A stretch of DNA of 64,000 nucleotides from Geobacter sp. AOG2 (lineage in GTDB: Bacteria > Desulfobacterota > Desulfuromonadia > Geobacterales > Pseudopelobacteraceae). The stretch lies in the NCBI RefSeq assembly GCF_019972295.1, contig NZ_BLJA01000001.1, forward strand, positions 2,608,158 to 2,672,157, read 5' to 3'. Below the pieces are notes generated by a model, which was not told the origin of the DNA, did not search any database, and saw only the letters and a list, made by a program, of their open reading frames with translations. Shown piece by piece: positions 1-64,000 of the stretch (its first letter is position 1; each line of letters begins with the position of its first letter). The position numbers and the translations under genes are program-made.

Positions 1-31
1 TCACAGGGACTTGCCTTGAGGAAAAAGATCA

Positions 32-80
32 GGTGCCGGGCCTACACTATTCAAATTTTGAAATTTGCAGGCCTGGCACC
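32..80. repeat. Imperfect inverted repeat (12-bp arms)
   Basis: GGTGCCGGGCCT at 32-43 and AGGCCTGGCACC at 69-80 are inverted copies with one mismatch, around an AT-rich centre that is itself partly palindromic (CAAATTTTGAAATTTG). It could be a REP-like dispersed palindrome or the terminator of a gene lying before the window. No T-run follows directly, so a REP-like element is the slightly better guess. Confidence 0.5.
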
Positions 81-119
81 CTCTTCTCTTCCTTGCAGGC
101 GAAGTGAGGCAAAAACCAT

Positions 120-148
120 TTGACAACCTCGGCACACTTGGGCAAAGT
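120..148 (+). promoter_or_regulatory. Possible sigma-70 promoter of the argD leader
   Basis: A perfect TTGACA at 120-125 is followed after 17 bases by CAAAGT at 143-148, a weak -10 box. Initiation about 7 bases further on would fall at or just before the ATG of the leader peptide at 156. The leader would then be nearly leaderless, which fits the lack of a good Shine-Dalgarno sequence there. The -10 is poor, so this is tentative. Confidence 0.35.
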
Positions 149-155
149 ACAGCCC

Positions 156-218
156 ATGATCCGTCGAGTCCGCCGCAATACGCAGATTATTAGAACCAGC
201 CATGGAGTGGCGGGATAG
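156..218 (+). CDS. Arg-rich leader peptide of a putative argD attenuator
   Basis: A 20-codon ORF reads M-I-R-R-V-R-R-N-T-Q-I-I-R-T-S-H-G-V-A-G and stops with TAG at 216-218. Five of its residues are arginine, four of them in the run R-R-V-R-R (codons at 162-176). It ends 35 bases before a strong hairpin with a T-run, which itself ends 40 bases before argD, an arginine-biosynthesis gene. The segment GGCGGG at 209-214, inside its last codons, is identical to the 3' arm of the terminator (273-278) and so can pair with the 5' arm (257-262). That is the arrangement expected of ribosome-mediated attenuation. No convincing Shine-Dalgarno sequence is visible. Leader function is an inference from layout and codon content. 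Confidence 0.5.
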   Translation: MIRRVRRNTQIIRTSHGVAG

Positions 219-253
219 TATGCGTTTGTGACGTTACACAGACAATTTTACGG

Positions 254-284
254 AAACCCGCCCCCCATTGGAGGCGGGTTTTTT
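254..284 (+). terminator. Intrinsic terminator / attenuator before argD
   Basis: AAACCCGCC (254-262) pairs with GGCGGGTTT (273-281) over a 10-base loop and is followed by T-rich sequence. It lies between the Arg-rich leader ORF and argD with no gene end nearby, so premature termination of the argD transcript is the natural reading. The upstream GGCGGG at 209-214 offers a competing antiterminator pairing. Confidence 0.7.
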
Positions 285-323
285 ATTTTCCGCCTCCGGG
301 GAGCACGAACAGGAGGAGTCCGC

Positions 324-1511
324 ATGTCCAGTTTATCCGCATTCGACACCCTGATGACCATTACCAACCGGCCGCCGCTGATCATGACCAGAGGCGAAGG
401 GTCGTGGCTCTTCGACAGCGACGGCAACCGCTATCTCGATTTCATCCAGGGATGGGCGGTCAATTCACTCGGACATGCTCCGCAGGCGGTCGTTGATGCG
501 CTTGCCTACCAGGCAAGCCGTCTGATCAGCCCCAGCCCGGCTTTTTATAACGACCGGTCGATACGGCTTGCCGACCTGCTCACGGCCAACAGTTGCTTCG
601 ACCGGGTATTTTTTGCCAATAGCGGTGCCGAGGCCAACGAGGGAGCCATCAAGCTGGCCCGCAAATGGGGAGCCGTCCACAAACAGAACGCCTTTGAGAT
701 CATTACCATGATCAATGGTTTTCATGGCCGTACCCTGGCCACCATGTCGGCATCCGGCAAGCCGCACTGGCAGGAGCTGTTCGAGCCGAAAGTCCCCGGT
801 TTCGTCAAAGTGCCGCTCGGAGACCTGGACGCGGTGACCGCGACGATCGGTGAACGGACGGTGGCGATCATGCTGGAACCGGTGCAGGGTGAGGCGGGCG
901 TAATTCCTGCCGGCACGGAGTTTCTCCAGGGCTTGAGGAACCTGGCGGACGAGCACGGCATCCTGCTCATTCTGGATGAGGTGCAGACCGGCATGGGGCG
1001 GCTCGGCTCGCTGTTCGCCTATCAGCAGGCCGGTATCGAGCCCGATATCATGACCCTGGGCAAGGGAATCGGCGGCGGGGTGCCGCTGGCGGCGCTGCTG
1101 GCCAAGGAGGCGGTCTGCTGTTTTGCGCCGGGCGATCAAGGCGGCACCTACAACGGTAATCCGCTGATGGCAGCCGTGGGATGTGCGGTACTGGAAGAGC
1201 TGCTCAGGCCGGGTTTCCTGGAGCATGTCCGGGAAATGGGAGAACGCCTGGCGGCCGGTCTGCGGACGCTATCCGCAAGGCACGGACTCGGAGAGGTACG
1301 CGGCACCGGCCTTTTGCTGGCGCTTGCCGTGCCGGAGGGAAATGCCGATTCGGTTGCCGAAGCGGCCCGCGACCAAGGACTGATCATCAACGCCACAAGG
1401 CCCGACACCCTACGCTTCATGCCGGCCTTGAACGTCACGGCGGACGAGGTCGATGGCTGCCTGGCGATTCTTGACCGGGTATGTTCAATAAGGAGAGCAC
1501 CTGACCAATAA
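324..1511 (+). CDS. argD: Acetylornithine aminotransferase
   Basis: This 395-residue class-III PLP-dependent aminotransferase would convert N-acetylglutamate semialdehyde to N-acetylornithine in arginine biosynthesis. Visible family motifs are [15 protein letters not shown] (the PLP phosphate-binding region), [10 protein letters not shown], and TLGKGIGGG, whose lysine (residue 247) is the expected Schiff-base residue. The start is the ATG at 324, preceded by AGGAGG at 311-316; reading from upstream would translate through the terminator hairpin. Length is normal for ArgD. Related omega-aminotransferases cannot be fully excluded, but the Arg-rich leader upstream supports arginine biosynthesis. 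No other arg gene lies beside it in the window. Confidence 0.9.
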
Positions 1512-1557
1512 TGGTGGGCATGCGTCATACCGCTTATCCGGAACGAGTGAACTTATC

Positions 1558-1586
1558 TTGCGCACGGCCCGGCATTCTGTTAATAT
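1558..1586 (+). promoter_or_regulatory. Putative sigma-70 promoter
   Basis: TTGCGC (1558-1563) and TAATAT (1581-1586) are separated by 17 bases, 140 bases before the TTG start of the membrane protein at 1727. The leader between is GC-rich with several short inverted GCCGG/CCGGC segments that match no riboswitch I know. Confidence 0.4.
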
Positions 1587-1726
1587 AACGCTGATCTATT
1601 TTATAATGCCGCCGCAAAGTGCGCACCGGCTGCCGGGCAGGACGGCGGTGCCGGTGGGGGCGCGGCTTCCCGGCAACCCGCAGGTTCATCCCCGCTGCAT
1701 TGACGGGCAGATAATGGAGGGGTACC

Positions 1727-2188
1727 TTGAAAGAGACGGATCACAAGGCCGTGGTTGTGTCGAGCGAGAGGTGGAGGCAGTTTGTGCTGGCTCCCCTGGT
1801 CGGCGTCTACCTCTTTTCCATGCTCCTGACTCTTTCCCACCTTGGCGAGCCGTTTCCCTTCATGGGGAAACAATACTCGGAGGAGACCAGCGAATTACTG
1901 ATCTTTGCCGACAGCGTCACCTCTCTATACCTCATCGTCGGAATCCTGAAGCGGCAACGGCTCACCCTCTGGCTGCTCATCATCTACAATTTCGGCGTCG
2001 CCTTTAACGGCATCGCCAACCTCTTTCTGCTCCCGGTCCAGCAGATCGTCACCGCTTCGGGGGCCATTGTCCCCGACCACCCCTACCGCCTCAATGCTTT
2101 CGGCGTGTTCGTCCTGTTCCTGCTGCTGAACGTGTTCCTGTATCTCAACCGGCGCCACTTCGACAACAAATCCATTTACCTGTGGTAG
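1727..2188 (+). CDS. Conserved-type integral membrane protein, unknown function
   Basis: This 153-residue protein starts at a TTG with GGAGGGG just upstream (1717-1723), and no in-frame ATG gives a better start. It shows about four hydrophobic segments (roughly residues 19-36, 55-72, 80-105 and 124-140) and ends in a short polar tail. I do not recognise a named domain. It is bounded by its own promoter and the convergent satP gene, so it is probably monocistronic. Confidence 0.75.
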   Translation: MKETDHKAVVVSSERWRQFVLAPLVGVYLFSMLLTLSHLGEPFPFMGKQYSEETSELLIFADSVTSLYLIVGILKRQRLTLWLLIIYNFGVAFNGIANLFLLPVQQIVTASGAIVPDHPYRLNAFGVFVLFLLLNVFLYLNRRHFDNKSIYLW

Positions 2189-2359
2189 CGGTAGCCGGCC
2201 GGGCTCCGCACCCTGCGCCGCCGTTGGCGATCCGTTATCGCCGCGATCCGGCCGCACTATAGCCGCCGGCAACGCGCCGGCCATTATGCCGCCTCTCGGA
2301 AGCCGGCCATGGAGGGTCGGAACCGGGCATGCCCGCCGTTTCGAAAGCGCACAAAGAAG

Positions 2360-2387
2360 AAGGGCCATGCCGGTCGGCATGGCCCTT
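2360..2387 (-). terminator. Terminator of the satP-type gene
   Basis: AAGGGCCATGCCG pairs with CGGCATGGCCCTT over a 2-base loop, one of the strongest hairpins in the window. Read on the minus strand it is followed by TCTTCTTT, and it lies 70 bases past the end of the acetate transporter. It may also serve the convergent membrane-protein gene on the plus strand. Confidence 0.75.
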
Positions 2388-2457
2388 CAAACTTTTCACA
2401 CCGGAATGGTCCCCGGTTCTCCAGCGCCGCTTCGCGGGATGCGGCCGGAGGGGGTGC

Positions 2458-3090
2458 TTACGCGGTAACCTTGCTCGTAGCGAGGCTTTCCTTGACCTGG
2501 GGAGCTTTGTCCTTGATCCAGGCCTCGCCCACAGGAAGCTTGATGCCGGATTCGGCATACACGGCAACGGCCATCAGGTACAGGGCGGAGAAGGCGCAGA
2601 TCAGCAGGTCATAGGCGGCAAAGGTCCCGGCGAGGGCGCTGCCGGCGAGCTCTTTCAGGTCAAGACCGATAAAGCCGAGGAGCAGGGTAAGGAAGATAAA
2701 GGCCAGGGTCGCATGATGTTTCATCGAGGCGACGAAGAGGATGAAGGTGAAGATGGTCCATGCTACCAGGAAGAATCCGAGATCGTTGGCGGAAAATGCC
2801 AGCGTCGGGTAGGCTTTGACCAGTTCCGGGTTCTTCCCGAAGATCACCATGAGGCAAAGGGAAATCCAGAAAGCTCCATAACCGGTAAAGGCGCAAAAAC
2901 CGAAGTTGTTGCCGGTTTTGAATTCCATCAGTCCTGCGATGAGTTGGGCGGAACCGCCGAAGCAGAGCCCGAGCCAGAGGACGGGAGCGATACCGCACCA
3001 GCCCAGGTTATGGCATTGCAGCACCATTGTTGTCATTCCAAAACCAGCGAGGCCGACTACCGCAGGATTTCCCAGTTTCATGTCACTCAT
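2458..3090 (-). CDS. SatP/YaaH-type acetate uptake transporter (GPR1/FUN34 family)
   Basis: A 210-residue inner-membrane protein of the acetate/succinate uptake family. The family signature N-P-A-V-V-G-L-A-G-F-G opens the first helix, and six hydrophobic segments follow, with the usual F-K-x-G-N-x-F-G and Y-G-A-F-W motifs between helices 2 and 3. Length matches the family (about 190-220). Acetate is the main donor of Geobacter-type organisms, and a second, unrelated acetate system (DUF485-ActP) lies at 7.5-9.5 kb. A -24/-12 promoter and three palindromes lie upstream, suggesting control by a sigma-54 enhancer-binding protein. Confidence 0.88.
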   Translation of the reverse strand: MSDMKLGNPAVVGLAGFGMTTMVLQCHNLGWCGIAPVLWLGLCFGGSAQLIAGLMEFKTGNNFGFCAFTGYGAFWISLCLMVIFGKNPELVKAYPTLAFSANDLGFFLVAWTIFTFILFVASMKHHATLAFIFLTLLLGFIGLDLKELAGSALAGTFAAYDLLICAFSALYLMAVAVYAESGIKLPVGEAWIKDKAPQVKESLATSKVTA

Positions 3091-3142
3091 TTCATCCTCC
3101 TATTTCGTTTTGCGATATGTTATTTCGCTCTCTGATCATTCA

Positions 3143-3158
3143 GCAAGTAGCATACCAA
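3143..3158 (-). promoter_or_regulatory. Sigma-54 (-24/-12) promoter of the satP-type gene
   Basis: On the minus strand the sequence is TGGTATGCTACTTGCT. It carries the invariant GG and GC at the exact 10-base spacing and TTGC at the -12 element. It lies about 53 bases upstream of the start codon, and three palindromic candidate enhancer sites lie 85-240 bases further up, where a sigma-54 activator would bind. Confidence 0.65.
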
Positions 3159-3242
3159 CGTTATATATTTTTGTATTCACACAAATATCGTTACATTACG
3201 GCAAGTTACGTTCTAAGGCACAAAACCGCCCCCTCCCGCCCG

Positions 3243-3384
3243 TTTTGCAGCATTGCAAAAACCGGCTTTGACGATTTACGCAACAGGAAGACGGAAAAAA
3301 CTATAATCCTGCCAGTTCAAACTGTTAGTGCGGCTATGGCGGGCATTTGCATAACTGCAAATCGGGTTTTGCAAAAGTGCAAAA
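3243..3384. promoter_or_regulatory. Three TTTTGCA-N4-TGCAAAA palindromes (candidate upstream activator sites)
   Basis: Perfect-armed palindromes occur at 3243-3260 (TTTTGCA-GCAT-TGCAAAA), 3345-3362 (ATTTGCA-TAAC-TGCAAAT) and 3367-3384 (TTTTGCA-AAAG-TGCAAAA). Their centres are 102 and 22 bases apart; 22 is about two helical turns. They sit upstream of the sigma-54 promoter of the acetate transporter and are not part of any ORF I support. The cognate activator is unknown; the NtrC-type regulator at 39.7-41.1 kb is only one of many possibilities. Confidence 0.65.
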
Positions 3385-3536
3385 GCACAGAGGGGGGCAT
3401 GGCCGCGGGGAAACGCGTGAAGTGCGGATTTGTAGGAATGGTGCGGAAACGGGAAGAAAAAGGCATGCGCGGGGGCCTTTGACGCGGGACATCGCCCCCT
3501 GTCAAGGGGCGACCCGGCGGGGCCGCCCGCCTGGCT

Positions 3537-4073
3537 TCAGGGTTTGCGAACCAACTTCTCCAGGGGAAACCCCTGTTTGGCTACCAGGTCAAGGATATGC
3601 TGGTAAACATCCTTCTCCATCACCGGTTTGCGGGCCAGCACCCAGAGGTACTTCCGATTGGGCGAACCGACCACGGCGTACTCGTATGACGGCCCCAGAT
3701 CGATGATCCAGTAGTCTGTCCTGAACGGCCAGAAAAAACTTACCTTCAAGCGGGCGTTGCCCTGGGGATCGACCGACCAGGCCCGCCCCTTCGCTTCACG
3801 CCGGCTGTTATCCTTTTCATCGACGCAACGGTTGATCACTTCGACCTCACCGCTGGGTAACAAGGTATATGTGGCGGTACTTCCCCGGCATCCTTCCTGG
3901 AAGAAGTGATCGAACCGCGCAATTTCATACCAGACCCCCATATAGCGCGCCAGATCGACGCTCTGGACCGGCGAAACCGGAAGGGGGGCGGTTGCCGCGT
4001 TGCCGGCCCCGGCAAACAGGACCGCGGCCATAATCAAAATCGTGGTGATTTCAGTTCGTAACGATGAATTCAT
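3537..4073 (-). CDS. Lipocalin family protein (Blc-like)
   Basis: A 178-residue secreted lipocalin. An N-terminal signal peptide ends near A-G-A-G-N-A-A-T-A; there is no lipobox cysteine, so unlike E. coli Blc it is probably periplasmic and soluble rather than a lipoprotein. The lipocalin signature is clear at about residues 43-60 (Y-M-G-V-W-Y-E-I-A-R-F-D-H-F-F-Q), followed by Y-T-L, V-I-N-R-C, F-W-P-F-R-x-D-Y-W-I-I and the late Y-x-W-V-L-A-R-K-P. Two cysteines may form the family disulfide. It lies 64 bases from the ChaN-like gene on the same strand and may be co-transcribed with it. Confidence 0.88.
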   Translation of the reverse strand: MNSSLRTEITTILIMAAVLFAGAGNAATAPLPVSPVQSVDLARYMGVWYEIARFDHFFQEGCRGSTATYTLLPSGEVEVINRCVDEKDNSRREAKGRAWSVDPQGNARLKVSFFWPFRTDYWIIDLGPSYEYAVVGSPNRKYLWVLARKPVMEKDVYQHILDLVAKQGFPLEKLVRKP

Positions 4074-4137
4074 TTTCCGGCTTTCGCAGTCGATTTCGGT
4101 CGGTTTTCACCAGGTGTCGGCAGTTGCCGCACAAACA

Positions 4138-4989
4138 CTAATTGCCTCTGGGCATGAGGTAGTCCACGTCATCGGCGGTTGGCTTCAGCCAGTCGAATTC
4201 GACCAGGTCCGGCAGCACCACCTTATACGTGGCGCCTCCGAAGTCCTTGAGACATTCCGGCGCCCCGTTCTTGATGGCATGCCACGTTCCCGCGATCACC
4301 ACGACCTTGCGCTCGGGGAATTCGCGCCGGTACTTGACGATGGTGTAGGCCATGGTGCTGTTGCGAAGCGCCTGCGCCTCTTCGAAATTGACGGCGGGAA
4401 CCGGCGGTGGGGCGTTGCCGAACGCCTGTTGCCTGATGCGCCTCAGGTATTCGGCCTGGCGGGGGGGCAAAGTCCAGCGGAGCCCCGGCGGCAATTCGCT
4501 CCTGTCGCTCTCGCTGAGCGACGCGGCGCCCCGCCTTACCACGTTGGCTATGATCCTTTTCGGTACGTTAAGGGCAATCAGGGGGATCTGATTGTCGCGG
4601 CAAAAGAGAAACAGGTCCCGGTACAGGTTCCAGCCGTAGGACCAATTCCTGGCGTAGATGGCGGCAAACTCTTTCTCGTCCAATTTCCCCCTGGTCCAGT
4701 CGTCGAGATACCTTTGGTTATCCGTGGTGAACATCTCGAGCCCCAGGGCCAATCGGGGGTTTTTGGCATAAAGCGCCCGTATGATTTCCAGCTGTTTGGC
4801 GTGGACACGGCTGTCGTCGTGGGTATCGCCGATAAAGACCACCTGGGATCGCCCGATGTCTTCCACGAAGGTACCGAAAGCCACCGGGGCTTTGCCGCTC
4901 ATACCGATAATTTCCATGGCGGCATGCGCACCGGCGCCCGTGGAAAGCAGCATACCTGCCACCAAGATAAAGGCGAGGAATGTTTTCAC
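4138..4989 (-). CDS. ChaN-like family protein (DUF399)
   Basis: A 283-residue exported protein with a signal peptide (cleavage near A-H-A-A). The body matches the ChaN/DUF399 family: V-V-F-I-G-D-T-H-D-D near the start, G-L-E-M-F in the middle and V-V-V-I-A-G-T-W-H-A near the end. The conserved His, Asp and Glu of this fold are present. Campylobacter ChaN binds heme and is linked to iron uptake; that role here is extrapolation. No lipobox cysteine is seen. A lipocalin gene follows closely on the same strand. Confidence 0.82.
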   Translation of the reverse strand: MKTFLAFILVAGMLLSTGAGAHAAMEIIGMSGKAPVAFGTFVEDIGRSQVVFIGDTHDDSRVHAKQLEIIRALYAKNPRLALGLEMFTTDNQRYLDDWTRGKLDEKEFAAIYARNWSYGWNLYRDLFLFCRDNQIPLIALNVPKRIIANVVRRGAASLSESDRSELPPGLRWTLPPRQAEYLRRIRQQAFGNAPPPVPAVNFEEAQALRNSTMAYTIVKYRREFPERKVVVIAGTWHAIKNGAPECLKDFGGATYKVVLPDLVEFDWLKPTADDVDYLMPRGN

Positions 4990-5087
4990 TGAATCTCCTT
5001 CGTGGATAAGATAACCGCGACTATAGCAGGCATGGTCCGGGTTGGAAACCCGATTGCGGAAACAGCTATTTTCCGCTCCGGGTCAAA

Positions 5088-5118
5088 CAGAGGCCGCCCC
5101 CATCCGGAGCGGCCTCTG
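5088..5118 (-). terminator. Hairpin after the 42-residue membrane protein
   Basis: CAGAGGCCGC (5088-5097) and GCGGCCTCTG (5109-5118) form a 10-bp stem. On the minus strand it lies 43 bases past the stop of the small gene at 5161-5289 and is followed only by TTTG, so it is a weak intrinsic terminator. Confidence 0.5.
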
Positions 5119-5160
5119 CGCCACGTACTTTGAACTGCCGGTGCACCTGGCCGGACAGGA

Positions 5161-5289
5161 CTAATCGTCGCCTTCGTCTCCAGCCATTAAATCGAAATGA
5201 TGCGAATCGACATGTTTGAGGTGCCTTCCCCATACCGATTCGAGAAGCAAAACCGTTCCGCCGATAAAGAGTAACATGAAGATCACCAT
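5161..5289 (-). CDS. Small single-span membrane protein (42 residues)
   Basis: A 42-codon ORF starts M-V-I-F-M-L-L-F-I-G-G-T-V-L-L-L-E-S-V-W and ends H-F-D-L-M-A-G-D-E-G-D-D. A purine-rich GGAAAGGGGGAAG lies just upstream of the ATG, and a hairpin follows the stop. Residues 2-16 form one membrane span; the tail carries H-L-K-H-V-D-S-H-H, then a strongly acidic end. The clean RBS and terminator make it more than a chance ORF. Function unknown; the His-rich stretch could bind metal. Confidence 0.55.
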   Translation of the reverse strand: MVIFMLLFIGGTVLLLESVWGRHLKHVDSHHFDLMAGDEGDD

Positions 5290-5532
5290 GGTTCTTCCCC
5301 CTTTCCCGGTATAAGCTTTCCCCCTTTTTTTACATTATAATCCGTCTGAAGGGGGTGAACGCAAATAAAATGTGCTGACGCCCCTTGAAAGCAGACATGA
5401 GGCGTTTGGAAAAACGATGCCGAGGAGAAGAAGGACGATTCCCGGAGCGCCTCACACGCCTCATCGCCAGGGGTCTGATCAAGCCTACAGCCTCGGGCCG
5501 CAGGGAACTAAAAACAGGCAAACCCGTCCGGA

Positions 5533-5548
5533 TGTGACGGCCGTCACA
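5533..5548. promoter_or_regulatory. Perfect CRP-type palindrome
   Basis: TGTGACGGCCGTCACA is a perfect 16-bp palindrome identical to the CRP consensus TGTGA-N6-TCACA. It lies 46 bases before the GEMM-Ib aptamer. TATTAT at 5549-5554 directly abuts it and could be a -10 box, which would put the site in a repressing position. If the start is nearer the aptamer, the site would lie at an activating distance. Confidence 0.6.
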
Positions 5549-5593
5549 TATTATCTGCGCAGGAAAAGGTAAGGTGAGATCATAAAACAGAAG

Positions 5594-5676
5594 GATATCG
5601 ACAATACTAAACCATCCGCGAGGATGGGACGGAAAGCCCAAGGGTCTCACCGAGACAGCCGGGTCGCCGAAATATC
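5594..5676 (+). ncRNA. GEMM-Ib riboswitch aptamer (3',3'-cGAMP class)
   Basis: The sequence contains the GEMM-I core: ACAATACTAAACCATCCGCG, GGATGGGACGGAAAGCC, GGGTCTCACCGAGACAGCC and GGGTCGCCG. From memory it is nearly base-for-base like the Geobacter Gs1761 (pgcA) aptamer. At the ligand-contacting position equivalent to G20 of the Vc2 c-di-GMP riboswitch it has A (the A of AATACTAAACC), the feature of the GEMM-Ib subclass that prefers 3',3'-cGAMP. P1 is formed by GATATCG (5594-5600) with CGAAATATC (5668-5676). The downstream gene is at 5741. Confidence 0.9.
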
Positions 5677-5705
5677 GAGATGATATTGGCGACCCGGCTT
5701 TTTTT
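5657..5705 (+). terminator. Expression-platform terminator of the GEMM-Ib riboswitch
   Basis: AGCCGGGTCGCC (5657-5668) pairs with GGCGACCCGGCT (5688-5699), AATATC with GATATT inside it, followed by seven T. The 5' strand of this hairpin uses the 3' strand of aptamer stem P1 and the 3' aptamer domain. Ligand binding that holds P1 together would therefore prevent termination, implying an ON switch. Confidence 0.85.
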
Positions 5706-5740
5706 GTGCCCACAGCAGGGAAGAAGGGAAGGTAGAACGT

Positions 5741-6097
5741 ATGCGAGCAAAGCAGCACCGTCGCCCAACACCCTGCCTGTTCATGGCCGCCGCACTGGGT
5801 ACCGCACTGTGCCTGTTTGCCTCCGCCTTGCCCGCCCGAGCCGAAAACCTGGTCCATTTAAGGTTGGCCGATCCGCAACAACTCAACCAATCTCACCCGC
5901 AGGCCCGTTCCACCAAACAGACCCGTCTGGCCCTGGACGATGACGGTAACGTCATGGTCCGCTTCAACAGGATGTCGGTCACCTTCATCTACGACGCGGG
6001 CGGCAGCCCCCAGGACAACCGGATGCGACCGAATGCTCCCCACCAGGAGGTCGCCTGCCTTGGGGGCCTCAGCGTCAAACTCGGTGTTTCCTTTTAG
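5741..6097 (+). CDS. Small secreted protein of unknown function under GEMM-Ib control
   Basis: 118 residues, ATG start with AAGGGAAGG upstream. An N-terminal signal peptide (basic start, hydrophobic core at about 13-29, cleavage after A-R-A) is followed by an 85-residue polar domain that I do not recognise. It has no CxxCH, so it is not a cytochrome, unlike many GEMM-Ib targets in Geobacter. It ends in a beta-like stretch with C-terminal Phe (V-K-L-G-V-S-F), somewhat like outer-membrane proteins but far too short for a barrel. One cysteine. Direct riboswitch control implies it belongs to the cGAMP regulon, possibly cell-surface or electron-transfer related. Confidence 0.75.
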   Translation: MRAKQHRRPTPCLFMAAALGTALCLFASALPARAENLVHLRLADPQQLNQSHPQARSTKQTRLALDDDGNVMVRFNRMSVTFIYDAGGSPQDNRMRPNAPHQEVACLGGLSVKLGVSF

Positions 6098-6423
6098 CCG
6101 TTCACCATCCTCCCCTGCAAGATCAAATCGGGTACGACGACGAAAAAGCGCACCTCGTTGACAGGCTGTTGCATAACGCCTTGGGGGAGCTCATTGGGGT
6201 AATGTGGGCGGAACATTGTGACGGATGTGAAACATTTGTGAACATAATGTGCAATTGTGCTTTGGTTTCGGGTCTTTTGTCGTAATTGCCTAGAACCTTT
6301 TCGCCGGGTAGTGTATGCTAACCATATGATGATGATACTAAAATACAGAGTGCGCGGCGTTTTTGCCGCCTGTTCCACCGGTGCGCACATTGGGGACCGG
6401 GGGGCGCCGAAAAGCGCCGATGC
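6098..6423. other. 326-base intergenic region, no gene seen
   Basis: I see no supported ORF here. It contains two similar segments ACATTGTGA (6212-6220) and ACATTTGTGA further on, and an AT-rich stretch with repeated ATGATG ahead of the acyltransferase gene. I cannot assign a promoter with confidence. Confidence 0.4.
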
Positions 6424-7341
6424 GTGCTGAAACATATCTTCTGGGCCATTCAAACGGCCGTCATATATTGCCTCACCCTGGCAGCCGCTCTCCTGCCCGC
6501 CTCTCTGACCTGCCGCCTGGGGGCGCTGGCGGGACTTCTCATCCCCTATATCGTCCCCAAACGCCGCGCCGTCATCATCGACAACATCAACCATTCCCTC
6601 CCGTTCATGAAGGCCCACCGGCTTTGGAATTCGCCCTGCGACGACGCACCGGGGCTCGCACGGGAAACATTCAAGAACCTGGGCAGATCCCTGATGGAAA
6701 TCTGCCGGCTGTACCACGGCCGGGGGGTGGAGGTCATCGATAATATCGAGATACGCGGTTGGGCAAACTACGAGGCGGCCAGGGCAAAGGGGAAGGGCCT
6801 GATCTTTCTGAGCGGCCATTGCGGCAACTGGGAACTCATGTCCCTGACGCTCAGCAGCCTCTTCGGCAAAGAGGTTTCCGGGGTCGCCCGCCGCCAGAAC
6901 AACCCCTATCTCAACAGCATGGTCGAGCGGATGCGCTCACGCTTCAACAGCAGGCTGATCTACAAGCAAGGTGCATTGAAGGGCATTCTCGCGGCGTTGC
7001 GCAACCGGGAGATGGTCGGCATCCTGGCCGACCAGGCGGTCTTCCCCGAGGAGGGGTACCTGATCGATGTCCTGGGCCGCAAGGCCTGGGGCTCCAAGGC
7101 CCCGGTAATCATCGCCAAAAAGAGCGGCGTACCGCTCGTCCCGGTATTCCTCTATCGCGAGGGCGAACGGCATGTGCTCTCCTTTTACCCGGAACACCTC
7201 TTCAGCGGCGACATGAGCGATGAGGGCATCCAGGAGGATACCCAGGCCCTGTCGCGCTATGTGGAGGATTTCGTGGTGTCGCACCCGACCCAGTGGTACT
7301 GGGTGCATCGGCGCTGGAAGCGGGCCGGGGCCGCCGCGTAA
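6424..7341 (+). CDS. Lipid A biosynthesis (LpxL/HtrB-type) acyltransferase
   Basis: A 305-residue lysophospholipid-acyltransferase family protein, likely transferring a secondary acyl chain to Kdo2-lipid A at the inner membrane. One N-terminal hydrophobic segment (about 8-40) is followed by the catalytic H-C-G-N-W-E (the HX4D/E motif) near residue 138, then D-Q-A-V and P-V-F-L-Y-R-E-G-x-x-H, and the late Q-W-Y-W-V-H-R-R-W-K, all typical of LpxL/LpxM. The GTG at 6424 is the most likely start; the ATG four bases earlier is in another frame. Which secondary acyl position it modifies cannot be told. Confidence 0.88.
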   Translation: MLKHIFWAIQTAVIYCLTLAAALLPASLTCRLGALAGLLIPYIVPKRRAVIIDNINHSLPFMKAHRLWNSPCDDAPGLARETFKNLGRSLMEICRLYHGRGVEVIDNIEIRGWANYEAARAKGKGLIFLSGHCGNWELMSLTLSSLFGKEVSGVARRQNNPYLNSMVERMRSRFNSRLIYKQGALKGILAALRNREMVGILADQAVFPEEGYLIDVLGRKAWGSKAPVIIAKKSGVPLVPVFLYREGERHVLSFYPEHLFSGDMSDEGIQEDTQALSRYVEDFVVSHPTQWYWVHRRWKRAGAAA

Positions 7342-7430
7342 CGACAAGATCGCCCCGGAGGGGAAACGATCAATCAACCGGCGGCTTCCCTCCCTTCACC
7401 GCAGGCTCGACGCCCCACCCTGAAAAAAAA

Positions 7431-7458
7431 AGGCTGCCGGAAAATTTCCGGCAGCCTT
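7431..7458. terminator. Bidirectional terminator between the acyltransferase and actP
   Basis: AGGCTGCCGGAAA and TTTCCGGCAGCCT form a perfect stem flanked by a run of A on the left and TTTT on the right. It can stop both the rightward acyltransferase and the leftward actP transcript. Confidence 0.9.
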
Positions 7459-7482
7459 TTGCATGAAGAATACCGCCTAAAC

Positions 7483-9195
7483 TCAGTGAGAAGCAGCCTT
7501 CTCGGCACCCAGGCCGGTTTCGGCACGAAGCATTTGGGCTTTGAACGCCTCACGCTCTTTCTGTGCGCTCGCGCTGCTGTCGGTTACCGACACAAAATAC
7601 GCAACGATGAGCACCAGCGGCAGGACGACGAAGGTCGGGAAGTCATAGGGGAAGATTGCCGGCCCCATGCCGAGTATCTTGGTCCATACGGTCGGGCCGA
7701 CGATCAGCAGGCCGATGGAACCGAAGATGCCGGTATAGCCACCCATCACGGCGCCGCGGGTGGTCAACCCCTTCCAGAAGACGGAAAGCACCAGAATGGG
7801 GAAGTTGGTGCACGCGGCGATGGAGAAGGTCAGCGCCACGATGTAGGCAACGTTCTGCTTCTCGAAGAGTATGCCAAGGAGGATGGAGAGGACACCGAAG
7901 CCGATAACGCAAATCTTGGAGACGAAGACTTCCGTTTTCTCGTCCCCTTTCCCCTTCTTGATCACGTTTGCATAGATGTCGTGGGACAAGGCCGAAACAC
8001 CGGCCATGGTCAAACCGGAAACGACGGCGAGGATGGTTGCGAAGGCAACCGCCGCGATGAAGCCGAGGAAGAAGTCACCGCCGATGGCGTGGGACAGGTA
8101 CACGGCCGGCATGTTGCCGCCGCCCTTGAGGTTGAGGATGTTCTTGGTGATGTCGACTACGTACTGCGGGTTGTTGGCAACCATCACGATGGCGCCGAAA
8201 CCGATGATGAACGTGAGTATGTAGAAGTAGCCGATGAAGCAGGTCGAGTACAGAACGGATTTACGCGCCGCCTTGGAGTCGGTAACGGTGAAGAAGCGCA
8301 TCAGGATGTGGGGCAGACCGGCGGTACCGAAAATCAGCGTGAGACCCAACGAGATCGACTCGATCGGGTTGGCCTTGGCTCCGATTTTTACCACTGACTG
8401 CATGATCGCCATATGTTTGGGATGCAGGGCGACGGCGTCGGAGAACAGTTTCGCGAAGCTGAAGCCCTCGTGGACCATGACGCCTAACGCCATCAGGGTC
8501 GCACCGCCCAGCAGCAGGCCGGCCTTGATGATCTGCACCCAGGTGGTGGCCTTCATGCCCCCGAACGTTACGTAGAGGGTGATCAGTATGCCGACGATGA
8601 CGATGGAGACCGTATAGGAAATCTGCGGGACCAAGGTGTGCAGCAACTGCCCGGCGCCCACCAGCTGGCCGATCAGATACCAGACGACGACGATCAGTGC
8701 GCCGATGGCCGCCATGGTACGCACCGGACCCTGCTGGAGCCGGAACGTGACGACGTCGGCATAGGTGTACTTGCCCAGGTTGCGGAGCCTTTCGGCGACC
8801 AGGAACAGGATGATCGGCCACCCGACGAGCCAGCCGACGGAGAAGATCAGGCCGTAGAAGCCGTTGAAGTAAACCAGGGCGGCGATACCCAGGAACGAGG
8901 CGGCGGACATATAGTCGCCGGCCATGGCCAAGCCGTTCTGGAAGGCGGTGACGCCGCGGCCGGCGGCATAGAAGTCGGCGGCGGTCTTGGTCCGTTTCGC
9001 AGCCCAGTACGTGATCACCAGGGTAATGGCAACGAAGACGACGAACATGCTGATCGCATGCCAGTTAACCGGGGGCGGCGCCGCCGGTGCGGCGGGGGCG
9101 GGACCGGAATCGACGGTCATTGCCTGGGCAATATTGGCGACAAACAACGCGGCAGAGGACATCAGGGAGGTGAGGATGGTTTTCGCTGTTTTCAT
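7483..9195 (-). CDS. actP: Cation/acetate symporter
   Basis: A 570-residue sodium:solute symporter (SSS family) with about 13 membrane helices, preceded by a cleavable-looking N-terminal segment and an Ala/Pro linker (residues 31-43). Signature stretches include [21 protein letters not shown] and [14 protein letters not shown], which match ActP acetate permeases. It overlaps the upstream DUF485 gene by 4 bases, the usual yjcH-actP arrangement. An IclR regulator follows upstream on the same strand. Electrogenic acetate import is the expected role. Confidence 0.93.
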
Positions 9196-9503
9196 TTGGT
9201 TGCCTCCTCCATGATTTCACGCATGATCGGGTCATACGTATTGTTCGCCTTGTACACATAGATGCCCGTCAGTATGCACGACATCACAATGATGCCGATG
9301 CCTATCGGCATACCCATCGGGATAACACTGTCGGCGGCAATCGGCGCCGTGAGAATGCCGGGGGTATAGGCGATCATCAGGGTAAAGCCGAAGTACATCA
9401 CGCAGACAATTGCCGAGAGTATCCAGCCGAGCCTGTCACGCTCTTTGACCAGTTTTGCAAACCTGGGATCGTTATGAATCTTGATTGCGATTGATTCCGA
9501 CAT
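9192..9503 (-). CDS. DUF485 membrane protein (YjcH-like partner of ActP)
   Basis: 103 residues with two membrane spans (about residues 25-47 and 60-86) and a conserved N-terminal [16 protein letters not shown], typical of DUF485. It overlaps actP by 4 bases, so the two are translationally coupled. The ATG is preceded by AGGAGG. DUF485 proteins almost always accompany SSS-family acetate permeases; their exact function is unknown. Confidence 0.9.
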
Positions 9504-9551
9504 AGCTTCCTCCTTTTGGGATGATTCTTACTTTTGTTGGCGTACCGGTGC

Positions 9552-9570
9552 TATCACTGATGGTGTGATA
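9552..9570. promoter_or_regulatory. Candidate operator in the DUF485-actP leader
   Basis: TATCAC at 9552-9557 and GTGATA at 9565-9570 form an inverted repeat with a 7-base spacer, about 50 bases upstream of the DUF485 start and between it and the IclR gene. I could not place a clear promoter beside it, so its role is a guess. Confidence 0.3.
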
Positions 9571-9646
9571 CGTTTCAGATTCCATGTTTTCGGCATGTAT
9601 CTCCTTTCTTGTAATTTGACCGCAATCATCAGGCACGCAACGTTGC

Positions 9647-10438
9647 TTAACCGAGCGTCGCCGGCATATACCCAAATTTGGCGGAAATCAGCGCAGCACT
9701 CACTAAAAGCGAAGGAACGATTTCCTTTTCAATACGCTCCTGGACCATCCTGAACGAAGGTGCGAGCAGGGTTACCGCCCCGATGACCTTGCCGGCGTAG
9801 TCCTTTACCGCTACGGCGACGCTGCTTATCCCTTCGCCAAGGCCGTCGCGATCAATCGCAACGCCGCCATTCGAACGTATTTCAGACAACTCCGAGGCGA
9901 GTTTCTGGGGGTCGGGCATATTCTTCGATTTCCCGCGCCTCGTGGTGGGCAACCATTCCGGCAGTTCCCTCGATTCGAGGGCCTTGATAACCTTGCCGGC
10001 CGCATTGGTAAAAAACGGGAACTTTTCCCCGATCATCGGCTTGGCCTTGATTTGCTGATCGCAATCGACCATGTCGAGGAACAGCACCTCATCCCCCCTG
10101 ATGACCGTCATATAAACCGCCTCGTCAAGCTGCCTGGCGAGGCTTTCCATGACAGGATGCGCCAGGTTGATCACACTGGAATGGCTCAGAATTTTCTGGG
10201 CAAGCAGCACCGAGTTCAAACCGACACCGAAATGATAACAGCCGCTAACCGGGTCGCGGTCAACAAAGCCATCCTCTGCCAGCGTCATCAGAATCCGGTA
10301 TGTCTTATTGCGGGTTATACCCACCTTGGCCGCCAGATGCGGCAGATCGGCAGGGGTCGCTTGCTCAGAGAGAAAATCAAGCAATTCAAACGCTTTTTTG
10401 ACTGACTGGACAGTATAGCTTGAGTTTGTTTCAAACAT
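9647..10438 (-). CDS. IclR family transcriptional regulator
   Basis: 263 residues: an N-terminal winged helix-turn-helix (about 10-72, with A-F-E-L-L-D-F-L-S, L-A-A-K-V-G-I-T-R-N-K-T-Y-R-I-L and G-F-V-D-R-D) and a C-terminal ligand-binding domain (E-A-V-Y-M-T-V-I-R-G-D-E-V, then G-V-A-I-D-R-D-G-L-G-E-G-I-S-S-V-A-V-A-V). It is the nearest gene upstream of DUF485-actP on the same strand with a 143-base gap, so it probably controls acetate uptake. Direct repeats in its own leader suggest autoregulation. Confidence 0.9.
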   Translation of the reverse strand: MFETNSSYTVQSVKKAFELLDFLSEQATPADLPHLAAKVGITRNKTYRILMTLAEDGFVDRDPVSGCYHFGVGLNSVLLAQKILSHSSVINLAHPVMESLARQLDEAVYMTVIRGDEVLFLDMVDCDQQIKAKPMIGEKFPFFTNAAGKVIKALESRELPEWLPTTRRGKSKNMPDPQKLASELSEIRSNGGVAIDRDGLGEGISSVAVAVKDYAGKVIGAVTLLAPSFRMVQERIEKEIVPSLLVSAALISAKFGYMPATLG

Positions 10439-10484
10439 AACTCTCCTTTTTTCAATATGTTATAAGACTGCCAGCCGGGACCTA

Positions 10485-10526
10485 TTTTGTATACCATTTT
10501 TTGCGTAAAATATTGTTTGCATACCA
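10485..10526 (-). promoter_or_regulatory. Two direct repeats in the iclR leader (candidate autoregulatory operators)
   Basis: On the plus strand TTTTGTATACCA (10485-10496) and GTTTGCATACCA (10515-10526) differ at three positions and are spaced 30 bases apart, about three helical turns. Both lie between the promoter at 10537-10565 and the iclR start, where binding would block transcription. Confidence 0.4.
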
Positions 10527-10536
10527 ATTACACTAT

Positions 10537-10565
10537 TTAATAACAGCTTTTTATTTTTTGTGCAA
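10537..10565 (-). promoter_or_regulatory. Putative sigma-70 promoter of the IclR gene
   Basis: On the minus strand TTGCAC is followed after 17 bases by TATTAA, in a very AT-rich stretch (10500-10640) that contrasts with the rest of the window. It lies about 100 bases upstream of the iclR start. Confidence 0.45.
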
Positions 10566-10747
10566 TATAATTATTTTATGCGGGAAAAATATTCTTTCTG
10601 CTCGTTTTTATTAATAAATTATTCTTTATAAACAATTACTTAAAATGGTACCGCATTTTGCAAAACAGGCAAGTAATTGCGTAAAAAAAGCGTGTAAGGC
10701 CGAATCTGCCGGGATGCGCCGGTCCGACACCACCCTTCACCTCGTCT

Positions 10748-10888
10748 CCCGTGCGGTTGGCTCGCACTCGTCATTGCGGCTCTTTCGACCGCTGCACTCC
10801 TTGATGCAGGCCGTGCTGCACCTGCGTCGCCGCGCCTTGGCATCGGCCAAAACAGCAAGGGAACGACTTCCCGCGACTGACCGCACGG
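10748..10888 (-). repeat. Dispersed inverted-repeat element, family 1, copy A (diverged)
   Basis: It begins CCCGTGCGGTT and ends ACCGCACGG. It is the reverse-orientation relative of copies at 36894-37055 and 46364-46526, sharing CCTGCGTCGCCGCGCC, the CTCGTCATT segment and a CTTCCCGCGACT near the end. It is shorter and clearly diverged. It lies between the iclR promoter and the response-regulator gene. Confidence 0.75.
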
Positions 10889-10975
10889 AACGCTGGTGAA
10901 ATTAACCGGGCGAACCGAACGGTTTTGCGTTACACTTGATACAAGATGTTGATACCGGAAAAGGAGTCCCCGAAC

Positions 10976-11698
10976 ATGCCAGGCAACGACCGCGGGACGA
11001 TACTTGTCGCCGAGGACGATCACACCACCGCTTCACTGGTTGCGGCATACCTGGAACGCGAAGGGTTTTCGACCGTCCTCGCCCATGACGGCAGGAAATG
11101 TCTTTCCCTGTTCGAGGAGAACAAGCCGGTTTTCGTGATCCTCGACATCATGTTGCCGGGGCTGGATGGATGGGAGATTTGCCGGGCGTTGCGGAAGGTA
11201 TCCAATGTCCCCATTCTCATGCTCACCGCTCGCGAGGAAGAAATCGACCGGGTAACGGGCCTGGCAATGGGGGCGGATGATTACGTCGTCAAGCCGTTCA
11301 GCCTCAGGGAACTGGTGGAACGGGTGAAAGCGATCCTGCGGAGGACGGGGGCGGTCCCGGCCCAAACCCCCGGCGATACCCTGTCCTTCGGCGGCCTGGA
11401 GCTGGATTCCGTCAAACATAGCGTCATGCTCGACGGTCGGCCGCTTACCTTGACGTCATTCGAATACAAGCTCCTGCAGGCGCTGATGAGTTCGCCGGGG
11501 AAGGCGTTTTCCCGCGAAGAGCTTCTGGATTACTGCTATCAGGACGGCATTGCGGTTATCGACAGGGTCATCGACGTCCACATCGGCAAACTCCGTCAGA
11601 AGATCGAGCAAGACCCGTCCATGCCCCAGTATATTCTTACGGTCAGGGGCTACGGCTACCGCTTCAACAATGACATCGCAGCGCAGGGGGACACGTGA
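10976..11698 (+). CDS. OmpR/PhoB-type response regulator
   Basis: 240 residues: a receiver domain (about 7-120) with the acidic pair E-D-D near the start, phospho-acceptor Asp57 (V-I-L-D-I-M-L-P-G), T-A-R-E and the K-P-F-S motif, then a winged-helix DNA-binding domain (about 138-232) ending T-V-R-G-Y-G-Y-R-F. The ATG at 10976 has AAGGAG nine bases upstream; an in-frame ATG 30 bases earlier lacks this. It overlaps the following kinase gene by 4 bases (GTGA), so the two form one operon. Confidence 0.92.
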   Translation: MPGNDRGTILVAEDDHTTASLVAAYLEREGFSTVLAHDGRKCLSLFEENKPVFVILDIMLPGLDGWEICRALRKVSNVPILMLTAREEEIDRVTGLAMGADDYVVKPFSLRELVERVKAILRRTGAVPAQTPGDTLSFGGLELDSVKHSVMLDGRPLTLTSFEYKLLQALMSSPGKAFSREELLDYCYQDGIAVIDRVIDVHIGKLRQKIEQDPSMPQYILTVRGYGYRFNNDIAAQGDT

Positions 11699-12780
11699 GG
11701 CGGCGCCTGCTCTGGAAATTGCTGATCGGCAACACCGTGCCGGTCATCGCGGTCATAATCCTGTTGGTCTGGTTTGCCGTCGACCAGTTGGCGGCCGACT
11801 ATTTCACCGTCCTCATGAAGCAGTACCACATCGACCCGGTCGATTCCCACCGCATGTTCCTCACGGCCATTCACCGGTATCTGATCTGGGCCTCACTCGC
11901 CGCGCTGGCTCTCGCCCTGATCCTGAATTTCCTCCTGACCCGCAAGTTATTGCGGCCGCTTTTCCAGATGAGCGCCATTACCAGGCAAGTGGCCAAGGGC
12001 AATTACACCGAGCGTGTGGACGTGGTCTCCTCGGACGAAGTGGGGCAACTTGCCCGGTCCTTCAATCAGATGGCCGACAGCCTTGAAAAGATCGAACGGC
12101 TGCGCAAGAACATGGTGGCCGATATCGCCCATGAATTGCGCACCCCCCTGACCAACCTTCGCGGCTGCATGGAAGCGATGAGCGACGGCGTCATACCCGC
12201 TTCGCGGGAAACCTTCACGATCCTGGAAAACGAATCCATGCGCCTGGTCCGCCTGGTGGAAGACCTGCAGCAACTGGCCAGGGCCGATGCGGCAAGGGCC
12301 TATCTGGACCGGCAGGAAATATCCCTGCACCTGCAGCTTCATCAGATCGTCGATCTGTACCAGCCGAATTTCCGGGAAAAGGAGATAGCGGTGGAATGGC
12401 GCCTGGAACCCGGCAGCGAGATGGTGACTGCCGACAGGGACAAACTGCTCCAGGCCATCCGCAACCTGGTGGACAATGCCTGGAAGTATACCCCCGCCCA
12501 TGGAACCGTTACCATTTCGACCTCCCGGACCGCCGACGGCATCAAGACCGTAGTTGCCAACCGTTGCGGAGGCATTGACGAAAAAAGCCTCCCGTTCATC
12601 TTCGAGCGGTTTTTCCGGGCGGAGCGTTCCCGGTCGCGCAATGACGGCGGCGCGGGCATCGGCCTGGCGATCGTAAAGGAATTGATAGAAGCCCACGGCG
12701 GGCACGTCGGCGCTGAGAGCGATACCGCCTGGACCCGCGTCTGGTTCACCCTCCCCTCCCCGGTGCATCCTTTACCATAG
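11695..12780 (+). CDS. Sensor histidine kinase (BaeS-like architecture)
   Basis: 361 residues starting at a GTG that overlaps the regulator stop codon. Two membrane spans (about 8-30 and 63-84) enclose a short 32-residue periplasmic loop. A HAMP domain (about 86-138) follows, then HisKA with the phospho-acceptor His146 in D-I-A-H-E-L-R-T-P-L-T-N-L, and an HATPase domain with N-L-V-D-N-A-W-K-Y and G-G-A-G-I-G-L-A-I-V-K-E. The tiny sensor loop suggests sensing at or in the membrane, perhaps envelope stress as in BaeS. It pairs with the regulator just upstream. Confidence 0.92.
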   Translation: MRRRLLWKLLIGNTVPVIAVIILLVWFAVDQLAADYFTVLMKQYHIDPVDSHRMFLTAIHRYLIWASLAALALALILNFLLTRKLLRPLFQMSAITRQVAKGNYTERVDVVSSDEVGQLARSFNQMADSLEKIERLRKNMVADIAHELRTPLTNLRGCMEAMSDGVIPASRETFTILENESMRLVRLVEDLQQLARADAARAYLDRQEISLHLQLHQIVDLYQPNFREKEIAVEWRLEPGSEMVTADRDKLLQAIRNLVDNAWKYTPAHGTVTISTSRTADGIKTVVANRCGGIDEKSLPFIFERFFRAERSRSRNDGGAGIGLAIVKELIEAHGGHVGAESDTAWTRVWFTLPSPVHPLP

Positions 12781-12884
12781 CTTTACACACTCGATATTAT
12801 TGCTTTACCTTTTCTTGCTACCGTTGATTCAGAGAGAAGGTTACCCGTAAGGGTAGTCTCCCGATCACGAGAGCAAGGTGGTGA

Positions 12885-13178
12885 ATGGCCATGAAAATTC
12901 CAGTCGTTTTTGTCAACGGTTCGTTGGGCGTGATATGCGGCGAGGATCTGGACGAGATGTTGGACAAGAAGCTCATAGTTGCGTTCCAGCGTTCCTCCGG
13001 CTTGGCGATTGTCGGCAGGGATGAAACAAGAAGCGCCCGCGGTTACGGGAGCGGCAGCTGGAGAGACCGCAAAAGCCGTCAGCGGCCGCGCGAAGAGGTC
13101 ATACTCCTGCCGCGGCGAATAATGATCGGTACCGAACAAAGCGCGGGCCGGGAACGGGGAATGGAGAACAAAAAATGA
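12885..13178 (+). CDS. Small conserved-type protein of unknown function
   Basis: 97 residues. The first half reads like a small alpha/beta domain (I-P-V-V-F-V-N-G-S-L-G-V-I-C-G-E-D-L-D-E-M-L) and the second half is very basic and Gly/Arg-rich (G-Y-G-S-G-S-W-R-D-R-K-S-R). AAGGTGGTG precedes the ATG. Its 3' end overlaps the msrA start by 4 bases, so it is probably translated together with msrA-msrB and may belong to the same oxidative-repair operon. No domain recognised. Confidence 0.6.
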   Translation: MAMKIPVVFVNGSLGVICGEDLDEMLDKKLIVAFQRSSGLAIVGRDETRSARGYGSGSWRDRKSRQRPREEVILLPRRIMIGTEQSAGRERGMENKK

Positions 13179-13822
13179 GAAACGCGATCCTTATAACCGG
13201 GGTACTCATAGCCTTATCGGCGGCAGTTTTCGCGGTCCGTTCGAATTCAACGGCGGATACGGCAAAGACCGGTCAACCGGTTCAGGGCAAACTGGAAACG
13301 GCCACGTTTGCCGGGGGTTGTTTCTGGTGCATGGAACACCCGTTCGACGAGTTGCCCGGTGTTGTTTCGGTGACGTCCGGGTATACCGGCGGCCACAAGA
13401 AAAATCCCACCTACGAGGAGGTCTCGGCCGGCGGGACCGGCCATGCCGAATCGGTGCAGATCATCTACGACCCGTCGAAAATCGGCTATGAGAAGTTGCT
13501 GGCCGTCTATTGGCACAATATCGATCCGACCGTGAAAGACCGCCAGTTCTGCGACTCGGGACACCAATACCGCAGCGCGATCTTTTACCACACGGAGGAA
13601 CAGCGAAAAGCGGCCTTGAAGTCCAGGGAGGCCCTTCAAATGAACAAGCCGTTTCCGGGACAGATCGTCACCGAGATAACCCCGGCCACCGAATTCTACC
13701 CGGCAGAGGAATATCACCAGCACTACTACAAAAAGAACCCCATCAGGTACAGATTCTATCGCTCAAGCTGCGGCCGGGACAACAGGCTGAAAGAGCTGTG
13801 GGGCAACCAGGCAGGACACTGA
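13175..13822 (+). CDS. msrA: Peptide-methionine (S)-S-oxide reductase, exported
   Basis: 215 residues. An N-terminal hydrophobic segment (about 3-20) indicates export. The catalytic motif G-G-C-F-W-C puts the nucleophile at Cys49, followed by G-V-V-S-V-T-S-G-Y-T-G-G and the invariant G-H-A-E. D-R-Q-F-C-D-S-G-H-Q-Y-R-S-A-I-F-Y and the E-Y-H-Q-H-Y sequence near the end are typical. It reduces methionine-S-sulfoxide in proteins, here presumably in the periplasm. msrB follows after 21 bases; together they cover both sulfoxide isomers. Confidence 0.93.
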   Translation: MRNAILITGVLIALSAAVFAVRSNSTADTAKTGQPVQGKLETATFAGGCFWCMEHPFDELPGVVSVTSGYTGGHKKNPTYEEVSAGGTGHAESVQIIYDPSKIGYEKLLAVYWHNIDPTVKDRQFCDSGHQYRSAIFYHTEEQRKAALKSREALQMNKPFPGQIVTEITPATEFYPAEEYHQHYYKKNPIRYRFYRSSCGRDNRLKELWGNQAGH

Positions 13823-13843
13823 CCGTGTCCTGGGGAGGATATC

Positions 13844-14401
13844 ATGCTGTCACGCAGATTGTTTCTCGTCGGCGGGTTATGCACCATCATTACCGCCTGC
13901 AACAGAAAGGCGCACCTTCCGGAAGCTGACGCCGCTTCCATGGCTTCCGGAGAAGCCGCGCCTGCACGAATCCGGTTATATTCCGCAGCCGGGAAGGGAT
14001 ATATCATGAGCGACAGGGTTATCAGGACCGATGCCGAATGGCGCAGGCTGTTGACGCCGGAGCAGTATCATGTCACCCGTGAAGAGGGAACGGAACGGGC
14101 CTTCAGCGGCGCGACCTGGAACAACCATGACCACGGCATCTACCAGTGCATCTGCTGTGGCAACGACCTGTTCAGCTCGGAGACCAAGTTCGAATCCGGC
14201 ACCGGCTGGCCGAGCTTCTGGCAGCCCATCGCCCCGGAAAACATAGCGACCCGCGAAGACGACAGCCTTTTCATGAAACGGACGGAAGTCAGGTGCGCCC
14301 GGTGCGATGCCCATCTGGGCCACGTGTTCGATGACGGCCCCAAACCCACGGGGTTGCGCTATTGCATGAATTCGGCGGCAATGAAGTTCGTGAAGTCCTG
14401 A
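13844..14401 (+). CDS. msrB: Peptide-methionine (R)-S-oxide reductase, lipoprotein
   Basis: 185 residues. The N-terminus has a lipoprotein signal with lipobox I-T-A-C near residue 25 (also R-R-L-F-L in the n-region). The MsrB domain (about 57-183) carries both zinc-binding CxxC pairs (C-I-C-C and C-A-R-C) and the catalytic Cys174 in R-Y-C-M-N-S-A-A. It follows msrA in the same operon, giving an envelope-located MsrA/MsrB pair. The next genes, on the other strand, encode a cytochrome bd oxidase, also linked to oxygen tolerance. Confidence 0.93.
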
Positions 14402-14468
14402 TCCACCTGCACAGGAGCCGTCAGGGAAAGGGTTGATGCTCCTGTCCGGCCCGCGCCCCGTCACCTTC

Positions 14469-15476
14469 TCATCGGGGCAGTTCCGTATCCGGCTCCCCGC
14501 GGAACGTCAGGTAGAGGAACAGCAGGGACGGCACCAGGATGACGGTGCCGACCACGAGGATGATGAAATAGGCGACGAGCGTGGCGTGGGGCGCCGCCGC
14601 TGCCGCCAGGGCAAGCTGCCCCACGAGGAAGTCCGGGAACACGGCCGCCGCGAAGCCGGCGAGCGTCATGGCGACGGTCCCCGCGGCACAGACCTGAGCC
14701 CACAGGAACCGACGCCGCCAGAGAAGTATTTGGGTCGTGATGCCGAAGATCACGGCCAATGAGACGCACAAGGCCGCCTCCGAGCCCATGAGGCGCCCGG
14801 CGAAGACGGGGGCCTCCATCATGGCGACGGGGACCTCCGCGGTGGTCAGGATGCCGAGCGTCCAGGCGGCGATCATCCCCCGCAGCCTGAAATCCCCCTG
14901 CAATTCCCCCGTAGTGCGCACCGTCATGTAGATCGGCGCCAGGTAGGCGCAGACGGCCATCCCCACCAGCCCTCCCACCAGGGTGAACGGGCTGAGCCAG
15001 AACCACGGCGCCGCATGCGCCTGCCCGCCGACGAGTATGATCTTCCCGGTGACCGATGCGGTCACCGCCATGCCCAGGGCGAAGGGGGTCAGGATGCTCG
15101 AAATGGCGAAGATGCCGGCCACGAAGGGGATGTGTTCCCCCCTCTGGCTGCCGAAGTGGCGGAAGGCAAAGGCCGCTCCCCGGAAGTTGATACCGATCAG
15201 GGCGACCACGATGGGGACCAAAAGTACGGTAAAGAGGGCGCTGAATCCCGTGGGAAAGCAGGTGAACAGCGTCACCACCACGAAGATGAGCCAGACGTGA
15301 TTGGTCTCCCACACCGGTCCGATGGCGTGAAAGAGGCTGTCCCGCTGCTGCCGGGCGCGGGGACCGGAGGCAAGGGCGGTCCAGATGCCGCCGCCGAAGT
15401 CGGCGCCGCCGAAAACCGCGTACATGACCAGCCCGAGGAAAACGGCCCCGCCCGCCAGGTTCTCAAGAGTTCCCAT
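14469..15476 (-). CDS. cydB: Cytochrome bd oxidase subunit II
   Basis: 335 residues, about eight membrane helices, opening with the family sequence F-L-G-L-V-M-Y-A-V-F-G-G-A-D-F-G-G-G-I-W. It overlaps cydA by 14 bases. With CydA it forms the quinol:O2 oxidoreductase of the inner membrane. In a strict or nearly strict anaerobe its job is usually oxygen removal. No cydX or cydCD gene is visible nearby. Confidence 0.92.
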   Translation of the reverse strand: MGTLENLAGGAVFLGLVMYAVFGGADFGGGIWTALASGPRARQQRDSLFHAIGPVWETNHVWLIFVVVTLFTCFPTGFSALFTVLLVPIVVALIGINFRGAAFAFRHFGSQRGEHIPFVAGIFAISSILTPFALGMAVTASVTGKIILVGGQAHAAPWFWLSPFTLVGGLVGMAVCAYLAPIYMTVRTTGELQGDFRLRGMIAAWTLGILTTAEVPVAMMEAPVFAGRLMGSEAALCVSLAVIFGITTQILLWRRRFLWAQVCAAGTVAMTLAGFAAAVFPDFLVGQLALAAAAAPHATLVAYFIILVVGTVILVPSLLFLYLTFRGEPDTELPR

Positions 15477-16794
15477 GCCGCCCCTCCGCTGCCGTTTCCA
15501 GCCCTTTTCCCGCCGCGGCCGGCCTGAACAGAAGCCACAGGAGTCCGGCGGTAAGCGCCAGGTAGACCATGAGGAAGGTGAACAGTACGAGTCCGATGCC
15601 GGTCTGGGTCGTCACGCCTTCGGCCACGCGCATGTGCCCCTGGGCAATCCACGGCTGGCGGCCGAATTCGGTGACGAGCCAGCCGCTTTCCAGGGCGATC
15701 ATGCCGAACGGGGAGGCGAACAGGAGCGTCCGCAGCAGCCAGGTGTCCTGCGCTATATCCCTGCGCCGCCAGCGCAGCCACCAGAACCAGGCGGCGGCCC
15801 CGATCATGATGAAGGCGGAGCCCACCATCAGGTCGAAGAAGGGGTGGACAAGCCGCGGGTCGGGGGTGGTGCCCGGGGGGAAGGCGTCGAGCCCCTCCAC
15901 GACGGAATCGAGATCGCGGTGGGCCAGGAAGCTTAAAAGTTTGGGGATCTCGATCCCGTACAGCACCTTCCCCGAAGCGGGGTCCGGCCAGCCGGCGACG
16001 ACGAGCGGCGCGCCCCTGGTGGTGACGAACAGGGCCTCCATGGCCGCCAGCTTGGGCTTCTGCTGCACGGCCAGGGTCGTGGCGGCCCAATCCCCGGAGA
16101 TCAGCATGAGCGGGAGGCATACGGTGGCAACGGCCAGGGACAGGTTCAGGGCGCATGTATTGACAGCGCGGTCGCGGCCGCGCAACAGAGCCGCCGCGGA
16201 CACGCCGGCCACGGCGAAACCGGTTGCCACGTATGCCGCCAGGGTCCCGTGCACCGCCTCGTGGGCCCATGCCGGGTTGGCAAAGGCCCGGAGGGGGTGG
16301 ATATCGGCAAGGGCCCCGTTCACAATACTGAAACCGGCAGGGGTATTCATCCAGGCATTGGCGCTGATGACGAATGCCGCCGAGACGGCAGAGGCAAGCG
16401 TGAGGGGGATGGTGCAGAAGAAGAGCATGCCGCGGGAGAGCCTTCGGGCGCCGTAGATGTAGAGGGCGAGGAAGATGGCCTCGGTAAAGAAGGCAAAACC
16501 CTCCATGGAAAAGGCGAGACCGATGAGGGGGCCGCTGAACGCCATGAACCGGGGCCACAGAAAGCCCAACTCGAAGGAAAGAATGGTGCCGGAGACCGCG
16601 CCGATGGCGAACAGGACCCCCGCGGGACGTATCCAGCGCCGGGCAAGCTGGTGGTAGGTCTCGTCCCCGGTTCTGAGCGACCGCCATTCGGCGAGCATCA
16701 GCAAGAGCGGCAGCCCGACCCCGATGGTCGAGTAGATGATGTGAAAGCCAAGAGAGATGCCCATCAGGGCGCGGGCCGAGACTATTTCGCCCAT
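15463..16794 (-). CDS. cydA: Cytochrome bd oxidase subunit I
   Basis: 443 residues. The start is M-G-E-I-V-S-A-R at 16794, with AGGAGG directly upstream; a further ATG 21 bases earlier is less likely. It shows the CydA pattern: R-A-L-M-G-I-S-L-G-F-H with a heme ligand His, E-G-F-A-F-F-T-E-A, and the conserved G-R-Q-P-W motif. The Q-loop region is short, so it belongs to the short Q-loop (CIO-like) class rather than the long E. coli type. Forms an operon with cydB. Confidence 0.92.
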   Translation of the reverse strand: MGEIVSARALMGISLGFHIIYSTIGVGLPLLLMLAEWRSLRTGDETYHQLARRWIRPAGVLFAIGAVSGTILSFELGFLWPRFMAFSGPLIGLAFSMEGFAFFTEAIFLALYIYGARRLSRGMLFFCTIPLTLASAVSAAFVISANAWMNTPAGFSIVNGALADIHPLRAFANPAWAHEAVHGTLAAYVATGFAVAGVSAAALLRGRDRAVNTCALNLSLAVATVCLPLMLISGDWAATTLAVQQKPKLAAMEALFVTTRGAPLVVAGWPDPASGKVLYGIEIPKLLSFLAHRDLDSVVEGLDAFPPGTTPDPRLVHPFFDLMVGSAFIMIGAAAWFWWLRWRRRDIAQDTWLLRTLLFASPFGMIALESGWLVTEFGRQPWIAQGHMRVAEGVTTQTGIGLVLFTFLMVYLALTAGLLWLLFRPAAAGKGLETAAEGRHGNS

Positions 16795-16993
16795 CGCGCC
16801 TCCTTTGCCGCACATAAGAGCTGGGTGCTTGCGGCGCTTTTCTGTGCATGTTGGCCTGAATCGATAAGGCCGCCGCGCTGTTTGAAACTCTACCGCCGTA
16901 ACGGAGGATTGTCAAAGGGGTATACCCCGGACACGGCTCCTGTTGTCCGGGAACAGCCGGGAGTCCCGGGCCCGTTTCAGGAAAAGACATAAC

Positions 16994-17017
16994 CGGCAGC
17001 CGTCCGCGTGGCTGCCG
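16994..17017 (-). terminator. Terminator of the fecR-ompA-CHASE2 kinase operon
   Basis: CGGCAGCC and GGCTGCCG form an 8-bp stem with an 8-base loop, 13 bases past the end of the kinase gene. On the minus strand it is followed by a T-rich GTTATGTCTTTTC. Confidence 0.65.
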
Positions 17018-17029
17018 TCAGGCGGGCCG

Positions 17030-19960
17030 TTACGTCCCCCTATCCAACTCCTTCCTTACCGCAACCCCGAATTTCTCCATGGTGTAAGGCTTCCGGACAT
17101 AGCTCCCCGCGCCCAATTGCTGCGCCGCCTTGACCCGTTCGGACTCGGAGAATCCGCTCGTGATGACGACTCGCTGGCCGGGGTGGATTTCGATGATCCG
17201 CTTGTAGGTGTCCAATCCGTCCATCCCGCCCGGCATTATCATATCCAGGACGACCAGGTCGGGCTTGTTGCGGCGAATACTTTCAAGGGCCGCTTCGCCG
17301 CTGGCCACGGAGGCGACGTCGTATCCGAGTTTTGCCAGCATCCTGGTTGCAATTTCGGCCTGTTCCGGCATGTCGTCGACAACGAGGACCCGTTCCGTGC
17401 CCAGGTATTCCTCCAGGCCCATCCTGCGCGGATTCGCATCCTCATTTTCCCGTGTGGCCGGCACGTACAAAACGATCTGCGTACCCTCTCCCTCTCTGCT
17501 TTGCAGATCGATGTAGCCGTTGTAGTCTTTCACGGTCGCCCAGACAACGGTCATTCCCAACCCGGAGCCGCTCCGTTTCATCGTTTTTTTACTGTAAAAC
17601 GGTTCAAAGATCCTTTTCGAATCCTCTTTGGCAATCCCGACGCCTTCGTCGGCGACGCTTACGCAGACATATTCGCCCGCCGGGATCATCTCGTAAAGCT
17701 CCAGCGGCATATCGAGGTACCTGTTGTATGTCGAGACACGGATCGCGCCTCCCGCGGGCATGGCCTCTGCCGAATTGTTCAGAAGGTTCATGATTGCCTT
17801 TGAGAATTGGGCGCGGGAGCCTGTGGCGTTCATGAGGTCCGGGGCAAGATCGCTTTCAATCGTGACATTCGGATGGTCTTGCCTTGTTTTGGCAAATTCC
17901 GGGGAGGCAAGATAGTCGGATACGACCGTGTTGAGGTTGATGATTTCGGAGACCTTGACCCCGCGGCGGGCCAGCGACAGAAGGTCTTCCACGATCTCGG
18001 CGGCTTTTTGGCCGGTCTTCTGGATGGCTGCTATCTTATCCCGCAAAGGGCTGTCCTGGGGCAATTCGAGCAGCAGCAGCTCGGGATACGCGACCAATCC
18101 GCACAGGATATTGTTCAGATCATGGGCGACCCCTGCGGCAAGGTTTCCCACGGCCTCCATTTTTTGGGCGCGCAGTAACCGCTCTTCAAGTTTTTTCTGT
18201 TCCGTGATGTCCCGTATTATCCCCTGGGTCCCCACAAAATTCGAAGCGGCGGGGGTGTCTCCACGGTAGAGGCCTTCGGCCGATACGCTGAAATGGCCCA
18301 TCTCTTCGCCGTCTCCGTCATGATGATGCGGCAGCAGCAGCCGGATTTCCAAGTCATAGGTGGCCCTCTCGCCGGTGCGTTTCTCGTTGAGCCGGTACTT
18401 GGCCTTATCAAGATCATCCGGTGCGACCAGATCGAAAATCGGTTGACCGATGAGTTTGTCCGGTGCGTCCGTGTACTTGGAGATGGCGGGACTTATGAAG
18501 GTGATCCGGCCATGGGAATCCAGCCGGAAGATGATATCGGGAACTGATTTTATGATGGAATTGAGGTCGTCTTCACTGCTTTTGAGCAGAAGCAGGGCAT
18601 CATCGGCCCGATGTCTCGAATACTGTTGTTTTTTCCAACTCTTCAGAATGGTCAGGACCGTATAGTTGAGCACGACCAGGGAGGTCGGCAGTACGGGGGA
18701 GAGTAACACCCCTGTTCTCTGAAACAGCGCGCCGGCCCCGGCCCAGAAGACAATAAGGGCCGTCGCGGCGGTCAACCCGCTCGCGAGAATTTCCATGTTG
18801 GCGATCAGAAAACAGACCAAAACCGCGGCGAGAAGACCGGCCAGGGCTTCCCACATGATGAAGTCGGCGGAACGGACGGCGACCCGGCCGGTCAGCAGGT
18901 TCTCCAGCAGACGCGCTTGGAGTTCCACATCCGAAGCGACCTTCCGTGCGGGGGTCTGGTAAATTTTACCCACCCCCGAGGCCGATGAGCCGACCAGCAC
19001 AATCTTGTTTTTGAAACGGGCCGCCGCAACCCGGCTGTCCGCGTCCAGAAGGTCGGCGGCGGAGACCCGTTGAACGTCTCCGGGGCTGCCGCCGAAATTG
19101 ATGGTCACGTTTCCCTGCCGGTCGATCGGGATGACCGCCCCGCCGGCGGCAAGGTCCAGAAGGCCGTTCGCTCTTTGCTCTATCCGTATCTGGGTAATCT
19201 TTCCCGACTGCATCAACGTCGCGAGAGCGAAGGATGGGTACAGCTTACCCTCAAACCCGATCAGGACCGGGACATGCCTGAGAATCCCGTCCGAATCCGG
19301 GGTCGCATTGAGAAACCCCGAGTAGGATACGGCGTCGGAAAACAGCGTGCGGTTGCAGACGACGCTTTGGGCAGAAAAAAACCCCGACTTGACCAGTTCC
19401 GAATCCTTGCTGTTGACCCAGAGGGTATTGAGCGGATGCAGGCGGCAGGATTTCCACCACGTGCTCTTGGTGAAGAGAAATTCGTAACCGAGGACGAACG
19501 GCCCCTTTGCCAGAGTTTCCGCCAGGTACCGGTCATGATCGATCAACCCCGGGGTAACCGCCGACATGTCGATCTTGTAACCGAGTTCCCGCCCGATGAC
19601 GGATTGCCAAATGCCGGGCGACGTGCGGTCCGCTTCCGCCAGGATCAGGTCGAGGCCGACGCTTCCCGCTCCCAGCGCCTCGATTTTTTGCAGCAGCTTC
19701 GCCAGGCGGTACCTGGGCCACGGCCATTGGCCATATTTCGCCAGGCTCGCATCGTCGATGTCAACCATCACCACGGCGCCGGATACGGCTGTTCTACCGG
19801 GAAAAGAGAGAATGGCGTCGGTGGCCTTATTGTTTATCGATTCGACAAAGCGGGGATTGACGAGGTAGACCGCAACGACAGCAAGACTCAACAAAAGTCC
19901 GGAGAGTTGCAATGTCCTTGTCAGTCTTTTCGAGTGATTATCGGGAGTTTTATCGTTCAC
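17030..19960 (-). CDS. CHASE2-PAS hybrid sensor histidine kinase
   Basis: 976 residues. An N-terminal membrane span (about 17-33) leads to an extracytoplasmic CHASE2 domain (about 35-340, with V-V-M-V-D-I-D-D-A-S-L and W-P-W-P-R). Three further spans (about 365-440) are followed by a PAS domain (about 470-600), a HisKA segment with His in G-V-A-H-D-L-N-N-I-L, an HATPase domain with G-S-G-L-G-M-T-V-V and a C-terminal receiver with V-V-L-D-M-I-M-P-G. The D-L-N-N box is typical of this hybrid class. It is the last gene of an operon with a FecR-domain and an OmpA-type gene, which often accompany CHASE2 sensors. Confidence 0.92.
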   Translation of the reverse strand: MNDKTPDNHSKRLTRTLQLSGLLLSLAVVAVYLVNPRFVESINNKATDAILSFPGRTAVSGAVVMVDIDDASLAKYGQWPWPRYRLAKLLQKIEALGAGSVGLDLILAEADRTSPGIWQSVIGRELGYKIDMSAVTPGLIDHDRYLAETLAKGPFVLGYEFLFTKSTWWKSCRLHPLNTLWVNSKDSELVKSGFFSAQSVVCNRTLFSDAVSYSGFLNATPDSDGILRHVPVLIGFEGKLYPSFALATLMQSGKITQIRIEQRANGLLDLAAGGAVIPIDRQGNVTINFGGSPGDVQRVSAADLLDADSRVAAARFKNKIVLVGSSASGVGKIYQTPARKVASDVELQARLLENLLTGRVAVRSADFIMWEALAGLLAAVLVCFLIANMEILASGLTAATALIVFWAGAGALFQRTGVLLSPVLPTSLVVLNYTVLTILKSWKKQQYSRHRADDALLLLKSSEDDLNSIIKSVPDIIFRLDSHGRITFISPAISKYTDAPDKLIGQPIFDLVAPDDLDKAKYRLNEKRTGERATYDLEIRLLLPHHHDGDGEEMGHFSVSAEGLYRGDTPAASNFVGTQGIIRDITEQKKLEERLLRAQKMEAVGNLAAGVAHDLNNILCGLVAYPELLLLELPQDSPLRDKIAAIQKTGQKAAEIVEDLLSLARRGVKVSEIINLNTVVSDYLASPEFAKTRQDHPNVTIESDLAPDLMNATGSRAQFSKAIMNLLNNSAEAMPAGGAIRVSTYNRYLDMPLELYEMIPAGEYVCVSVADEGVGIAKEDSKRIFEPFYSKKTMKRSGSGLGMTVVWATVKDYNGYIDLQSREGEGTQIVLYVPATRENEDANPRRMGLEEYLGTERVLVVDDMPEQAEIATRMLAKLGYDVASVASGEAALESIRRNKPDLVVLDMIMPGGMDGLDTYKRIIEIHPGQRVVITSGFSESERVKAAQQLGAGSYVRKPYTMEKFGVAVRKELDRGT

Positions 19961-19970
19961 GGCGCGACCG

Positions 19971-20570
19971 TTACCTTACCACGACTTCCACTCTTCGGTT
20001 CCTCGGTTCGCTCACATTATCCGCCGTCTTTATCAACGGGTTTTCCTTTCCGTGGGAAGAAACCTTGATGTACCGGGGATCGACCCCCTTTCGGACCAGC
20101 AGATCCCTGACGGAGTCCGCCCTGTTTTTTGACAGGGCCAGGTTGTACTCCCTGCTCCCGACCGTGTCCGTATGGCCGACAACCGAGATGTCGGTTGAAT
20201 CCCGCTCCTTGATGGCTGCCAGGATTCCGGGCAGAAGCCCGGCGGAATCCGGGGTAAGCACAAGGTCTTTTTCAAAATAGAGCAGGTAGTGGACCGGAGG
20301 TTTGGGCTGTACCGAGAGTGCGTCCGAAAAGAGGGCATTGATGGCATCCTGGCTCATGGCGGCCGGAGGGGGGGGCGCCTGGGTATTGCTTGTGACCGCG
20401 GTCGCCTGGTTGGGGGATGCGACATCCACGCTGCCGGCCTGGTTGGAAACCGTGATGGCGCCGGTCTTCCCGCCCGGATCCGGCGTCAGGACGACCACCG
20501 TTCCGGCGGCACAGCCGCCGACAACCACAATCAGAACGGAAAGCAGAGCCATTCGCAACCTGTGGGCCAT
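19971..20570 (-). CDS. OmpA-family lipoprotein
   Basis: 199 residues with a lipobox (V-V-G-G-C) near residue 20, a low-complexity linker (A-P-P-P-P-A-A), and a C-terminal OmpA-like peptidoglycan-binding domain (about 90-199) with V-V-G-H-T-D-T-V-G, N-L-A-L-S-K-N-R-A and N-R-R-V-E-V. The ATG at 20570 is 8 bases after GGAGG; two earlier ATG codons overlap or crowd that site. It lies 10 bases from the CHASE2 kinase gene and probably anchors an envelope complex linked to that sensor. Confidence 0.85.
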   Translation of the reverse strand: MAHRLRMALLSVLIVVVGGCAAGTVVVLTPDPGGKTGAITVSNQAGSVDVASPNQATAVTSNTQAPPPPAAMSQDAINALFSDALSVQPKPPVHYLLYFEKDLVLTPDSAGLLPGILAAIKERDSTDISVVGHTDTVGSREYNLALSKNRADSVRDLLVRKGVDPRYIKVSSHGKENPLIKTADNVSEPRNRRVEVVVR

Positions 20571-20621
20571 TGTCATATCCTCCACCTGCGCAATTATCGG
20601 GCCGTCATGCCCCTGCCCTGT

Positions 20622-21071
20622 TCAATCGACCTTTATCAGAACGTGGGTCCCTCTCAAGCCGACCGTCGCCTGCGGTGTTTCGATCCGCACAAGGTTGGGT
20701 GCCAGTTTGGCTATTTGCCCGGACAGATAGGATACCGTTCCCTGGATGATCCTGGTGATGAAGGATAAGCGTTTTTCGCTCGGCTGGAACAAAAAATCCT
20801 CTATCACGACCCTGCTGTCCGGACCGACGGAGATCACGGTGTCGTCCTCGAAGATCATTCCGACCTTGCCATTGCTTCCTGTCCTTATCTGATCCCCCTT
20901 CAGGAGCTTCATGTGTGCCGCCGCCTTTATGGGGGTTCCGTTTCTCAGGATCGCGACGTCGCCGACCACGGACTTTACGACCCCCGCGTGATCGGGGCCG
21001 GCCGCCATGCAGGGGAGGTTAAAGACCGGAACGAGGGACACGGCAAAAAACACCACCAGAAAATATCTCAT
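20622..21071 (-). CDS. FecR-domain periplasmic protein
   Basis: 149 residues. A signal peptide (M-R-Y-F-L-V-V-F-F-A-V to C-M-A-A) precedes a FecR domain: G-D-V-A-I-L-R-N-G, L-K-G-D-Q-I-R-T-G-S-N-G-K-V-G-M-I-F-E-D-D-T, and a late T-P-Q-A-T-V-G-L-R-G-T. The ATG at 21071 follows a GGGGGGACC stretch. FecR domains of this stand-alone type commonly travel with CHASE2 sensors; the link to iron known for E. coli FecR should not be assumed. First gene of the operon with the OmpA-like and kinase genes. Confidence 0.85.
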   Translation of the reverse strand: MRYFLVVFFAVSLVPVFNLPCMAAGPDHAGVVKSVVGDVAILRNGTPIKAAAHMKLLKGDQIRTGSNGKVGMIFEDDTVISVGPDSRVVIEDFLFQPSEKRLSFITRIIQGTVSYLSGQIAKLAPNLVRIETPQATVGLRGTHVLIKVD

Positions 21072-21164
21072 GATCAGGGTCCCCCCGCTCGGCATACGCA
21101 GCAAAATGCTGGTTAAATAATACCTTGGGATTGCTCAATGTCAATTTGGCCGGAGGGCCGTCTT

Positions 21165-21192
21165 TTGACAAACAAAACCTCTCGTGTAACAT
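21165..21192 (+). promoter_or_regulatory. Sigma-70 promoter of the thioesterase gene
   Basis: TTGACA (21165-21170), 16-base spacer, TAACAT (21187-21192). It lies 100 bases before the ATG at 21293 and points away from the fecR operon. The transcript would start just before the short repeat element at 21203-21254. Confidence 0.6.
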
Positions 21193-21202
21193 TGGACCGG
21201 AT

Positions 21203-21254
21203 GTCCCGTGCGGTCGGTTCGTACCCGCAATTCCCACGACTCTCCGCTCGGGAC
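21203..21254. repeat. Family-1 inverted-repeat element, internally deleted copy D
   Basis: This 52-bp stretch joins the two ends of the family-1 element with the centre missing. It reads GTCCCGTGCGGTCGGTTCGT, then ACCCGCAATTCC (the end seen reversed in copy C), then CACGACT and CCGCTCGGGAC (the reversed start). It would fold into a hairpin in the thioesterase leader. Confidence 0.65.
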
Positions 21255-21292
21255 GCGAAACAGGTCCGCGACATCGGGGAAAGGAGGCCGCC

Positions 21293-21718
21293 ATGCCTAT
21301 CTGGAAATCTCCGGCCACATTGGAAGAGATCAGGGAGCGTTCCCGAAACACCCTGATAGAACACCTGGGGATAGAGTATCTGGAGATCGGCGACGATTAC
21401 CTGAAGGCCCGGATGCCGGTGGACGACAGGACCCGGCAGACGGCCGGCATCCTCCACGGCGGAGCGTCGGCCGCCCTGGCCGAGACCCTGGGAAGTATCG
21501 CGGCCGGACTGTGCGTGGACCGGGAACGGCAGAGGATCGTGGGGCTGGAGATAAACGCCAACCATATCCGCCGGGTGACGGAGGGGTGGGTGACCGGCAT
21601 CACGAGGCCGATCCATGTGGGGAAGACAACACAGATCTGGGAGGTCAGGATTCATGACGAGCGGGACAAACTGGTCTGCATCTCCCGCCTGACCGTGGCG
21701 AACATCGCGAAACCGTAA
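21293..21718 (+). CDS. Hotdog-fold thioesterase (PaaI/MenI type)
   Basis: 141 residues with the ATG at 21293 after AAAGGAGG. The hotdog active-site pattern is visible as A-G-I-L-H-G-G-A-S-A-A-L-A-E-T-L-G-S, followed by V-G-L-E-I-N-A-N-H-I-R-R and the late I-W-E-V-R-I-H. This is the acyl-CoA thioesterase group containing PaaI, EntH and MenI; the exact acyl-CoA substrate cannot be told. A small monocistronic gene with its own promoter and terminator. Confidence 0.85.
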   Translation: MPIWKSPATLEEIRERSRNTLIEHLGIEYLEIGDDYLKARMPVDDRTRQTAGILHGGASAALAETLGSIAAGLCVDRERQRIVGLEINANHIRRVTEGWVTGITRPIHVGKTTQIWEVRIHDERDKLVCISRLTVANIAKP

Positions 21719-21737
21719 CAGGAACTGCCCACAAAAA

Positions 21738-21765
21738 AAGGGCGTGCAACCTTCGCACGCCCTTT
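21738..21765. terminator. Bidirectional terminator after the thioesterase
   Basis: AAAGGGCGTGC and GCACGCCCTTT form an 11-bp stem with a 6-base loop, flanked by A-runs and T-rich sequence. It separates the convergent thioesterase and transglutaminase genes. Confidence 0.85.
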
Positions 21766-21786
21766 CCTTATGTATCACCCACGCTG

Positions 21787-22815
21787 CTATCGCGCCGTGT
21801 AGATGATCGAATACTTGAAGGTGGCCGGATCGAGGGAGTCGATGATCTTGTCCCCCACCCTGGCAAAGGGATACATCAGGTAGTTAACCGGTCCGCCCGG
21901 CTGGGGCGGGTTGAGGGTCAGGTCCCGGCCGGCGGACAGCTTGACCCGGTAGGGGTCGATACCGCCCCAGAAGTAGGCGCGGTATTCCTTGGTCTTGGCG
22001 TCGTCAAGCTTGAGGTTCTCCACCAGCATGGCCTTGCGCACGTCGGCCGCGTCAACCGGCACCCAACCGTAGCCGGGAAGGTAGAACTCGGCCCAGCAAT
22101 GCTGCCAGGTGGACACATCCACCATATCCTTCTTCCCCATGCGGATGCCGAACGCCTCCCGCGCCGGGACGCCGGCGGCCCTGGCCAGGGCGACGAACAC
22201 AGAATGGATGTCGGCGCACTTGCCTCCCGGCTGTTTGAGCAGGGCGCACACGTCGCCGGCCCCGCAACCGCGGGTCTTGGGATCGCGGTAGGTGTTCTCA
22301 CAGGTCCAGTCGTAGATCGCCTTGGCCTTTTCCAGCACCGTTGTCTTGCCGGCGGTGATGGTTCTGGCCAGCTTGCCCACCTCTCCGTCCACCGGTCCCA
22401 GGCTCGTGGCTGCCAGATACGGGGCAAAGTCGGCTTTGTTCCAGGCCCCTTCCACGGCGGGGAAGTCGCGGCGGATGACCTCGCTGCGTTCGGCCTTGAA
22501 CGAGAAGGTCAGCTTGCGGCTCTTTGCCCCTTTGTCCCAGCGGGCGTACAGCATGGGGGTGCTGGTGGCGGAATCCGCATACACGGCAGAGGCGGCGAAG
22601 TCGCCGCTGACCTTGATATCGGTGATCTTCTGGTCCTGGTCCGAGATCGGATAGGGAAGCCACAATTCCGCTTCTCCCGCCGGAGCGTAGGCGGACAGGT
22701 CCACGGTGGTGGTGATGGTCCCCGAGTGTTTTGCGGGGGCCGCCCACGAGGCCGGGGCAAGGGCAAGGGCGGCGGTGAGGACGGAAACCGCGGCCATGAT
22801 TCTCTTGGTCTTCAT
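21787..22815 (-). CDS. Transglutaminase-like domain protein, exported
   Basis: 342 residues starting M-K-T-K-R-I-M-A-A with AGGAGAAGAAC upstream; the signal peptide ends near S-W-A-A-P. An N-terminal beta-rich domain leads to a transglutaminase/protease-like core. The catalytic Cys is in P-G-G-K-C-A-D-I-H-S-V-F-V-A-L-A-R-A-A-G, the His in Q-H-C-W-A-E-F-Y-L, and the Asp in W-V-P-V-D-A-A-D-V-R. All three residues of the triad are present, so it is likely an active periplasmic enzyme of the Transglut_core family. Substrate unknown. Confidence 0.87.
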   Translation of the reverse strand: MKTKRIMAAVSVLTAALALAPASWAAPAKHSGTITTTVDLSAYAPAGEAELWLPYPISDQDQKITDIKVSGDFAASAVYADSATSTPMLYARWDKGAKSRKLTFSFKAERSEVIRRDFPAVEGAWNKADFAPYLAATSLGPVDGEVGKLARTITAGKTTVLEKAKAIYDWTCENTYRDPKTRGCGAGDVCALLKQPGGKCADIHSVFVALARAAGVPAREAFGIRMGKKDMVDVSTWQHCWAEFYLPGYGWVPVDAADVRKAMLVENLKLDDAKTKEYRAYFWGGIDPYRVKLSAGRDLTLNPPQPGGPVNYLMYPFARVGDKIIDSLDPATFKYSIIYTAR

Positions 22816-22928
22816 GTTCTTCTCCTTTGTGGTTCGATCGAAATGAGGCCCCACGTTATAGCGTGGCGCCCCGGTTAGGTCAAATTGGTAGTTTCGATCA
22901 AAAGAGAAGGTGAAAGCTGCAAAACCGA

Positions 22929-23017
22929 TCATGGGACTTATTGGGCTTATAGGACTTATGGGACTTATGGGACCTATGGGACTTATGATCTTTTATAGGT
23001 CTCATAAGTCCCATAAA
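22929..23017. repeat. Array of a 9-bp unit (GGGACTTAT), copy 1
   Basis: Six consecutive 9-bp units run from 22932: GGGACTTAT, TGGGCTTAT, AGGACTTAT, GGGACTTAT, GGGACCTAT, GGGACTTAT. After a short spacer, two or three units follow in inverse orientation (ATAGGTCTC ATAAGTCCC AT). The whole can fold into a hairpin. It sits between the serine-hydrolase and transglutaminase genes. A longer array of the same unit lies at 37505-37687. Confidence 0.9.
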
Positions 23018-23041
23018 AACCCAGGCCAAAGGAAGGATATT

Positions 23042-24391
23042 TTACGCCCGGCTGGACGGACCGCGTGATTTGCGACGATGGTGTTTGCCGCTTTTTTTGC
23101 CGTGCTGATGGTGGCCCTTGGCATGCGTTTCGGATAGAGCCGCCACCATTCTGATGCGGCGGTGTGAGGCGGTCCGGATGCTTCGGTGTGCGGGGCGGTG
23201 CAGCCTCGGGGATACCCGTGCGACCTTGGGAGGCGCCGTGAGCAGCGCCGTAACCTGTTGAAGGTCGCCGGGCTGGCGGAACTCCGCAACGGCGATGGTG
23301 GAAATGTCGCTGCGCAGTTGATTGAAGGCCCTGATGTCCTGGTAGTTAAGGCGGGTTGTCAGCAGGATCACGAACAGGTCCTGCTTCGGATCTATCCAGA
23401 TGGAAGAACCGCTGTACCCGGTGTGGCCGAAGGAGGTGTCGGAGAACAATCTCCCCCTGGGCGACGAAAAGGGGGAATGCATATCCCACCCCAATCCCCG
23501 CACCACGGTGCCGTTGCCGCACAACAACGGGGAGGTCATCTGTTTCACCGCCTGTTCGGACAGGATGCGTTTGCCGTCGATGGCGCCTCCATCCAGCATC
23601 AGGCGGGAAAACCGGGCCAAATCCCGCGCGGAGCTGAAGAGGCCGGCATGGCCCGCCACACAGCCGAGGCGGCGCGCGTTCCGGTCCTGGACGATCCCGC
23701 AGGTACTTCCCACCGTCGGGGCGATCCGGCCCGCAAGATCCGGCGCCGGCAGGAACATGGTCTCGGGAACGTCAAGCGGTGCATAGAGTTCATCATGGCA
23801 AAAGACGTCCAGGGTCTTGCCCGAGACCCGATGGACGAGCTCTCCCAGCAGGATGAAATTGATATCGGCATACTTGAAGCTGCTGCCCGGCCGTGGCCGC
23901 CCCGTCTCCCCGGCCGCCTTCAGGACGGCGTTTTCCATGGCCTGGTCCGTGCTCATGCCGAAGTCGGCAAGTCCCGAGGTGTGGGTCAGCAGATTGAGGA
24001 TGGTGGTGTTCTCGCTCGGAGACCCCTTGAATTCGGGAAACCAAAGGGAAAGAGGGTCCGTCAGGGAGATTTTGCCCTCATCCACCAGCTTCATCACTGC
24101 GGGGGTCGTCGCGATTACCTTGGTCAGGGAGGCGAGATCGAAGATGGTCCGCTCATCGAGCGGCGGCGCATCCGGGGCGGCGGTGAGCCGCCCGCGGGCC
24201 GTACTGGCAAGGATACCGGTGTGGTCGCCGACCACTACCACGCCGCCCGCGATAAGATTGCCGGCAATGGCGCGCTCCATGAGATGATTGATGGTGGCGA
24301 TATGGTCGAAACTCACCACATCGTCCGACGCAAAGAGGATCGAAGCGGGAAAAAACAGACAGATGGAGATGAGGCTATAGATAAGACGCAC
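23042..24391 (-). CDS. Beta-lactamase-fold serine hydrolase with His/Arg-rich tail
   Basis: 449 residues with a signal peptide (cleavage near L-F-A-S). The class-C beta-lactamase/esterase fold has the nucleophile in S-L-T-K (SxxK) near residue 89, Y-A-D near residue 175 (YxN replaced by YxD) and H-T-G-Y-S-G near the end of the fold. It resembles EstB-like esterases and D-aminopeptidase-like proteins rather than a true antibiotic-hydrolysing enzyme. The last 60 residues are an unusual basic tail rich in His, Arg and Lys. A perfect CRP-type site lies about 107 bases upstream. Confidence 0.85.
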   Translation of the reverse strand: MRLIYSLISICLFFPASILFASDDVVSFDHIATINHLMERAIAGNLIAGGVVVVGDHTGILASTARGRLTAAPDAPPLDERTIFDLASLTKVIATTPAVMKLVDEGKISLTDPLSLWFPEFKGSPSENTTILNLLTHTSGLADFGMSTDQAMENAVLKAAGETGRPRPGSSFKYADINFILLGELVHRVSGKTLDVFCHDELYAPLDVPETMFLPAPDLAGRIAPTVGSTCGIVQDRNARRLGCVAGHAGLFSSARDLARFSRLMLDGGAIDGKRILSEQAVKQMTSPLLCGNGTVVRGLGWDMHSPFSSPRGRLFSDTSFGHTGYSGSSIWIDPKQDLFVILLTTRLNYQDIRAFNQLRSDISTIAVAEFRQPGDLQQVTALLTAPPKVARVSPRLHRPAHRSIRTASHRRIRMVAALSETHAKGHHQHGKKSGKHHRRKSRGPSSRA

Positions 24392-24497
24392 GATATGCCT
24401 TTGCCGCGCGCAGGGCGGTGATTGCAGATATCCGCGATTACCCTGACTGCGTTCGGTACTTTGTTATATACTATCTCACGGAAGTCGATGGGAACAT

Positions 24498-24513
24498 TGT
24501 GATTCTTATCACA
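24498..24513. promoter_or_regulatory. Perfect CRP-type site in a divergent promoter region
   Basis: TGTGA-TTCTTA-TCACA matches the CRP consensus at every defined base. On the minus strand a TAGTAT (24468-24473) lies at the spacing where the site would be about 42-45 bases upstream of the start, the class-II activator position, for the serine-hydrolase gene. Toward the plus-strand gene the distance (about 110) is less usual. Confidence 0.6.
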
Positions 24514-24578
24514 TAATCAGGGTTCGGTAAAGCGTTGGCATCCCTCCGGCGGATAAATGCCCCATACGGCTGTTCAAC

Positions 24579-24608
24579 TTGACAACACCACGGCTCTGTT
24601 GTCACAAT
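24579..24608 (+). promoter_or_regulatory. Putative promoter of the DUF6544-like gene
   Basis: TTGACA (24579-24584) and CACAAT (24603-24608) with an 18-base spacer, 54 bases before the ATG at 24662. Confidence 0.5.
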
Positions 24609-24661
24609 CGCAAACATGCATGCAGGCTTGGTGTCGGAGCGGCACAGAGAGGTGATGAAAA

Positions 24662-25534
24662 ATGATCCTGGTAGTAATTTTCATGCTGGTGGCAATCATT
24701 GCCGTTGCACCCATATACGGCTCTCGCCGCTGGCAATCCGCCACGAAAGAGATGCATGACACGTTGCAGGCATCACGCCTCCCCATCGGGCCCACGGCAT
24801 ATGGCCCGGATGAACTGGACGGCTTGCCCGCGCCGGTTCAGCGTTACTTTCGTGCAGTGCTCACGGAAGGGCAACCCATAATCTCCGCTGTCACCGTTGA
24901 GCACACGGGCACTTTCAACATGAGTGAAACCGGCGAGCAATGGAAACCGTTCACCTCGACCCAGCGGATAATAACCCAGCGGCCGGGCTTCGATTGGGAC
25001 GCCCGTATCAGGATGATACCCGGCCTGACGGTGCGGGTGCATGATGCCTATATTGCCGGCGAGGGCATACTGCACGCATCGCTGTTTGGACTACAGTCGC
25101 TGGTGAATCTGCGGGGCACGCCGGAGATGGCGCAGGGCGAACTGATGCGCTTCTTTGCCGAAGCGGCATGGTACCCGACGGCATTGCTGCCGAGCCAGGG
25201 TGTGCGGTGGGAGGCGGTGGATGACCTCTCGGCCAAGGCAACGCTGCAGGACGGCGGAATCTCACTGACGATGCTGTTTCGTTTCCATGAAAACGGCCTG
25301 ATCGAATCAGCCCGCGCCGAAGCACGCGGACGCACCGTCGCAGGCGCGGTGATTCCCACGCCCTGGGAGGGCCGGTTCGACAACTATACGTCGTGCAACG
25401 GCATGCGTATCCCGATGGAAGGCGAGGTGGCATGGATTCTTCCCGAAGGAGCGAAGGCCTACTGGCGCGGCCGGATCACAAAGCTCGATTATGAGTTTGC
25501 CGGCTCGTGTCCCATAACGACATCGCCGGACTAA
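24662..25534 (+). CDS. DUF6544-like membrane-anchored protein
   Basis: 290 residues with one N-terminal membrane span (about 2-20) and a large beta-rich domain. The sequence L-P-A-P-V-Q-R-Y-F-R-A-V-L near residue 60, W-x-x-R-I-R-M-I-P-G-L, E-A-A-W-Y-P-T-A-L-L-P and the C-terminal Y-W-R-G-R-I-T-K-L-D-Y-E resemble the DUF6544/DUF6920 family of unknown function; this match is from memory. No catalytic motif is recognised. RBS AGGTGATG precedes the ATG. Confidence 0.7.
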   Translation: MILVVIFMLVAIIAVAPIYGSRRWQSATKEMHDTLQASRLPIGPTAYGPDELDGLPAPVQRYFRAVLTEGQPIISAVTVEHTGTFNMSETGEQWKPFTSTQRIITQRPGFDWDARIRMIPGLTVRVHDAYIAGEGILHASLFGLQSLVNLRGTPEMAQGELMRFFAEAAWYPTALLPSQGVRWEAVDDLSAKATLQDGGISLTMLFRFHENGLIESARAEARGRTVAGAVIPTPWEGRFDNYTSCNGMRIPMEGEVAWILPEGAKAYWRGRITKLDYEFAGSCPITTSPD

Positions 25535-25731
25535 AGCGGCATTTCATTCACCCCCCCGCAGGCACCCTCCCCCCACCCCACAAACCGTCGCGCACCTGTA
25601 ACGAAAGGGAGCACCCCCTGGTCAAAAGGGATCACCCCCCTCTTGCTTTCAAACCACCTCCGCCGAGCCGGCACAAAAAATAATATCACAACTTCAACAT
25701 GTTATCAGATTTGCGGTCGATTTCAGCCGAT

Positions 25732-25747
25732 AGGCATACCAATTGCT
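25732..25747 (+). promoter_or_regulatory. Sigma-54 (-24/-12) promoter of fdnGHI
   Basis: AGGCATACCAATTGCT has GG and GC at the exact 10-base spacing with GGCA and TTGC elements. It lies 83 bases before the fdnG ATG. No palindromic enhancer site like those at satP was found upstream. The 195 bases between the DUF6544-like gene and this promoter show nothing else. Confidence 0.6.
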
Positions 25748-25829
25748 GTATACGCGTGACCTCAAAGGCGCCGGGCAGGACAACACCCTGCTGTCCGGAC
25801 AATTATTCATAGGGAAGGGAGTAAGCTGT

Positions 25830-28800
25830 ATGGGAATGTCACGAAGAGACTTCCTGCGGGGAGGAGCGCTGGCGGCTGCCGGCGTGGCCCTTACCGGCAG
25901 GCAGGGCGAGGCGAACGCCGATGCCCCGCAGATGAGGACCAAGGGGCTGAAAAGCTCCACCACCATCTGCCCCTACTGTGCGGTCGGCTGCGGCCTGATC
26001 GTCCACACCAAGGACGGCAAGGTGGTCAACATCGAGGGGGACCCCCAGCACCCCATCAACCAGGGTTCGCTCTGCTCCAAGGGCAGTTCCCTCTTCCAGG
26101 TGGCGGTCAATGACCGGCGTCTGCAAAAGGTCATGTACCGGGCTCCCGGTTCGGACCAGTTCGTGGAGAAATCATGGGATTGGGCGCTGGACCGCATCGC
26201 CCTGCGCATGAAGGAGACCCGCGACAAGACCTTCAAGCAAAAAGAGATCAACAAGAAGGACAACAAGGAATACGTGGTGAACCGCACCGAAGGCATGGCG
26301 TTCTTCGGCGGGGCCGGACTGGACAACGAGGAGTGCTACCTCTGGGCCAAGTTCGCCCGCGCCATGGGCGTCGGGATGCTGGAACACCAGGCCCGACTTT
26401 GACACTCCGCTACAGTCGCCGGTCTGGCGGCTTCATTCGGTCGTGGTGCCATGACCAACCATTGGATTGACCTGAAGAACAGTGACGCCATCTTTATCAT
26501 CGGCTGCAACCCGGCCGAGAATCACCCGATCTCCTTCAAATGGATCGAAAAGGCCATGGACAACGGGGCCAAGCTGATCGTCGTCGACCCCCGCTACACC
26601 AGAAGCGCCTCCAAGTCGGATGTGTACGCCCAGATCCGTCCGGGGACCGACATCGCCTTTCTGGGCGGCATGATCAATTACGCGCTCCAGCACGACATGG
26701 TCCACCATGAGTATGTGCGGGAGTATACCAACGCCGCCTTCATCATCAACGAAAAATTCGATTTCCAGGACGGCCTGTTCTGCTCCTTCGACGACCAGGA
26801 GAAGAGCTATGACCCGAAATCCTGGGCCTACGAGAACGATGCGGCCGGCAATCCCAAGCGGGACATGACGCTACAGCACCCGCGCAGCGTCTTCCAACTG
26901 CTCAAGAAGCATTACAGCCGCTATACCCCGGACAAGGTCTGCTCCATCACCGGCACCAAGAAGGAGGATTTCCTCAAGGTGGCCGAGACCTTCTGCGCCA
27001 CGGGCCGCTCCGACAAGGCCGGTACGCTCCTCTACGCCATGGGCATCACCCAGTCGACCCACGGCACCCAGAACGTGCGCGCCGTGGCCATGCTCCAGTT
27101 GCTTCTGGGCAATATCGGCATCGCCGGCGGCGGGGTCAACGCCCTGCGCGGCGAGTCCAACGTCCAGGGTTCCACCGACTACGGCCTGCTGTTCAACAGT
27201 CTGCCCGGCTACCTCAAATCGCCCGAGTACGACAACGTGGACCTGAAGGCCTACAACGAGAAGTGGACCCCCAAGACCAAGGACGCCAAGAGCCCCAACT
27301 GGTGGAGCAACACGCCGAAATATATCGTCAGCCTGCTCAAAGCCTGGTACGGGGACAACGCCACGGCGGAGAACGACTTCTGTTACGACTACCTGCCCAA
27401 GCGCAGCGGCAACTATTCCTACTCCAAGATCATCGAGCGGATGACCAAGGGGGACCTGGAAGGACTGGTCTGCATGGGCATGAACCCGGCCATGGGCGGC
27501 CCCGATTCCAACAGCGCCCGGTCGGCCCTGGGCAAGCTGAAGTGGCTCGTTACGGTGGACCTGTGGCAGACCGAGACCTCCATCTTCTGGAAGCGTCCCG
27601 GCGTTGACCCCAAGGACATCCAGACCGAGGTCTTCATGCTGCCGGCCGCCTCATCGGTGGAAAAGGAAGGCTCCATCTCCAACTCGGGCCGCTGGACCCA
27701 GTGGCGCTACAAGGCCGTGGAACCGGTGGGCGAGTCCAAGAGCGACCTGTGGATCATCACCCAGTTCTTCAAACGCATACAGGCACTCTACACCAGGGAC
27801 AAGGGGACCTTCCCCGAGCCGCTCACCAAGCTGGCCTGGAATTACGGCGAAGGGCACGAGCCGGACGTCCACCAGGTGGCCAAGGAGATCAACGGCTACT
27901 TCACCAAGGACATGACCATCGTGGACAAGGACAAGACCCTGGAGTTCAAGAAGGGCGACCAGGTCCCCATGTTCAAATACCTGCAGGCCGACGGCTCCAC
28001 CACCGGCGGCTGCTGGATCTACAGCGGTTCCTACACCAAGGACGGCAACCAGATGGCCCGGCGCGACGCGTCCGATCCCACGGGTCTGGGGCTGTTCCCC
28101 AAATGGTCCTGGTGCTGGCCGGTCAACCGCCGCATCCTCTACAACCGCGCCTCGGTCACGCCGGACGGCGCGCCGTTCGACCCGAAGCGGACGGTCATCG
28201 CCTGGGACGCCCTGGAGAAGAAATGGAAGGGCGACGTGCCGGACGGCCCCTGGCCCCCCATGAAGGACGACAAAGAGGGCAAATACCCCTTCATCATGCT
28301 GGCTGAAGGGCATGGCCGGCTGTATGCCCTGGATATGAAGGACGGCCCATTCCCCGAGCATTACGAACCCATGGAGAGCCCGACCCGCAACCTGCTCTCC
28401 AAGGTGCAGAACAGCCCGGTGGTAAAGACCCAGAGCAACATCAGCACCAACACGACCAAGTTCCCGTTCATCGGCACCACCTACCGCATGACCGAACACT
28501 GGCAGACCGGCGGCATGACCCGCAGCCTTCCCTGGCTGGTGGAACTGGTGCCGAACATGTTCGTGGAGATCAGCGAGTCCCTGGCAAAGCAGAAGGGGAT
28601 CAAAAAAGGAGACAAAGTCAAGGTGACGACCGAACGCGGTTCCATCGAGGCGGTGGCCCTGGTCACTGCCCGCCTGAAGCCTTTCAACGTGAACGGCACG
28701 CCGGTGGAGCAGGTCGGCATGCCGTGGCACTTCGGTTATTCCGGCCTGGCCACGGGGGACAGCGCCAATCTGCTGACCCCCACCGTAGGCTGCGCCAACA

Positions 28801-28862
28801 CCAATATCCCCGAGTTCAAGGCGTTTCTCTGCAATATCGAGAAAGGGGGTAACAAGGCATGA
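25830..28862 (+). CDS. fdnG: Formate dehydrogenase catalytic subunit, selenoprotein
   Basis: 1010 residues when the in-frame TGA at 26400-26402 is read as selenocysteine (residue 191). The context Q-A-R-L-Sec-H-S-A-T-V-A-G-L-A is the family signature, a SECIS hairpin follows at once, and tRNA-Sec is encoded at 41.3 kb. A Tat signal (S-R-R-D-F-L) begins the protein; a [4Fe-4S] site is formed by C-P-Y-C-A-V-G-C and a later C. The Mo/W-bis-MGD domains follow, ending with the dinucleotide-binding domain (W-Q-T-G-G-M-T-R). The ATG at 25830 places the Tat motif correctly. It oxidises formate on the periplasmic side, passing electrons to the Fe-S subunit. The gene overlaps fdnH by 4 bases. Confidence 0.96.
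26400..26436 (+). promoter_or_regulatory. UGA-Sec codon with bacterial SECIS hairpin
   Basis: The TGA (26400-26402) is followed 12 bases later by GTCGCC (26415-26420), loop GGTCT (26421-26425) and GGCGGC (26426-26431). This gives a 6-bp stem (with one G-U) bearing the GGUCU apical loop that SelB recognises in fdh SECIS elements. Confidence 0.92.
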
Positions 28863-29707
28863 GCGGCGGACCCATCGATTTCAATAAAACCAAGTCGTTT
28901 CTGATCGATACGACCAAATGCACCGGCTGCCGCGGCTGCCAGGTTGCCTGCAAACAGTGGAACCAGCTCAAGGCGGAGAAGACCGTCTTCTTCAGCGGCG
29001 AGGGATATCAGAACCCGCCCGCCATGTCCGAGTTCACCTTCACCCGGATCAAGTTCAGGGACTACCAGAAACACGGACAGAACGAGTTCGCCTTTTACAA
29101 AGAGATGTGCATGCACTGCAACGAGCCGGCCTGCGCCTCGGTCTGCCCGGTAGGGGCTTTCCACAAGACCGCCGAAGGTCCGGTGGTGTACGACGACAAG
29201 CGCTGCATCGGCTGCCGTTTCTGCATGGTGGCCTGCCCCTTCGGCATCCCCAAGTACGAGTGGAGCAAGGCCTTCCCGCTGGTGCGCAAGTGCACCGGCT
29301 GCTACAGCCGGATCAAGGAAGGGCTGCAACCGGCCTGCGCCACGGCCTGCCCCACGGCCATCACCTACGGCAACCGGGACGACATGCTGAAAGAGGCGGA
29401 ACGTCGCCTCAAAAACAAGCCGGAACGCTATTTCCCGGCTATCTACGGCAAGGAAGAGGCCGGCGGCACCAGCGTCTTTTACCTTACCCATCAGCCCCTG
29501 GACGAGTTGGGCTTCAAGCAGGTCACCAAGCGTCCCCTCCCCTCCTACACCTGGCAGGCCCTGCGCCTGGTGCCGGGCATCTTCCTGGGGGTCGGCGGCA
29601 CCCTGTCGGCCATCACCTGGTTCCAGCACCGCAAGGACCGCATACGCCGCGAGGAAGAATTCAAGAATTCCCGCGTGACCCCGGAGCAGAAGGAGGATAA
29701 CGAATGA
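28859..29707 (+). CDS. fdnH: Formate dehydrogenase iron-sulfur subunit
   Basis: 282 residues with four [4Fe-4S] ferredoxin-type clusters: C-T-G-C-R-G-C-Q-V-A-C near residue 21, C-M-H-C-N-E-P-A-C-A-S-V-C-P, C-I-G-C-R-F-C-M-V-A-C-P and C-T-G-C-Y-S-R followed by C-A-T-A-C-P. A C-terminal hydrophobic segment (about 235-250: V-P-G-I-F-L-G-V-G-G-T-L) anchors it, as in FdnH/HybA-type subunits. It overlaps fdnG and fdnI by 4 bases each, so all three are translated as a unit and form one membrane complex. Confidence 0.94.
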   Translation: MSGGPIDFNKTKSFLIDTTKCTGCRGCQVACKQWNQLKAEKTVFFSGEGYQNPPAMSEFTFTRIKFRDYQKHGQNEFAFYKEMCMHCNEPACASVCPVGAFHKTAEGPVVYDDKRCIGCRFCMVACPFGIPKYEWSKAFPLVRKCTGCYSRIKEGLQPACATACPTAITYGNRDDMLKEAERRLKNKPERYFPAIYGKEEAGGTSVFYLTHQPLDELGFKQVTKRPLPSYTWQALRLVPGIFLGVGGTLSAITWFQHRKDRIRREEEFKNSRVTPEQKEDNE

Positions 29708-30915
29708 CCGCCGCCCAGCTAGTTATGAATGAGATCAAGGGCTATCACCGCTTCATCAAGCTGATGATCGTCCTGACCGGCATTGGCGCCGTGGCCGCCA
29801 TGGCCCGCTTCGTCTTCGGCCTGGGAGCCACCACCAACCTGAACGACATGTACCCCTGGGGCCTGTGGATCTCCTTCGACGTCGTCACCTCGGTGCCCCT
29901 GGCGGCCGGGGCGTTCACCATCGGCGTCGTGGCCCACGTCTTCCACATCAGGAAACTGGAGCCCCTGGTCAGGCCGGCCATCGTCACCGGCTTCCTGGGC
30001 TACTCCCTGGTCTGCATCGGCCTCTTGCTCGACCTGGGGCAACCCCAGCGCGGCATCAACGTCCTTTTGTACTGGAACGTCCACTCCCCCATGTTCGAGG
30101 TTTCCATGTGCGTCATGGCCTATACCACGGTCCTGACGCTGGAATTCCTCCACCCGGTGGCCGAGCGCTTCGGCTGGCATCTGCCGCTGCGCCTGCTGCG
30201 CACCCTGGAGTTGCCGTTCGCCATCCTGGCGGCCATGATCTCGACCCTGCACCAGTCCACCCTGGGGACCTTCTTCCTCATCGCCGTGGACAAGCTGCAC
30301 AACCTCTGGTACAATCCGCTCCTGCCGCTCCAGTTCTGGCTTTCGGCCATCTTCACCGGCCTCTCCATCGTCATCTTCGAGGCCAGCCTGGTGCACAAGT
30401 TCATGGGGCAGCCGGACGAGTCGGACCTGCTGGCCACCCTGACCAAGATCATCCCCTGGGTCATGGGGGTCTACATCGCGGTCAAGGTCTATGCCCTGGC
30501 CTTCCTCTCCCACGGGCCGCTCTTCGACCGGCCGGTGCTGCTGGCGCTGTTTTTGGCGGAGGTAATCCTCGGGGTCCTTGTCCCTTTCTGCATGTTCCTG
30601 ACCAGGCGGATCCGCACCGACAAAAAAATGCAGTTGCGGGCCGCGAGCCTGGTGATGTTCGGGCTGATCCTGAACCGCTTCAACGTCTCCATGTTCGGCA
30701 TGGAGCAGGCGGGACAAAAGATCTACGTGCCGTCCGTTATCGAATCCCTGGTGACCATGGGCATCATCTCGGCCCATATCCTCTTCTTCGTACTGATCGC
30801 CAAGTACTTCCCGATCTTCGAACACCATCCCGAAGCGACGGACTACACCATCCCCGACCACTTCCGCAAGATCGACAAGGGGCACGAGGCGCTCGGAGCG
30901 GCACACGAGGCATAG
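29704..30915 (+). CDS. NrfD/PsrC-type membrane subunit of formate dehydrogenase
   Basis: 403 residues with about ten membrane helices in the NrfD/PsrC/HybB pattern, including W-G-L-W-I-S-F-D-V-V-T and an H-Q-S-T-L-G-T-F-F motif. It is not the di-heme cytochrome b of E. coli FdnI: length is nearly double. Electrons from formate are therefore passed to menaquinone by an NrfD-type subunit without heme b. The C-terminus is hydrophilic. Last gene of the fdn operon; a GC-rich hairpin (30932-30958) follows without a clear T-run. Confidence 0.92.
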   Translation: MTAAQLVMNEIKGYHRFIKLMIVLTGIGAVAAMARFVFGLGATTNLNDMYPWGLWISFDVVTSVPLAAGAFTIGVVAHVFHIRKLEPLVRPAIVTGFLGYSLVCIGLLLDLGQPQRGINVLLYWNVHSPMFEVSMCVMAYTTVLTLEFLHPVAERFGWHLPLRLLRTLELPFAILAAMISTLHQSTLGTFFLIAVDKLHNLWYNPLLPLQFWLSAIFTGLSIVIFEASLVHKFMGQPDESDLLATLTKIIPWVMGVYIAVKVYALAFLSHGPLFDRPVLLALFLAEVILGVLVPFCMFLTRRIRTDKKMQLRAASLVMFGLILNRFNVSMFGMEQAGQKIYVPSVIESLVTMGIISAHILFFVLIAKYFPIFEHHPEATDYTIPDHFRKIDKGHEALGAAHEA

Positions 30916-30978
30916 TTCATTTGTCCAGGAGGGCCGCATCGTTCGCGGTGCGGCCCCCCGCAAATCTCAAACTGTAAT

Positions 30979-31134
30979 CCCTAAATACGAATCTGCCACA
31001 GAGACACGGAGATAAACATTTTTAAAAGTAATACGACATTTTGGTCACATTCTCTTCGCCATTCCGATTGTGATACTATTTGATAAAAGCTGTGCTTTCA
31101 TCTGTGGCTCCGTGGCAAAATTACGATCTTAGGG
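30979..31134. repeat. Family-2 inverted-repeat element, copy 1
   Basis: Ends CCCTAAATACGAATCTGCCAC and, reversed, CCCTAAGATCGTAATTTTGCC; TGCCACAGAGACACGGAG on the left is matched by CTGTGGCTCCGTGGCA on the right. The centre is AT-rich with no ORF. It occupies most of the gap between the fdn operon and fdhD-mobA. Confidence 0.75.
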
Positions 31135-31148
31135 TACTAGGTTAACGT

Positions 31149-32564
31149 ATGAAAACAATCCATGTCTTTAACCAGGGACGGCTCGAAGAACAACAGGGTG
31201 AAACCGTCCGCGAGTTTCCGGTCGTCCTTCATGTCAATGGCCGGGAGATAGCCACCCTGATCTCTTCGCCCCACGATCTCCGTTTTCTGGTGGCCGGTTT
31301 TCTCCGCCTCCAGGGGTTTGTGACCTCTCTCGACGACTTCCACATGCTGTCGGTGTGCGAGGATTTCGGCACCGCCAGCGTGCGCATCAAGGGGGAGTTG
31401 CCGGAACGGCTCAAGCCGGTGCTCACCTCGGGCTGCGGCACCGGCATCACCTTCAACCTCCCCAACGCCGGACTGCGTACCGTCCCGCGCGCTCCCGCAC
31501 CGGTAACGGCGGACACGATCTTTCGCCTGATGGACGAACTGAACCACCGCTCCGACCAGTACAAAAGCCACGGCGGCATCCATTCGGCGGCGGTGGGCGA
31601 CGATCGGGGCATCATCCTCGCCGCCGAGGACATAGGCCGCCACAACACCCTGGACCGGATCGCCGGCGAAGCGCTCATAAAGAACATCGACCTGACCGGC
31701 AAACTGCTGGTCACGTCCGGCCGGATCTCCACCGAGATGGCGGCCAAGGCCGCGCTGCTGGGCATCACCCTCATGGCGTCCCGCACCTCCCCCACCGACA
31801 TGGCCATCACCATATGCGAGCAGGCGGGCATCACCCTCATCGGCTACGTGCGCGGCGGAAAATTCACCGTGTACAGCCACCCGGAGGCGCTCTCCGCCGG
31901 AGCGTGCCGACCCGTCCCCCATCAGGGGCGGACGATCCCCGGCGTCACGGGCGTCATCCTGGCCGGCGGGCAGTCCAGCCGCATGCGGAGCAACAAGGCG
32001 CTCCTCCCCTACAAGGGGGGGCGTTTCATCGAGGCCATCTACCGACAGTTGACGGAGCTGTTCGACGAGGTGATCCTGGTTACCAACACCCCGGACGAAT
32101 ACGCCTTCCTCCCCTGCCGCAAGGTACCCGACCTATATCCCGGCATGGGGGCGCTGGCCGGGCTCCATGCCGGCCTGCACCACAGCGCCACGCCGCACAT
32201 CTTCGCCGTGGCCTGCGACATGCCCTATCTGAACAGCGCCCTGATCAGGCGGCTGGCCGCCCTGAGAGACCGGGCCGACGTGATCATTCCCGAGGGGGAA
32301 GGCGGGCTGGAACCGCTGCACGCCCTGTATGGCAAGGGCTGCCAGGATGAGATGGAGAGGTCGCTGAAGGGGGGCAGCCGGAGGATCGTCTCCTTCTTTC
32401 CCCATGCCAGGGTCAGCGTCTTTTCCCGTGACGAGGTCATGGCCTTCGATCCTTCCCTGGACTCATTCAGAAACATCAACACCCCGGCCGACTACTTCGA
32501 GCTGCGGGACGGGGAACGGGAAGCGGGCAACCAGGGAGCGCCGCTGGCCGCCCAGGCGGGGTAG
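31149..32564 (+). CDS. FdhD-MobA fusion: formate dehydrogenase sulfurtransferase fused to Moco guanylyltransferase
   Basis: 471 residues carrying two full domains. Residues about 1-255 are FdhD (L-R-F-L-V-A-G-F-L, T-S-G-C-G-T-G near residue 98, H-S-A-A-V, E-D-I-G-R-H-N-T-L-D-R, T-S-G-R-I-S-T-E-M). Residues about 262-460 are MobA (V-I-L-A-G-G-Q-S-S-R-M-R-S-N-K-A-L-L, D-M-P-Y near residue 358). FdhD moves sulfur onto the bis-MGD cofactor of formate dehydrogenase; MobA adds GMP to make MGD. In FdhD the usual CxxC is reduced to C-G-T-G, one cysteine. Fusion would couple MGD making to sulfuration, next to fdnGHI, which needs both. Confidence 0.93.
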   Translation: MKTIHVFNQGRLEEQQGETVREFPVVLHVNGREIATLISSPHDLRFLVAGFLRLQGFVTSLDDFHMLSVCEDFGTASVRIKGELPERLKPVLTSGCGTGITFNLPNAGLRTVPRAPAPVTADTIFRLMDELNHRSDQYKSHGGIHSAAVGDDRGIILAAEDIGRHNTLDRIAGEALIKNIDLTGKLLVTSGRISTEMAAKAALLGITLMASRTSPTDMAITICEQAGITLIGYVRGGKFTVYSHPEALSAGACRPVPHQGRTIPGVTGVILAGGQSSRMRSNKALLPYKGGRFIEAIYRQLTELFDEVILVTNTPDEYAFLPCRKVPDLYPGMGALAGLHAGLHHSATPHIFAVACDMPYLNSALIRRLAALRDRADVIIPEGEGGLEPLHALYGKGCQDEMERSLKGGSRRIVSFFPHARVSVFSRDEVMAFDPSLDSFRNINTPADYFELRDGEREAGNQGAPLAAQAG

Positions 32565-32745
32565 CACCGCAAGACATCCGAATCCGCGGCGCCTTCACGG
32601 CGGATCGAGCGACATGCCGGAGCCTATCGCCGCCCGCGAGCAGCCGTACCGGCTGTGCCGTTTGTCCTCCGCCCCGGCGGAAACACCGCCGCCCCCGGAC
32701 CGGGGCATGGTGAGCAAGACGTGGAGGCGCCACGAATTCGGTACA

Positions 32746-32774
32746 TTGACTTGAATATTCTCAACGGGTAGTAT
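32746..32774 (+). promoter_or_regulatory. Sigma-70 promoter of the riboswitch-tupABC operon
   Basis: TTGACT (32746-32751), 17-base spacer, TAGTAT (32769-32774); TATACT overlaps. The start would be near 32781, directly ahead of the riboswitch. Upstream, 32565-32745 holds nothing I can name. Confidence 0.7.
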
Positions 32775-32787
32775 ACTTAAAATATTC

Positions 32788-32890
32788 ACATCTCCGAACC
32801 GTTCCGCCTGCCGGTTTTTTCCATGGCGGCACGGTCTATGGGCAGTGCGGGAAACGGCACTACCTCCCTTTTGGAAAGGAGACCCGCGCA
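32788..32890 (+). ncRNA. Moco/Tuco-type riboswitch (molybdenum or tungsten cofactor)
   Basis: The leader contains, in order, CTCCGAACC, CCGCCTGCC, GCGGGAAACGGCACTACC, TCCC and GGAAAGGAGACC, which match my memory of the Moco RNA motif consensus. It lies directly after a promoter and is followed by an intrinsic terminator, ahead of a tungstate transporter, mobB and moaA. The GGAAAGG at 32873-32879 is complementary to the 5' arm of the terminator (CCTTTCC, 32918-32924). A competing antiterminator is therefore possible, and cofactor binding would be expected to turn expression OFF. Confidence 0.78.
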
Positions 32891-32914
32891 CCATGCCCAC
32901 GTGCATGTTCCAGG

Positions 32915-32942
32915 GGCCCTTTCCAACCGGAAAGGGCCTTTT
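32915..32942 (+). terminator. Expression-platform terminator of the Moco/Tuco riboswitch
   Basis: GGCCCTTTCC and GGAAAGGGCC form a perfect 10-bp stem with a 4-base loop, followed by TTTTAATTT. Confidence 0.9.
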
Positions 32943-32944
32943 AA

Positions 32945-33108
32945 TTTGCCACGGAGCCATAGAGACCCGGAGAACGGCAACAACAGAATCGATCTTTACA
33001 TGGATGGCCGGGATGAATGGGAAAAACCGCGACGGATAAAATTTATTTCGTTTGCCCCCACATCCTGTAAAAAAGGTTTTCTCCGCGCCTCTGTGGCTCT
33101 GTGGCAAA
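32945..33108. repeat. Family-2 inverted-repeat element, copy 2
   Basis: Left end TTTGCCACGGAGCC and right end GGCTCTGTGGCAAA with CCGGAGAA / TTCTCCG just inside. The centre contains TGGATGGCCGGGATGAATGG. It lies between the riboswitch terminator and tupA, lengthening the leader by about 165 bases. Confidence 0.8.
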
Positions 33109-33143
33109 CCGTTATTTAGAATTACTATTCCAGGAGGAATACC

Positions 33144-33962
33144 ATGAAGCTGTTTGTGAAGCTCACCCTGACTCTGGCCCTGATCGCGGGCCTGTGCACC
33201 GCCGCCGTGGCCGGCGAACGCCTGCGCATGTCCACCACCACCTCCACGGAGAACTCCGGGCTGCTCAAGGTCCTGCTCCCGCCGTTCGAGAAAAAATACA
33301 ACTGCACCGTGGATGTCATCTCCGTCGGCACCGGCAAAGCCCTGAAACTGGGGGAAACCGGCGATGTGGACGTGGTCCTGGTGCATGCCCGCGCCCTTGA
33401 GGATGCGTTCGTGGCCGCCGGTTTCGGGGTCAACCGCCGCGATGTGATGTACAACGACTTCATCATCATCGGTCCGGCCAACGACCCGGCCAAGGTCAAA
33501 AGCGCCAAGACCGCGACCGCGGCATTCAAACTCATCGCCGCCGCCCGCGCCCCCTTCATCTCCCGCGGCGACGAATCCGGCACCCACCAGAAGGAGAAGG
33601 CGCTGTGGAAGGCGGCCGCCATGAAACCGGCCGGCTCGTGGTATGTGGAATCGGGGCAGGGCATGGGCGAGGTCATCACCATGGCTACCGAGCGGCAGGC
33701 CTACACCCTGGCCGACCGCGCCACCTACAACGCCTACCGCTCCGGCAAGACCGACCTCAAGGTCGTCTTTGAAGGGGAGAAGGGACTGTTCAACCCCTAC
33801 GGCGTCATCGCCGTCAATCCCAAGCGTTTCCCCCATGTCAAGTTCGACCTGGCCATGAAGTTCATCGAGTACATCACCGGCCCCGAGGGACAGGGGATCA
33901 TCGCCTCCTTCAGGGCCCACGGGGAACCGGTGTTCTTCCTGTACGGCCACAAGGGGCGCTAA
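33144..33962 (+). CDS. tupA: Tungstate ABC transporter substrate-binding protein
   Basis: 272 residues with a signal peptide (cleavage near A-V-A-G-E). The TupA signature M-S-T-T-T-S-T-E-N-S-G-L-L lies right after it and supplies the oxyanion-binding Thr/Ser residues; later S-R-G-D-E-S-G-T-H and E-S-G-Q-G-M-G-E complete the site. These motifs separate TupA (tungstate) from ModA/WtpA. RBS AGGAGG at 33132-33137. First gene of tupABC, behind a cofactor riboswitch. Tungstate may supply a W-containing formate dehydrogenase. Confidence 0.93.
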   Translation: MKLFVKLTLTLALIAGLCTAAVAGERLRMSTTTSTENSGLLKVLLPPFEKKYNCTVDVISVGTGKALKLGETGDVDVVLVHARALEDAFVAAGFGVNRRDVMYNDFIIIGPANDPAKVKSAKTATAAFKLIAAARAPFISRGDESGTHQKEKALWKAAAMKPAGSWYVESGQGMGEVITMATERQAYTLADRATYNAYRSGKTDLKVVFEGEKGLFNPYGVIAVNPKRFPHVKFDLAMKFIEYITGPEGQGIIASFRAHGEPVFFLYGHKGR

Positions 33963-34649
33963 GTGGGCTTTATCGCCGAATCCCTGCGCACCTCGGCGGC
34001 GCTGATCGCCACCCTCGACCCGGAGGTCTTCGCCACGGTGACGACCTCGCTGGCGGTCTCCTGCTGCGCCATCATACTGGCCGCCATGATCGGGGTTCCG
34101 GCAGGGGTCGCGGTGGGATTGCATGATTTCCCCCTGAAACGGGCGGTCGTCACCCTGCTGAACACGCTGATGGCCATGCCGACCGTCGTGGTGGGCCTGC
34201 TGCTCTACGGCATCCTGAGCCGCCAAGGCCCCTTGGGCGGCATGGGTCTTCTGTTCACGCCCACGGCCATGGTCATCGGCCAGACGCTTTTGGCGGTACC
34301 CATCGTGGCCAACTATACCGTCGGCGTCGTCCAGGGGGCCGATCCGCGTATTCTGCCCACCGCCCTGACCCTGGGCGCCAGTCCGCTCCAGGGAGTGCTG
34401 CAACTCATGCGCCAGGTCCGCTTCGGCATCATCGCCGCCCTGATCGCCGGATTCGGGCGGATCATCGCCGAAGTAGGGGTGGCCATGATGCTCGGCGGCA
34501 ACATCCGCGGCTATACCCGCACCATGACCACGGCCATCGCCCTGGAGACCAGCAAGGGCGAGTTCGCCTTCGGCCTGGCCCTGGGCATGATCCTCATGAC
34601 CGTGGCCCTGGCGATCAACCTGTTTCTCAACACGCTCCAGCAAAGGTAG
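33963..34649 (+). CDS. tupB: Tungstate ABC transporter permease
   Basis: 228 residues, about five membrane helices, starting at a GTG directly after the tupA stop codon. The permease coupling loop is recognisable as E-V-G-V-A-M-M-L-G-G-N-I (EAA-like), and T-L-G-A-S-P-L-Q-G-V-L precedes it, as in TupB/ModB. It forms the membrane channel of the TupABC importer. Confidence 0.92.
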   Translation: MGFIAESLRTSAALIATLDPEVFATVTTSLAVSCCAIILAAMIGVPAGVAVGLHDFPLKRAVVTLLNTLMAMPTVVVGLLLYGILSRQGPLGGMGLLFTPTAMVIGQTLLAVPIVANYTVGVVQGADPRILPTALTLGASPLQGVLQLMRQVRFGIIAALIAGFGRIIAEVGVAMMLGGNIRGYTRTMTTAIALETSKGEFAFGLALGMILMTVALAINLFLNTLQQR

Positions 34650-34652
34650 TCC

Positions 34653-35387
34653 GTGAACAGCATTTACCATATCAATGAACTCAAGATGGCCTTCGGGGAC
34701 CGGACCGTCCTCGACGTGCACCGCCTGACCATCGACGACAGCCGCCTCCATATCCTGACCGGGGCCAACGGAGCGGGCAAGAGCACCCTCCTGGGCCTCC
34801 TGGCGTTTTTGACCCCTCCCACCGCGGGAGAGGTCGTGTTCGACAACGTCCCGGTCCCCTGGGGCAGTCCGGCCCTGTTCAGATTGCGCCGCCAGGCCAC
34901 CTTGATGCACCAACTCCCCTACCTCTTCGCCGGCAGCGTTCAGGAGAATGTGGCCTACGGCCTGGGAGTACGCGGCATGGGCGCCACGGAGCAGCGGCAG
35001 CGGATCGCCGAGGCGCTGGCCCAGACGGGCCTGACCGGCTTCGACCGGCGCAACGCCCTCAAACTTTCCGGGGGGGAGATCCGCCGGGTGGCCATGGCGC
35101 GGGCCCTGGCCCTCAGGCCACGGGTGCTGCTCCTGGACGAACCCCTGGCCAACGTGGACCATGAAACCGCCCGGCTGCTGGAAGAGTTGATCACCTCCTT
35201 GCCGCAACAGGGGATATGCGTTATCATGACTACACACGAACCGAATCACGCGGCGCGGCTCGGCGGCACGACCATCCATCTGGTCTCCGGCCGTGTCGTG
35301 CAGGCGGACGGGGCTGCCGAAGGGCCCGTACCCGAAGCCGACTGTGCCCCGGCACGCCGGATCGCCGCGTCTGCAGTCACCTTGTGA
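34653..35387 (+). CDS. tupC: Tungstate ABC transporter ATPase
   Basis: 244 residues, GTG start three bases after tupB. Walker A G-A-N-G-A-G-K-S-T-L near residue 40, Q-loop region, signature L-S-G-G-E-I-R-R, Walker B V-L-L-L-D-E-P-L and the switch His in M-T-T-H-E. It drives tungstate import. The C-terminal 30 residues are extra and of low complexity. Confidence 0.92.
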   Translation: MNSIYHINELKMAFGDRTVLDVHRLTIDDSRLHILTGANGAGKSTLLGLLAFLTPPTAGEVVFDNVPVPWGSPALFRLRRQATLMHQLPYLFAGSVQENVAYGLGVRGMGATEQRQRIAEALAQTGLTGFDRRNALKLSGGEIRRVAMARALALRPRVLLLDEPLANVDHETARLLEELITSLPQQGICVIMTTHEPNHAARLGGTTIHLVSGRVVQADGAAEGPVPEADCAPARRIAASAVTL

Positions 35388-35416
35388 CCACACCCACCAT
35401 CATCCCGGAGGAATCC

Positions 35417-35929
35417 ATGACCACCCGTTCCGTTTCATTCGTCGCAAAATCGGGCACCGGCAAGACGACCCTGCTGGAGAAGGTTATTACCGAACTCAAG
35501 GGCCGGGGCTACCGGCTGGGGGTCATCAAACACGACGCCCACCGCTTCGATATCGATCATCCGGGCAAGGACAGCCACCGCCTGACCCAGGCCGGCGCCG
35601 ACACCATGCTGATCTCCTCGCCGGAAAAACTGGCCGTCATCAAGAAACACGACGCCTCCCCACCCATCGAGGAGTTGATCGCCACCTATTTCGGCGACGT
35701 GGACCTGGTCCTGACCGAGGGGTTCAAGAAAAGCGGCCTCCCCAAGATCGAGGTCCATCGCCGGGAGCGAAGCGATACCCTGCTCTGCCGGGGCGAGGAA
35801 CACGACCCGAGCCTTTTGGCGGTGGCCAGCGATGAACCTTTGAACCTGGACGTGCCGGTGCTGGACCTGAACAACCCTGCACAGGTGGCGGATTTCGTGG
35901 AGGAGCGGATCATCCGTGCAACTGACTGA
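35417..35929 (+). CDS. mobB: Molybdopterin-guanine dinucleotide biosynthesis adaptor protein
   Basis: 170 residues, ATG with GGAGG upstream. P-loop A-K-S-G-T-G-K-T-T-L near residue 10, then G-V-I-K-H-D-A-H and L-V-L-T-E-G-F-K, typical of MobB, a GTP-binding helper of MobA. It overlaps moaA by 14 bases. MobA itself is in the FdhD fusion 3 kb upstream. Confidence 0.92.
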   Translation: MTTRSVSFVAKSGTGKTTLLEKVITELKGRGYRLGVIKHDAHRFDIDHPGKDSHRLTQAGADTMLISSPEKLAVIKKHDASPPIEELIATYFGDVDLVLTEGFKKSGLPKIEVHRRERSDTLLCRGEEHDPSLLAVASDEPLNLDVPVLDLNNPAQVADFVEERIIRATD

Positions 35930-36896
35930 CTCCCTGGGGAGAACCATAAACTACCTGCGCCTGTCGGTGACCGACCGCTGCAACATGCGCTGTTCCTACT
36001 GCATGCCCGCAGAGGGTGTTGCCGACCAGGGGCACGACGCGGTCCTGCGCTACGAGGAGTTGCTGTTGATCGCCGAGGCCGCCGTGGGCCTGGGGATCGA
36101 GAAGATCCGCATCACCGGCGGCGAGCCGCTGGTTCGGGCCGGCATCGTGGACTTCCTCTTCCGCCTCTCCAGGATCGACGGCCTCCGCCACCTGGCCCTC
36201 ACCACCAACGGCCTCCTGCTGGAGCGAATGGCCGCCGACCTGCACGCGGCGGGGGTGCAACGCCTGAACGTCAGCCTCGACTCCCTCAATCGGGAGACCT
36301 TCGGCGCCATCACCCGGGGCGGCGATCTGGATGCGGTGCTGCGGGGACTGGATGCGGCCGAGCGGGCCGGTTTCCCGCCCCCCAAGATCAACATGGTCGT
36401 CATGGCCGGGGTCAACGACGGAGAGATCCTCGACTTTGCCGAACTGACCCGGAACCGCGGCAATTCGGTGCGTTTCATCGAATACATGCCGGTGATCAAA
36501 GATGAGGGGTGGCAACGCTACTCCATTCCCGGCGAGGAAATCCTCCGGCGCATCGCGGCGCGCTACCCGCTGGAGCACGTATGCAAGGGCGCCTATGCCG
36601 GCCCCTCGCGGGACTTCCGCATTCAGGGGGCTCAGGGGACCCTCGGCATCATTACCGCCGTGTCGGGCCACTTCTGCGAGGAATGCAACCGCATCCGGGT
36701 AACTTCCACCGGCCAGGCCAAGGGATGCCTGTTCTCCGACGACACGGCCGACCTGAAGCCCTATCTCCGGCCGCCGGACCCCGTACAACTGGCCCAGGTC
36801 CTGAAGGCGATCGTCACGGCGAAACCGGAGGGGCACCACATCACTTGCGACGGGTACGGGCACAAGAACTTTACGATGGCACAGATCGGGGGATAG
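35916..36896 (+). CDS. moaA: GTP 3',8-cyclase (molybdopterin biosynthesis)
   Basis: 326 residues. A radical-SAM enzyme with the N-terminal cluster C-N-M-R-C-S-Y-C and a second C-terminal cluster (C-E-E-C-N-R-I-R-V-T, then G-C), and the G-G-E-P-L SAM motif. It makes the first step of molybdopterin synthesis from GTP. The usual C-terminal Gly-Gly is present in Q-I-G-G. It overlaps mobB, so it is translated within the tup-mob operon. The TAG stop is the first triplet of a perfect inverted-repeat element. Confidence 0.94.
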   Translation: MQLTDSLGRTINYLRLSVTDRCNMRCSYCMPAEGVADQGHDAVLRYEELLLIAEAAVGLGIEKIRITGGEPLVRAGIVDFLFRLSRIDGLRHLALTTNGLLLERMAADLHAAGVQRLNVSLDSLNRETFGAITRGGDLDAVLRGLDAAERAGFPPPKINMVVMAGVNDGEILDFAELTRNRGNSVRFIEYMPVIKDEGWQRYSIPGEEILRRIAARYPLEHVCKGAYAGPSRDFRIQGAQGTLGIITAVSGHFCEECNRIRVTSTGQAKGCLFSDDTADLKPYLRPPDPVQLAQVLKAIVTAKPEGHHITCDGYGHKNFTMAQIGG

Positions 36897-37055
36897 CCTC
36901 CCGTGCGGTTAGTCGCGGGAAGTAATTCCGAGCTATTTTGGCCGGTGCCCAGGCGCGGCGACGCAGGTGTAGCAGGACCTACATTTAGGAGCCGCAACGA
37001 CGGCAGCGGTCAAAAGAGCCGGAATGACGAGTACGAACTAACCGCACGGGAGGCT
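36894..37055. repeat. Family-1 inverted-repeat element, copy B
   Basis: 162 bp bounded by perfect 20-bp inverted ends, TAGCCTCCCGTGCGGTTAGT and its exact reverse complement. The interior has GGCGCGGCGACGCAGG, GGAGCCGCAACGACGGCAGC and CAAAAGAGCCGGAAT, shared with copy C at 46364. It starts on the moaA stop codon, and its right end supplies the GGGAGG that serves as RBS for the MOSC gene at 37059. Confidence 0.88.
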
Positions 37056-37058
37056 AAG

Positions 37059-37508
37059 ATGGCACAGGTGGACGCCGTCTGCATCAGCGAGAAAAAAGGA
37101 GAGCGCAAGACGCCGGTCAGCCGGGTGGAATTGCGGGAAAACCACGGTATCGTGGGGGACGCCCATGCCGGCGACTGGCATCGCCAGGTGAGCCTGCTGG
37201 CCCAGGAGAGCATCGCCAAGATGCAGGCCCTGGGGCTGGACGTGCATGCGGGGGATTTTGCCGAGAACATCACCACCAGCGGTATCGAACTGGTATCGCT
37301 GCCCGTGGGGAGCCGCCTTCAGGTGGGGGAGACCCTGCTGGAGGTAACCCAGATCGGCAAGGAATGCCACACGCGCTGCGCCATCTACTACCAGGCCGGC
37401 GACTGCGTCATGCCCAAGGAAGGCATCTTCGCCAGGGTCATTACCGGCGGGGTCATTCGACCGGGGGATGGGGTGGAGGTGGTCGGGGTGGCTGATATCA
37501 CTTTATAG
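37059..37508 (+). CDS. MOSC-domain protein
   Basis: 149 residues, ATG at 37059 with GGGAGG eight bases upstream. The single MOSC domain is seen in V-E-L-R-E-N-H-G-I-V-G-D-A-H-A-G, L-A-Q-E-S-I, G-D-F-A-E-N-I-T-T-S-G-I, G-K-E-C-H-T-R-C and G-I-F-A-R-V. Such small MOSC proteins are tied to molybdenum-cofactor metabolism; a sulfur-carrier role is proposed for the family. Its stop codon TAG lies in the first unit of the 9-bp repeat array. Confidence 0.88.
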   Translation: MAQVDAVCISEKKGERKTPVSRVELRENHGIVGDAHAGDWHRQVSLLAQESIAKMQALGLDVHAGDFAENITTSGIELVSLPVGSRLQVGETLLEVTQIGKECHTRCAIYYQAGDCVMPKEGIFARVITGGVIRPGDGVEVVGVADITL

Positions 37509-37687
37509 GACTTATGGGACAAATGGGACAAATGGGACTTATAGGTCATGGGACTTATAGGTCATGGGACTCATGGGACAAATAGGACTTATGAGAGTCA
37601 TAACCCTATGAAGTCCTATATGTCCCATATGTCCCATATGTCCTATAAGTCCTATTAGTCCCATAAATCCTATAAACCCCATAAACC
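37505..37687. repeat. Large inverted array of 9-bp units, copy 2
   Basis: The left half is made of units such as AGGACTTAT, GGGACAAAT, GGGACTTAT and GGGACTCAT (with AGGTCAT interruptions). The right half is the reverse complement type: ATGTCCCAT, ATGTCCTAT, AAGTCCTAT, TAGTCCCAT, AAATCCTAT. About eight units on each side give a hairpin of some 70 bp per arm between the convergent MOSC and kinase genes. It may stop transcription from both sides. Same unit as 22929-23017. Confidence 0.92.
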
Positions 37688-37706
37688 AATCTCACCTTCC
37701 CCCACC

Positions 37707-39680
37707 CTAGGGAATCGTCACCCTGAAAGTCGTCCCCTCACCCTCCACGCTTGATACCTTGATATCCCCGCCGTGATCCTTGATGATGCCGTAGGAGATG
37801 GAGAGCCCCAGGCCGCTGCCCGCTGCCCTGGTGGTAAAGAACGGGGTGAAGATCTTTTTGAGATTTTCAGGTTTGATCCCCCTGCCGGTGTCGGAGATGC
37901 TGATCTCGCAGCCTTCCAGAGGGGCCAACCCCCTGGTGGTCAGGGTCAGGGTGCCATGGTTGTCCATGGCCTGCACGGCGTTGAGGATGAGGTTGGTGAA
38001 GACCTGCCGGAGCTGGTCCCCGTCTCCGCGAATCACGGTCAGGTTGGGGTCATACTTCCTGACCACGGTGACGGCGTCCATGGGGATCTGGTGGCCGATC
38101 TGGCCGATGATGCCGTCCAGAAGGCCGTGGATGGGCACCTCGCCCCGGTGGTGTGCCTTCTGCCGGGCGAATGCCAGCAGATTGCCCACGATCTTGGCAA
38201 TCCTGTCCACCTGCTGGCTGATGATCCCCACCTCCTCCCGGTTGGCGTGCTCGGGAGGCAGGCACATCTCCATGACCTCGATGTTGCCGCGGATAACGGC
38301 CAGGGGGTTGTTGATCTCGTGGGCCACGCCGGCGGCGATGATGCCCAGGTCGGCCAGTTTCTCCGCCTTGGCCAGATCCGCCTGGGCATCCAGGAGGAGC
38401 GCGTTCTTTTCTTCCAGCTCCGCCGTCCGCTTCTGCACCTTCTGCTCCAGGCTCCGGTTCAATATGGTGATCTCGGATTCGCGCTGGGCCAGGGCGCGGG
38501 TCATCTGGTTGAACTCACCGGCCAGATCCCCCAGTTCGTCGGCCGAGCGGAGTTCTATGCGCAGGTCTCGCTCGCCCAGGGTCACCCGGCGGGTAAGCTG
38601 TTCCAATTCCTTGATGGGATTGGCCAGATGGGTGCCGATAATGCCGGAAACGGCCAGCCCGACCAGGGAACTGACGAACAGGACCGCGACCAGGATGGAA
38701 TTGACGTTGTTCTTCAAGGCACTGTACTGCTTTTCCAACATTCCCACGTACAGGGAACCGACCACCTCGCCGCGCAGCCCCACGATCGGCTCGTAGGCGG
38801 TCAGGTACCAGTCGTTCACCACAAACGCCCGCCCGACCCACTTCCGGTTCTCCAGGATGACCCTGTTGTAGACCTCCTCGGAGAGCTGCGTACCGATGGC
38901 CCTTCTGCCGTTCGACGCCAACACGTTGGTGGCGATGCGGGTATCGCCCAGGAACAGGGTGGCGGTGCCCACGTCCTGCCCCCTGAACTTCACCCCCTCG
39001 TAGACGGTCTGCTTGATCTTGTCCACAAGGTCGTTATTGTTGTTGAGCAACTCCGCGCCGTACAACGCGCCGATGACCCGGCCCGCGCCGTCCAGCACCG
39101 GCGCCGCAGAGACCATGATCATGCCCGACCGCTCCACGAGACTCCGGGGCGGCCGGGAGTGGGGCGTGGTCACCACGTCGATACGCGCCCGGTCCGTCAG
39201 TCCCTCGCTTTCGGCGGCCAGTTGTTCGGGGGAAAGAATCGTGGTACCGGTAATGGTATTCCCCTTCAGGGCCTGGTCGATAAAGTAGACCCCGGTCGGC
39301 ACGTCGCCGAACCGGGCCGGATCATGGGCCCGGAACAGGACCCTGCCGTCCTTGTCCACGGCGGTCAGGATATCCAGATGCTTCTTGCGCAGCAGGGGGG
39401 TGAGCAGGGAGGAGATGGCCCGGCGGTCGCCGGAACGGATGGACATGGCGGCAAAGGGATTGTCGGCGGTCAATTCCAGCAGTTCGCCGATGCGGCGCAG
39501 TTCGCCGTGGTACGCTTCACGGGCCGAGTTCAGGTCGGTCCTGACCTTTTCCTGAGCCTGGCTGGTGATCTTGGCGTCGATGATGTAGAGTCCGGTGAGG
39601 GAGCAGATGAAGAAGGCGACGAACAACGGAGCCAGTGCCCCCACCGTCAGTTTGGCCCGGATGGGAAAACGCCGCGGCAT
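37707..39680 (-). CDS. Sensor histidine kinase with extracytoplasmic Cache domain
   Basis: 657 residues, start at [10 protein letters not shown], whose ATG shares one base with the regulator stop (TGATG). Two membrane spans (about 15-37 and 335-355) enclose a 300-residue Cache-type sensor with the late G-Y/V-G-S-L-Y-V-G-M pattern seen in methyl-accepting and kinase sensors. HAMP (about 357-410), a coiled coil (about 415-460), HisKA with H in G-V-A-H-E-I-N-N-P-L-A-V, and HATPase with G-S-G-L-G-L-S-I-S-Y-G follow. It belongs to the NtrB-like group that pairs with the NtrC-type regulator just upstream. Confidence 0.9.
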   Translation of the reverse strand: MPRRFPIRAKLTVGALAPLFVAFFICSLTGLYIIDAKITSQAQEKVRTDLNSAREAYHGELRRIGELLELTADNPFAAMSIRSGDRRAISSLLTPLLRKKHLDILTAVDKDGRVLFRAHDPARFGDVPTGVYFIDQALKGNTITGTTILSPEQLAAESEGLTDRARIDVVTTPHSRPPRSLVERSGMIMVSAAPVLDGAGRVIGALYGAELLNNNNDLVDKIKQTVYEGVKFRGQDVGTATLFLGDTRIATNVLASNGRRAIGTQLSEEVYNRVILENRKWVGRAFVVNDWYLTAYEPIVGLRGEVVGSLYVGMLEKQYSALKNNVNSILVAVLFVSSLVGLAVSGIIGTHLANPIKELEQLTRRVTLGERDLRIELRSADELGDLAGEFNQMTRALAQRESEITILNRSLEQKVQKRTAELEEKNALLLDAQADLAKAEKLADLGIIAAGVAHEINNPLAVIRGNIEVMEMCLPPEHANREEVGIISQQVDRIAKIVGNLLAFARQKAHHRGEVPIHGLLDGIIGQIGHQIPMDAVTVVRKYDPNLTVIRGDGDQLRQVFTNLILNAVQAMDNHGTLTLTTRGLAPLEGCEISISDTGRGIKPENLKKIFTPFFTTRAAGSGLGLSISYGIIKDHGGDIKVSSVEGEGTTFRVTIP

Positions 39681-41080
39681 CAGGGATCGACCGTATCCGT
39701 CGGAGCGGTCTGCACGCCGTACTCCTCCAGTTTCCGGTCCAGGGTCCGGCGGGCGATGTCGAGAATCTTGGCGGTCCTGCTCTTGTTGTTGCCGGTCTTG
39801 TGAAAAACCTGGAGGATATGCTCGCGCTCCACGACCTCCAGGGGGCATAGCCGCTCCACGGCCCTCGATCCGTCGGGCGGGGCGCTCTTCCAGACCGGCA
39901 GGTTCTCGGCGGTGATCACCGTGCCGCGCGCCAGGATGGCGGCCCGCTCCACGGCGTTCTCCAACTCCCTGATGTTGCCCGGCCAGGCGTAGGAGCGCAT
40001 GATATGCAGGGCCTCGGGGGTGAAGTTGACAAATTCCTTCTTCATGCGCTGGGAGATCCGGCCCAGGAAGTACCGGGCCAACGGTTCGATATCCTCGACC
40101 CGCTCACGCAGGGGCGGAAGATTGATGGCGATGACGTTCAGGCGGAAAAACAGGTCCTCCCGGAAACGCTTCTGGCGCACCTCCTCCTCCAGATCCTTGT
40201 TGGTGGCCGCCAGGAACCGGATGTCCACCGACCTGGCCTTGGTCTCCCCCACGGGGATGTAATCCCCCTCCTGCAAAACCCGCAGCAGCTTGGCCTGAAT
40301 GGCCGGACTCATGTCTCCCACCTCGTCCAGGAACAGGGTCCCGTTGTTGGCTTCCTCCAGAAGTCCCTTCTGGTGCGCCACCGCGCCGGTGAAGGCGCCT
40401 CGCACATGGCCGAAGAGCTGGCTCTCAAGCAGCGTATCGGACAGGGTCGCGCAGTTGATGGAGAGGAAACGCTGCTCCCGGCGGGGGCTCATGCTGTGGA
40501 TCAGGCCGGCGATCAACTCCTTGCCGGTCCCCGACTCCCCCAGGATCACCACGTTGGCGTCGCTCTGGGCCACCTGCACGGCCATCTCGTAGACCTGGCG
40601 GAACGCGTCGCTGTTATAGACCAGATGGCCCGACTGCGGGGACTTGCCCAACTCGTCCTTCAGGGCCGAGTTTTCCTTGAGCAACTCCTTGCGTTCCAGC
40701 ACCTTGTCCAGTATCCCGAGGATCTTCTCCTTGGGAAACGGCTTGGTGACATAGTCGTAGGCCCCCAGTTTCATGGCCTCGATGGCCGAATTGATGGAGG
40801 CAAAAGCGGTCATCATGACCACCGGGATATCAAGCTTGAGTTCCTTCACCCGCTGGAGGATTTCCAGGCCGCCCACGTCGGGCATCTTCACATCCAGGAG
40901 CAGCAGGTCGCTTTCCTCCAGCGCCCGGTGTTCCAGGACACGCATGAGGGCCTCGCCCGAGGTGAAAATCTCCACCTCAAGCCCCTGAGCGGTCAGGATC
41001 TTGTTCAGATAGCGCAATATTTCGACTTCGTCGTCGCAGATGATGACCCGCGCCTGGTACATTCCCGGCCCCCGCTCCAT
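39680..41080 (-). CDS. NtrC-family sigma-54-dependent response regulator
   Basis: 466 residues from the ATG at 41080 (GGGAGG upstream); an ATG at 41062 is an alternative. Receiver domain with Asp63 (L-L-L-L-D-V-K-M-P) and K-P-F-P; AAA+ domain with G-E-S-G-T-G-K-E, the sigma-54-contacting G-A-F-T-G-A, and F-L-D-E-V-G-D-M; C-terminal Fis-type HTH with [18 protein letters not shown]. It would activate -24/-12 promoters together with the kinase at 37.7-39.7 kb. Two sigma-54 promoters are visible in this window, but no link to them can be shown. Confidence 0.93.
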
Positions 41081-41222
41081 CCCACCGCCTCCCGCCTCGG
41101 CAACATCATTATCTATTTTTAATATCATGGGCTTATAGTACACTGGATGAAGAAAATGGACAACCACTAGAATCGGGGGTGGCTGAAATTATTTCACCGC
41201 CCGGACGGCGTCGTTGAAGCGC

Positions 41223-41252
41223 TTGCAAAGTGGCCCCGGCTGAGTGTATAAA
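41223..41252 (+). promoter_or_regulatory. Promoter of tRNA-Sec
   Basis: TTGCAA (41223-41228), 18-base spacer, TATAAA (41247-41252), 56 bases upstream of the tRNA. Confidence 0.55.
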
Positions 41253-41307
41253 TGAGCCCTTCCTCAATCCTGTGGGCAGTATGCAGACAGCTCATCTTGG
41301 CCTTTTC

Positions 41308-41405
41308 GGAAGCACGTCGGTCGCTGGTGGGCCGCCCGGTCTTCAAAACCGGTGGGGGGGATGAGAAATCTCCCCGGTGGGTTCGATTCCCATGTGCTTC
41401 CGCCA
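41308..41405 (+). tRNA. selC: tRNA-Sec (anticodon UCA)
   Basis: 98 bases including encoded CCA. An 8-bp acceptor stem GGAAGCAC/GTGCTTCC plus discriminator G, the extended extra arm, anticodon TCA in GGTCTTCAAAACC, and T-loop TTCGATT identify selenocysteine tRNA. It supplies Sec for the formate dehydrogenase at 25.8 kb. Its last 20 bases are repeated at 45183, marking an integrated element. Confidence 0.96.
41386..41405. other. Attachment site (attL) inside selC
   Basis: ATTCCCATGTGCTTCCGCCA, the 3' end of tRNA-Sec, recurs at 45183-45201 in the same orientation with one T missing. tRNA 3' ends are classical integrase targets, and the genes between the copies look mobile. Confidence 0.75.
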
Positions 41406-41437
41406 CAGACTATCCGGCACAGTCCGATGCAGTATTT

Positions 41438-41466
41438 AAACCCACTGGAAATAGTGGGTTTTTTAT
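41438..41466 (+). terminator. Terminator after tRNA-Sec
   Basis: AAACCCACT and AGTGGGTTT form a stem with a short GGAAAT loop, followed by TTTATTG. It lies just inside the left end of the integrated element. Confidence 0.8.
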
Positions 41467-41492
41467 TGTCTGTTTGAATCGCCACCAGTAAT

Positions 41493-42365
41493 CTAGACAC
41501 TTCCTGCTTTCAATAAATGCTGTCTTTCAAACTCAACCGGTGACAGGTCGTCATTGTAGCCATGACGCCGGATTGGATTGTAGAACATTTCGATGCAGTT
41601 GAATATATCCTGCCGTGCTTCTTCCCGATCTTTGTATGTCTTCCGCTTGATTCGTTCCCTTTTCAATAGCTGGAAAAAGCTTTCTGCAACTGCGTTGTCG
41701 TAGCAGTTACCCCTCCGGCTCATGCTGCATACCATGTTGTGTGACTTCAAGAAATGCTGCCAGTCACTGCTGGTGTACTGGCTACCTTGATCTGAATGGA
41801 TTATTACCTGGTTCTTGGGCTTGCGCCGCCAGACAGCCATCAACAAGGCATTGAGAACAAGATCGACGTGCATCTTCGGCTGCATCGACCATCCGACAAC
41901 CTGTCGTGAGAACAGGTCGATCACAATAGCCAGGAACAACCACCCCTCATAGGTGCGAATGTAGGTAATGTCCGTGACCCAGGCTTGGTTGGGCTGCTGA
42001 ACATCAAAATCCTGCTGAAGGTGATTCTCGGCCAGGATGGCGACGCTGCCGCCTTTGTAGCGCGGTTTCCGGTAGCCGATCTGGGCCTTGAGCCCTTCCT
42101 GCTTCATCAGGCGGGCAACACGGTTCCTGCCACAGGTCTCGCCAATTTCGCGCAGGTCCTTGTGGATCTTGCGGTAGCCATAGACGCAGCCGCTTTCCAA
42201 CCAGAACTGCTTGATGAGTCCCAACAAACGCTCGTCATCCTTCTGCCGTGCTGACTTGGGCTGGTTGAGCCAAGCGTAGTAGCCACTGCGATGAATCCTC
42301 AGCATGTGGCAAAGGTTACGGATGGCAAACTCATCCTGGTGCGCCCGGATAAAGGCATACTTCAC
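41493..42365 (-). CDS. IS3-family transposase OrfB (DDE integrase domain)
   Basis: 290 residues with an HTH_21-type segment (Y-G-Y-R-K-I-H-K-D-L) and an rve/DDE core: V-T-D-I-T-Y-I, I-H-S-D-Q-G-S-Q-Y-T-S, and the Glu in N-A-V-A-E-S-F-F-Q. The GTG start overlaps the orfA stop (GTGA). Its stop codon touches the left terminal repeat of the IS. The active enzyme is expected as an OrfAB fusion through -1 frameshifting. Confidence 0.95.
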   Translation of the reverse strand: MKYAFIRAHQDEFAIRNLCHMLRIHRSGYYAWLNQPKSARQKDDERLLGLIKQFWLESGCVYGYRKIHKDLREIGETCGRNRVARLMKQEGLKAQIGYRKPRYKGGSVAILAENHLQQDFDVQQPNQAWVTDITYIRTYEGWLFLAIVIDLFSRQVVGWSMQPKMHVDLVLNALLMAVWRRKPKNQVIIHSDQGSQYTSSDWQHFLKSHNMVCSMSRRGNCYDNAVAESFFQLLKRERIKRKTYKDREEARQDIFNCIEMFYNPIRRHGYNDDLSPVEFERQHLLKAGSV

Positions 42366-42682
42366 TTGGACTCTCTTGCGAAGTATGCCGTTGCCTTTTT
42401 TAAGATATCTCGCTCTTCCGTGACGCGTTTAAGCTCAGCTTTGAGGCGTCTGATCTCGGTCTGCTGATCTTCAACGTAGGCGGCTTGCTGGGGGCCGTGG
42501 CCATACTTCTTGAGCCAGGCATAAAGGCTGAATGCGGTTACACCAAGTCGACTGGCAACATCAGCTACTGAATGGCCGCGCTCGGTGATTTGTTTGATTG
42601 CTTCTTGCTTGAATTCGTCGGTGTAACGCTTGTCGCTCATGGTGACCTCCTGAAGCCATCTTTTATAACTCAGGAGTGTCTA
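41494..42682 (-). mobile_element. IS3-family insertion sequence (about 1.19 kb)
   Basis: Two overlapping reading frames (orfA, orfB) lie between ends TAGACACTTCCTG (41494) and, reversed, TAGACACTCCTGAG (42682). The IR match is short with one indel, and I could not identify a clear target duplication, so exact ends are approximate. The copy looks intact: both frames are open and the frameshift signal is present. Confidence 0.85.
42362..42640 (-). CDS. IS3-family OrfA (helix-turn-helix)
   Basis: 92 residues with an HTH_Tnp_1 domain (Y-T-D-E-F-K-Q-E-A-I-K-Q, S-V-A-D-V-A-S-R-L-G-V) and a C-terminal leucine-zipper-like coiled coil (I-R-R-L-K-A-E-L-K-R-V-T-E-E-R-D-I-L-K-K). The minus strand holds A-AAA-AAG at 42395-42401 near its end, a slippery heptamer of the IS3 -1 frameshift type, inside L-K-K. 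Confidence 0.95.
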   Translation of the reverse strand: MSDKRYTDEFKQEAIKQITERGHSVADVASRLGVTAFSLYAWLKKYGHGPQQAAYVEDQQTEIRRLKAELKRVTEERDILKKATAYFARESK

Positions 42683-42711
42683 CGATTCTAGGGGCGATTC
42701 AGGTATTAACG

Positions 42712-42888
42712 ATGCCAGAACCGAAACATCTTGTAATTAAGTCCGCCGATCTCCCCATACCTCTGGAAGTGGTAGGCCCTAATGGAGAGCAGGAATTCTA
42801 TCTCTTACAACCTGCGACAAAGCGTTTTGGCGCATATCTCAATAAGATCGCCGAGCCGTTGCAAAAAATGCTTTTCGGCAAGAAATAG
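42712..42888 (+). CDS. Small hypothetical protein, possibly cut by the IS
   Basis: 58 residues from M-P-E-P-K-H-L-V, ending F-G-K-K. The frame stays open back to a GTG at 42676 inside the IS end, so an original upstream portion may have been lost through IS insertion. No domain recognised. No clear RBS at 42712. Confidence 0.45.
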   Translation: MPEPKHLVIKSADLPIPLEVVGPNGEQEFYLLQPATKRFGAYLNKIAEPLQKMLFGKK

Positions 42889-42998
42889 TATTTAAAAAAC
42901 ACATATTATATAACCTCGCCCTGTAGCAAGCATACCAAACGGAACAGCACAGCCAGGGGCAATCACTCAAATGCGCACACGCGCAGAAAGGATTGTTC

Positions 42999-44243
42999 AT
43001 GGCTATTTTTGTATCTGGAGATCACGCGCCCATTCAACCCGCCGGCTCGCCAGGGTTTGCCGGCTCGGCCGGCATCCCTGGCGGGACGGCGGAACCTTCC
43101 TCAAGCATGGCGTTATCTGTAACACGCCATGCGCAAAATCCACTATCAGACAGTTTCGAGTTTCTTGTCTGCGGGATTGACTCCCTTGATCTGGGTCTTT
43201 ATATCCTGTGGAACTACAAATTCAGTGACTTCATTTCAAAGCTGGATGAAAAGAAACAGGATGCCATGAGGGCAAACGGCGTCTTGGATCACAATCCCCA
43301 TGAACGGCAGTTCATCCATCTTGCCGCCGGTAAGCCGCCAAATTACCGTTATCATCTTCAATTCCCCGAATATCATCTTTATCTATCCATCACCGAAAAG
43401 GCCGAAGGTTCCCCGAATGGGTATCTCTCCGTCAATTCGGAAGCATTATGGAAGTACGGTCTCCCCTATGTCCTGGAAACCCTGGAAATCGACCTGTATC
43501 ATTTCGGCGGCACGATAGAACGCATACAGCCAAGCCGTGTTGATATGTGCGCCGATTACCGCATACCCGACGGGCTTACTCTGCCCTTTCTTGAAGCTCA
43601 CCGGGTATCGAGGGCCAAAGAAACAACCTTCCACCTTCGCCATGATGTTCTTGAAACCTATTATGTCGGTTCCCCCTCCGCTCCTGTCCGTCTGCGTATC
43701 TATGACAAGGACAAGGAGATTCACGCCAAGGGCACAAAATTCTGGTTCGCGGAAATTTGGAACACTGACGACATAGCCAAAGTCTGGCGGGTAGAATTCC
43801 AGATGCGGCGGCCATTCCTCCGGCAATTCGGTATCAACAGCCTGGAAGACCTCTGGCAGAAAATCGGCGGGGTGTGGGCATATCTGACAGAGGAATGGAT
43901 TTCCTTACGCCTCCCGGACAACGACAGGACGGCAAGAAGGTCTGTCCTTCCCTGGTGGGAACATGTCCAGAAAGCCGGTAATGCCTACGATTCGGCAGGT
44001 GGTGTGCGGCGTTCTGGTCAAAGTGACATGCTCGCCCCGGTGGAATGGTATGTTTCCCACGTTGCCGGGTGCCTCGCGTCCGTTGCGGCCCGGCTCAATA
44101 TTGACGACTGTACTGAGGCGGTCAAGGTGCTTGGCGACAATCTGGAAGGACACTGGCGACATAAGGACTTTAAGAGCGAAGTGCAAAAACGTTCAATTCG
44201 TTTGGGCCGAATCAGTTGCGATCAGGAAGGGGGCGGTCTATAA
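42999..44243 (+). CDS. Rolling-circle-type replication initiator (Rep_trans/phage RstA-like)
   Basis: 414 residues, ATG at 42999 with AAAGGA upstream. It resembles the phage/plasmid replication-initiation factor group: I-D-S-L-D-L-G near the start, R-V-D-M-C-A-D-Y, R-L-R-I-Y-D-K-D-K-E-I-H and a W-R-V-E-F-Q-M-R-R motif, with F-R/L and W-rich helices to the C-terminus. The N-terminal 40 residues are low-complexity (Gly/Pro/Ser). It overlaps the AlpA-like gene by one base. This gene, together with the att repeats, suggests an integrative element that replicates by a rolling circle or a filamentous-phage satellite. Confidence 0.72.
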   Translation: MAIFVSGDHAPIQPAGSPGFAGSAGIPGGTAEPSSSMALSVTRHAQNPLSDSFEFLVCGIDSLDLGLYILWNYKFSDFISKLDEKKQDAMRANGVLDHNPHERQFIHLAAGKPPNYRYHLQFPEYHLYLSITEKAEGSPNGYLSVNSEALWKYGLPYVLETLEIDLYHFGGTIERIQPSRVDMCADYRIPDGLTLPFLEAHRVSRAKETTFHLRHDVLETYYVGSPSAPVRLRIYDKDKEIHAKGTKFWFAEIWNTDDIAKVWRVEFQMRRPFLRQFGINSLEDLWQKIGGVWAYLTEEWISLRLPDNDRTARRSVLPWWEHVQKAGNAYDSAGGVRRSGQSDMLAPVEWYVSHVAGCLASVAARLNIDDCTEAVKVLGDNLEGHWRHKDFKSEVQKRSIRLGRISCDQEGGGL

Positions 44244-44473
44244 TGCAAACAAAAAATAACTGCAACCCGCTCCCTGAAACAGGCCTTGTGAGGCTGTCGC
44301 AAATTCTTGGGAACAAGAAAAAAGGGATACCGCCTATCATACCCGTGAGCAAATCGACGTGGTGGGCTGGCGTGAAGTCGGGTCGCTACCCAAAGCCAAT
44401 AAAGCTGGGAGAGCGGACGACCTGCTGGAATGTCCTTGATATTCGTCAGCTTATTAACCAGTCAGAAACATAA
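44243..44473 (+). CDS. AlpA-like excisionase/regulator
   Basis: 76 residues whose ATG shares one base with the Rep stop (TAATG). The MerR/AlpA-type winged helix is seen in V-R-L-S-Q-I-L, I-P-V-S-K-S-T-W-W-A-G-V-K-S-G-R-Y-P-K-P-I-K-L-G-E-R-T-T-C-W. Such proteins act as excision factors or activators of integrases in prophages and islands. Here it is coupled to Rep, but no integrase is seen in the element. Confidence 0.8.
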   Translation: MQTKNNCNPLPETGLVRLSQILGNKKKGIPPIIPVSKSTWWAGVKSGRYPKPIKLGERTTCWNVLDIRQLINQSET

Positions 44474-44498
44474 TCATTTATCATACGAGTTAAAGGCG

Positions 44499-45020
44499 AT
44501 GAAAATGAAACGAATAACTGATGTCCCAAACACCTCAAAAGAGATGCAGAAATTATACGACAAATTCTGGGACGAATCTGGAGACTTTAGAAAGTTGCTC
44601 CCTGAAATTGATGCTTTTCTCCAGAAATACCCGAATTACGTCGAGGCATTAGTTCTCAAGGCTAGATCATTGATGGCGATAGGCCGAAACAACGAAGCTC
44701 TGAAGTGTCTAAAAATGGCAAAACGTGCCGATAGATGGCGTTTAATTGGCCGTTTTGATGAAGCTGAGATTTACTTAGATAAAAAAAAGCACGAGGAATC
44801 AGTCAAAGTCTATGTAGAGGCAGTTAAAGCATATGCTGTGGAGTTGAAAAATGGCATGGATAGTTACCTGCTTTGCTGCAATTCGGAAAGCAAGGAGAAG
44901 CTAAAAGAGCTTACTCAGCAGGCTCTGGCCGACTTCTTCGCTCAAGACGAAGAGAACAAACCATTTGAAAAACTGCTCGGCAATTTCATGAAAATGAAGG
45001 ACGAGTTTCGTGACAACTAA
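44499..45020 (+). CDS. TPR-like protein carried by the element
   Basis: 173 residues, helical throughout, with tetratricopeptide-like spacing in F-L-Q-K-Y-P-N-Y-V-E-A-L-V-L-K-A-R-S-L-M-A and the following N-N-E-A-L-K-C-L-K-M-A-K. The base composition is much more AT-rich than the host genes, a sign of transfer. It may be element cargo. No enzyme motif. Start chosen at 44499 after AAAGGCG; the ATG at 44505 is also possible. Confidence 0.6.
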   Translation: MKMKRITDVPNTSKEMQKLYDKFWDESGDFRKLLPEIDAFLQKYPNYVEALVLKARSLMAIGRNNEALKCLKMAKRADRWRLIGRFDEAEIYLDKKKHEESVKVYVEAVKAYAVELKNGMDSYLLCCNSESKEKLKELTQQALADFFAQDEENKPFEKLLGNFMKMKDEFRDN

Positions 45021-45182
45021 AATCAACGTATAACAGGGCAGCGGCAAGCGGTCTCCGCTTCGCTTTGTCGTTACGCCCCCACGACGTTGAAAGGGCGGAA
45101 TTGTTTGGGTAACTTTCCGGGTAAGTACAAAAATCTTATTTAGTTTTTATTTTAAATTACGAAGCGTTACTTTGATTTTTGT

Positions 45183-45201
45183 ATTCCCATGTGCTCCGCC
45201 A
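45183..45201. other. Attachment site (attR) of the selC element
   Basis: ATTCCCATGTGCTCCGCCA matches the 3' end of tRNA-Sec (41386-41405) except for one missing T. No tRNA precedes it, so it is the far junction of an element of about 3.8 kb. Confidence 0.75.
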
Positions 45202-45254
45202 ATTTCTTCAAGCGCCGGGAAACCGTGACGCCCGTTGCTGCGTAAGATCCGTCC

Positions 45255-45518
45255 ATGGCGCGGCGTTTTCCGGCACCGAAAAGAACTGTCTCCGAGGCCG
45301 CCCACCACTACGACATGTGCCCTTGGGACTCTTTATGCTTGCTGGAAAGACCGAAAGCCGGCCTTTCCCCGGTGAACGACATCGTTCTCGCGCTTCTTGC
45401 CGCCATGTCGATACATGACCCGCATACCATTATCAGAGCCCAGATTGCCAGTTGGGCTGTTTTCCACGCTGGCTGTGCTTGCGAAACCGACGGGATAAGG
45501 TCGCGAGGGTTTTTATGA
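45255..45518 (+). CDS. Hypothetical protein, coupled to the next gene
   Basis: 87 residues beginning M-A-R-R-F-P-A-P-K-R-T-V-S-E. Its TGA overlaps the next ATG (ATGA at 45515), which suggests translational coupling and argues that it is real. Four Cys and several His in the second half, no motif recognised. No obvious RBS. Confidence 0.4.
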   Translation: MARRFPAPKRTVSEAAHHYDMCPWDSLCLLERPKAGLSPVNDIVLALLAAMSIHDPHTIIRAQIASWAVFHAGCACETDGIRSRGFL

Positions 45519-45943
45519 CATACTGCATGAATCCAATACTGATTGCGGGATTGGCAGGTTGCCTGATCGGCGGGGCAATCTCGGCGTATTGCTTTTCGGT
45601 TATTTCCCATCGAAAAATAGATATGTACAAAAGGGCCTTGATCCTCCTGAAGCTGTTGAAAAACAACCTGAAGCACCTGGACGGGAATGATTATCAACCG
45701 GACAAACTGATCGGGAACACCGATGTGGACAATGCCGTTTTCGCTCTCATCCCCTACTTACCGGTCGGATTAAGAAAACCCTTCAACGACCTGTGGGTTA
45801 CCTATCGCTTCGACAAGTTTTCAAAAACGAACAGACCGCCGGGCGAATATACAACCCTTGCGCCCGGCGATTCGAAAAAGCTCATAACTGACCGCACACA
45901 TGAACTGATAAAATTCCTCAACGAAATCATCTATAGCGTTTGA
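45515..45943 (+). CDS. Membrane-anchored hypothetical protein
   Basis: 142 residues with one N-terminal span (L-I-A-G-L-A-G-C-L-I-G-G-A-I-S-A-Y-C, about 8-28) and a soluble alpha-helical domain. The ATG at 45515 is coupled to the preceding ORF. No family recognised. It lies just outside the attR copy, with other small genes. Confidence 0.6.
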   Translation: MTYCMNPILIAGLAGCLIGGAISAYCFSVISHRKIDMYKRALILLKLLKNNLKHLDGNDYQPDKLIGNTDVDNAVFALIPYLPVGLRKPFNDLWVTYRFDKFSKTNRPPGEYTTLAPGDSKKLITDRTHELIKFLNEIIYSV

Positions 45944-46038
45944 CGGGCGTCGGGGCCATACCGGCTCTCGATGGCGGGCAGACCGGGGCACGTTGCCCCT
46001 GCGGGGTTCCCTGGCTTTTCTGAGGTAAGGAGACGGGT

Positions 46039-46284
46039 ATGCACCTGATTGAAATGATATGGAACGGCCTCGGCGGCGTCGGCCCTCAGGCGATGGTATT
46101 AAAAATCTGCTTCATGCTCTTTCTGGTGGCTTTGTTCTGGATTATCTGCGAGTTTGCCAAGCACATCATCACCGTCGGCGCCAGGTTCCTGACGGACGCC
46201 CTGCGCTATCTTGCCGTTGTGGTCAGAGGCTGGCCGGAAGGACCGGAAGAAGAGCGCTCCAAACCAAAGGAAACCGTGCGATAG
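46039..46284 (+). CDS. Small membrane protein, unknown
   Basis: 81 residues, with TAAGGAGA just upstream of the ATG. One long membrane span (M-V-L-K-I-C-F-M-L-F-L-V-A-L-F-W-I-I-C, about 19-38), then a second amphipathic segment and a charged tail (E-G-P-E-E-E-R-S-K-P-K). Size and layout recall small phage membrane proteins, but no match is claimed. Confidence 0.6.
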   Translation: MHLIEMIWNGLGGVGPQAMVLKICFMLFLVALFWIICEFAKHIITVGARFLTDALRYLAVVVRGWPEGPEEERSKPKETVR

Positions 46285-46363
46285 TTTTGTGATTCACCGC
46301 CCGGGGGACAACAAGGGACAAGCGCCTACCGTCGCCTCGGCAACGCATAATTGCCTGTCATCC

Positions 46364-46526
46364 TAGTGTCCCGTGCGGTTAGTCGTGGGAAGTAATTCCC
46401 GGCTATTTTGGCTGGTGCCAAGACGCGGCGACGCAGGTGTAGCAGGGTCTACATCAAGGAGCCGCAACGACGGCAGCAGTCAAAAGAGCCGGAATTGCGA
46501 GTACGAACTAACCGCACGGGACACTA
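46364..46526. repeat. Family-1 inverted-repeat element, copy C
   Basis: 163 bp bounded by perfect 20-bp inverted ends, TAGTGTCCCGTGCGGTTAGT and its exact reverse complement. The interior is nearly the same as copy B (GGCGACGCAGGTGTAGCAGG, GGAGCCGCAACGACGGCAGC). The ends differ from copy B at two positions (TG for CC), changed on both sides. Confidence 0.9.
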
Positions 46527-46561
46527 ATATCCCCCGAACCGCACCATCCCGGCCTGCGCGA

Positions 46562-47278
46562 TCACATCGCCGCGAACTGCCGTTCCAACCCCTTCGGGTC
46601 CTTTGACCACAACTCGTTCACCTGGAGCGACATGGGGTCGGGGAAAATGTCTTCCTGGCCGGCCATGATCCCTTTGACAATGTTTTCCGCGGTAACATGG
46701 ACATCCGTCTTCGGCATGTCAAAGTCACGAGCCATGTCGGTATCGATCGGGCCGGGAAAGATTCCGTGTACGGAAATGTTTTTGGCTTTCAATTCCGCAC
46801 GAATCGCCTGGGTTGCGGAAAAAAGCGCCGCTTTCGATGCGCAGTAGCCTCCGACTGCGGCCATGCTGGCAAGGCCGATAACGGAGATGACATTGGCAAT
46901 CGCCCCGCCGCCCCGCTTCTCAAACACGGGAACGAACGCCCGGACCATACCGATGGTGCCGAAATAATTCACGTTCATGTCGCGCTTCAAGGCATCGGGA
47001 TCGCCGGAGACGACCGACGCAAAGGCCGCAACACCGGCATTGTTGATGAGCAGGTCCACATCCTGCGCCAAAGCGGCGGCCTTGTTGATAAGATCCTGGT
47101 CGGTGATGTCCAGGTGCACCTTGACGACCCGCGCATCTCCGAAATCGGGCAGATCGGCAATCGTACGCGCCGCGGCATAGATTTTACCGGTGGGCTGTTT
47201 GAGCAACGCTTCGACGAGAGCTTTGCCGATACCGCGATTGGCGCCGCTGACAAAGATTGTTTTGTTTTCGAGTTTCAT
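46562..47278 (-). CDS. Short-chain dehydrogenase/reductase
   Basis: 238 residues, ATG at 47278 with GGGAGAA upstream. The Rossmann motif reads S-G-A-N-R-G-I-G-K-A-L, N-N-A-G near residue 80, catalytic S-V-I-G and Y-C-A-S-K-A-A. A classical SDR of the NAD(P)-dependent type. Substrate unknown; no partner genes adjacent. Confidence 0.9.
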   Translation of the reverse strand: MKLENKTIFVSGANRGIGKALVEALLKQPTGKIYAAARTIADLPDFGDARVVKVHLDITDQDLINKAAALAQDVDLLINNAGVAAFASVVSGDPDALKRDMNVNYFGTIGMVRAFVPVFEKRGGGAIANVISVIGLASMAAVGGYCASKAALFSATQAIRAELKAKNISVHGIFPGPIDTDMARDFDMPKTDVHVTAENIVKGIMAGQEDIFPDPMSLQVNELWSKDPKGLERQFAAM

Positions 47279-47431
47279 ACCGGTTCTCCCTTGTTGTAAG
47301 CCTTGGTTCGGCTCGTTCCCTTGGTCGGAAAGGTTGTCGTGTTGGGTTCTCTGCCTATTTACAACACACTTTGATGATACTCTTCGTTGGTAAACGATCT
47401 CAATACATTTGCGTGGGGTGTCCGGCACCCA

Positions 47432-47560
47432 TTATTTGCCTTCGAACCGTGCCCAATACGCTGTGCGCTTATTGCTCTCCTTACCCATGGGCCAACTGGT
47501 TACGATTATAAAGGCTATGACCAGAAATACCCACATCACGATGATCCCGATTATGCTCAT
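47432..47560 (-). CDS. Small single-span membrane protein (42 residues)
   Basis: A 42-codon ORF M-S-I-I-G-I-I-V-M-W-V-F-L-V-I-A-F-I-I-V then T-S-W-P-M-G-K-E-S-N-K-R-T-A-Y-W-A-R-F-E-G-K. GGGAGAAAG lies upstream of the ATG. One span plus a basic tail is the usual pattern of small inner-membrane peptides. It lies between the SDR and MscS genes on the same strand. Function unknown. Confidence 0.5.
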   Translation of the reverse strand: MSIIGIIVMWVFLVIAFIIVTSWPMGKESNKRTAYWARFEGK

Positions 47561-47797
47561 ACTTTCTCCCTTGCCACCAAAGATACCTTATTCGTAACAA
47601 GAGCATACCACAGAAAACGGCAAGTGCCGCAGCATTGTCGGGATTATCTTTGGAGAAGAAAGCGGGGATCGGCAGCCGTCTCGCAGAGACGGGATTGAAG
47701 AGGCGGGGGGTATGAGAGACAGGGGAATGAGGGGAAGGCGCTGTCCCATCGCCCCCCTTCTTCCCGCCGACGGCCTTGCCCATACCCACCTATGGGA

Positions 47798-48646
47798 TCA
47801 GGGCGCCGGGTTCAGAATGTGGACATCGCGGCGGGGGAACGGGATCTCGATCTGCCGGTCCCGGAAACGCTCTATGACAGCCTGGTAGATGGCGGCCTGG
47901 GCAGGAATGAAGTCCTCCACCTTCACCCACGGCTTGATCGCCAGGCCGATGGAAGAGTCGTTCAGGGCGGCTATGCCGACCACCGGGGCCGGTTCGGGCA
48001 GGACATAGGGGCTGTTTCGCAGGATGTCATGCACTGTCGAGAGCGCCAGGTCGAGGTCCACGCCGTACCCGACGGTGGCCTTCAGGTCGAGCTGGCGGAT
48101 GGTGCCGTAGTTGTGGAGGATCTCGCCGACGATCTTCCGGTTGGGAACGATGACCCTGGAATTGTCCGCATGCAGCAGGGTGGTGGAGAACAGCGCGATA
48201 TCCGTTACCTGGCCGTAGATTCCGAGCAGTTCGATATACTCGCCGATGGCAAACGGTTTGGCGAAGATGATCGTCAACCCGGCAACCAGATTGCCCAGAA
48301 TCCCTTGCATGGCAAGGCTGACGCCCACACCGGCCACGCCGATCCCGGCGATGAGCGGCGTAACCTGCACCCCCATCTGGCCGAGCGCCATGACCCCTAT
48401 GAGCGCTATGATCAGGAGCTTGACGACCTTGACGATCAGGTTGGTGACCGGCTCGTCGTACGCCCGCGACTTCAGCCAGCGGTGGATGAGATTGCCGGCC
48501 CAGCGGGCGATGAATACGCCAATGCCCATGAGGATGATGGCGGTGAGGATCTGCATGCCGTGATCGACGAAATAAAAGATCACCTTCTCGGTCAGTTCCG
48601 GTGAGGTTGCCGCGGCCGCTTTTTTTGCCAGTGTGGTGTCTGTCAT
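47798..48646 (-). CDS. mscS: Small-conductance mechanosensitive channel
   Basis: 282 residues with three membrane helices (about 25-47, 67-88, 95-120). The pore helix has the MscS Gly/Ala pattern A-G-V-G-V-S-L-A-M-Q-G-I-L-G-N, then G-L-T-I-I-F-A-K-P-F-A-I-G-E-Y-I, V-I-V-P-N-R-K-I-V-G and a C-terminal domain of about 110 residues. Length matches E. coli MscS (286). Pressure release during hypo-osmotic shock. Confidence 0.93.
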   Translation of the reverse strand: MTDTTLAKKAAAATSPELTEKVIFYFVDHGMQILTAIILMGIGVFIARWAGNLIHRWLKSRAYDEPVTNLIVKVVKLLIIALIGVMALGQMGVQVTPLIAGIGVAGVGVSLAMQGILGNLVAGLTIIFAKPFAIGEYIELLGIYGQVTDIALFSTTLLHADNSRVIVPNRKIVGEILHNYGTIRQLDLKATVGYGVDLDLALSTVHDILRNSPYVLPEPAPVVGIAALNDSSIGLAIKPWVKVEDFIPAQAAIYQAVIERFRDRQIEIPFPRRDVHILNPAP

Positions 48647-48713
48647 GGGAAAAGAGTATCACGGGATGGTGACGTTGACAATACTGCGGTAACCGGGGCT
48701 CAGATTGCCCGCC

Positions 48714-50696
48714 TCAGGCAACCTGGCGACGCCCCGATACCAGCGGCGGAACATCCGGAACATCGCGCCGCGGAGATAACTCCGGCTGAACCGGCGCAGC
48801 CGAGGTTTCAAGGTGCGGTTCCATGACCGAGCAGAGCGTGATGGACGCCGCCTCCAGCACCCCCAGGATCTCTTCCGGCCGCCGGATGGCCGCGGAGAGT
48901 CGGATCATGCTTTCCCGGATGGCGCCGGAAGCTGCAAGAGGAATTCCCTCTTCCATCTCCCGTTCCCGCAGCCGATGCAGACACCTGCCGATGGCCAGGG
49001 TCGCGAGCCCCCCCTCCACGATGGCGCCGAGCCCCCGGTTCAACTTCCCGGCGGTGACGAGCATGCCCAGCACCCGATGGTGAGTCCGGGCGCGGCGATT
49101 CTCCACCGTCCGCAGCGAATCCGTGGCGGCCATGACGATCAGGTCGCTGACGATGGCGAGCAACAGGGAGCGCAGACGCCGGGACGGGTCGATGGGGAAC
49201 AGGAAACGAAACGACAGGATGGCGACGCCGATCCCGCCGAGGGCGGCGAACGCGCCCGCCGCAAAGGCGCCGGGGGGCGGCACCTCCGGCAGGCCGGGCT
49301 GCATGATGAACAGGAAGAAGAGCATGGCGTCCATGGCTCCCTGGGCCGTGCGCCGGTGAGACAGGGCCATGATGCCGGCCATCATGACCGGGATGGTGAC
49401 GACCCCTTGCAGGAGCGGGTCGCTCGCCCCCGGCAGGATGACCAGACGGCAAAGAAGCGCCGCCGCGACGCCGACCGAGGCCCCGGCGAAGACGTGGGTA
49501 AGTTTGGCGACCGGGTGCTCGTGAGTGGAAAAGATACTGACCATGATCGAGGCGGCCATGAGCATCAGCGGGCCTTCCTCCCACCCGGCCGTCAGCCAGA
49601 GCAGCCCCACGGCGCCTATGGCGCATGCGGCGCGCAGCGCCGACCTGCCGGCTTCCTGCCAATCCCGGTTACGGATGTACTGGTTTGTCGCCGGCCGCTC
49701 CGGGCCATGGGCTGTGGTATCCCACTCGTCGATGACGAGGTGCAGCGCATCGGCGAGTTCCCCCATGGCCTCGGCCAGAAGCGGCAGATGGGCAGCAGCC
49801 CCGGCCGTAAACGCCTCCAGCCCGGCGGTGGCCTGTCTGGCCGATTCGCGCTGTTCCAGCTGCCGCGCCGCATCATCCAGGAGCCGGGCGAGGGTTTCCC
49901 GCCACGGGGCCCGGCCCACCCCCTGCAGGTGCAGGTAATCACCGGCCAGTTTGCCGGCTTCCAGCAAGGAGAGAAGCGAGACGATCAGATTCCTGATGCG
50001 GCGTTTCCGTTTCCTGAGATCGAGGGAACCGGCCCACGCGGCATCCATATCCCCCTCGATGGCGGCGATCTCCACGAAGATATCCTGCCGCAGCGAGACG
50101 AGATCTTCCTTCCTGTCCCCGCGCAGGACCAGCGCCACCCATTCCAGATCCGCCCCGGCGACCTTGGTCAGCCGGTCCAGCAATTCGCGCTTGCCGCGGC
50201 GATGGGTGAAAAACAGGGTCACCGTGGTGGAGACGACGATCCCGATGACGATGCAGGCGATCCGTCCGAAGACCAGGTCGTGCAGGTGCGGCGGGCTGTT
50301 GTGCCCGGCCATGGCAATGACCGCGCCGGTGCAGCCGGCGATGAGGGCTCCGTAGGAACGGAGACCGTACAACAGGTTGCCGGCGCCGACGCACCCCGCC
50401 AGCCAGAGGGCGAGCAGGATGGTGAGCATGGCCGGCGACGACGCGGCGTGGAGCATCATCATACCCGCAATCGACCCCATGGCCGTGCCGACGAGGCGGA
50501 AAAAACTCTTTTCCAACAACAGCCCGCGGGTCGGCTGGATAACTATGAGCGCGGTCATGGCCGCCCAATAGGGGCATTCCAGGTGCAGGTGAACGGCTAC
50601 CGCCAGGCTGGCCAGGGCGGCAATGGTCCCCCGGGCCGCCAGGAGGAAGTTTGGCCTCTGGCGGCGCGCCAGACGCCGCAGATAATGGCGCCTCAT
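48714..50696 (-). CDS. FUSC-family transporter (aromatic acid exporter type)
   Basis: 660 residues with two groups of membrane helices (about 20-165 and 350-500), each ending in the FUSC/DUF-type pattern P-Y-W-A-A-M-T-A-L-I-V-I-Q-P-T and R-x-x-G-T-A-M-G-S, separated by cytoplasmic domains. Related proteins include AaeB and the YccS/YhfK group. It overlaps the MarR gene by 4 bases, so the regulator probably controls it in response to an aromatic or antimicrobial compound. No membrane-fusion (AaeA) gene is seen. Confidence 0.85.
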   Translation of the reverse strand: MRRHYLRRLARRQRPNFLLAARGTIAALASLAVAVHLHLECPYWAAMTALIVIQPTRGLLLEKSFFRLVGTAMGSIAGMMMLHAASSPAMLTILLALWLAGCVGAGNLLYGLRSYGALIAGCTGAVIAMAGHNSPPHLHDLVFGRIACIVIGIVVSTTVTLFFTHRRGKRELLDRLTKVAGADLEWVALVLRGDRKEDLVSLRQDIFVEIAAIEGDMDAAWAGSLDLRKRKRRIRNLIVSLLSLLEAGKLAGDYLHLQGVGRAPWRETLARLLDDAARQLEQRESARQATAGLEAFTAGAAAHLPLLAEAMGELADALHLVIDEWDTTAHGPERPATNQYIRNRDWQEAGRSALRAACAIGAVGLLWLTAGWEEGPLMLMAASIMVSIFSTHEHPVAKLTHVFAGASVGVAAALLCRLVILPGASDPLLQGVVTIPVMMAGIMALSHRRTAQGAMDAMLFFLFIMQPGLPEVPPPGAFAAGAFAALGGIGVAILSFRFLFPIDPSRRLRSLLLAIVSDLIVMAATDSLRTVENRRARTHHRVLGMLVTAGKLNRGLGAIVEGGLATLAIGRCLHRLREREMEEGIPLAASGAIRESMIRLSAAIRRPEEILGVLEAASITLCSVMEPHLETSAAPVQPELSPRRDVPDVPPLVSGRRQVA

Positions 50697-51157
50697 CGTT
50701 TCACCCGCTTCCGCACGGTATTCACGGCCGACTCCAGGGAGGCGATGAACGTACCGAAAGCGGCGATCTCCTCATCGCTGTACGGGGCGAGAATCTCATT
50801 GTCCAGAATGGTCAGGGTTTTCCGTACCCGGGCGACGGCCGCCTGTCCCTCGGGCGTCAGGAGGAGCAGTTTTGCGCGACGGTCGGTGGCGTCCTCCGAC
50901 CGCCGGACCAGCCCTTTTGCCACGAGGGCATCGAGGAGGCGGACCAGGGAGGGGCCTTCGATGCCGACGGAGGCGGCCAGGTCCTTTTGGCGGACCCCCT
51001 CCCCCAGCAGGTAAAGATGCAGGAGCGGACGCCACGTGGCATCCGTCAGTCCGGCGGAATGGAAGGTGGCGTCCAGGACCTGGCGCCAGTGGCGGGTCAG
51101 AAGGCCAAGATGGAAAAAGAGATTGCTGCGGTCAATAGTCGAAGATGAATTATACAT
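50693..51157 (-). CDS. MarR family regulator
   Basis: 154 residues with the MarR winged helix: W-R-P-L-L-H-L-Y, R-Q-K-D-L-A-A-S-V-G-I-E-G-P-S-L-V-R-L-L-D-A-L-V-A-K-G-L-V-R-R and the wing D-R-R-A-K-L-L-L-L-T-P-E-G. It is the first gene of an operon with the FUSC exporter. No Shine-Dalgarno sequence is seen before the ATG at 51157, which lies inside a palindrome, so the real start may be somewhat later. Confidence 0.9.
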   Translation of the reverse strand: MYNSSSTIDRSNLFFHLGLLTRHWRQVLDATFHSAGLTDATWRPLLHLYLLGEGVRQKDLAASVGIEGPSLVRLLDALVAKGLVRRSEDATDRRAKLLLLTPEGQAAVARVRKTLTILDNEILAPYSDEEIAAFGTFIASLESAVNTVRKRVKR

Positions 51158-51168
51158 ATAAGTATAAT
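51149..51168. promoter_or_regulatory. Candidate MarR operator
   Basis: ATTATAC-ATATAA-GTATAAT has perfect 7-bp inverted arms and an A/T-only centre, typical of MarR-type operators. It covers the annotated start codon of marR and the AT-rich promoter region just before it, and would give autoregulation. Confidence 0.6.
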
Positions 51169-51344
51169 TAGCATACTATCTAATATCATGTCACCTGTTT
51201 TTTTCCAATCATCCGGGACCGGCTGGTTCCATGGGACGGAGAGGCAACATGAATCCCGGAGGTCCCGGAAAGATATACCCTTGCAGACGGACGGAAAATA
51301 GTATATTTGGAGATAGATACAACAGCCCTGAAGGAGACCATGCC

Positions 51345-51617
51345 ATGAAACACACCGCTGCCGCCATGTTTTGTCTGCTTGCATTCGCTGGAACGGCCTT
51401 TGCCGCTCCCGAGGTGATCAAACTGAGGAACAAGGTGACCTTCCCCCATAAAGACCACATGGCCATCACCGGCACCTGCAGCGCATGCCATGTGGACGGC
51501 GTCGGCAAGATCAAGGGGTTCGGCAAGGATTGGGCGCATGAGCATTGCAAGGGATGTCATATAAAGATGCAAAAAGGCCCGGTCAAATGCTCCGGTTGCC
51601 ATAAATGGAGCGAATAA
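51345..51617 (+). CDS. PpcA-like triheme c7-type cytochrome
   Basis: 90 residues, ATG at 51345 after GAAGGAGA. Signal peptide cleaved after A-F-A; mature part about 71 residues. Three heme motifs C-S-A-C-H, C-K-G-C-H and C-S-G-C-H, with the axial-ligand histidines in F-P-H-K-D-H and W-A-H-E-H, match the PpcA family (V-T-F-P-H-K, G-K-I-K-G-F-G-K, K-G-P-V-K-C). Such proteins carry electrons across the periplasm to outer-membrane conduits in Geobacter. It is a single gene with no cytochrome neighbour. Confidence 0.93.
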   Translation: MKHTAAAMFCLLAFAGTAFAAPEVIKLRNKVTFPHKDHMAITGTCSACHVDGVGKIKGFGKDWAHEHCKGCHIKMQKGPVKCSGCHKWSE

Positions 51618-51707
51618 CGGAGACAATCAAATTAATATATTTTAATATTTTTTTTATAATTTATAACTCCTTGACGTTACAATTTAATTAATGGCAAAAT
51701 TTTGGTC

Positions 51708-51932
51708 ATGCTTGTATCCACGACCCATTGCAGCCATTGCGGAACAGCCTTCGAGGCCGACGGCAGAGACGGCATTTATTCCATCCGCGTCGACAGCAGG
51801 GGTTTTCTGCTGGAGGTCATGGATGGGGAGTTGATCCCCGGCGCGCTTCATTACTGCTCTCCCGAGTGCATGTTCAAACGCCAGCAGGGCGTGACCCCCG
51901 AAAATAATATCTTCGATTTTGCGGGTCTTTGA
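51708..51932 (+). CDS. Small zinc-ribbon-like protein
   Basis: 74 residues from the ATG at 51708. Two cysteine pairs, C-S-H-C near the N-terminus and C-S-P-E-C near the C-terminus, would hold one zinc ion, as in short ribbon proteins. The middle is beta-like. A TTGACG at 51671 hints at a promoter; no good RBS. Function unknown. Confidence 0.6.
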   Translation: MLVSTTHCSHCGTAFEADGRDGIYSIRVDSRGFLLEVMDGELIPGALHYCSPECMFKRQQGVTPENNIFDFAGL

Positions 51933-52022
51933 TACGACACGTCATTAGCGCACCACGGCCCGGACGGCCCTTTCCCCCATACACCGCCTTAATTATTTTC
52001 TCCCCGCGGCAAACCCTATCCA

Positions 52023-52051
52023 ATGACAAAACCGTAAATCGGTAGTATACT
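52023..52051 (+). promoter_or_regulatory. Sigma-70 promoter of the outer-membrane protein gene
   Basis: ATGACA (52023-52028), 17-base spacer, TATACT (52046-52051), 88 bases before the ATG at 52139. Confidence 0.6.
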
Positions 52052-52138
52052 CATACCTGTTGTTGTAACCATTCATCGCCGGACCGACTGTTCGACAGAC
52101 GGCCGCCGAACCCAGAACGCACAAAGGAGAAACCAGCC

Positions 52139-52813
52139 ATGAGACGAACCTTGACCACACTTGCACTCCTCATAGCCGTCGCCATCCCCGCCGTAAGCCA
52201 GGCGACTCCCATGCGACCAGGCCCCTATGTCACCGGTTTCCTCGGCATAACCGTGCCCAAGGCGGCCAACGCGTCGGGGGTTGACTATACCTCCACTCCA
52301 GCGACAGATTTCCAGGAACGTATTGAGTTCGACCCCGGCGTTTATATCGGGGGCACCGGCGGATTCGACTTTGGCTTCCTGCGCCTGGAAGGCGAGCTTT
52401 CCTACAAACACGCGGAAATCAGTACGATCACCGGGTCAAACGGTAGTCAGCTCACGAATCCCGACGGCTCTCTCGGCGCCCTTGCCTTCATGGGCAACGC
52501 CTTTGTGGACCTGCACAACGACAGCCCTGTCACCCCCTACCTGGGGGGCGGCATAGGATTTGCCACGTTGCACCTGAGCGACACCTATGGCGGAGCTCAA
52601 CATGGGCTTCTATATTCCGCCGCTGACGACACCGTCTTTGCCTATCAGGTTGGCGCCGGGATGGACTTTGCCATTAACCGCAGGTACTCTCTGGATTTGG
52701 GATACCGCTACTTCAACACCGACAAAGCCAATTTCAATGGCGATTGGGTTACGGCACACGGCATAAAATTCGAGAGCCACAACGTGGCGGTCGGGTTCAA
52801 GGTCAAGTTCTGA
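52139..52813 (+). CDS. Outer-membrane beta-barrel protein (OmpA/Opa-like 8-stranded porin family)
   Basis: 224 residues with a signal peptide ending near S-Q-A-T-P. The remainder alternates in the way of an eight-stranded barrel: G-P-Y-V-T-G-F-L-G, G-G-T-G-G-F-D-F-G-F-L-R-L-E-G-E-L-S-Y, V-T-P-Y-L-G-G-G-I-G-F, Y-S-L-D-L-G-Y-R-Y-F and the end V-A-V-G-F-K-V-K-F with C-terminal Phe recognised by BamA. RBS AAAGGAGA. No enzyme site. Adhesion or general surface role is only a guess. Confidence 0.85.
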   Translation: MRRTLTTLALLIAVAIPAVSQATPMRPGPYVTGFLGITVPKAANASGVDYTSTPATDFQERIEFDPGVYIGGTGGFDFGFLRLEGELSYKHAEISTITGSNGSQLTNPDGSLGALAFMGNAFVDLHNDSPVTPYLGGGIGFATLHLSDTYGGAQHGLLYSAADDTVFAYQVGAGMDFAINRRYSLDLGYRYFNTDKANFNGDWVTAHGIKFESHNVAVGFKVKF

Positions 52814-52851
52814 TCTCCGGCATTCCCTCCGCAACAACGGCAACAAGACGC

Positions 52852-52885
52852 AAAAAGCCCCGGACCTTTGGTCCGGGGCTTTTCT
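52852..52885. terminator. Terminator after the outer-membrane protein gene
   Basis: AAAAGCCCCGGACC pairs with GGTCCGGGGCTTTT over a TTT loop, followed by CTTTTG. Strong; it also faces the convergent DUF4382 gene. Confidence 0.9.
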
Positions 52886-52906
52886 TTTGTCATCGCACCC
52901 AGCGGC

Positions 52907-54631
52907 CTATCTCATCACGACGGTTGCCGTAGCACTGCCGTTACGCAGGTCGATGCCGTGGGTCGAACCGGCGGCAATCACCCCGCTCCCCCAGCCGAGC
53001 CCGTACACCCCGTAGAATGCACCGGGAAGCGACTGCCCCGCGGAGCCGCCGGGAAGGTTCGCCATGACCACCGGATGCCCGGCTCCGCCTCCGGCGTTCA
53101 TGGCCGCGCCCACCGTGGTGTCGCCGGTCAGGGTGCCGAGGCTGTCGATGATCATGCCGCCGTGGGTCACGAACAACTGGCCCTTGGTCGGTTTCAGGAT
53201 GCCGGCCATCCCCCTGCCCATGCCGAAGCCCATCCCCTGCCCCATGCGGGTCATGTCAAAAATGGTGGTGATGGAGTTGGCCGTGGCCGGCGCGGCAACC
53301 GCCGGGGCGTTGGCGGCAGCGTTGACCATGCCCACGGCCTGTCCGGCCGTACCGGCGAGCGCCATGGCCGTGCCCCGGCCGTAGAAGTCTGCCGCATCGG
53401 CAACGGCCGTGAAAGCGCCGTTGGCGGGTGACGCCGTGGCTGCGCCGATGCTGCCGGAAGCGGCATCATAGGTGTACACCTGGATCGGGTCGCTGGACAG
53501 CTCGATGCTCCGCCACAGGAGTCCGGTGTAAGGATTGAGGTGGCGGTAGCGGACCTCGAAGGGGACCGCATCTCCGGTTACTGTCTGGTAGAAGCTCATC
53601 CATGCTCCCGAGGGATGCATGGCGGTGGTGAGCTGGGCCGTATATTCGTTCCCGGCGTTCAGGGTGATCGTGCCCAGGTTCACACCCGTAGCGGGGGTCG
53701 CCCCCTTGTGCACCGTGATTCCTTTGACGATGGCGGTCTGCACGCCCCGGCCGCGCACCAGGATGTCGTAGGTGGCCGTGGTGGCATTGCCGAACACCGG
53801 CAGGGGATAAAGGGTGAAGGCGCCGGTGGTCTTATCCACGCCGGTCCAGCGCCGGACGATGCGGTAGTTTGTCCCCGAGGCGTTGGCGGGGTCGCTCGGG
53901 TCCTTGACCTGCTCGGCCTTGACCACGATACGCGAGGTGGAGAGATTGCCGAAGGAGACCGAGCCAGTGATAGCGCCCACGGCGTTCATGTCGAAATAGC
54001 CGAGCCGCGGTTTGAGGATGAACTCCGTGGCGCCATTGGGGGCCACCTCCACCACGTCGTTGTTCAGGTTGAAATCCAGGGCCAGCTTGACGTTGCCGCC
54101 GTCGGTTACCACCACGGGCGACTCGGGGATCAGCCGGATGCCGCCGTCGGGGGTCGGGATGCGCAAGGCGTAATGGGCGGTGTCGCCGGTAAGTTGCACC
54201 TCGTTATTGTAGGTGAGTCCCAGGGCACCGGCCGAAGTCGTCAGGGCATCCTCGGTGGAGGCCAGGTAGATTCGGATCTGGCGGTACGTACCCACCGGCA
54301 GGGTGAAATTGCTGAACAGGGCGGCACCGCCGTTGGTATCGGCGTACATGGCGCCGTTGGCGAGCTGGGCCAGGTCCACCGTGACCGGCGCCGCGAGGGT
54401 AATGGTCTGCCAGCCCGTACTGGTGCCGTCCGCGTTGGCGTCGGTGTGGAAACCGACCCTGGTGACGGTGATATACACATGGGTATAGTCGAGGGAAGGC
54501 GCGTCGGTCACGTCGAGGCTCACCGTGCCGCTGGGCGCGGCGCTGCCTCCGGAACCTCCGCATGCGGAAACCAGCAGCGCCAGGGAAAATGCCAAGGCCG
54601 CTTGGGCCAGTGTCCTGAATATGCTTTTCAT
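52907..54631 (-). CDS. DUF4382-domain lipoprotein
   Basis: 574 residues; start M-K-S-I-F-R-T at 54631 gives a lipoprotein signal with lipobox L-V-S-A-C-G-G. Residues about 35-200 match DUF4382: G-T-V-S-L-D-V-T-D-A-P, V-Y-I-T-V-T-R-V, G-T-Y-R-Q-I-R-I-Y-L and V-K-L-A-L-D-F-N-L. Two or more Ig-like or carboxypeptidase-regulatory-like domains follow and the C-terminus is Gly/Ala-rich. Such proteins are common surface lipoproteins of Geobacter-type bacteria with no proven function. Unusually high Thr, Ala and Gly. Confidence 0.8.
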   Translation of the reverse strand: MKSIFRTLAQAALAFSLALLVSACGGSGGSAAPSGTVSLDVTDAPSLDYTHVYITVTRVGFHTDANADGTSTGWQTITLAAPVTVDLAQLANGAMYADTNGGAALFSNFTLPVGTYRQIRIYLASTEDALTTSAGALGLTYNNEVQLTGDTAHYALRIPTPDGGIRLIPESPVVVTDGGNVKLALDFNLNNDVVEVAPNGATEFILKPRLGYFDMNAVGAITGSVSFGNLSTSRIVVKAEQVKDPSDPANASGTNYRIVRRWTGVDKTTGAFTLYPLPVFGNATTATYDILVRGRGVQTAIVKGITVHKGATPATGVNLGTITLNAGNEYTAQLTTAMHPSGAWMSFYQTVTGDAVPFEVRYRHLNPYTGLLWRSIELSSDPIQVYTYDAASGSIGAATASPANGAFTAVADAADFYGRGTAMALAGTAGQAVGMVNAAANAPAVAAPATANSITTIFDMTRMGQGMGFGMGRGMAGILKPTKGQLFVTHGGMIIDSLGTLTGDTTVGAAMNAGGGAGHPVVMANLPGGSAGQSLPGAFYGVYGLGWGSGVIAAGSTHGIDLRNGSATATVVMR

Positions 54632-54677
54632 GCCTGAACTCCTCACAGGGTAATGCCGGGATGACCCGGAAAATGCG

Positions 54678-54793
54678 TTTGCCACAGAGCCACATAAGCG
54701 CGGAGAGAACTAAAGCAAAAGATTGCGTCGTGCAGGGGCGCCCCGCCCCCTATGGTAGCGATTTTCTCCGTGTCTCAACGGCTCCGTGGCAAA
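54678..54793. repeat. Family-2 inverted-repeat element, copy 3
   Basis: Left end TTTGCCACAGAGCC with CGCGGAGAGAA inside; right end TTTTCTCCGTGTCTC and GGCTCCGTGGCAAA. 116 bp, no ORF. It lies between the DUF4382 gene and a small exported protein gene, both leftward. Confidence 0.8.
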
Positions 54794-54808
54794 GCAGCCG
54801 TTTATCAA

Positions 54809-55144
54809 TTAATAGGCCGCAGCCATGCGACAATTGTGTTTTTTCCGATAGATGTTCCTGCTGGCCCGGTTCTGTTCGCGGGTCAGCCTGCGGCGCTCGC
54901 AGGCGGTCAGGTTGCCGTTGGCCTTCATCCGCGCTTCGCGCTGCTGGATCCTGGCCTGCTGGGCATTGAGCCTGCACGCCTCCCGCGGGGTCAACTGACC
55001 GCTGGCGACCCCCTGGTCGATCCGTTGTTGCTGATTCAGCTCCCGCTGCCGGATGCCGGGATCGTTGGTATCCGCGAGGGCTGCGCCCGACAACAGGGTT
55101 AGTGCGAGTGCGACAAAGAGTGATAGCGTGCGGTTCCGGTTCAT
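54809..55144 (-). CDS. Small exported basic protein, unknown
   Basis: 111 residues; ATG at 55144 lies 7 bases after AGGAGG (an ATG two codons earlier is too close). Signal peptide cleaved after A-L-A. The mature part is helical, rich in Arg and Gln (R-Q-R-E-L-N-Q-Q-Q-R-I, R-I-Q-Q-R-E-A-R-M), with two cysteines. Coiled-coil character. I do not recognise it. Confidence 0.7.
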   Translation of the reverse strand: MNRNRTLSLFVALALTLLSGAALADTNDPGIRQRELNQQQRIDQGVASGQLTPREACRLNAQQARIQQREARMKANGNLTACERRRLTREQNRASRNIYRKKHNCRMAAAY

Positions 55145-55424
55145 GGTCATGCCTCCTGAAGCATCATTGATTTTATGAATCCTATGAGTGGTACAACGCG
55201 CCACATTCCCCCCGGTTGACCGGTTGATCGTTTTTATTTTCGAGCGAGGCCCTTCACAAGCTGCCGGCCCCCGAAGGGACTGCCGCTGCGGCAGGGCAGG
55301 CGCTTCTCCGGCACGTTTCCCGATCCACCATCGAACCGGACGGATCGGGCGGAAGAACTCGCGGAATTGTGCGGCTGCGGTACAATTAACAAATCAAAAC
55401 ACAACTTGCGGGAGGTAATGAACC

Positions 55425-55844
55425 ATGAAGGCCATGAATCGGGAGAGCATGGACAAGATCGTGAACGATCATTTCATGTCCGAGGCGACTGACGATATCG
55501 AGGGAGTGATGCGGACATTGGCGGACGATGCGGAGCATGAGGTGATCGGCGGGCCGGACGGGCCGCTACGGGGGAAACCCGCGATCCGTCGTTTCTACGA
55601 ACGTTTGTTCCCGGATATAAAGGGTGAGGGCGTTGAGCCGGTGATGCGCCTGTACGGCGACGACTGCATCATCGACGAGGCGATCTGGATCGGGCACATG
55701 GTCGACGGACGGGCCTTCAAGCTCGACGGCAGGAGCGGCAAGGTGCGCCTCCGGCTTCTGCACGTGTTCACCCTACGGGACGGGCTCATCACCAAGGAAA
55801 ACGTGTGGTTCGATTTCGACGGCCTCAAGCGTCAACTGGATTGA
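55425..55844 (+). CDS. SnoaL-like/NTF2-fold protein
   Basis: 139 residues, ATG after GGGAGGTAATGAACC. The cone-shaped NTF2 fold is suggested by F-M-S-E-A-T-D-D-I-E-G-V-M-R-T-L-A-D-D-A-E-H-E-V-I-G-G, the R-F-Y-E-R-L-F helix and the repeated strands near D-E-A-I-W-I-G-H and L-L-H-V-F-T-L-R-D-G-L-I-T-K-E-N-V-W-F-D. Enzyme or binding role cannot be told. Confidence 0.8.
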   Translation: MKAMNRESMDKIVNDHFMSEATDDIEGVMRTLADDAEHEVIGGPDGPLRGKPAIRRFYERLFPDIKGEGVEPVMRLYGDDCIIDEAIWIGHMVDGRAFKLDGRSGKVRLRLLHVFTLRDGLITKENVWFDFDGLKRQLD

Positions 55845-55924
55845 CCGGGCCGCGGCGCTGCCGGGGAGGCGGCTGCCCGGCAACGCATCCTCATATCACC
55901 TACGACACTGAAACGGTCTAACAA

Positions 55925-56446
55925 TTACGGCTTACCGTCCTTAAGCGTTCCGCGAAAACGTTCCCGCAACGCCCTGCGCTCCTCGGGGGTCATATTGCGC
56001 CATCGCTCCCGGATTACGCGCCGTTCCTCCGGCGGGATGCGCTGCCACTCCTGGCGCAGGGCGTTGCGGCGCTCCGGCGGCAGGGCCTGAAACCACCTGA
56101 AACGCTCCCTGACCCGCTCCTGTTCCTCGGGAGAAAGACGGCGAAACTCCTCGAAACGCTGCCGGAGCAGGTTCTTTTGCTCGGGCGGCAGATTTTTCCA
56201 GCGCTGGAAGCGTTCCGCCGCCTCGTTGCGTTCGCCGGAATTCATGCGGTCCCACCGATCGGCCCCCCTGCGGAGCCGTTCCTGGCGTTCGGGCGGCAGA
56301 TTTTCCCACCGGTCGGCAAAGGGCTTCAACAGTTCCTGCTCGCGCGGCGTGAGCGTGTTCCAGGATGGCCCCTGCGCACCCGCATTCATGGCCAGCATGA
56401 GAAACCAGACCCCCGTCAGCAGCATGCTCCGCAGATATCTATTCAT
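55925..56446 (-). CDS. DUF3106-type exported protein with repeated R-x-L-P-P-E units
   Basis: 173 residues with a signal peptide. The rest is built of repeated helical units of about 14-20 residues, each with F-R/W-x-x-L-P/S-P-E-E/Q-R/Q (for example W-K-N-L-P-P-E-Q, F-R-R-L-S-P-E-E-Q, F-Q-A-L-P-P-E-R-R). This is DUF3106-like. Last gene of an ECF sigma/anti-sigma operon, so it may be a periplasmic sensor part of that stress response. Confidence 0.82.
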   Translation of the reverse strand: MNRYLRSMLLTGVWFLMLAMNAGAQGPSWNTLTPREQELLKPFADRWENLPPERQERLRRGADRWDRMNSGERNEAAERFQRWKNLPPEQKNLLRQRFEEFRRLSPEEQERVRERFRWFQALPPERRNALRQEWQRIPPEERRVIRERWRNMTPEERRALRERFRGTLKDGKP

Positions 56447-56714
56447 CGTTTCCGTCCTTTTGCTCGGTGCGTTCTTTGTTCTCCGGCCTGGGCTGCCGGG
56501 TCTTCTTCACAGCGGGCTTCCGCTTTTCGCCGCGGGGCGGGACGAGCCCTTCCTCTGCAAACAGGAGCGGGTCCACCGGCTTCCCTTTGGCTGTCTCGAA
56601 ACTGCCCAGGTACTCCAGCATCTCCGGGTCGGGCCGGGCCGCATCACGGGCGAATGCGGCCGAAGGGATCAGCGCCAGGGCAACGACCAGGGCGGGCAGG
56701 CTATTTTTCATCAT
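56439..56714 (-). CDS. Small exported protein in the ECF operon
   Basis: 91 residues (M-M-K-N-S-L-P-A start) with a signal peptide cleaved after A-F-A and a very basic, Lys/Arg/Pro-rich tail. It overlaps the anti-sigma gene by 14 bases and the DUF3106 gene by 8. Unknown function. Confidence 0.65.
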   Translation of the reverse strand: MMKNSLPALVVALALIPSAAFARDAARPDPEMLEYLGSFETAKGKPVDPLLFAEEGLVPPRGEKRKPAVKKTRQPRPENKERTEQKDGNDE

Positions 56715-57060
56715 GGGTCTCCGCCAGCCAGCGATAGAAATCGAGATCATCTATCATTTCGACCCGTTCCCTGGCGGCCATCTGGTCCAGGTATTCAAGG
56801 GGCACGCCGGGAGGGGCGGGACGGGGGGCCGTATGCCAGAACGACACGGCCACCATGATGACCGCCGCCGAGGCCAGCCCGCCGGCGGTCAACCAGCGGG
56901 GAAGGAGCGCACGGCGGCCGGGGGCATGCCCCGCCCCGGCGACGGCTTGGCGACGAGCCTCCTTGAGCCGGTCCAACACCGGGCCCGGCAGGTTCCGGTT
57001 TGCCCGGTCCAGTTCACGGACAAGCCGGGAACCGAATTGATCATCATCCTCTTTGCGCAT
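56701..57060 (-). CDS. Putative anti-sigma factor (single-span)
   Basis: 119 residues from M-R-K-E-D-D-D. A cytoplasmic N-terminal half with L-V-R-E-L-D-R-A-N-R-N-L-P and R-L-K-E-A-R-R-Q-A-V is followed by one membrane span (about 68-85: L-T-A-G-G-L-A-S-A-A-V-I-M-V) and a short periplasmic end with D-F-Y-R-W-L-A. It lies directly after the sigma-factor gene and overlaps the next gene. No ZAS His-Cys motif is seen, so assignment rests on position and topology (DUF3619-like). Confidence 0.7.
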   Translation of the reverse strand: MRKEDDDQFGSRLVRELDRANRNLPGPVLDRLKEARRQAVAGAGHAPGRRALLPRWLTAGGLASAAVIMVAVSFWHTAPRPAPPGVPLEYLDQMAARERVEMIDDLDFYRWLAETHDEK

Positions 57061-57102
57061 ACCTGCTCCACCTTCCTCCGGCATAGCATCACATCCGGGA
57101 CA

Positions 57103-57606
57103 CTACTGCCGGTATTCCTCCAGCAATTCACGCAACGCATGGACCGCGCGGAAATAATGGGTTTTGACGCTCCCCTCGGAGCACTGCATGGCGCGGGCGG
57201 TCTGGCTCACATCCAACCCCTCCCAGGAGCGGAGCAGAAAAGCCTCCTGCTGGCGGGTGGGAAGGGAGCGGATCGCCCGGTCCAGCGCCCGGCCCAGGTC
57301 GTCCCGTTCCATCTGGTCATGGGGGCTGTTGTTGGCCGGGTCCGGGACCTCCAGCAACAGATCGTCATGGTCCCGGTCATCGCCGTTGCCGCCGAACCAG
57401 GCCCGGAAACGGTTGCGTACCGCCAGGCGGCGCCGGCAATCGCTGATCCTGCTGCGCAGGACCTGGTAAAAGAGCGGCGCCCAATCCTCCGGCGGTTTTT
57501 TGGCATAGCTGCGGCTAAACCCCATCATGGCGTCCTGCACCACGTCGAGCGCGTCGTCGCTGTTGCCCAGGGCGAAGTGGGCCATGCGGAAGGCCTTCCG
57601 CTCCAC
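57103..57606 (-). CDS. ECF-type sigma-70 family factor
   Basis: 167 residues from the GTG at 57606. Region 2 is represented by A-L-G-N-S-D-D-A-L-D-V-V-Q-D-A-M-M-G-F, and region 4 by L-P-T-R-Q-Q-E-A-F-L-L-R-S-W-E-G-L-D-V-S-Q-T-A-R-A-M-Q-C-S-E-G-S-V-K-T-H. Usual family N-termini are some 10-15 residues longer. A CTG at 57645 with GGGAG upstream would restore D-S-S-E-I-L-H-Q-F-L-A-G and may be the true start; no ATG exists in that stretch. Followed by the anti-sigma-like gene. Confidence 0.88.
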   Translation of the reverse strand: MERKAFRMAHFALGNSDDALDVVQDAMMGFSRSYAKKPPEDWAPLFYQVLRSRISDCRRRLAVRNRFRAWFGGNGDDRDHDDLLLEVPDPANNSPHDQMERDDLGRALDRAIRSLPTRQQEAFLLRSWEGLDVSQTARAMQCSEGSVKTHYFRAVHALRELLEEYRQ

Positions 57607-57722
57607 CCCTGCCAGGAACTGATGTAAGATCTCGGAACTGTCCAGAAGGTTCTCCCGTGGTTATCTGCCGTTCACGGCAACAAGCGGCCTTTATGCAAGA
57701 TAACGATCCGACCCGCAGCCGG

Positions 57723-57751
57723 TTGACACGGTGCCATATTTTTCCTCATTA
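57723..57751 (+). promoter_or_regulatory. Possible promoter upstream of the panE-like gene
   Basis: TTGACA (57723-57728), 17-base spacer, TCATTA (57746-57751). The gene starts 260 bases further on, and I see no other feature in 57661-58011 apart from this. Confidence 0.35.
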
Positions 57752-58011
57752 TCCTTCCGAACTGCAACCAAAACAATAGAGACTGTCTCTTTTCCCCATT
57801 TCAGAGGCGATTAAACGATACCCGAAACGGATTTTACCGCAGGCACGGCAGGGGGAACCCTGGGGCCGATAATGCATACACTATTGAATTAACTGTCGAA
57901 TACGCTCATAATCCCCAGAACGTGAAGCGGCAACCGGTGTCGACCAATGCTGAAGACATATTTTCCGCGTCTTTGTTATTGCACATCAGAAAGAAACAGG
58001 GGGGAGTTACC

Positions 58012-58998
58012 GTGAAGATCTGTATTTATGGAGTCGGCGCTGTAGGCGGTTTTATCGGAGCGCAACTTGCTCATGCGGGGTGCGACATCAATGCCGTGGC
58101 CCAGGGAGCCACCCTCCGGGCTTTGCAGCGGCACGGCCTGCGCCTGCAAACCGGGGATCAAGAGATTGCGGAAAAGGTGAACGCCACCGATAATCCGGCA
58201 ACGCTGGGGGTGCAGGACCTGGTGATCATCGCGGTCAAGGCCACGGCCCTGGTCGACATTGCCCGTAAAATATCCCCGTTGATCGGGCCGGACACCCTGG
58301 TGATGATCGCCATGAACGGGGTTCCGTGGTGGTTCTTCGACGGCTTCGGCGGCGACTATTCCGGGATGCGGCTCGAATCGGTCGACCCTGTTGGGGAGAT
58401 CGCCGCCGCCATACCGGCACGAAACGTTATCGGGTGCGTCGTCCACGGCAGCTTTTGCCTCAACGAACCCGGTTATGTCAGGCACGTTTTCGGCAACAGG
58501 CTGATCATAGGCGAGCCTGACGGAACCCTGTCGGAACGTGTCGCGGGCCTGCAAAGCCTGCTTTCACAAGCGGCAATGGACATTGAGGTCTCCCGGAATA
58601 TCCAGGCGGACATCTGGTTCAAACTGTGGGGGAACATGACCATGAACCCGATTTCGGCCATTACCGGGGCGACCTGCGACAAGATCCTCGATGATCCGCT
58701 GGTCAAGAGGTTCTGCCTGGATGCCATGGCGGAAGCCGCCCGCATCGGCAACCGCATAGGGTGCCCCATCACCCAGAGCGGTGAAGAGCGCATGGCGCTG
58801 ACCCGCAAATTGGGGGCTTTCAAGACCTCCATGCTTCAGGATGTCGAGGCGGGGCGGGCGGTCGAGCTTGATGCGCTGGTGGGCGCCGTCCAGGAAATCG
58901 GCCGCAAGGTCGGCGAGGCGACCCCCAACATCGATGCGCTGCTGGGTATGGCCCGGTTGCATGCCCAGGTCCGCGGCCTTTACCCGGAGGCCGGGTAA
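58012..58998 (+). CDS. 2-dehydropantoate 2-reductase family protein
   Basis: 328 residues starting at the GTG at 58012, which follows GGGGGGAG. Rossmann motif G-V-G-A-V-G-G-F-I-G-A, V-K-A-T-A near residue 77 (catalytic Lys), N-G-V-P near 102 and a C-terminal helical domain with K-L-W-G-N-M-T-M-N-P and S-M-L-Q-D-V-E-A-G-R. This is the ketopantoate reductase family (PanE/ApbA), NADPH-dependent. The A-M-N-G-V-P-W-W form is common in paralogs of unknown substrate, so a role in pantothenate synthesis is not certain. Confidence 0.85.
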   Translation: MKICIYGVGAVGGFIGAQLAHAGCDINAVAQGATLRALQRHGLRLQTGDQEIAEKVNATDNPATLGVQDLVIIAVKATALVDIARKISPLIGPDTLVMIAMNGVPWWFFDGFGGDYSGMRLESVDPVGEIAAAIPARNVIGCVVHGSFCLNEPGYVRHVFGNRLIIGEPDGTLSERVAGLQSLLSQAAMDIEVSRNIQADIWFKLWGNMTMNPISAITGATCDKILDDPLVKRFCLDAMAEAARIGNRIGCPITQSGEERMALTRKLGAFKTSMLQDVEAGRAVELDALVGAVQEIGRKVGEATPNIDALLGMARLHAQVRGLYPEAG

Positions 58999-59011
58999 CA
59001 GAGGATGCAAT

Positions 59012-59252
59012 CCGCCACGGAGACGCCGGTGAACCCAAAATCGCTTTTACAGGGACGAACAGGATTAAGGGAATAAAACGAGAAATCCGGTTACCAACAA
59101 AAGCGGCCTCACGCGACGCCGCGTAGCAAACCGCCGTCAGCGGTTTTCTCGTTAAGGGCTTTCTCTGCGTCTCCGTGTCTCCGTGGCAGATGTGTTTTTT
59201 TGCTTCGTTTAGTTGCCTTGATTTTTCTCCGTGCCGCTGTGGCTCCGTGGCA
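59012..59252. repeat. Family-2 inverted-repeat element, copy 4 plus an extra right end
   Basis: Left end CCGCCACGGAGACG at 59012, right end CTCCGTGTCTCCGTGGCAG ending at 59188. Another right-end fragment (GTGCCGCTGTGGCTCCGTGG) lies at 59231-59250. The centre contains ACAGGGACGAACAGGATTAAG, comparable to copy 2. It fills most of the gap between the panE-like gene and mutS. Confidence 0.75.
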
Positions 59253-59349
59253 GCGATCTCTTCCCCCCTCCCCCCTCGGCCTTGAAAAGCCGCAGGCCGT
59301 ATGCTACAACCACCAACACCTATTTTATAAAACGGAAGGTTCACAACGC

Positions 59350-61962
59350 ATGGCAGAGCAGACCCCCATGATGCGGCAATACCTGGAGATCAAATCGGGA
59401 TACCCCGACGCGATCCTCTTCTTCCGCATGGGGGACTTTTACGAGATGTTCCTGGACGACGCCCTGATCGCCTCCCGCGTCCTGGACATCGCGCTCACCT
59501 CCCGCAACAAGGGGAGCGGCGACGAGATTCCCTTTTGCGGCGTCCCCTTCCACTCCGCCTCGCCCTACATCGCCAAGTTGATCGAATCGGGCCGCAAGGT
59601 GGCCATCTGCGAGCAGGTGGAAGACCCGAAGCAGGCCAAGGGGATCGTGCGGCGCGAGGTGGTCAAGGTGGTCACGCCGGGACTTCTCATAGAGACCGAG
59701 AGCCTGTCGCCGGACGAGAACAACTATCTGCTCGCCCTGTCCGCCGGTGCGGGCGGCGCCTGGGGCTGCGCCTGGCTGGACCTGTCCACGGGGGAATTCC
59801 GGGTGACGGAGCTGGCGGGGGCAACGGCCGCAGCCGGCGAGGCGGCCTGCATCAGCCCCCGCGAGGTGCTGCTGGCCGACAACCTGGAACCGGACGACCT
59901 GCCCGCCGACCTGCGGGCCTTTCTGGGAGAGCGGATCGTCTCCCGCGCGCCCGGCTGGGTCTTCGAGCGGGACTATGCAACCTCACTCTTATGCAACCAG
60001 TTCGGCGCCGCATCGGCCGAGGCCCTGGGCCTGGCCGCCATGCCGGCGGGCCTCATGGCGGCCGGGGCCGCCCTGTACTACCTGCGGGAGAACCGCAAAT
60101 CGGCCATCCCCCACATCCGGGACATCAAGGTCTACGAGCGGACCGAGCACCTGGCCCTGGACCCGGCCACCCGCCGCAACCTGGAGATCACCGCCACCAT
60201 GGCCGAAGGGAAGAAGGCCGGATCGCTGTTGGGTTGCCTGGACCGGACCGCCACCGCCATGGGGGCACGGCGGCTCAAGCAGTGGCTCAGCTACCCCCTG
60301 GTGGGGTTGGAGCCGATCCGCCAGCGCCTGGCCGCGGTGGAGGAACTTCTGGAGGCCGCCGACTTGCGGGAAGAGTTGACGGCCCAGTTGCGTGAGATCG
60401 CCGACCTGGAGCGGTTGAACGGCCGCATCGGCATGGCCTCGGCCTCGGGGCGCGACCTGCGGGCCCTGCACGACTCCCTGCGCCGCCTCCCACCGCTCCT
60501 GGAACGTCTGGCCCCACTGCAGGCCGGGCTCCTGCAATCGCTGGCAACCGCCATCGACCCGCTGGACGACATCCGCGCCCTGGTGGAACGGGGCATCGTG
60601 GAGACGCCCCCCTTCTCCCTCCGGGAGGGCGGCATCATCGCGCACGGCCACAACGCCGAGCTGGACGAATTGCGGGTTATCAGCAGCGAGGGGAAGGGGT
60701 TCATCGCCCGCCTGGAGGCCCAGGAGAAGGCGCGCACCGGCATTTCCACCCTCAAGATCCGCTACAACCGGGTCTTCGGCTATTCCATCGAAGTGACCAA
60801 GAGCAACCTGGGCTCGGTGCCGGCCGACTACATCCGCCGCCAGACCCTGGCCAACGCCGAGCGCTTCGTGACCTCTGAGTTGAAGAACTACGAGGAAAAG
60901 GTGCTGGGGGCCGAGGAGCGCATCTGCGACCTGGAATACTCCCTGTTCCAAGAGATCCGCGAACAGGTGGCGGCCCAGGCCGAACGCATCTGTCGCACCG
61001 CCGACGGCCTGGCGGTGCTGGACGTACTCATCTCCCTGGCCACCGTGGCGGGGGAACGGAACTACTGCAAGCCCCGGATGGACGATACGGACGTCATCGA
61101 CATCAAGGACGGCCGCCATCCGGTCATCGAGGCCATGAAGCTGGGCGAGCGCTTCGTCCCCAACGATACCCGCCTGGACGCCGACGAGAACCAGATCCTC
61201 ATGATCACCGGCCCCAACATGGCCGGTAAATCCACCTACATGCGCCAGGTGGCCCTGATCTGCCTCATGGCCCAGGCCGGCAGCTTCGTCCCGGCCACCG
61301 AGGCCCGCATCGGCATCGCCGACCGGATCTTTACCCGCGTCGGCGCGGGGGACAACCTGGCCCGCGGCCAGTCCACCTTCATGCTGGAGATGATGGAGGC
61401 GGCCAACATTCTGCGCAACGCCGGTCCCAAGAGCCTGATCGTCATGGACGAGATCGGCCGGGGCACCTCCACCTTCGACGGGGTCTCCATCGCCTGGGCC
61501 GTGGCCGAGTATATCCACGACACCCCCGGCTGCCGGGCCCGCACCCTGTTCGCCACCCATTACCACGAGCTGACCGAACTGGCCACCACCAGGGAGCGGA
61601 TCAAGAACTTCACCGTGGCGGTGCGGGAGTGGAACGACCAGGTCATCTTCCTGCGCACCATCATCCCCGGCGGCGCGTCCCACTCCTACGGCATCCAGGT
61701 GGCCCGACTGGCCGGCATGCCGGCGGACGTGATCGAGCGGGCCAAGGAGATCCTGCGCAACCTTGAGCACGGCGAGTTCGAGGAGGGCGCCCCGCGCCTG
61801 GCCAAGAGCAAGAAGAGCCAGCCCCAAGCCCCCTCCCCCCAGTTTTCCCTGTTCGAGAGCACGGAAGACCAGTTGCGCCTGCGCCTGAAGAAGCTCAACA
61901 TCGCCACCCTCACCCCCCTGGAGGCGCTCAATTTGTTGGATGAGTTGAAGCGGATGGTGTGA
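59350..61962 (+). CDS. mutS: DNA mismatch repair protein MutS
   Basis: 870 residues. Mismatch-binding motif G-D-F-Y-E-M-F (Phe-x-Glu wedge) near residue 30, connector and lever domains, clamp near the centre, and the ABC-type ATPase with [13 protein letters not shown], the [12 protein letters not shown] signature and T-H-Y-H-E-L. Full length for bacterial MutS (about 850-880). The ATG at 59350 has AAGG upstream. The stop codon is one base from the next ATG. No mutL in the window. Confidence 0.97.
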
Positions 61963-61963
61963 T

Positions 61964-62545
61964 ATGAAAAGCATCTGCGTCTATTGCGGTTCCAGCCCCG
62001 GTCGCCAGGAGGCCTACACCGACGCCGCCCGCGACCTGGCCAAAGTGCTGGTGGATCGAAACCTGCGGCTCGTCTACGGCGGGGCCAGCGTCGGTATCAT
62101 GGGGCAGGTGGCGGATACGGTGCTGCATCTGGGCGGGGAGGCGGTGGGGGTCATCCCCGACGCGCTCATGCGCAAGGAGATCGCCCACCCGAACCTGACC
62201 GAACTGCACGTGACCCGCTCCATGCACGAACGCAAGACCCTGATGGCCGAGCTTTCCGACGGGTTCATCGCCCTGCCGGGAGGGATCGGCACCCTGGAGG
62301 AGATCTTCGAGATCTGGACCTGGGCCCAGCTTGGCTTTCACGGCAAACCGTGCGGTCTGCTCAACATCGCGGGCTACTACGACGCGCTGATAACGTTTCT
62401 GGATCACACCGTGGCGGAACAGTTCGTCAGAGAGCCGCACCGCTCCATGCTGCTCGTGGAGCGGAGCCCCGGGGCGCTGCTGGACCGGTTTGCCGATTAT
62501 GAACCGCCAACGGTTCAAAAGTGGGTGGGGAAAACCGAAACATAA
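61964..62545 (+). CDS. LOG-family protein (cytokinin riboside 5'-monophosphate phosphoribohydrolase type)
   Basis: 193 residues with the LOG signature: C-V-Y-C-G-S-S-P-G near the N-terminus, V-Y-G-G-A-S-V-G-I-M-G, M-H-E-R-K and the catalytic P-G-G-I-G-T-L-E-E. It probably splits a ribose-5-phosphate from a nucleoside monophosphate; in non-plant-associated bacteria the natural substrate is uncertain. Only a base from mutS, so likely co-transcribed. Confidence 0.92.
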   Translation: MKSICVYCGSSPGRQEAYTDAARDLAKVLVDRNLRLVYGGASVGIMGQVADTVLHLGGEAVGVIPDALMRKEIAHPNLTELHVTRSMHERKTLMAELSDGFIALPGGIGTLEEIFEIWTWAQLGFHGKPCGLLNIAGYYDALITFLDHTVAEQFVREPHRSMLLVERSPGALLDRFADYEPPTVQKWVGKTET

Positions 62546-62674
62546 GAAGGAGGCGCCTCATCGATTCATGCCACCGGAGCAGACCGGCCCCAATAGGTTG
62601 ATACATTCAAGTATTTCTGTTAAAAGAGCATGTTACTTTTTCAATCCGATTCAGTTGAGACACAAAGTGACCCC

Positions 62675-63925
62675 ATGACCCGATTCCTGCACATAGTTGC
62701 AAGCCTTCTCCTCCTCTCCTTCCTCCTCCCCTACCCCGCCCTGGCGGCCAGGAAAAAAGCTGTCGGCCAGACCGCCGACCCCCGCCCCTTGTCCGTTCTG
62801 GGAGAGGTGAAACACTGGTCGAACCCGGACTACACCCGCATCTCACTGGAGTTTGACCGGGACGTCACCTGGGAGGCCCATGAATTGGGCAAGGGGAGCC
62901 CCGGCAAGCCGGGCCGGGTCTATATCGACATCAACCATGCCAAACTGGGGCCGGGGGTGAAGGACATCACCATCGGCGACGGCCTCCTGAAAGGGGTCCG
63001 GCTCGGCCAGTACAAACATGACGTGGTACGGGTGGTGCTGGATACGGAGAACATCAAGGACTACAAGGTCTTCCCCCTCTCGGAGCCTGCACGGGTGGTC
63101 ATCGACGTGCGCGGAGAGCGCCGCGCCGAGATCTCCCGCCTTGAGGAAACCATCTCCGCCAGACAGGAACAGGCGGCGGAGCCGAAGCCGAAACCCGAGG
63201 CACCGGTCGCCGCGGAAAAGAAGGCAAGGCCCCAGAAAAAGCCGTTCATCTCCAAGATCCGCCGGATCGTCGTCGATCCGGGCCACGGCGGACATGATTC
63301 CGGGGCACTGGGCCCCGACGGCGTCAAAGAGAAGGACGTGGTCCTGGCCATCGGCCTGAAACTGCGGGACCTGCTGAGGGACGAACTGGGACTGGACGTG
63401 GTCATGACCCGCTCCACCGATGTCTTCATCCCCCTTGAGGAACGCACCGCCATCGCCAACAAGGTGAACGCCGACCTGTTCGTCTCGGTGCACGCCAATG
63501 CCGCCCTCAACCATGTGGCCTCCGGCATCGAAACCTACTACCTCAACCTGGCCAAAACCGAAAAGGCCGCTCAACTGGCCGCCAAGGAGAACGGCACCAC
63601 CCTGGAGAAGGTCAGCGTCCTGCAGGCGATCCTCTTCGACCTCATGGCCAACTACAAGCTGAACGACTCCGCCCACTTGGCCGACGAGGTTCAAAGGTCG
63701 CTGCACGGCAGGATCAAAGGCATCCATCCCGACGTCAGGAACCTGGGGGTCAAGCAGGGTCCTTTCTATGTCCTGGTGGGCGCCACCATGCCCAGCATCC
63801 TGGTGGAGACCGCCTTTGTCAGCAACCCCCAGGAAGAGGCCCGCCTCTCGGACCCCGCCTATCAGGAACAGACCGCGGAAGGCATCATGGAAGGCATCCG
63901 CGGCTACATCACCAGCCTGAAATAA
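62675..63925 (+). CDS. N-acetylmuramoyl-L-alanine amidase (AMIN + Amidase_3)
   Basis: 416 residues with the start at 62675 (signal peptide M-T-R-F-L-H-I-V-A-S to L-A-A-R). An AMIN targeting domain (about 43-145, G-R-V-Y-I-D-I-N and V-I-D-V-R) is followed by a charged linker and the zinc amidase domain (about 205-412): V-D-P-G-H-G-G-H-D-S-G-A, the Glu in G-L/V-P-L-E-E-R-T, S-V-H-A-N-A and P-S-I-L-V-E-T-A-F-V-S-N. Metal ligands and the catalytic Glu are present. AmiC-like enzyme that cleaves peptidoglycan crosslinks at division. Confidence 0.94.
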   Translation: MTRFLHIVASLLLLSFLLPYPALAARKKAVGQTADPRPLSVLGEVKHWSNPDYTRISLEFDRDVTWEAHELGKGSPGKPGRVYIDINHAKLGPGVKDITIGDGLLKGVRLGQYKHDVVRVVLDTENIKDYKVFPLSEPARVVIDVRGERRAEISRLEETISARQEQAAEPKPKPEAPVAAEKKARPQKKPFISKIRRIVVDPGHGGHDSGALGPDGVKEKDVVLAIGLKLRDLLRDELGLDVVMTRSTDVFIPLEERTAIANKVNADLFVSVHANAALNHVASGIETYYLNLAKTEKAAQLAAKENGTTLEKVSVLQAILFDLMANYKLNDSAHLADEVQRSLHGRIKGIHPDVRNLGVKQGPFYVLVGATMPSILVETAFVSNPQEEARLSDPAYQEQTAEGIMEGIRGYITSLK

Positions 63926-63926
63926 G

Positions 63927-64000
63927 ATGCCCGGCACCCTCTACATCCTGGCCACCCCCATCGGCAATCTTGAGGACATGACCTACCGGGCGGTCCGCAT
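63927..64000 (+). CDS. rsmI: 16S rRNA 2'-O-ribose methyltransferase RsmI, 5' end only
   Basis: Only the first 24 residues lie in the window: M-P-G-T-L-Y-I-L-A-T-P-I-G-N-L-E-D-M-T-Y-R. This matches the N-terminus of RsmI (C1402 2'-O-methylation), a tetrapyrrole-methylase-fold enzyme. The ATG is one base after the amidase stop codon, so the two are co-transcribed. Confidence 0.85.
   Translation, partial: MPGTLYILATPIGNLEDMTYRAVR

Follow-up and report, generated by a model that had tools for sequence, protein, structure and literature searches.

Locus and question

The selC locus of Geobacter sp. AOG2 carries a 3.8-kb insert with a rolling-circle Rep gene, an AlpA-type gene and no integrase, and the question is whether such an insert belongs to a kind of element that does without an integrase or is what is left of an element that once encoded its own. 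The window, that is, the whole stretch of DNA analysed, comprises 64,000 nucleotides with a G+C content of 60% (GCF_019972295.1, contig NZ_BLJA01000001.1, positions 2,608,158 to 2,672,157 of the forward strand). The insert lies between the tRNA-Sec gene and a repeat of the 3' end of that gene, and its features are as follows.

41308–41405, forward: tRNA-Sec gene (selC), the integration target (ARAGORN); attL core at 41386–41405
41406–41474, forward: left end of the element, containing the string TTTTTTATTGTC and a hairpin that resembles a terminator
41475–42701, reverse: IS3-family insertion sequence, 1227 bp (NF033516, E 4e-108 for tnpB)
41493–42365, reverse: IS3 tnpB, DDE transposase (profile scan)
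42362–42640, reverse: IS3 tnpA (profile scan)
42712–42888, forward: 58-aa open reading frame that probably belongs to the element (related sequences directly precede a Rep or Rep-like gene elsewhere)
42993–44243, forward: Rep, rolling-circle initiator with the Rep_trans/RepDE fold (clade profile and fold); start more likely the ATG at 42999
44243–44473, forward: AlpA-type regulator or excisionase (PF05930, E 4.7e-4, 20.4 bits, cut-off 21)
44490–45086, forward: cargo unit with integron-cassette-like borders (G003 homology ends at or near them)
44499–45020, forward: TPR-like protein (several TPR models, best E 1.6e-5); start ATG 44499 or 44505
45087–45182, forward: right end of the element, with arm-type repeats GGGTAAC at 45107 and GGGTAAG at 45119
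45183–45201, forward: attR core (19 of 20 bases of attL)

The initial annotation had described several of these features correctly: the last 20 bases of tRNA-Sec are repeated at 45183 with one T absent, AlpA is coupled to Rep by one base common to the stop of the one and the start of the other, and the TPR gene is AT-rich (41% G+C).

Boundaries and relatives at selC

The insert was compared with the selC regions of two congeners (G003 and G002), of G005 and of G098, a genome of another family. Sequence comparison shows that the attL core is common to selC in G003, G002 and G005. The T-less core is found again at the right junctions of G002 and of G098, so the missing T is not decay of the window copy; in G003 both T's are absent. 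The right end is 91% identical to that of G003 and 88% identical to that of G002, and positions 45177–45203 are identical in all 27 bases to positions 14499–14525 of the G098 locus (L219). The left end also occurs in G003 and, more distantly, in G098, and is absent downstream of selC in G005 and G002. An empty selC site, which had been proposed as a check, is present in G005, and this site, taken with the tRNA 3'-end sequence that is directly repeated at the two borders of the insert, marks it as a tRNA-targeting element. Direct alignment of the window with the congeners covers no more than about 90 bp upstream of selC, so that the notion of the same selC copy rests on a short stretch; the wider selC synteny of the window differs from that of G003, G002 and G005.

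The selC element of G003 carries the same Rep-AlpA pair (91% DNA identity over 43117–44479) and no insertion sequence. Between selC and Rep it has four GGGTAAC/G repeats and a P4-type integrase gene cut down to its first 26 codons, which are 65% identical to residues 1–26 of the G098 integrase (E 9e-9) and stop at a deletion junction inside rep. At selC of G002 a P4-type integrase survives only in its last 61 codons (84% identity to G098 over 58); the right end there resembles that of the window, and the empty-site flank is repeated beyond the far side of the element. The 8.7-kb element of G098 has, directly after selC, an intact P4-type integrase of 413 aa (PF13356, PF22022 and PF00589), together with an AlpA that is 66% identical to that of the window over 68 aa (E 1e-26); a window-type Rep was not matched in it at E 1e-4, and a Toprim/AAA protein is found there instead. 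No genome was found in which window-type Rep, AlpA and an intact integrase stand together at selC. Window-type AlpA and a P4-type integrase adjoin in five of the six other window-type AlpA loci read (L122, L124, L174, L178 and L219; AlpA identity 66–88%), the integrase of L122 being split into two open reading frames; none was found at the sixth, L123, in a 10.8-kb contig.

Taken together, these observations indicate, with a probability of about 85%, that the insert is an immobilised tRNA-targeting integrative element that has lost its own P4-type integrase. What the window holds is damaged and does not represent a kind that does without an integrase: an integrase of its own, missing from the window, survives as remnants in G003 and G002 and intact in G098.

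Loss of the integrase

The absence of a tyrosine or serine recombinase, already noted in the initial annotation, was confirmed, the only integrase-like gene among the scanned open reading frames being the transposase of the insertion sequence (rve domain). The overlap of tnpA and tnpB, the DDE transposase and the terminal inverted repeats place this sequence in the IS3 family; its ends are TGAATCGCC, and the genome holds one full copy and one 350-bp match at 80%. It occupies the position where arm-type repeats and a P4-type integrase stand in G003 and G098, which fits the earlier suggestion that the insertion sequence replaced the integrase in the window. As a general cause of integrase loss it is nevertheless ruled out, given that the integrases of G003 and G002 are reduced to fragments with no insertion sequence there. 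In the window the GGGTAAC-type left arm repeats are gone, and no integrase remnant was detected in 41406–42993 (tblastn with three P4-type integrases, best E 0.42). A 3-bp target duplication is missing as well (GTT before, GGT after), as would be expected if adjacent DNA had been deleted.

The other earlier suggestion was that of a satellite, moved in trans by an integrase encoded by another element or a phage. The state of the insert would suit it in part: the arm repeats of the right end and both att cores are intact, as are Rep and AlpA, which were under purifying selection, and all three copies found in the genus are without an intact integrase, but the left arm repeats have been lost in the window. 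The AOG2 genome has three phage-type integrases elsewhere, and it retains two integrases with the P4-type arm domain, at tRNA-Pro and at 1288 kb. The tRNA-Pro integrase adjoins an AlpA 48% identical to that of the window, although its own identity to the intact selC integrase is only 57%, and that of the 1288-kb integrase is 23%. Since the broken pieces in two congeners and the intact gene of G098 show that the selC elements had an integrase of their own, the satellite reading finds no support and is considered unlikely.

The Rep protein and its family

The assignment of Rep as a rolling-circle-type protein was borne out by the clade profile and by the fold. Taken alone, the Rep of the window gives a weak Rep_trans match (E 0.0017, 18.4 bits against a Pfam cut-off of 29.6), while 30 of the 45 members of its clade match this profile at E ≤ 0.01. 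The Rep profile matched RepDE and Gst Rep in the PDB (E 3e-6 to 6e-6), and the predicted fold superposes on them with Z scores of 12.6–13.7 and rmsd values of 3.9–4.6 over 215–223 residues (4cij, Z 13.7); the model has low confidence for residues 1–49. Matches at Z 7–8 are mainly TATA-binding proteins, and may mark only a shared arrangement. Residues Y237, K239 and E242 are invariant across the 45 sequences, and Y237 is presumably the catalytic tyrosine. Between the window and G003, dN is 0.031 and dS 0.446, a ratio of 0.07 that implies that both Reps descend from working copies. In L124, L179 and L157, tblastn with the 58-aa open reading frame gave matches (E 5e-5, 7e-5 and 0.005, respectively) that lie upstream of Rep or of a gene resembling it.

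Scans of the genome collection in which the Rep of the window was the only query gave no relatives, and alignment A1 was required to recover them. The clade, at 35–51% identity, extends over Geobacterales, Syntrophales and Planctomycetota; a tyrosine integrase lies near Rep in 20 of the 24 adequately covered loci, and a tRNA gene lies alongside in 16. More distant relatives (26–29% identity) accompany integrases in Paenibacillus and Brevibacillus. Among plasmids and phages, 14 plasmid and 5 phage records were matched, all below 60% identity; with only such distant matches, a recent plasmid insertion is ruled out as the source of Rep. The mini-element type that the initial annotation had envisaged, a Rep/AlpA pair with a TPR gene, has to be redrawn: Rep, Xis/AlpA and an integrase at a tRNA gene constitute a real family, but the TPR gene, which occurs in 3 of 277 genomes with AOG2 itself counted, does not belong to it.

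Rep_trans proteins serve in the replication of filamentous phages as well, and the insert could be an inovirus relic or inovirus satellite whose remaining phage genes were lost. Two named Inoviridae proteins do stand among the best BFVD fold matches (E 7e-13 and 5e-9), and Rep gives a weak Phage_CRI match and a match to the Rep of Cellulophaga phage Omtje (E 7e-4). The family context argues in the other direction, given that only three viral contigs encode a relative (26–38% identity), members of the close clade reside on genome contigs and frequently adjoin a tRNA gene, and no morphogenesis gene was noticed by eye beside Rep in the loci inspected, which makes an inovirus relic or satellite very improbable. 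An ordinary, vertically inherited and non-mobile unit of the selC region, finally, would account for two genomes of the genus having the block at selC, but can be dismissed in view of the empty site in G005, the duplicated flank in G002, the different cargo and the higher identity of rep-alpA than of a nearby chromosomal segment (80%). The two findings that the initial annotation had named as fatal to mobility, a chromosomal, non-mobile Rep family and the same block at selC in all relatives without the repeat, both came out for mobility, as the Rep family is mobile and G005 is empty.

The cargo unit

The cargo unit starts after ACGAG^TT, ends before G^TTGAAAG and contains the TPR gene and a palindrome (45022–45086). 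The cargo of G003 is different, with cassette-like borders and palindromes in both genomes, and homologues with cassette borders occur in G023 and G093; the right end of G002 has no such border. These features are suggestive of integron cassettes inserted at one point. An exact 8-mer R-box complement is present in the G023 and G093 homologues and absent in the window. Five genomes of the genus gave no integron integrase above the cut-off, and one is found in 57 of 141 genomes of the order.

Of two home-made attC scans, the first called no site in the window or in L041, and it called few in the arrays that accompany genuine integron integrases; the second detected the repeated sites of the L245 and L247 arrays, and gave five scattered matches in the window, none at the cargo, and none in L041. 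Neither scan called 45022–45093 or the G003 sites. Shuffle tests of the palindromes gave z values of −3.2 for the window, −2.9 and −1.5 for the two G003 sites, −4.0 for G023 and −0.1 for G093, and the site of a real integron array gave −1.0, so that folding energy does not discriminate cassette sites.

The TPR gene (searched as 44502–45020) had no match in PADLOC or plasmids, and the 14.0 and 8.1 kb read around its other two copies contain neither a Rep nor an AlpA nor an integrase of the types described above. In relatives with intact integrases the cargo includes likely anti-phage genes in several cases; the cargo genes compared with defence systems were picked by eye, and those of L138 and L046 gave no defence match.

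Proposed history and significance

In the history proposed here for the stranded element, a P4-type tyrosine integrase (arm-binding domain PF13356) would have inserted it at the selC 3' end by means of GGGTAAC-type arm sites, which lay at the left and the right end of the element, and the AlpA protein would have served as excisionase. Once the element was excised, the Rep_trans-type initiator would nick the circle and replicate it by the rolling-circle mode, which would maintain the free form and may also start transfer by a helper. In the lineage of the window, the insertion of the IS3 element and an adjacent deletion would have taken out the left arm sites and the integrase gene, leaving Rep, AlpA and the right end intact, and the element is now probably stranded. 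Such stranding is well illustrated at this site, where three genomes of one genus lost the selC integrase in three different ways.

A wider proposal, put forward tentatively and at somewhat less than even odds, is that the insert is a decayed representative of a superfamily of small chromosomal elements that has not been described, which would combine a RepDE-like initiator, an AlpA/HTH_17 excisionase and an exchangeable tyrosine integrase, reside in tRNA genes of Geobacterales, Syntrophales and Planctomycetota, and have a slot for anti-phage genes; its selC lineage would swap integron cassettes at a constant position, located between alpA and the att site. No description of this Rep-AlpA-integrase variant was found in the literature. 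If the cassette reading is true, genomes that have no integron integrase can accommodate integron cassettes in a fixed slot of an element inserted at a tRNA gene.

Comparison with known systems

An integron gene cassette is a gene bounded by G^TTRRRY and an attC site with complementary R boxes, and clusters of attC sites without an integrase are a recognised category beside it. The cargo resembles cassettes in its G^TT borders, the palindrome after the gene and the swapping at one point, and differs from them in the lack of an integron integrase above the cut-off in the five genomes of the genus and in that its attC is putative. Residues 56–337 of Rep share the fold of RepDE of S. aureus and of the G. 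stearothermophilus Rep (PDB 4cwc, 4cwe, 4cij), with only 14–19% identity, an extra C-terminal helical part and, here, a chromosomal element.

P4 is characterised by its P4-type integrase, AlpA and tRNA 3'-end target, and the hallmarks of P4-like satellites are the P4 replicase and capsid-hijack genes. None of these hallmark genes was found among the scanned genes of the insert, in which a rolling-circle Rep takes the place of the P4 replicase. The integrase type, AlpA and target are the points of likeness with P4-like phage satellites, the subject of PMC8628076. PICMI satellites, as defined in PMC10803314, are likewise very small elements with int and alpA, and require a primase (DUF3987/DUF5906) and a fis site; the insert has neither int nor primase, carries Rep_trans and is located at selC.

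A parallel is found in the Firmicutes IMEs with Rep_trans/MobT proteins, such as IME_Sag2603_tRNAlys, which, according to PMC5704250, also have a tyrosine integrase, insert at the 3' ends of genes, including tRNA genes, and encode a Rep_trans-family initiator, whereas the hosts here are Geobacterales, Syntrophales and Planctomycetota and the selC lineage has a P4-type integrase and AlpA. Rolling-circle initiators on tRNA-integrated elements are already known from Firmicutes IMEs and ICEs, and the same kind of module is now seen in these three groups with P4-type or other integrases, which would extend the range over which such elements are known and would supply Rep/AlpA/Int sets suited to tests in laboratory hosts.

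Structure of the Element and Probable Loss of Its Integrase

The element at selC, the tRNA-Sec gene, is bounded as the initial annotation had proposed: bases 41386–41405, the 3' end of the gene, occur again at 45183–45201 with one T fewer. The genome is a single contig of 3.92 Mb, of which the window covers 64 kb.

Features of the element and its site
41308–41405, tRNA-Sec (ARAGORN)
41475–42701, IS3-family element
Between the IS3-family element and Rep, ORF of 58 aa
42993–44243, Rep, putative rolling-circle initiator
44243–44473, AlpA, putative excisionase/regulator
Ending at 45020, TPR gene
45107 (GGGTAAC) and 45119 (GGGTAAG), arm-type repeats in the non-coding right end

The coupling of AlpA to Rep through one shared base (the AlpA start overlaps the Rep stop at 44243) and the AT-richness of the TPR gene (G+C 41%, against 60% in the window) are borne out, and neither a tyrosine nor a serine recombinase was found among the genes of the element. 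Most probably it is a copy of a tRNA-Sec element that has decayed and become stranded.

The empty site to be sought in relatives exists in G005, a genome of the same genus, where selC runs directly into the chromosomal flank; a 166-bp part of this flank occurs twice in its congener G002, once downstream of selC and once beyond the right junction. In a third congener, G003, Rep and AlpA, with 91% DNA identity to window 43117–44479, adjoin a selC, and the right end is likewise 91% identical, while the IS is absent and the cargo differs (coordinates on loci L041 and L062 refer to their reverse complements). A nearby chromosomal segment (window 48803–51203) is only 80% identical to G003, so the element either has a younger common descent than the segment or was acquired separately. 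Upstream of selC the alignment of the window with G003, G002 and G005 is limited to approximately 90 bp, which indicates that the region around selC has undergone rearrangement.

What G003 retains between selC and Rep is a set of four GGGTAAC/G repeats and the 5'-terminal 26 codons of an integrase gene, which correspond to the start of P4-type integrases (tyrosine integrases with a PF13356 arm-binding domain; 69% identity to locus L178, 65% to G098, a genome of another family). This fragment runs straight into sequence homologous to an internal part of rep; the deletion also removed the rep start, and the first remaining in-frame start codon corresponds to Rep residue 81. In G002, 61 codons from the 3' end of a P4-type integrase gene survive, together with the right end. 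Given these remnants, and none found in the window, the integrase was lost in three ways in the three copies found in the genus.

A search for the right end in 117 genomes gave six positives: the window's own genome, G002 and G003, with partial matches in G098, G115 (core and one arm repeat; no tRNA-Sec in the 18 kb read) and G076 (28 bases). In G098, the sequence after tRNA-Sec begins with a left end that is terminator-like and resembles that of the window; GGGTAAC repeats come next, and an intact integrase of 413 aa carrying PF13356, PF22022 and PF00589. This element also encodes a Toprim/AAA protein and an AlpA 66% identical to that of the window (L219 8838–9041), and the window Rep found no match in it at E 1e-4; its junction, 8.7 kb from selC, is identical to window 45177–45203 at 27 of 27 bases. 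The proposal that the IS replaced the integrase holds as regards position: the window IS starts right where the left end closes, and at that point G003 and G098 continue into arm repeats and integrase. We infer that the IS made the deletion on the left side; no target duplication flanks this IS, of which the genome contains one full copy.

tRNA-Sec Copies

Of 39 genomes queried with selC, 36 gave a match. Four of the six genomes of the genus have two or three tRNA-Sec genes (two matches in G003 and the window's genome, three in G001 and G005), and one match was obtained in G002 and G004. The loci concerned are window 41308–41405, L064 8104–8201, L066 5529 and 8020, and L067, L068 and L069. One of the copies may act as a dispensable target for integration. 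In G001, two tRNA-Sec genes lie 2.5 kb apart beside a gene reading like selB, and one selC (L063 10277–10369) is short of a few 3'-end bases (TGTGCGCCA), resembling a junction that has degraded or the scar left by a departed element.

The Rep Protein and Its Wider Family

Alone, the window Rep scores 18.4 bits against Pfam Rep_trans, under the 29.6-bit cut-off; Rep_trans is matched by 30 of 45 clade members at E ≤ 0.01, and a profile of all 45 matches PDB entries 4cwe, 4cwc and 4cij (E 3e-6 to 6e-6). The same entries rank first in Foldseek (E 9e-12 to 1.5e-9) with the AlphaFold model (mean pLDDT 86.9, low for residues 1–49), and VIA-align gives Z 13.7, 13.3 and 12.6 (rmsd 3.9–4.6 over 215–223 residues). 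Y237, K239, E242, R266 and E268 are invariant among the 45 sequences. Between the window and G003, Rep shows dN 0.031 and dS 0.446 (1119 bases), and the two alpA genes have 9 differences in 228 bases.

Rep relatives occur in 17 of 57 genomes, the window's own included. An alignment search gave 68 loci in named genomes, with MAG contigs accounting for many: those at 35–51% identity belong to Geobacterales, Syntrophales, other Desulfobacterota-type bins, Planctomycetota and one Sumerlaeota bin, and more distant ones to Paenibacillus, Brevibacillus, Alphaproteobacteria and others. Context was counted in 37 loci (L148–L184), 36 of which have a Rep ORF of at least 250 aa (L168 was left out) and 24 of these at least 5 kb downstream; integrases were called with our own seed profiles (at least 40 bits, within 6 kb).

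Gene context of Rep (adequately covered loci; all loci)
Tyrosine integrase within 6 kb: 20/24; 25/36
tRNA gene ≤400 bp from the integrase: 16/24; 19/36
AlpA/Xis of two seed kinds: 12/24; 14/36

The usual order is a 315-aa or ribbon-helix-helix gene, Rep, sometimes a 460–500-aa gene, HTH_17/AlpA, integrase and tRNA 3' end. A P4-type integrase is present at five of the six other loci read with window-type AlpA (L122, split; L124; L174; L178; L219) and was not found in the 10.8 kb of the sixth, L123. L122, L123 and L124 carry, by eye, different Rep-like proteins, unmatched by the window Rep at E 1e-4, and elements at tRNA-Gly have a different integrase and Xis. The window's own genome holds three further integrase-bearing elements with Rep-like genes (by eye) and AlpA/Xis-like genes.

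Further elements on the same contig
L135, 1524 kb, tRNA-Pro(ggg), P4-type integrase, AlpA 48% identical to the window's
L136, 1288 kb, integrase-bearing
L137, 1333 kb, tRNA-Gly(ccc), integrase-bearing

Cargo

The suggestion that Rep/AlpA with TPR cargo is a type of its own holds for the Rep-integrase-tRNA family but not for the TPR gene, found in 3 of 277 genomes (own counted; the two homologues are 65–66% identical). The slot after alpA holds different genes in the window and G003, and homology ends at or near G^TT points. The right border is common to both (GACG^TTGAAAGGGCGG); the left-hand shared stretch stops at ATTT, 1 base short of G^TTGAAC in G003 and 10 short of G^TTAAAG in the window. 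A palindrome follows every cargo gene in the slot, weaker at the second G003 site. Both TPR homologues (G023, G093) start at G^TTGTACG, with the complement CGTACAAC 2–4 bases past the stop and G^TT 55–66 bases on, a layout matching that of integron cassettes. Several results speak against this reading: the exact R-box-type complement is missing from the window copy, two attC scans made no call at the window cargo, the folding energy of the palindromes did not discriminate cassette sites, and the G002 right end lacks a G^TT cargo border. On balance, we lean slightly towards the cargo of the window and G003 being integron cassettes. After alpA in L122 and L124, the stretch of about 100 bases or more where the right end is expected showed no gene.

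The cassette-like units with a TPR homologue are L257 reverse complement 6619–8545 (G023), which also encodes two proteins of 165 aa and 233 aa, the latter protease-like, and adjoins a gene reading like thiC, and L258 7396–8008 (G093), which adjoins an SMC-like gene. Among 141 genomes of the order, 57 have an integron integrase above the curated cut-off, many with open frames of 450–500 aa that exceed the model in length.

Cargo genes upstream of Rep or a Rep-like gene, picked by eye, were compared with defence models; five elements gave matches, and those of L046 and L138 gave none.

Defence-model matches
L044, PDC-M38A/AbiLi-like AAA_15
L048, TIR-TM
L049, DUF4062-TPR, partly PDC-S60
L124, cytosine methyltransferase with Vsr
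L137, weak mad8 match (E 5e-6)

The element of genome G006 (L124 reverse complement 2300–6829) has an intact P4-type integrase and, between it and the Rep-like gene, the cytosine methyltransferase, Vsr and a further protein that matches NO VEIN weakly.

Comparison with Known Elements

The portion available of PMC3403914, on Geobacter lovleyi, makes no mention of an element of this kind, and no description of a Rep-AlpA-integrase family was found in titles and abstract openings, a coverage mostly without subscription journals, so any novelty of the family is stated within that limit. The window locus by itself is ordinary; the surrounding element family is the part that deserves follow-up. The definition of PICMI is found in part of PMC10803314. 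According to the sections available of PMC5704250, Rep_trans/MobT proteins are found on IMEs and ICEs of Firmicutes, the only division for which prevalence studies of IME families then existed.
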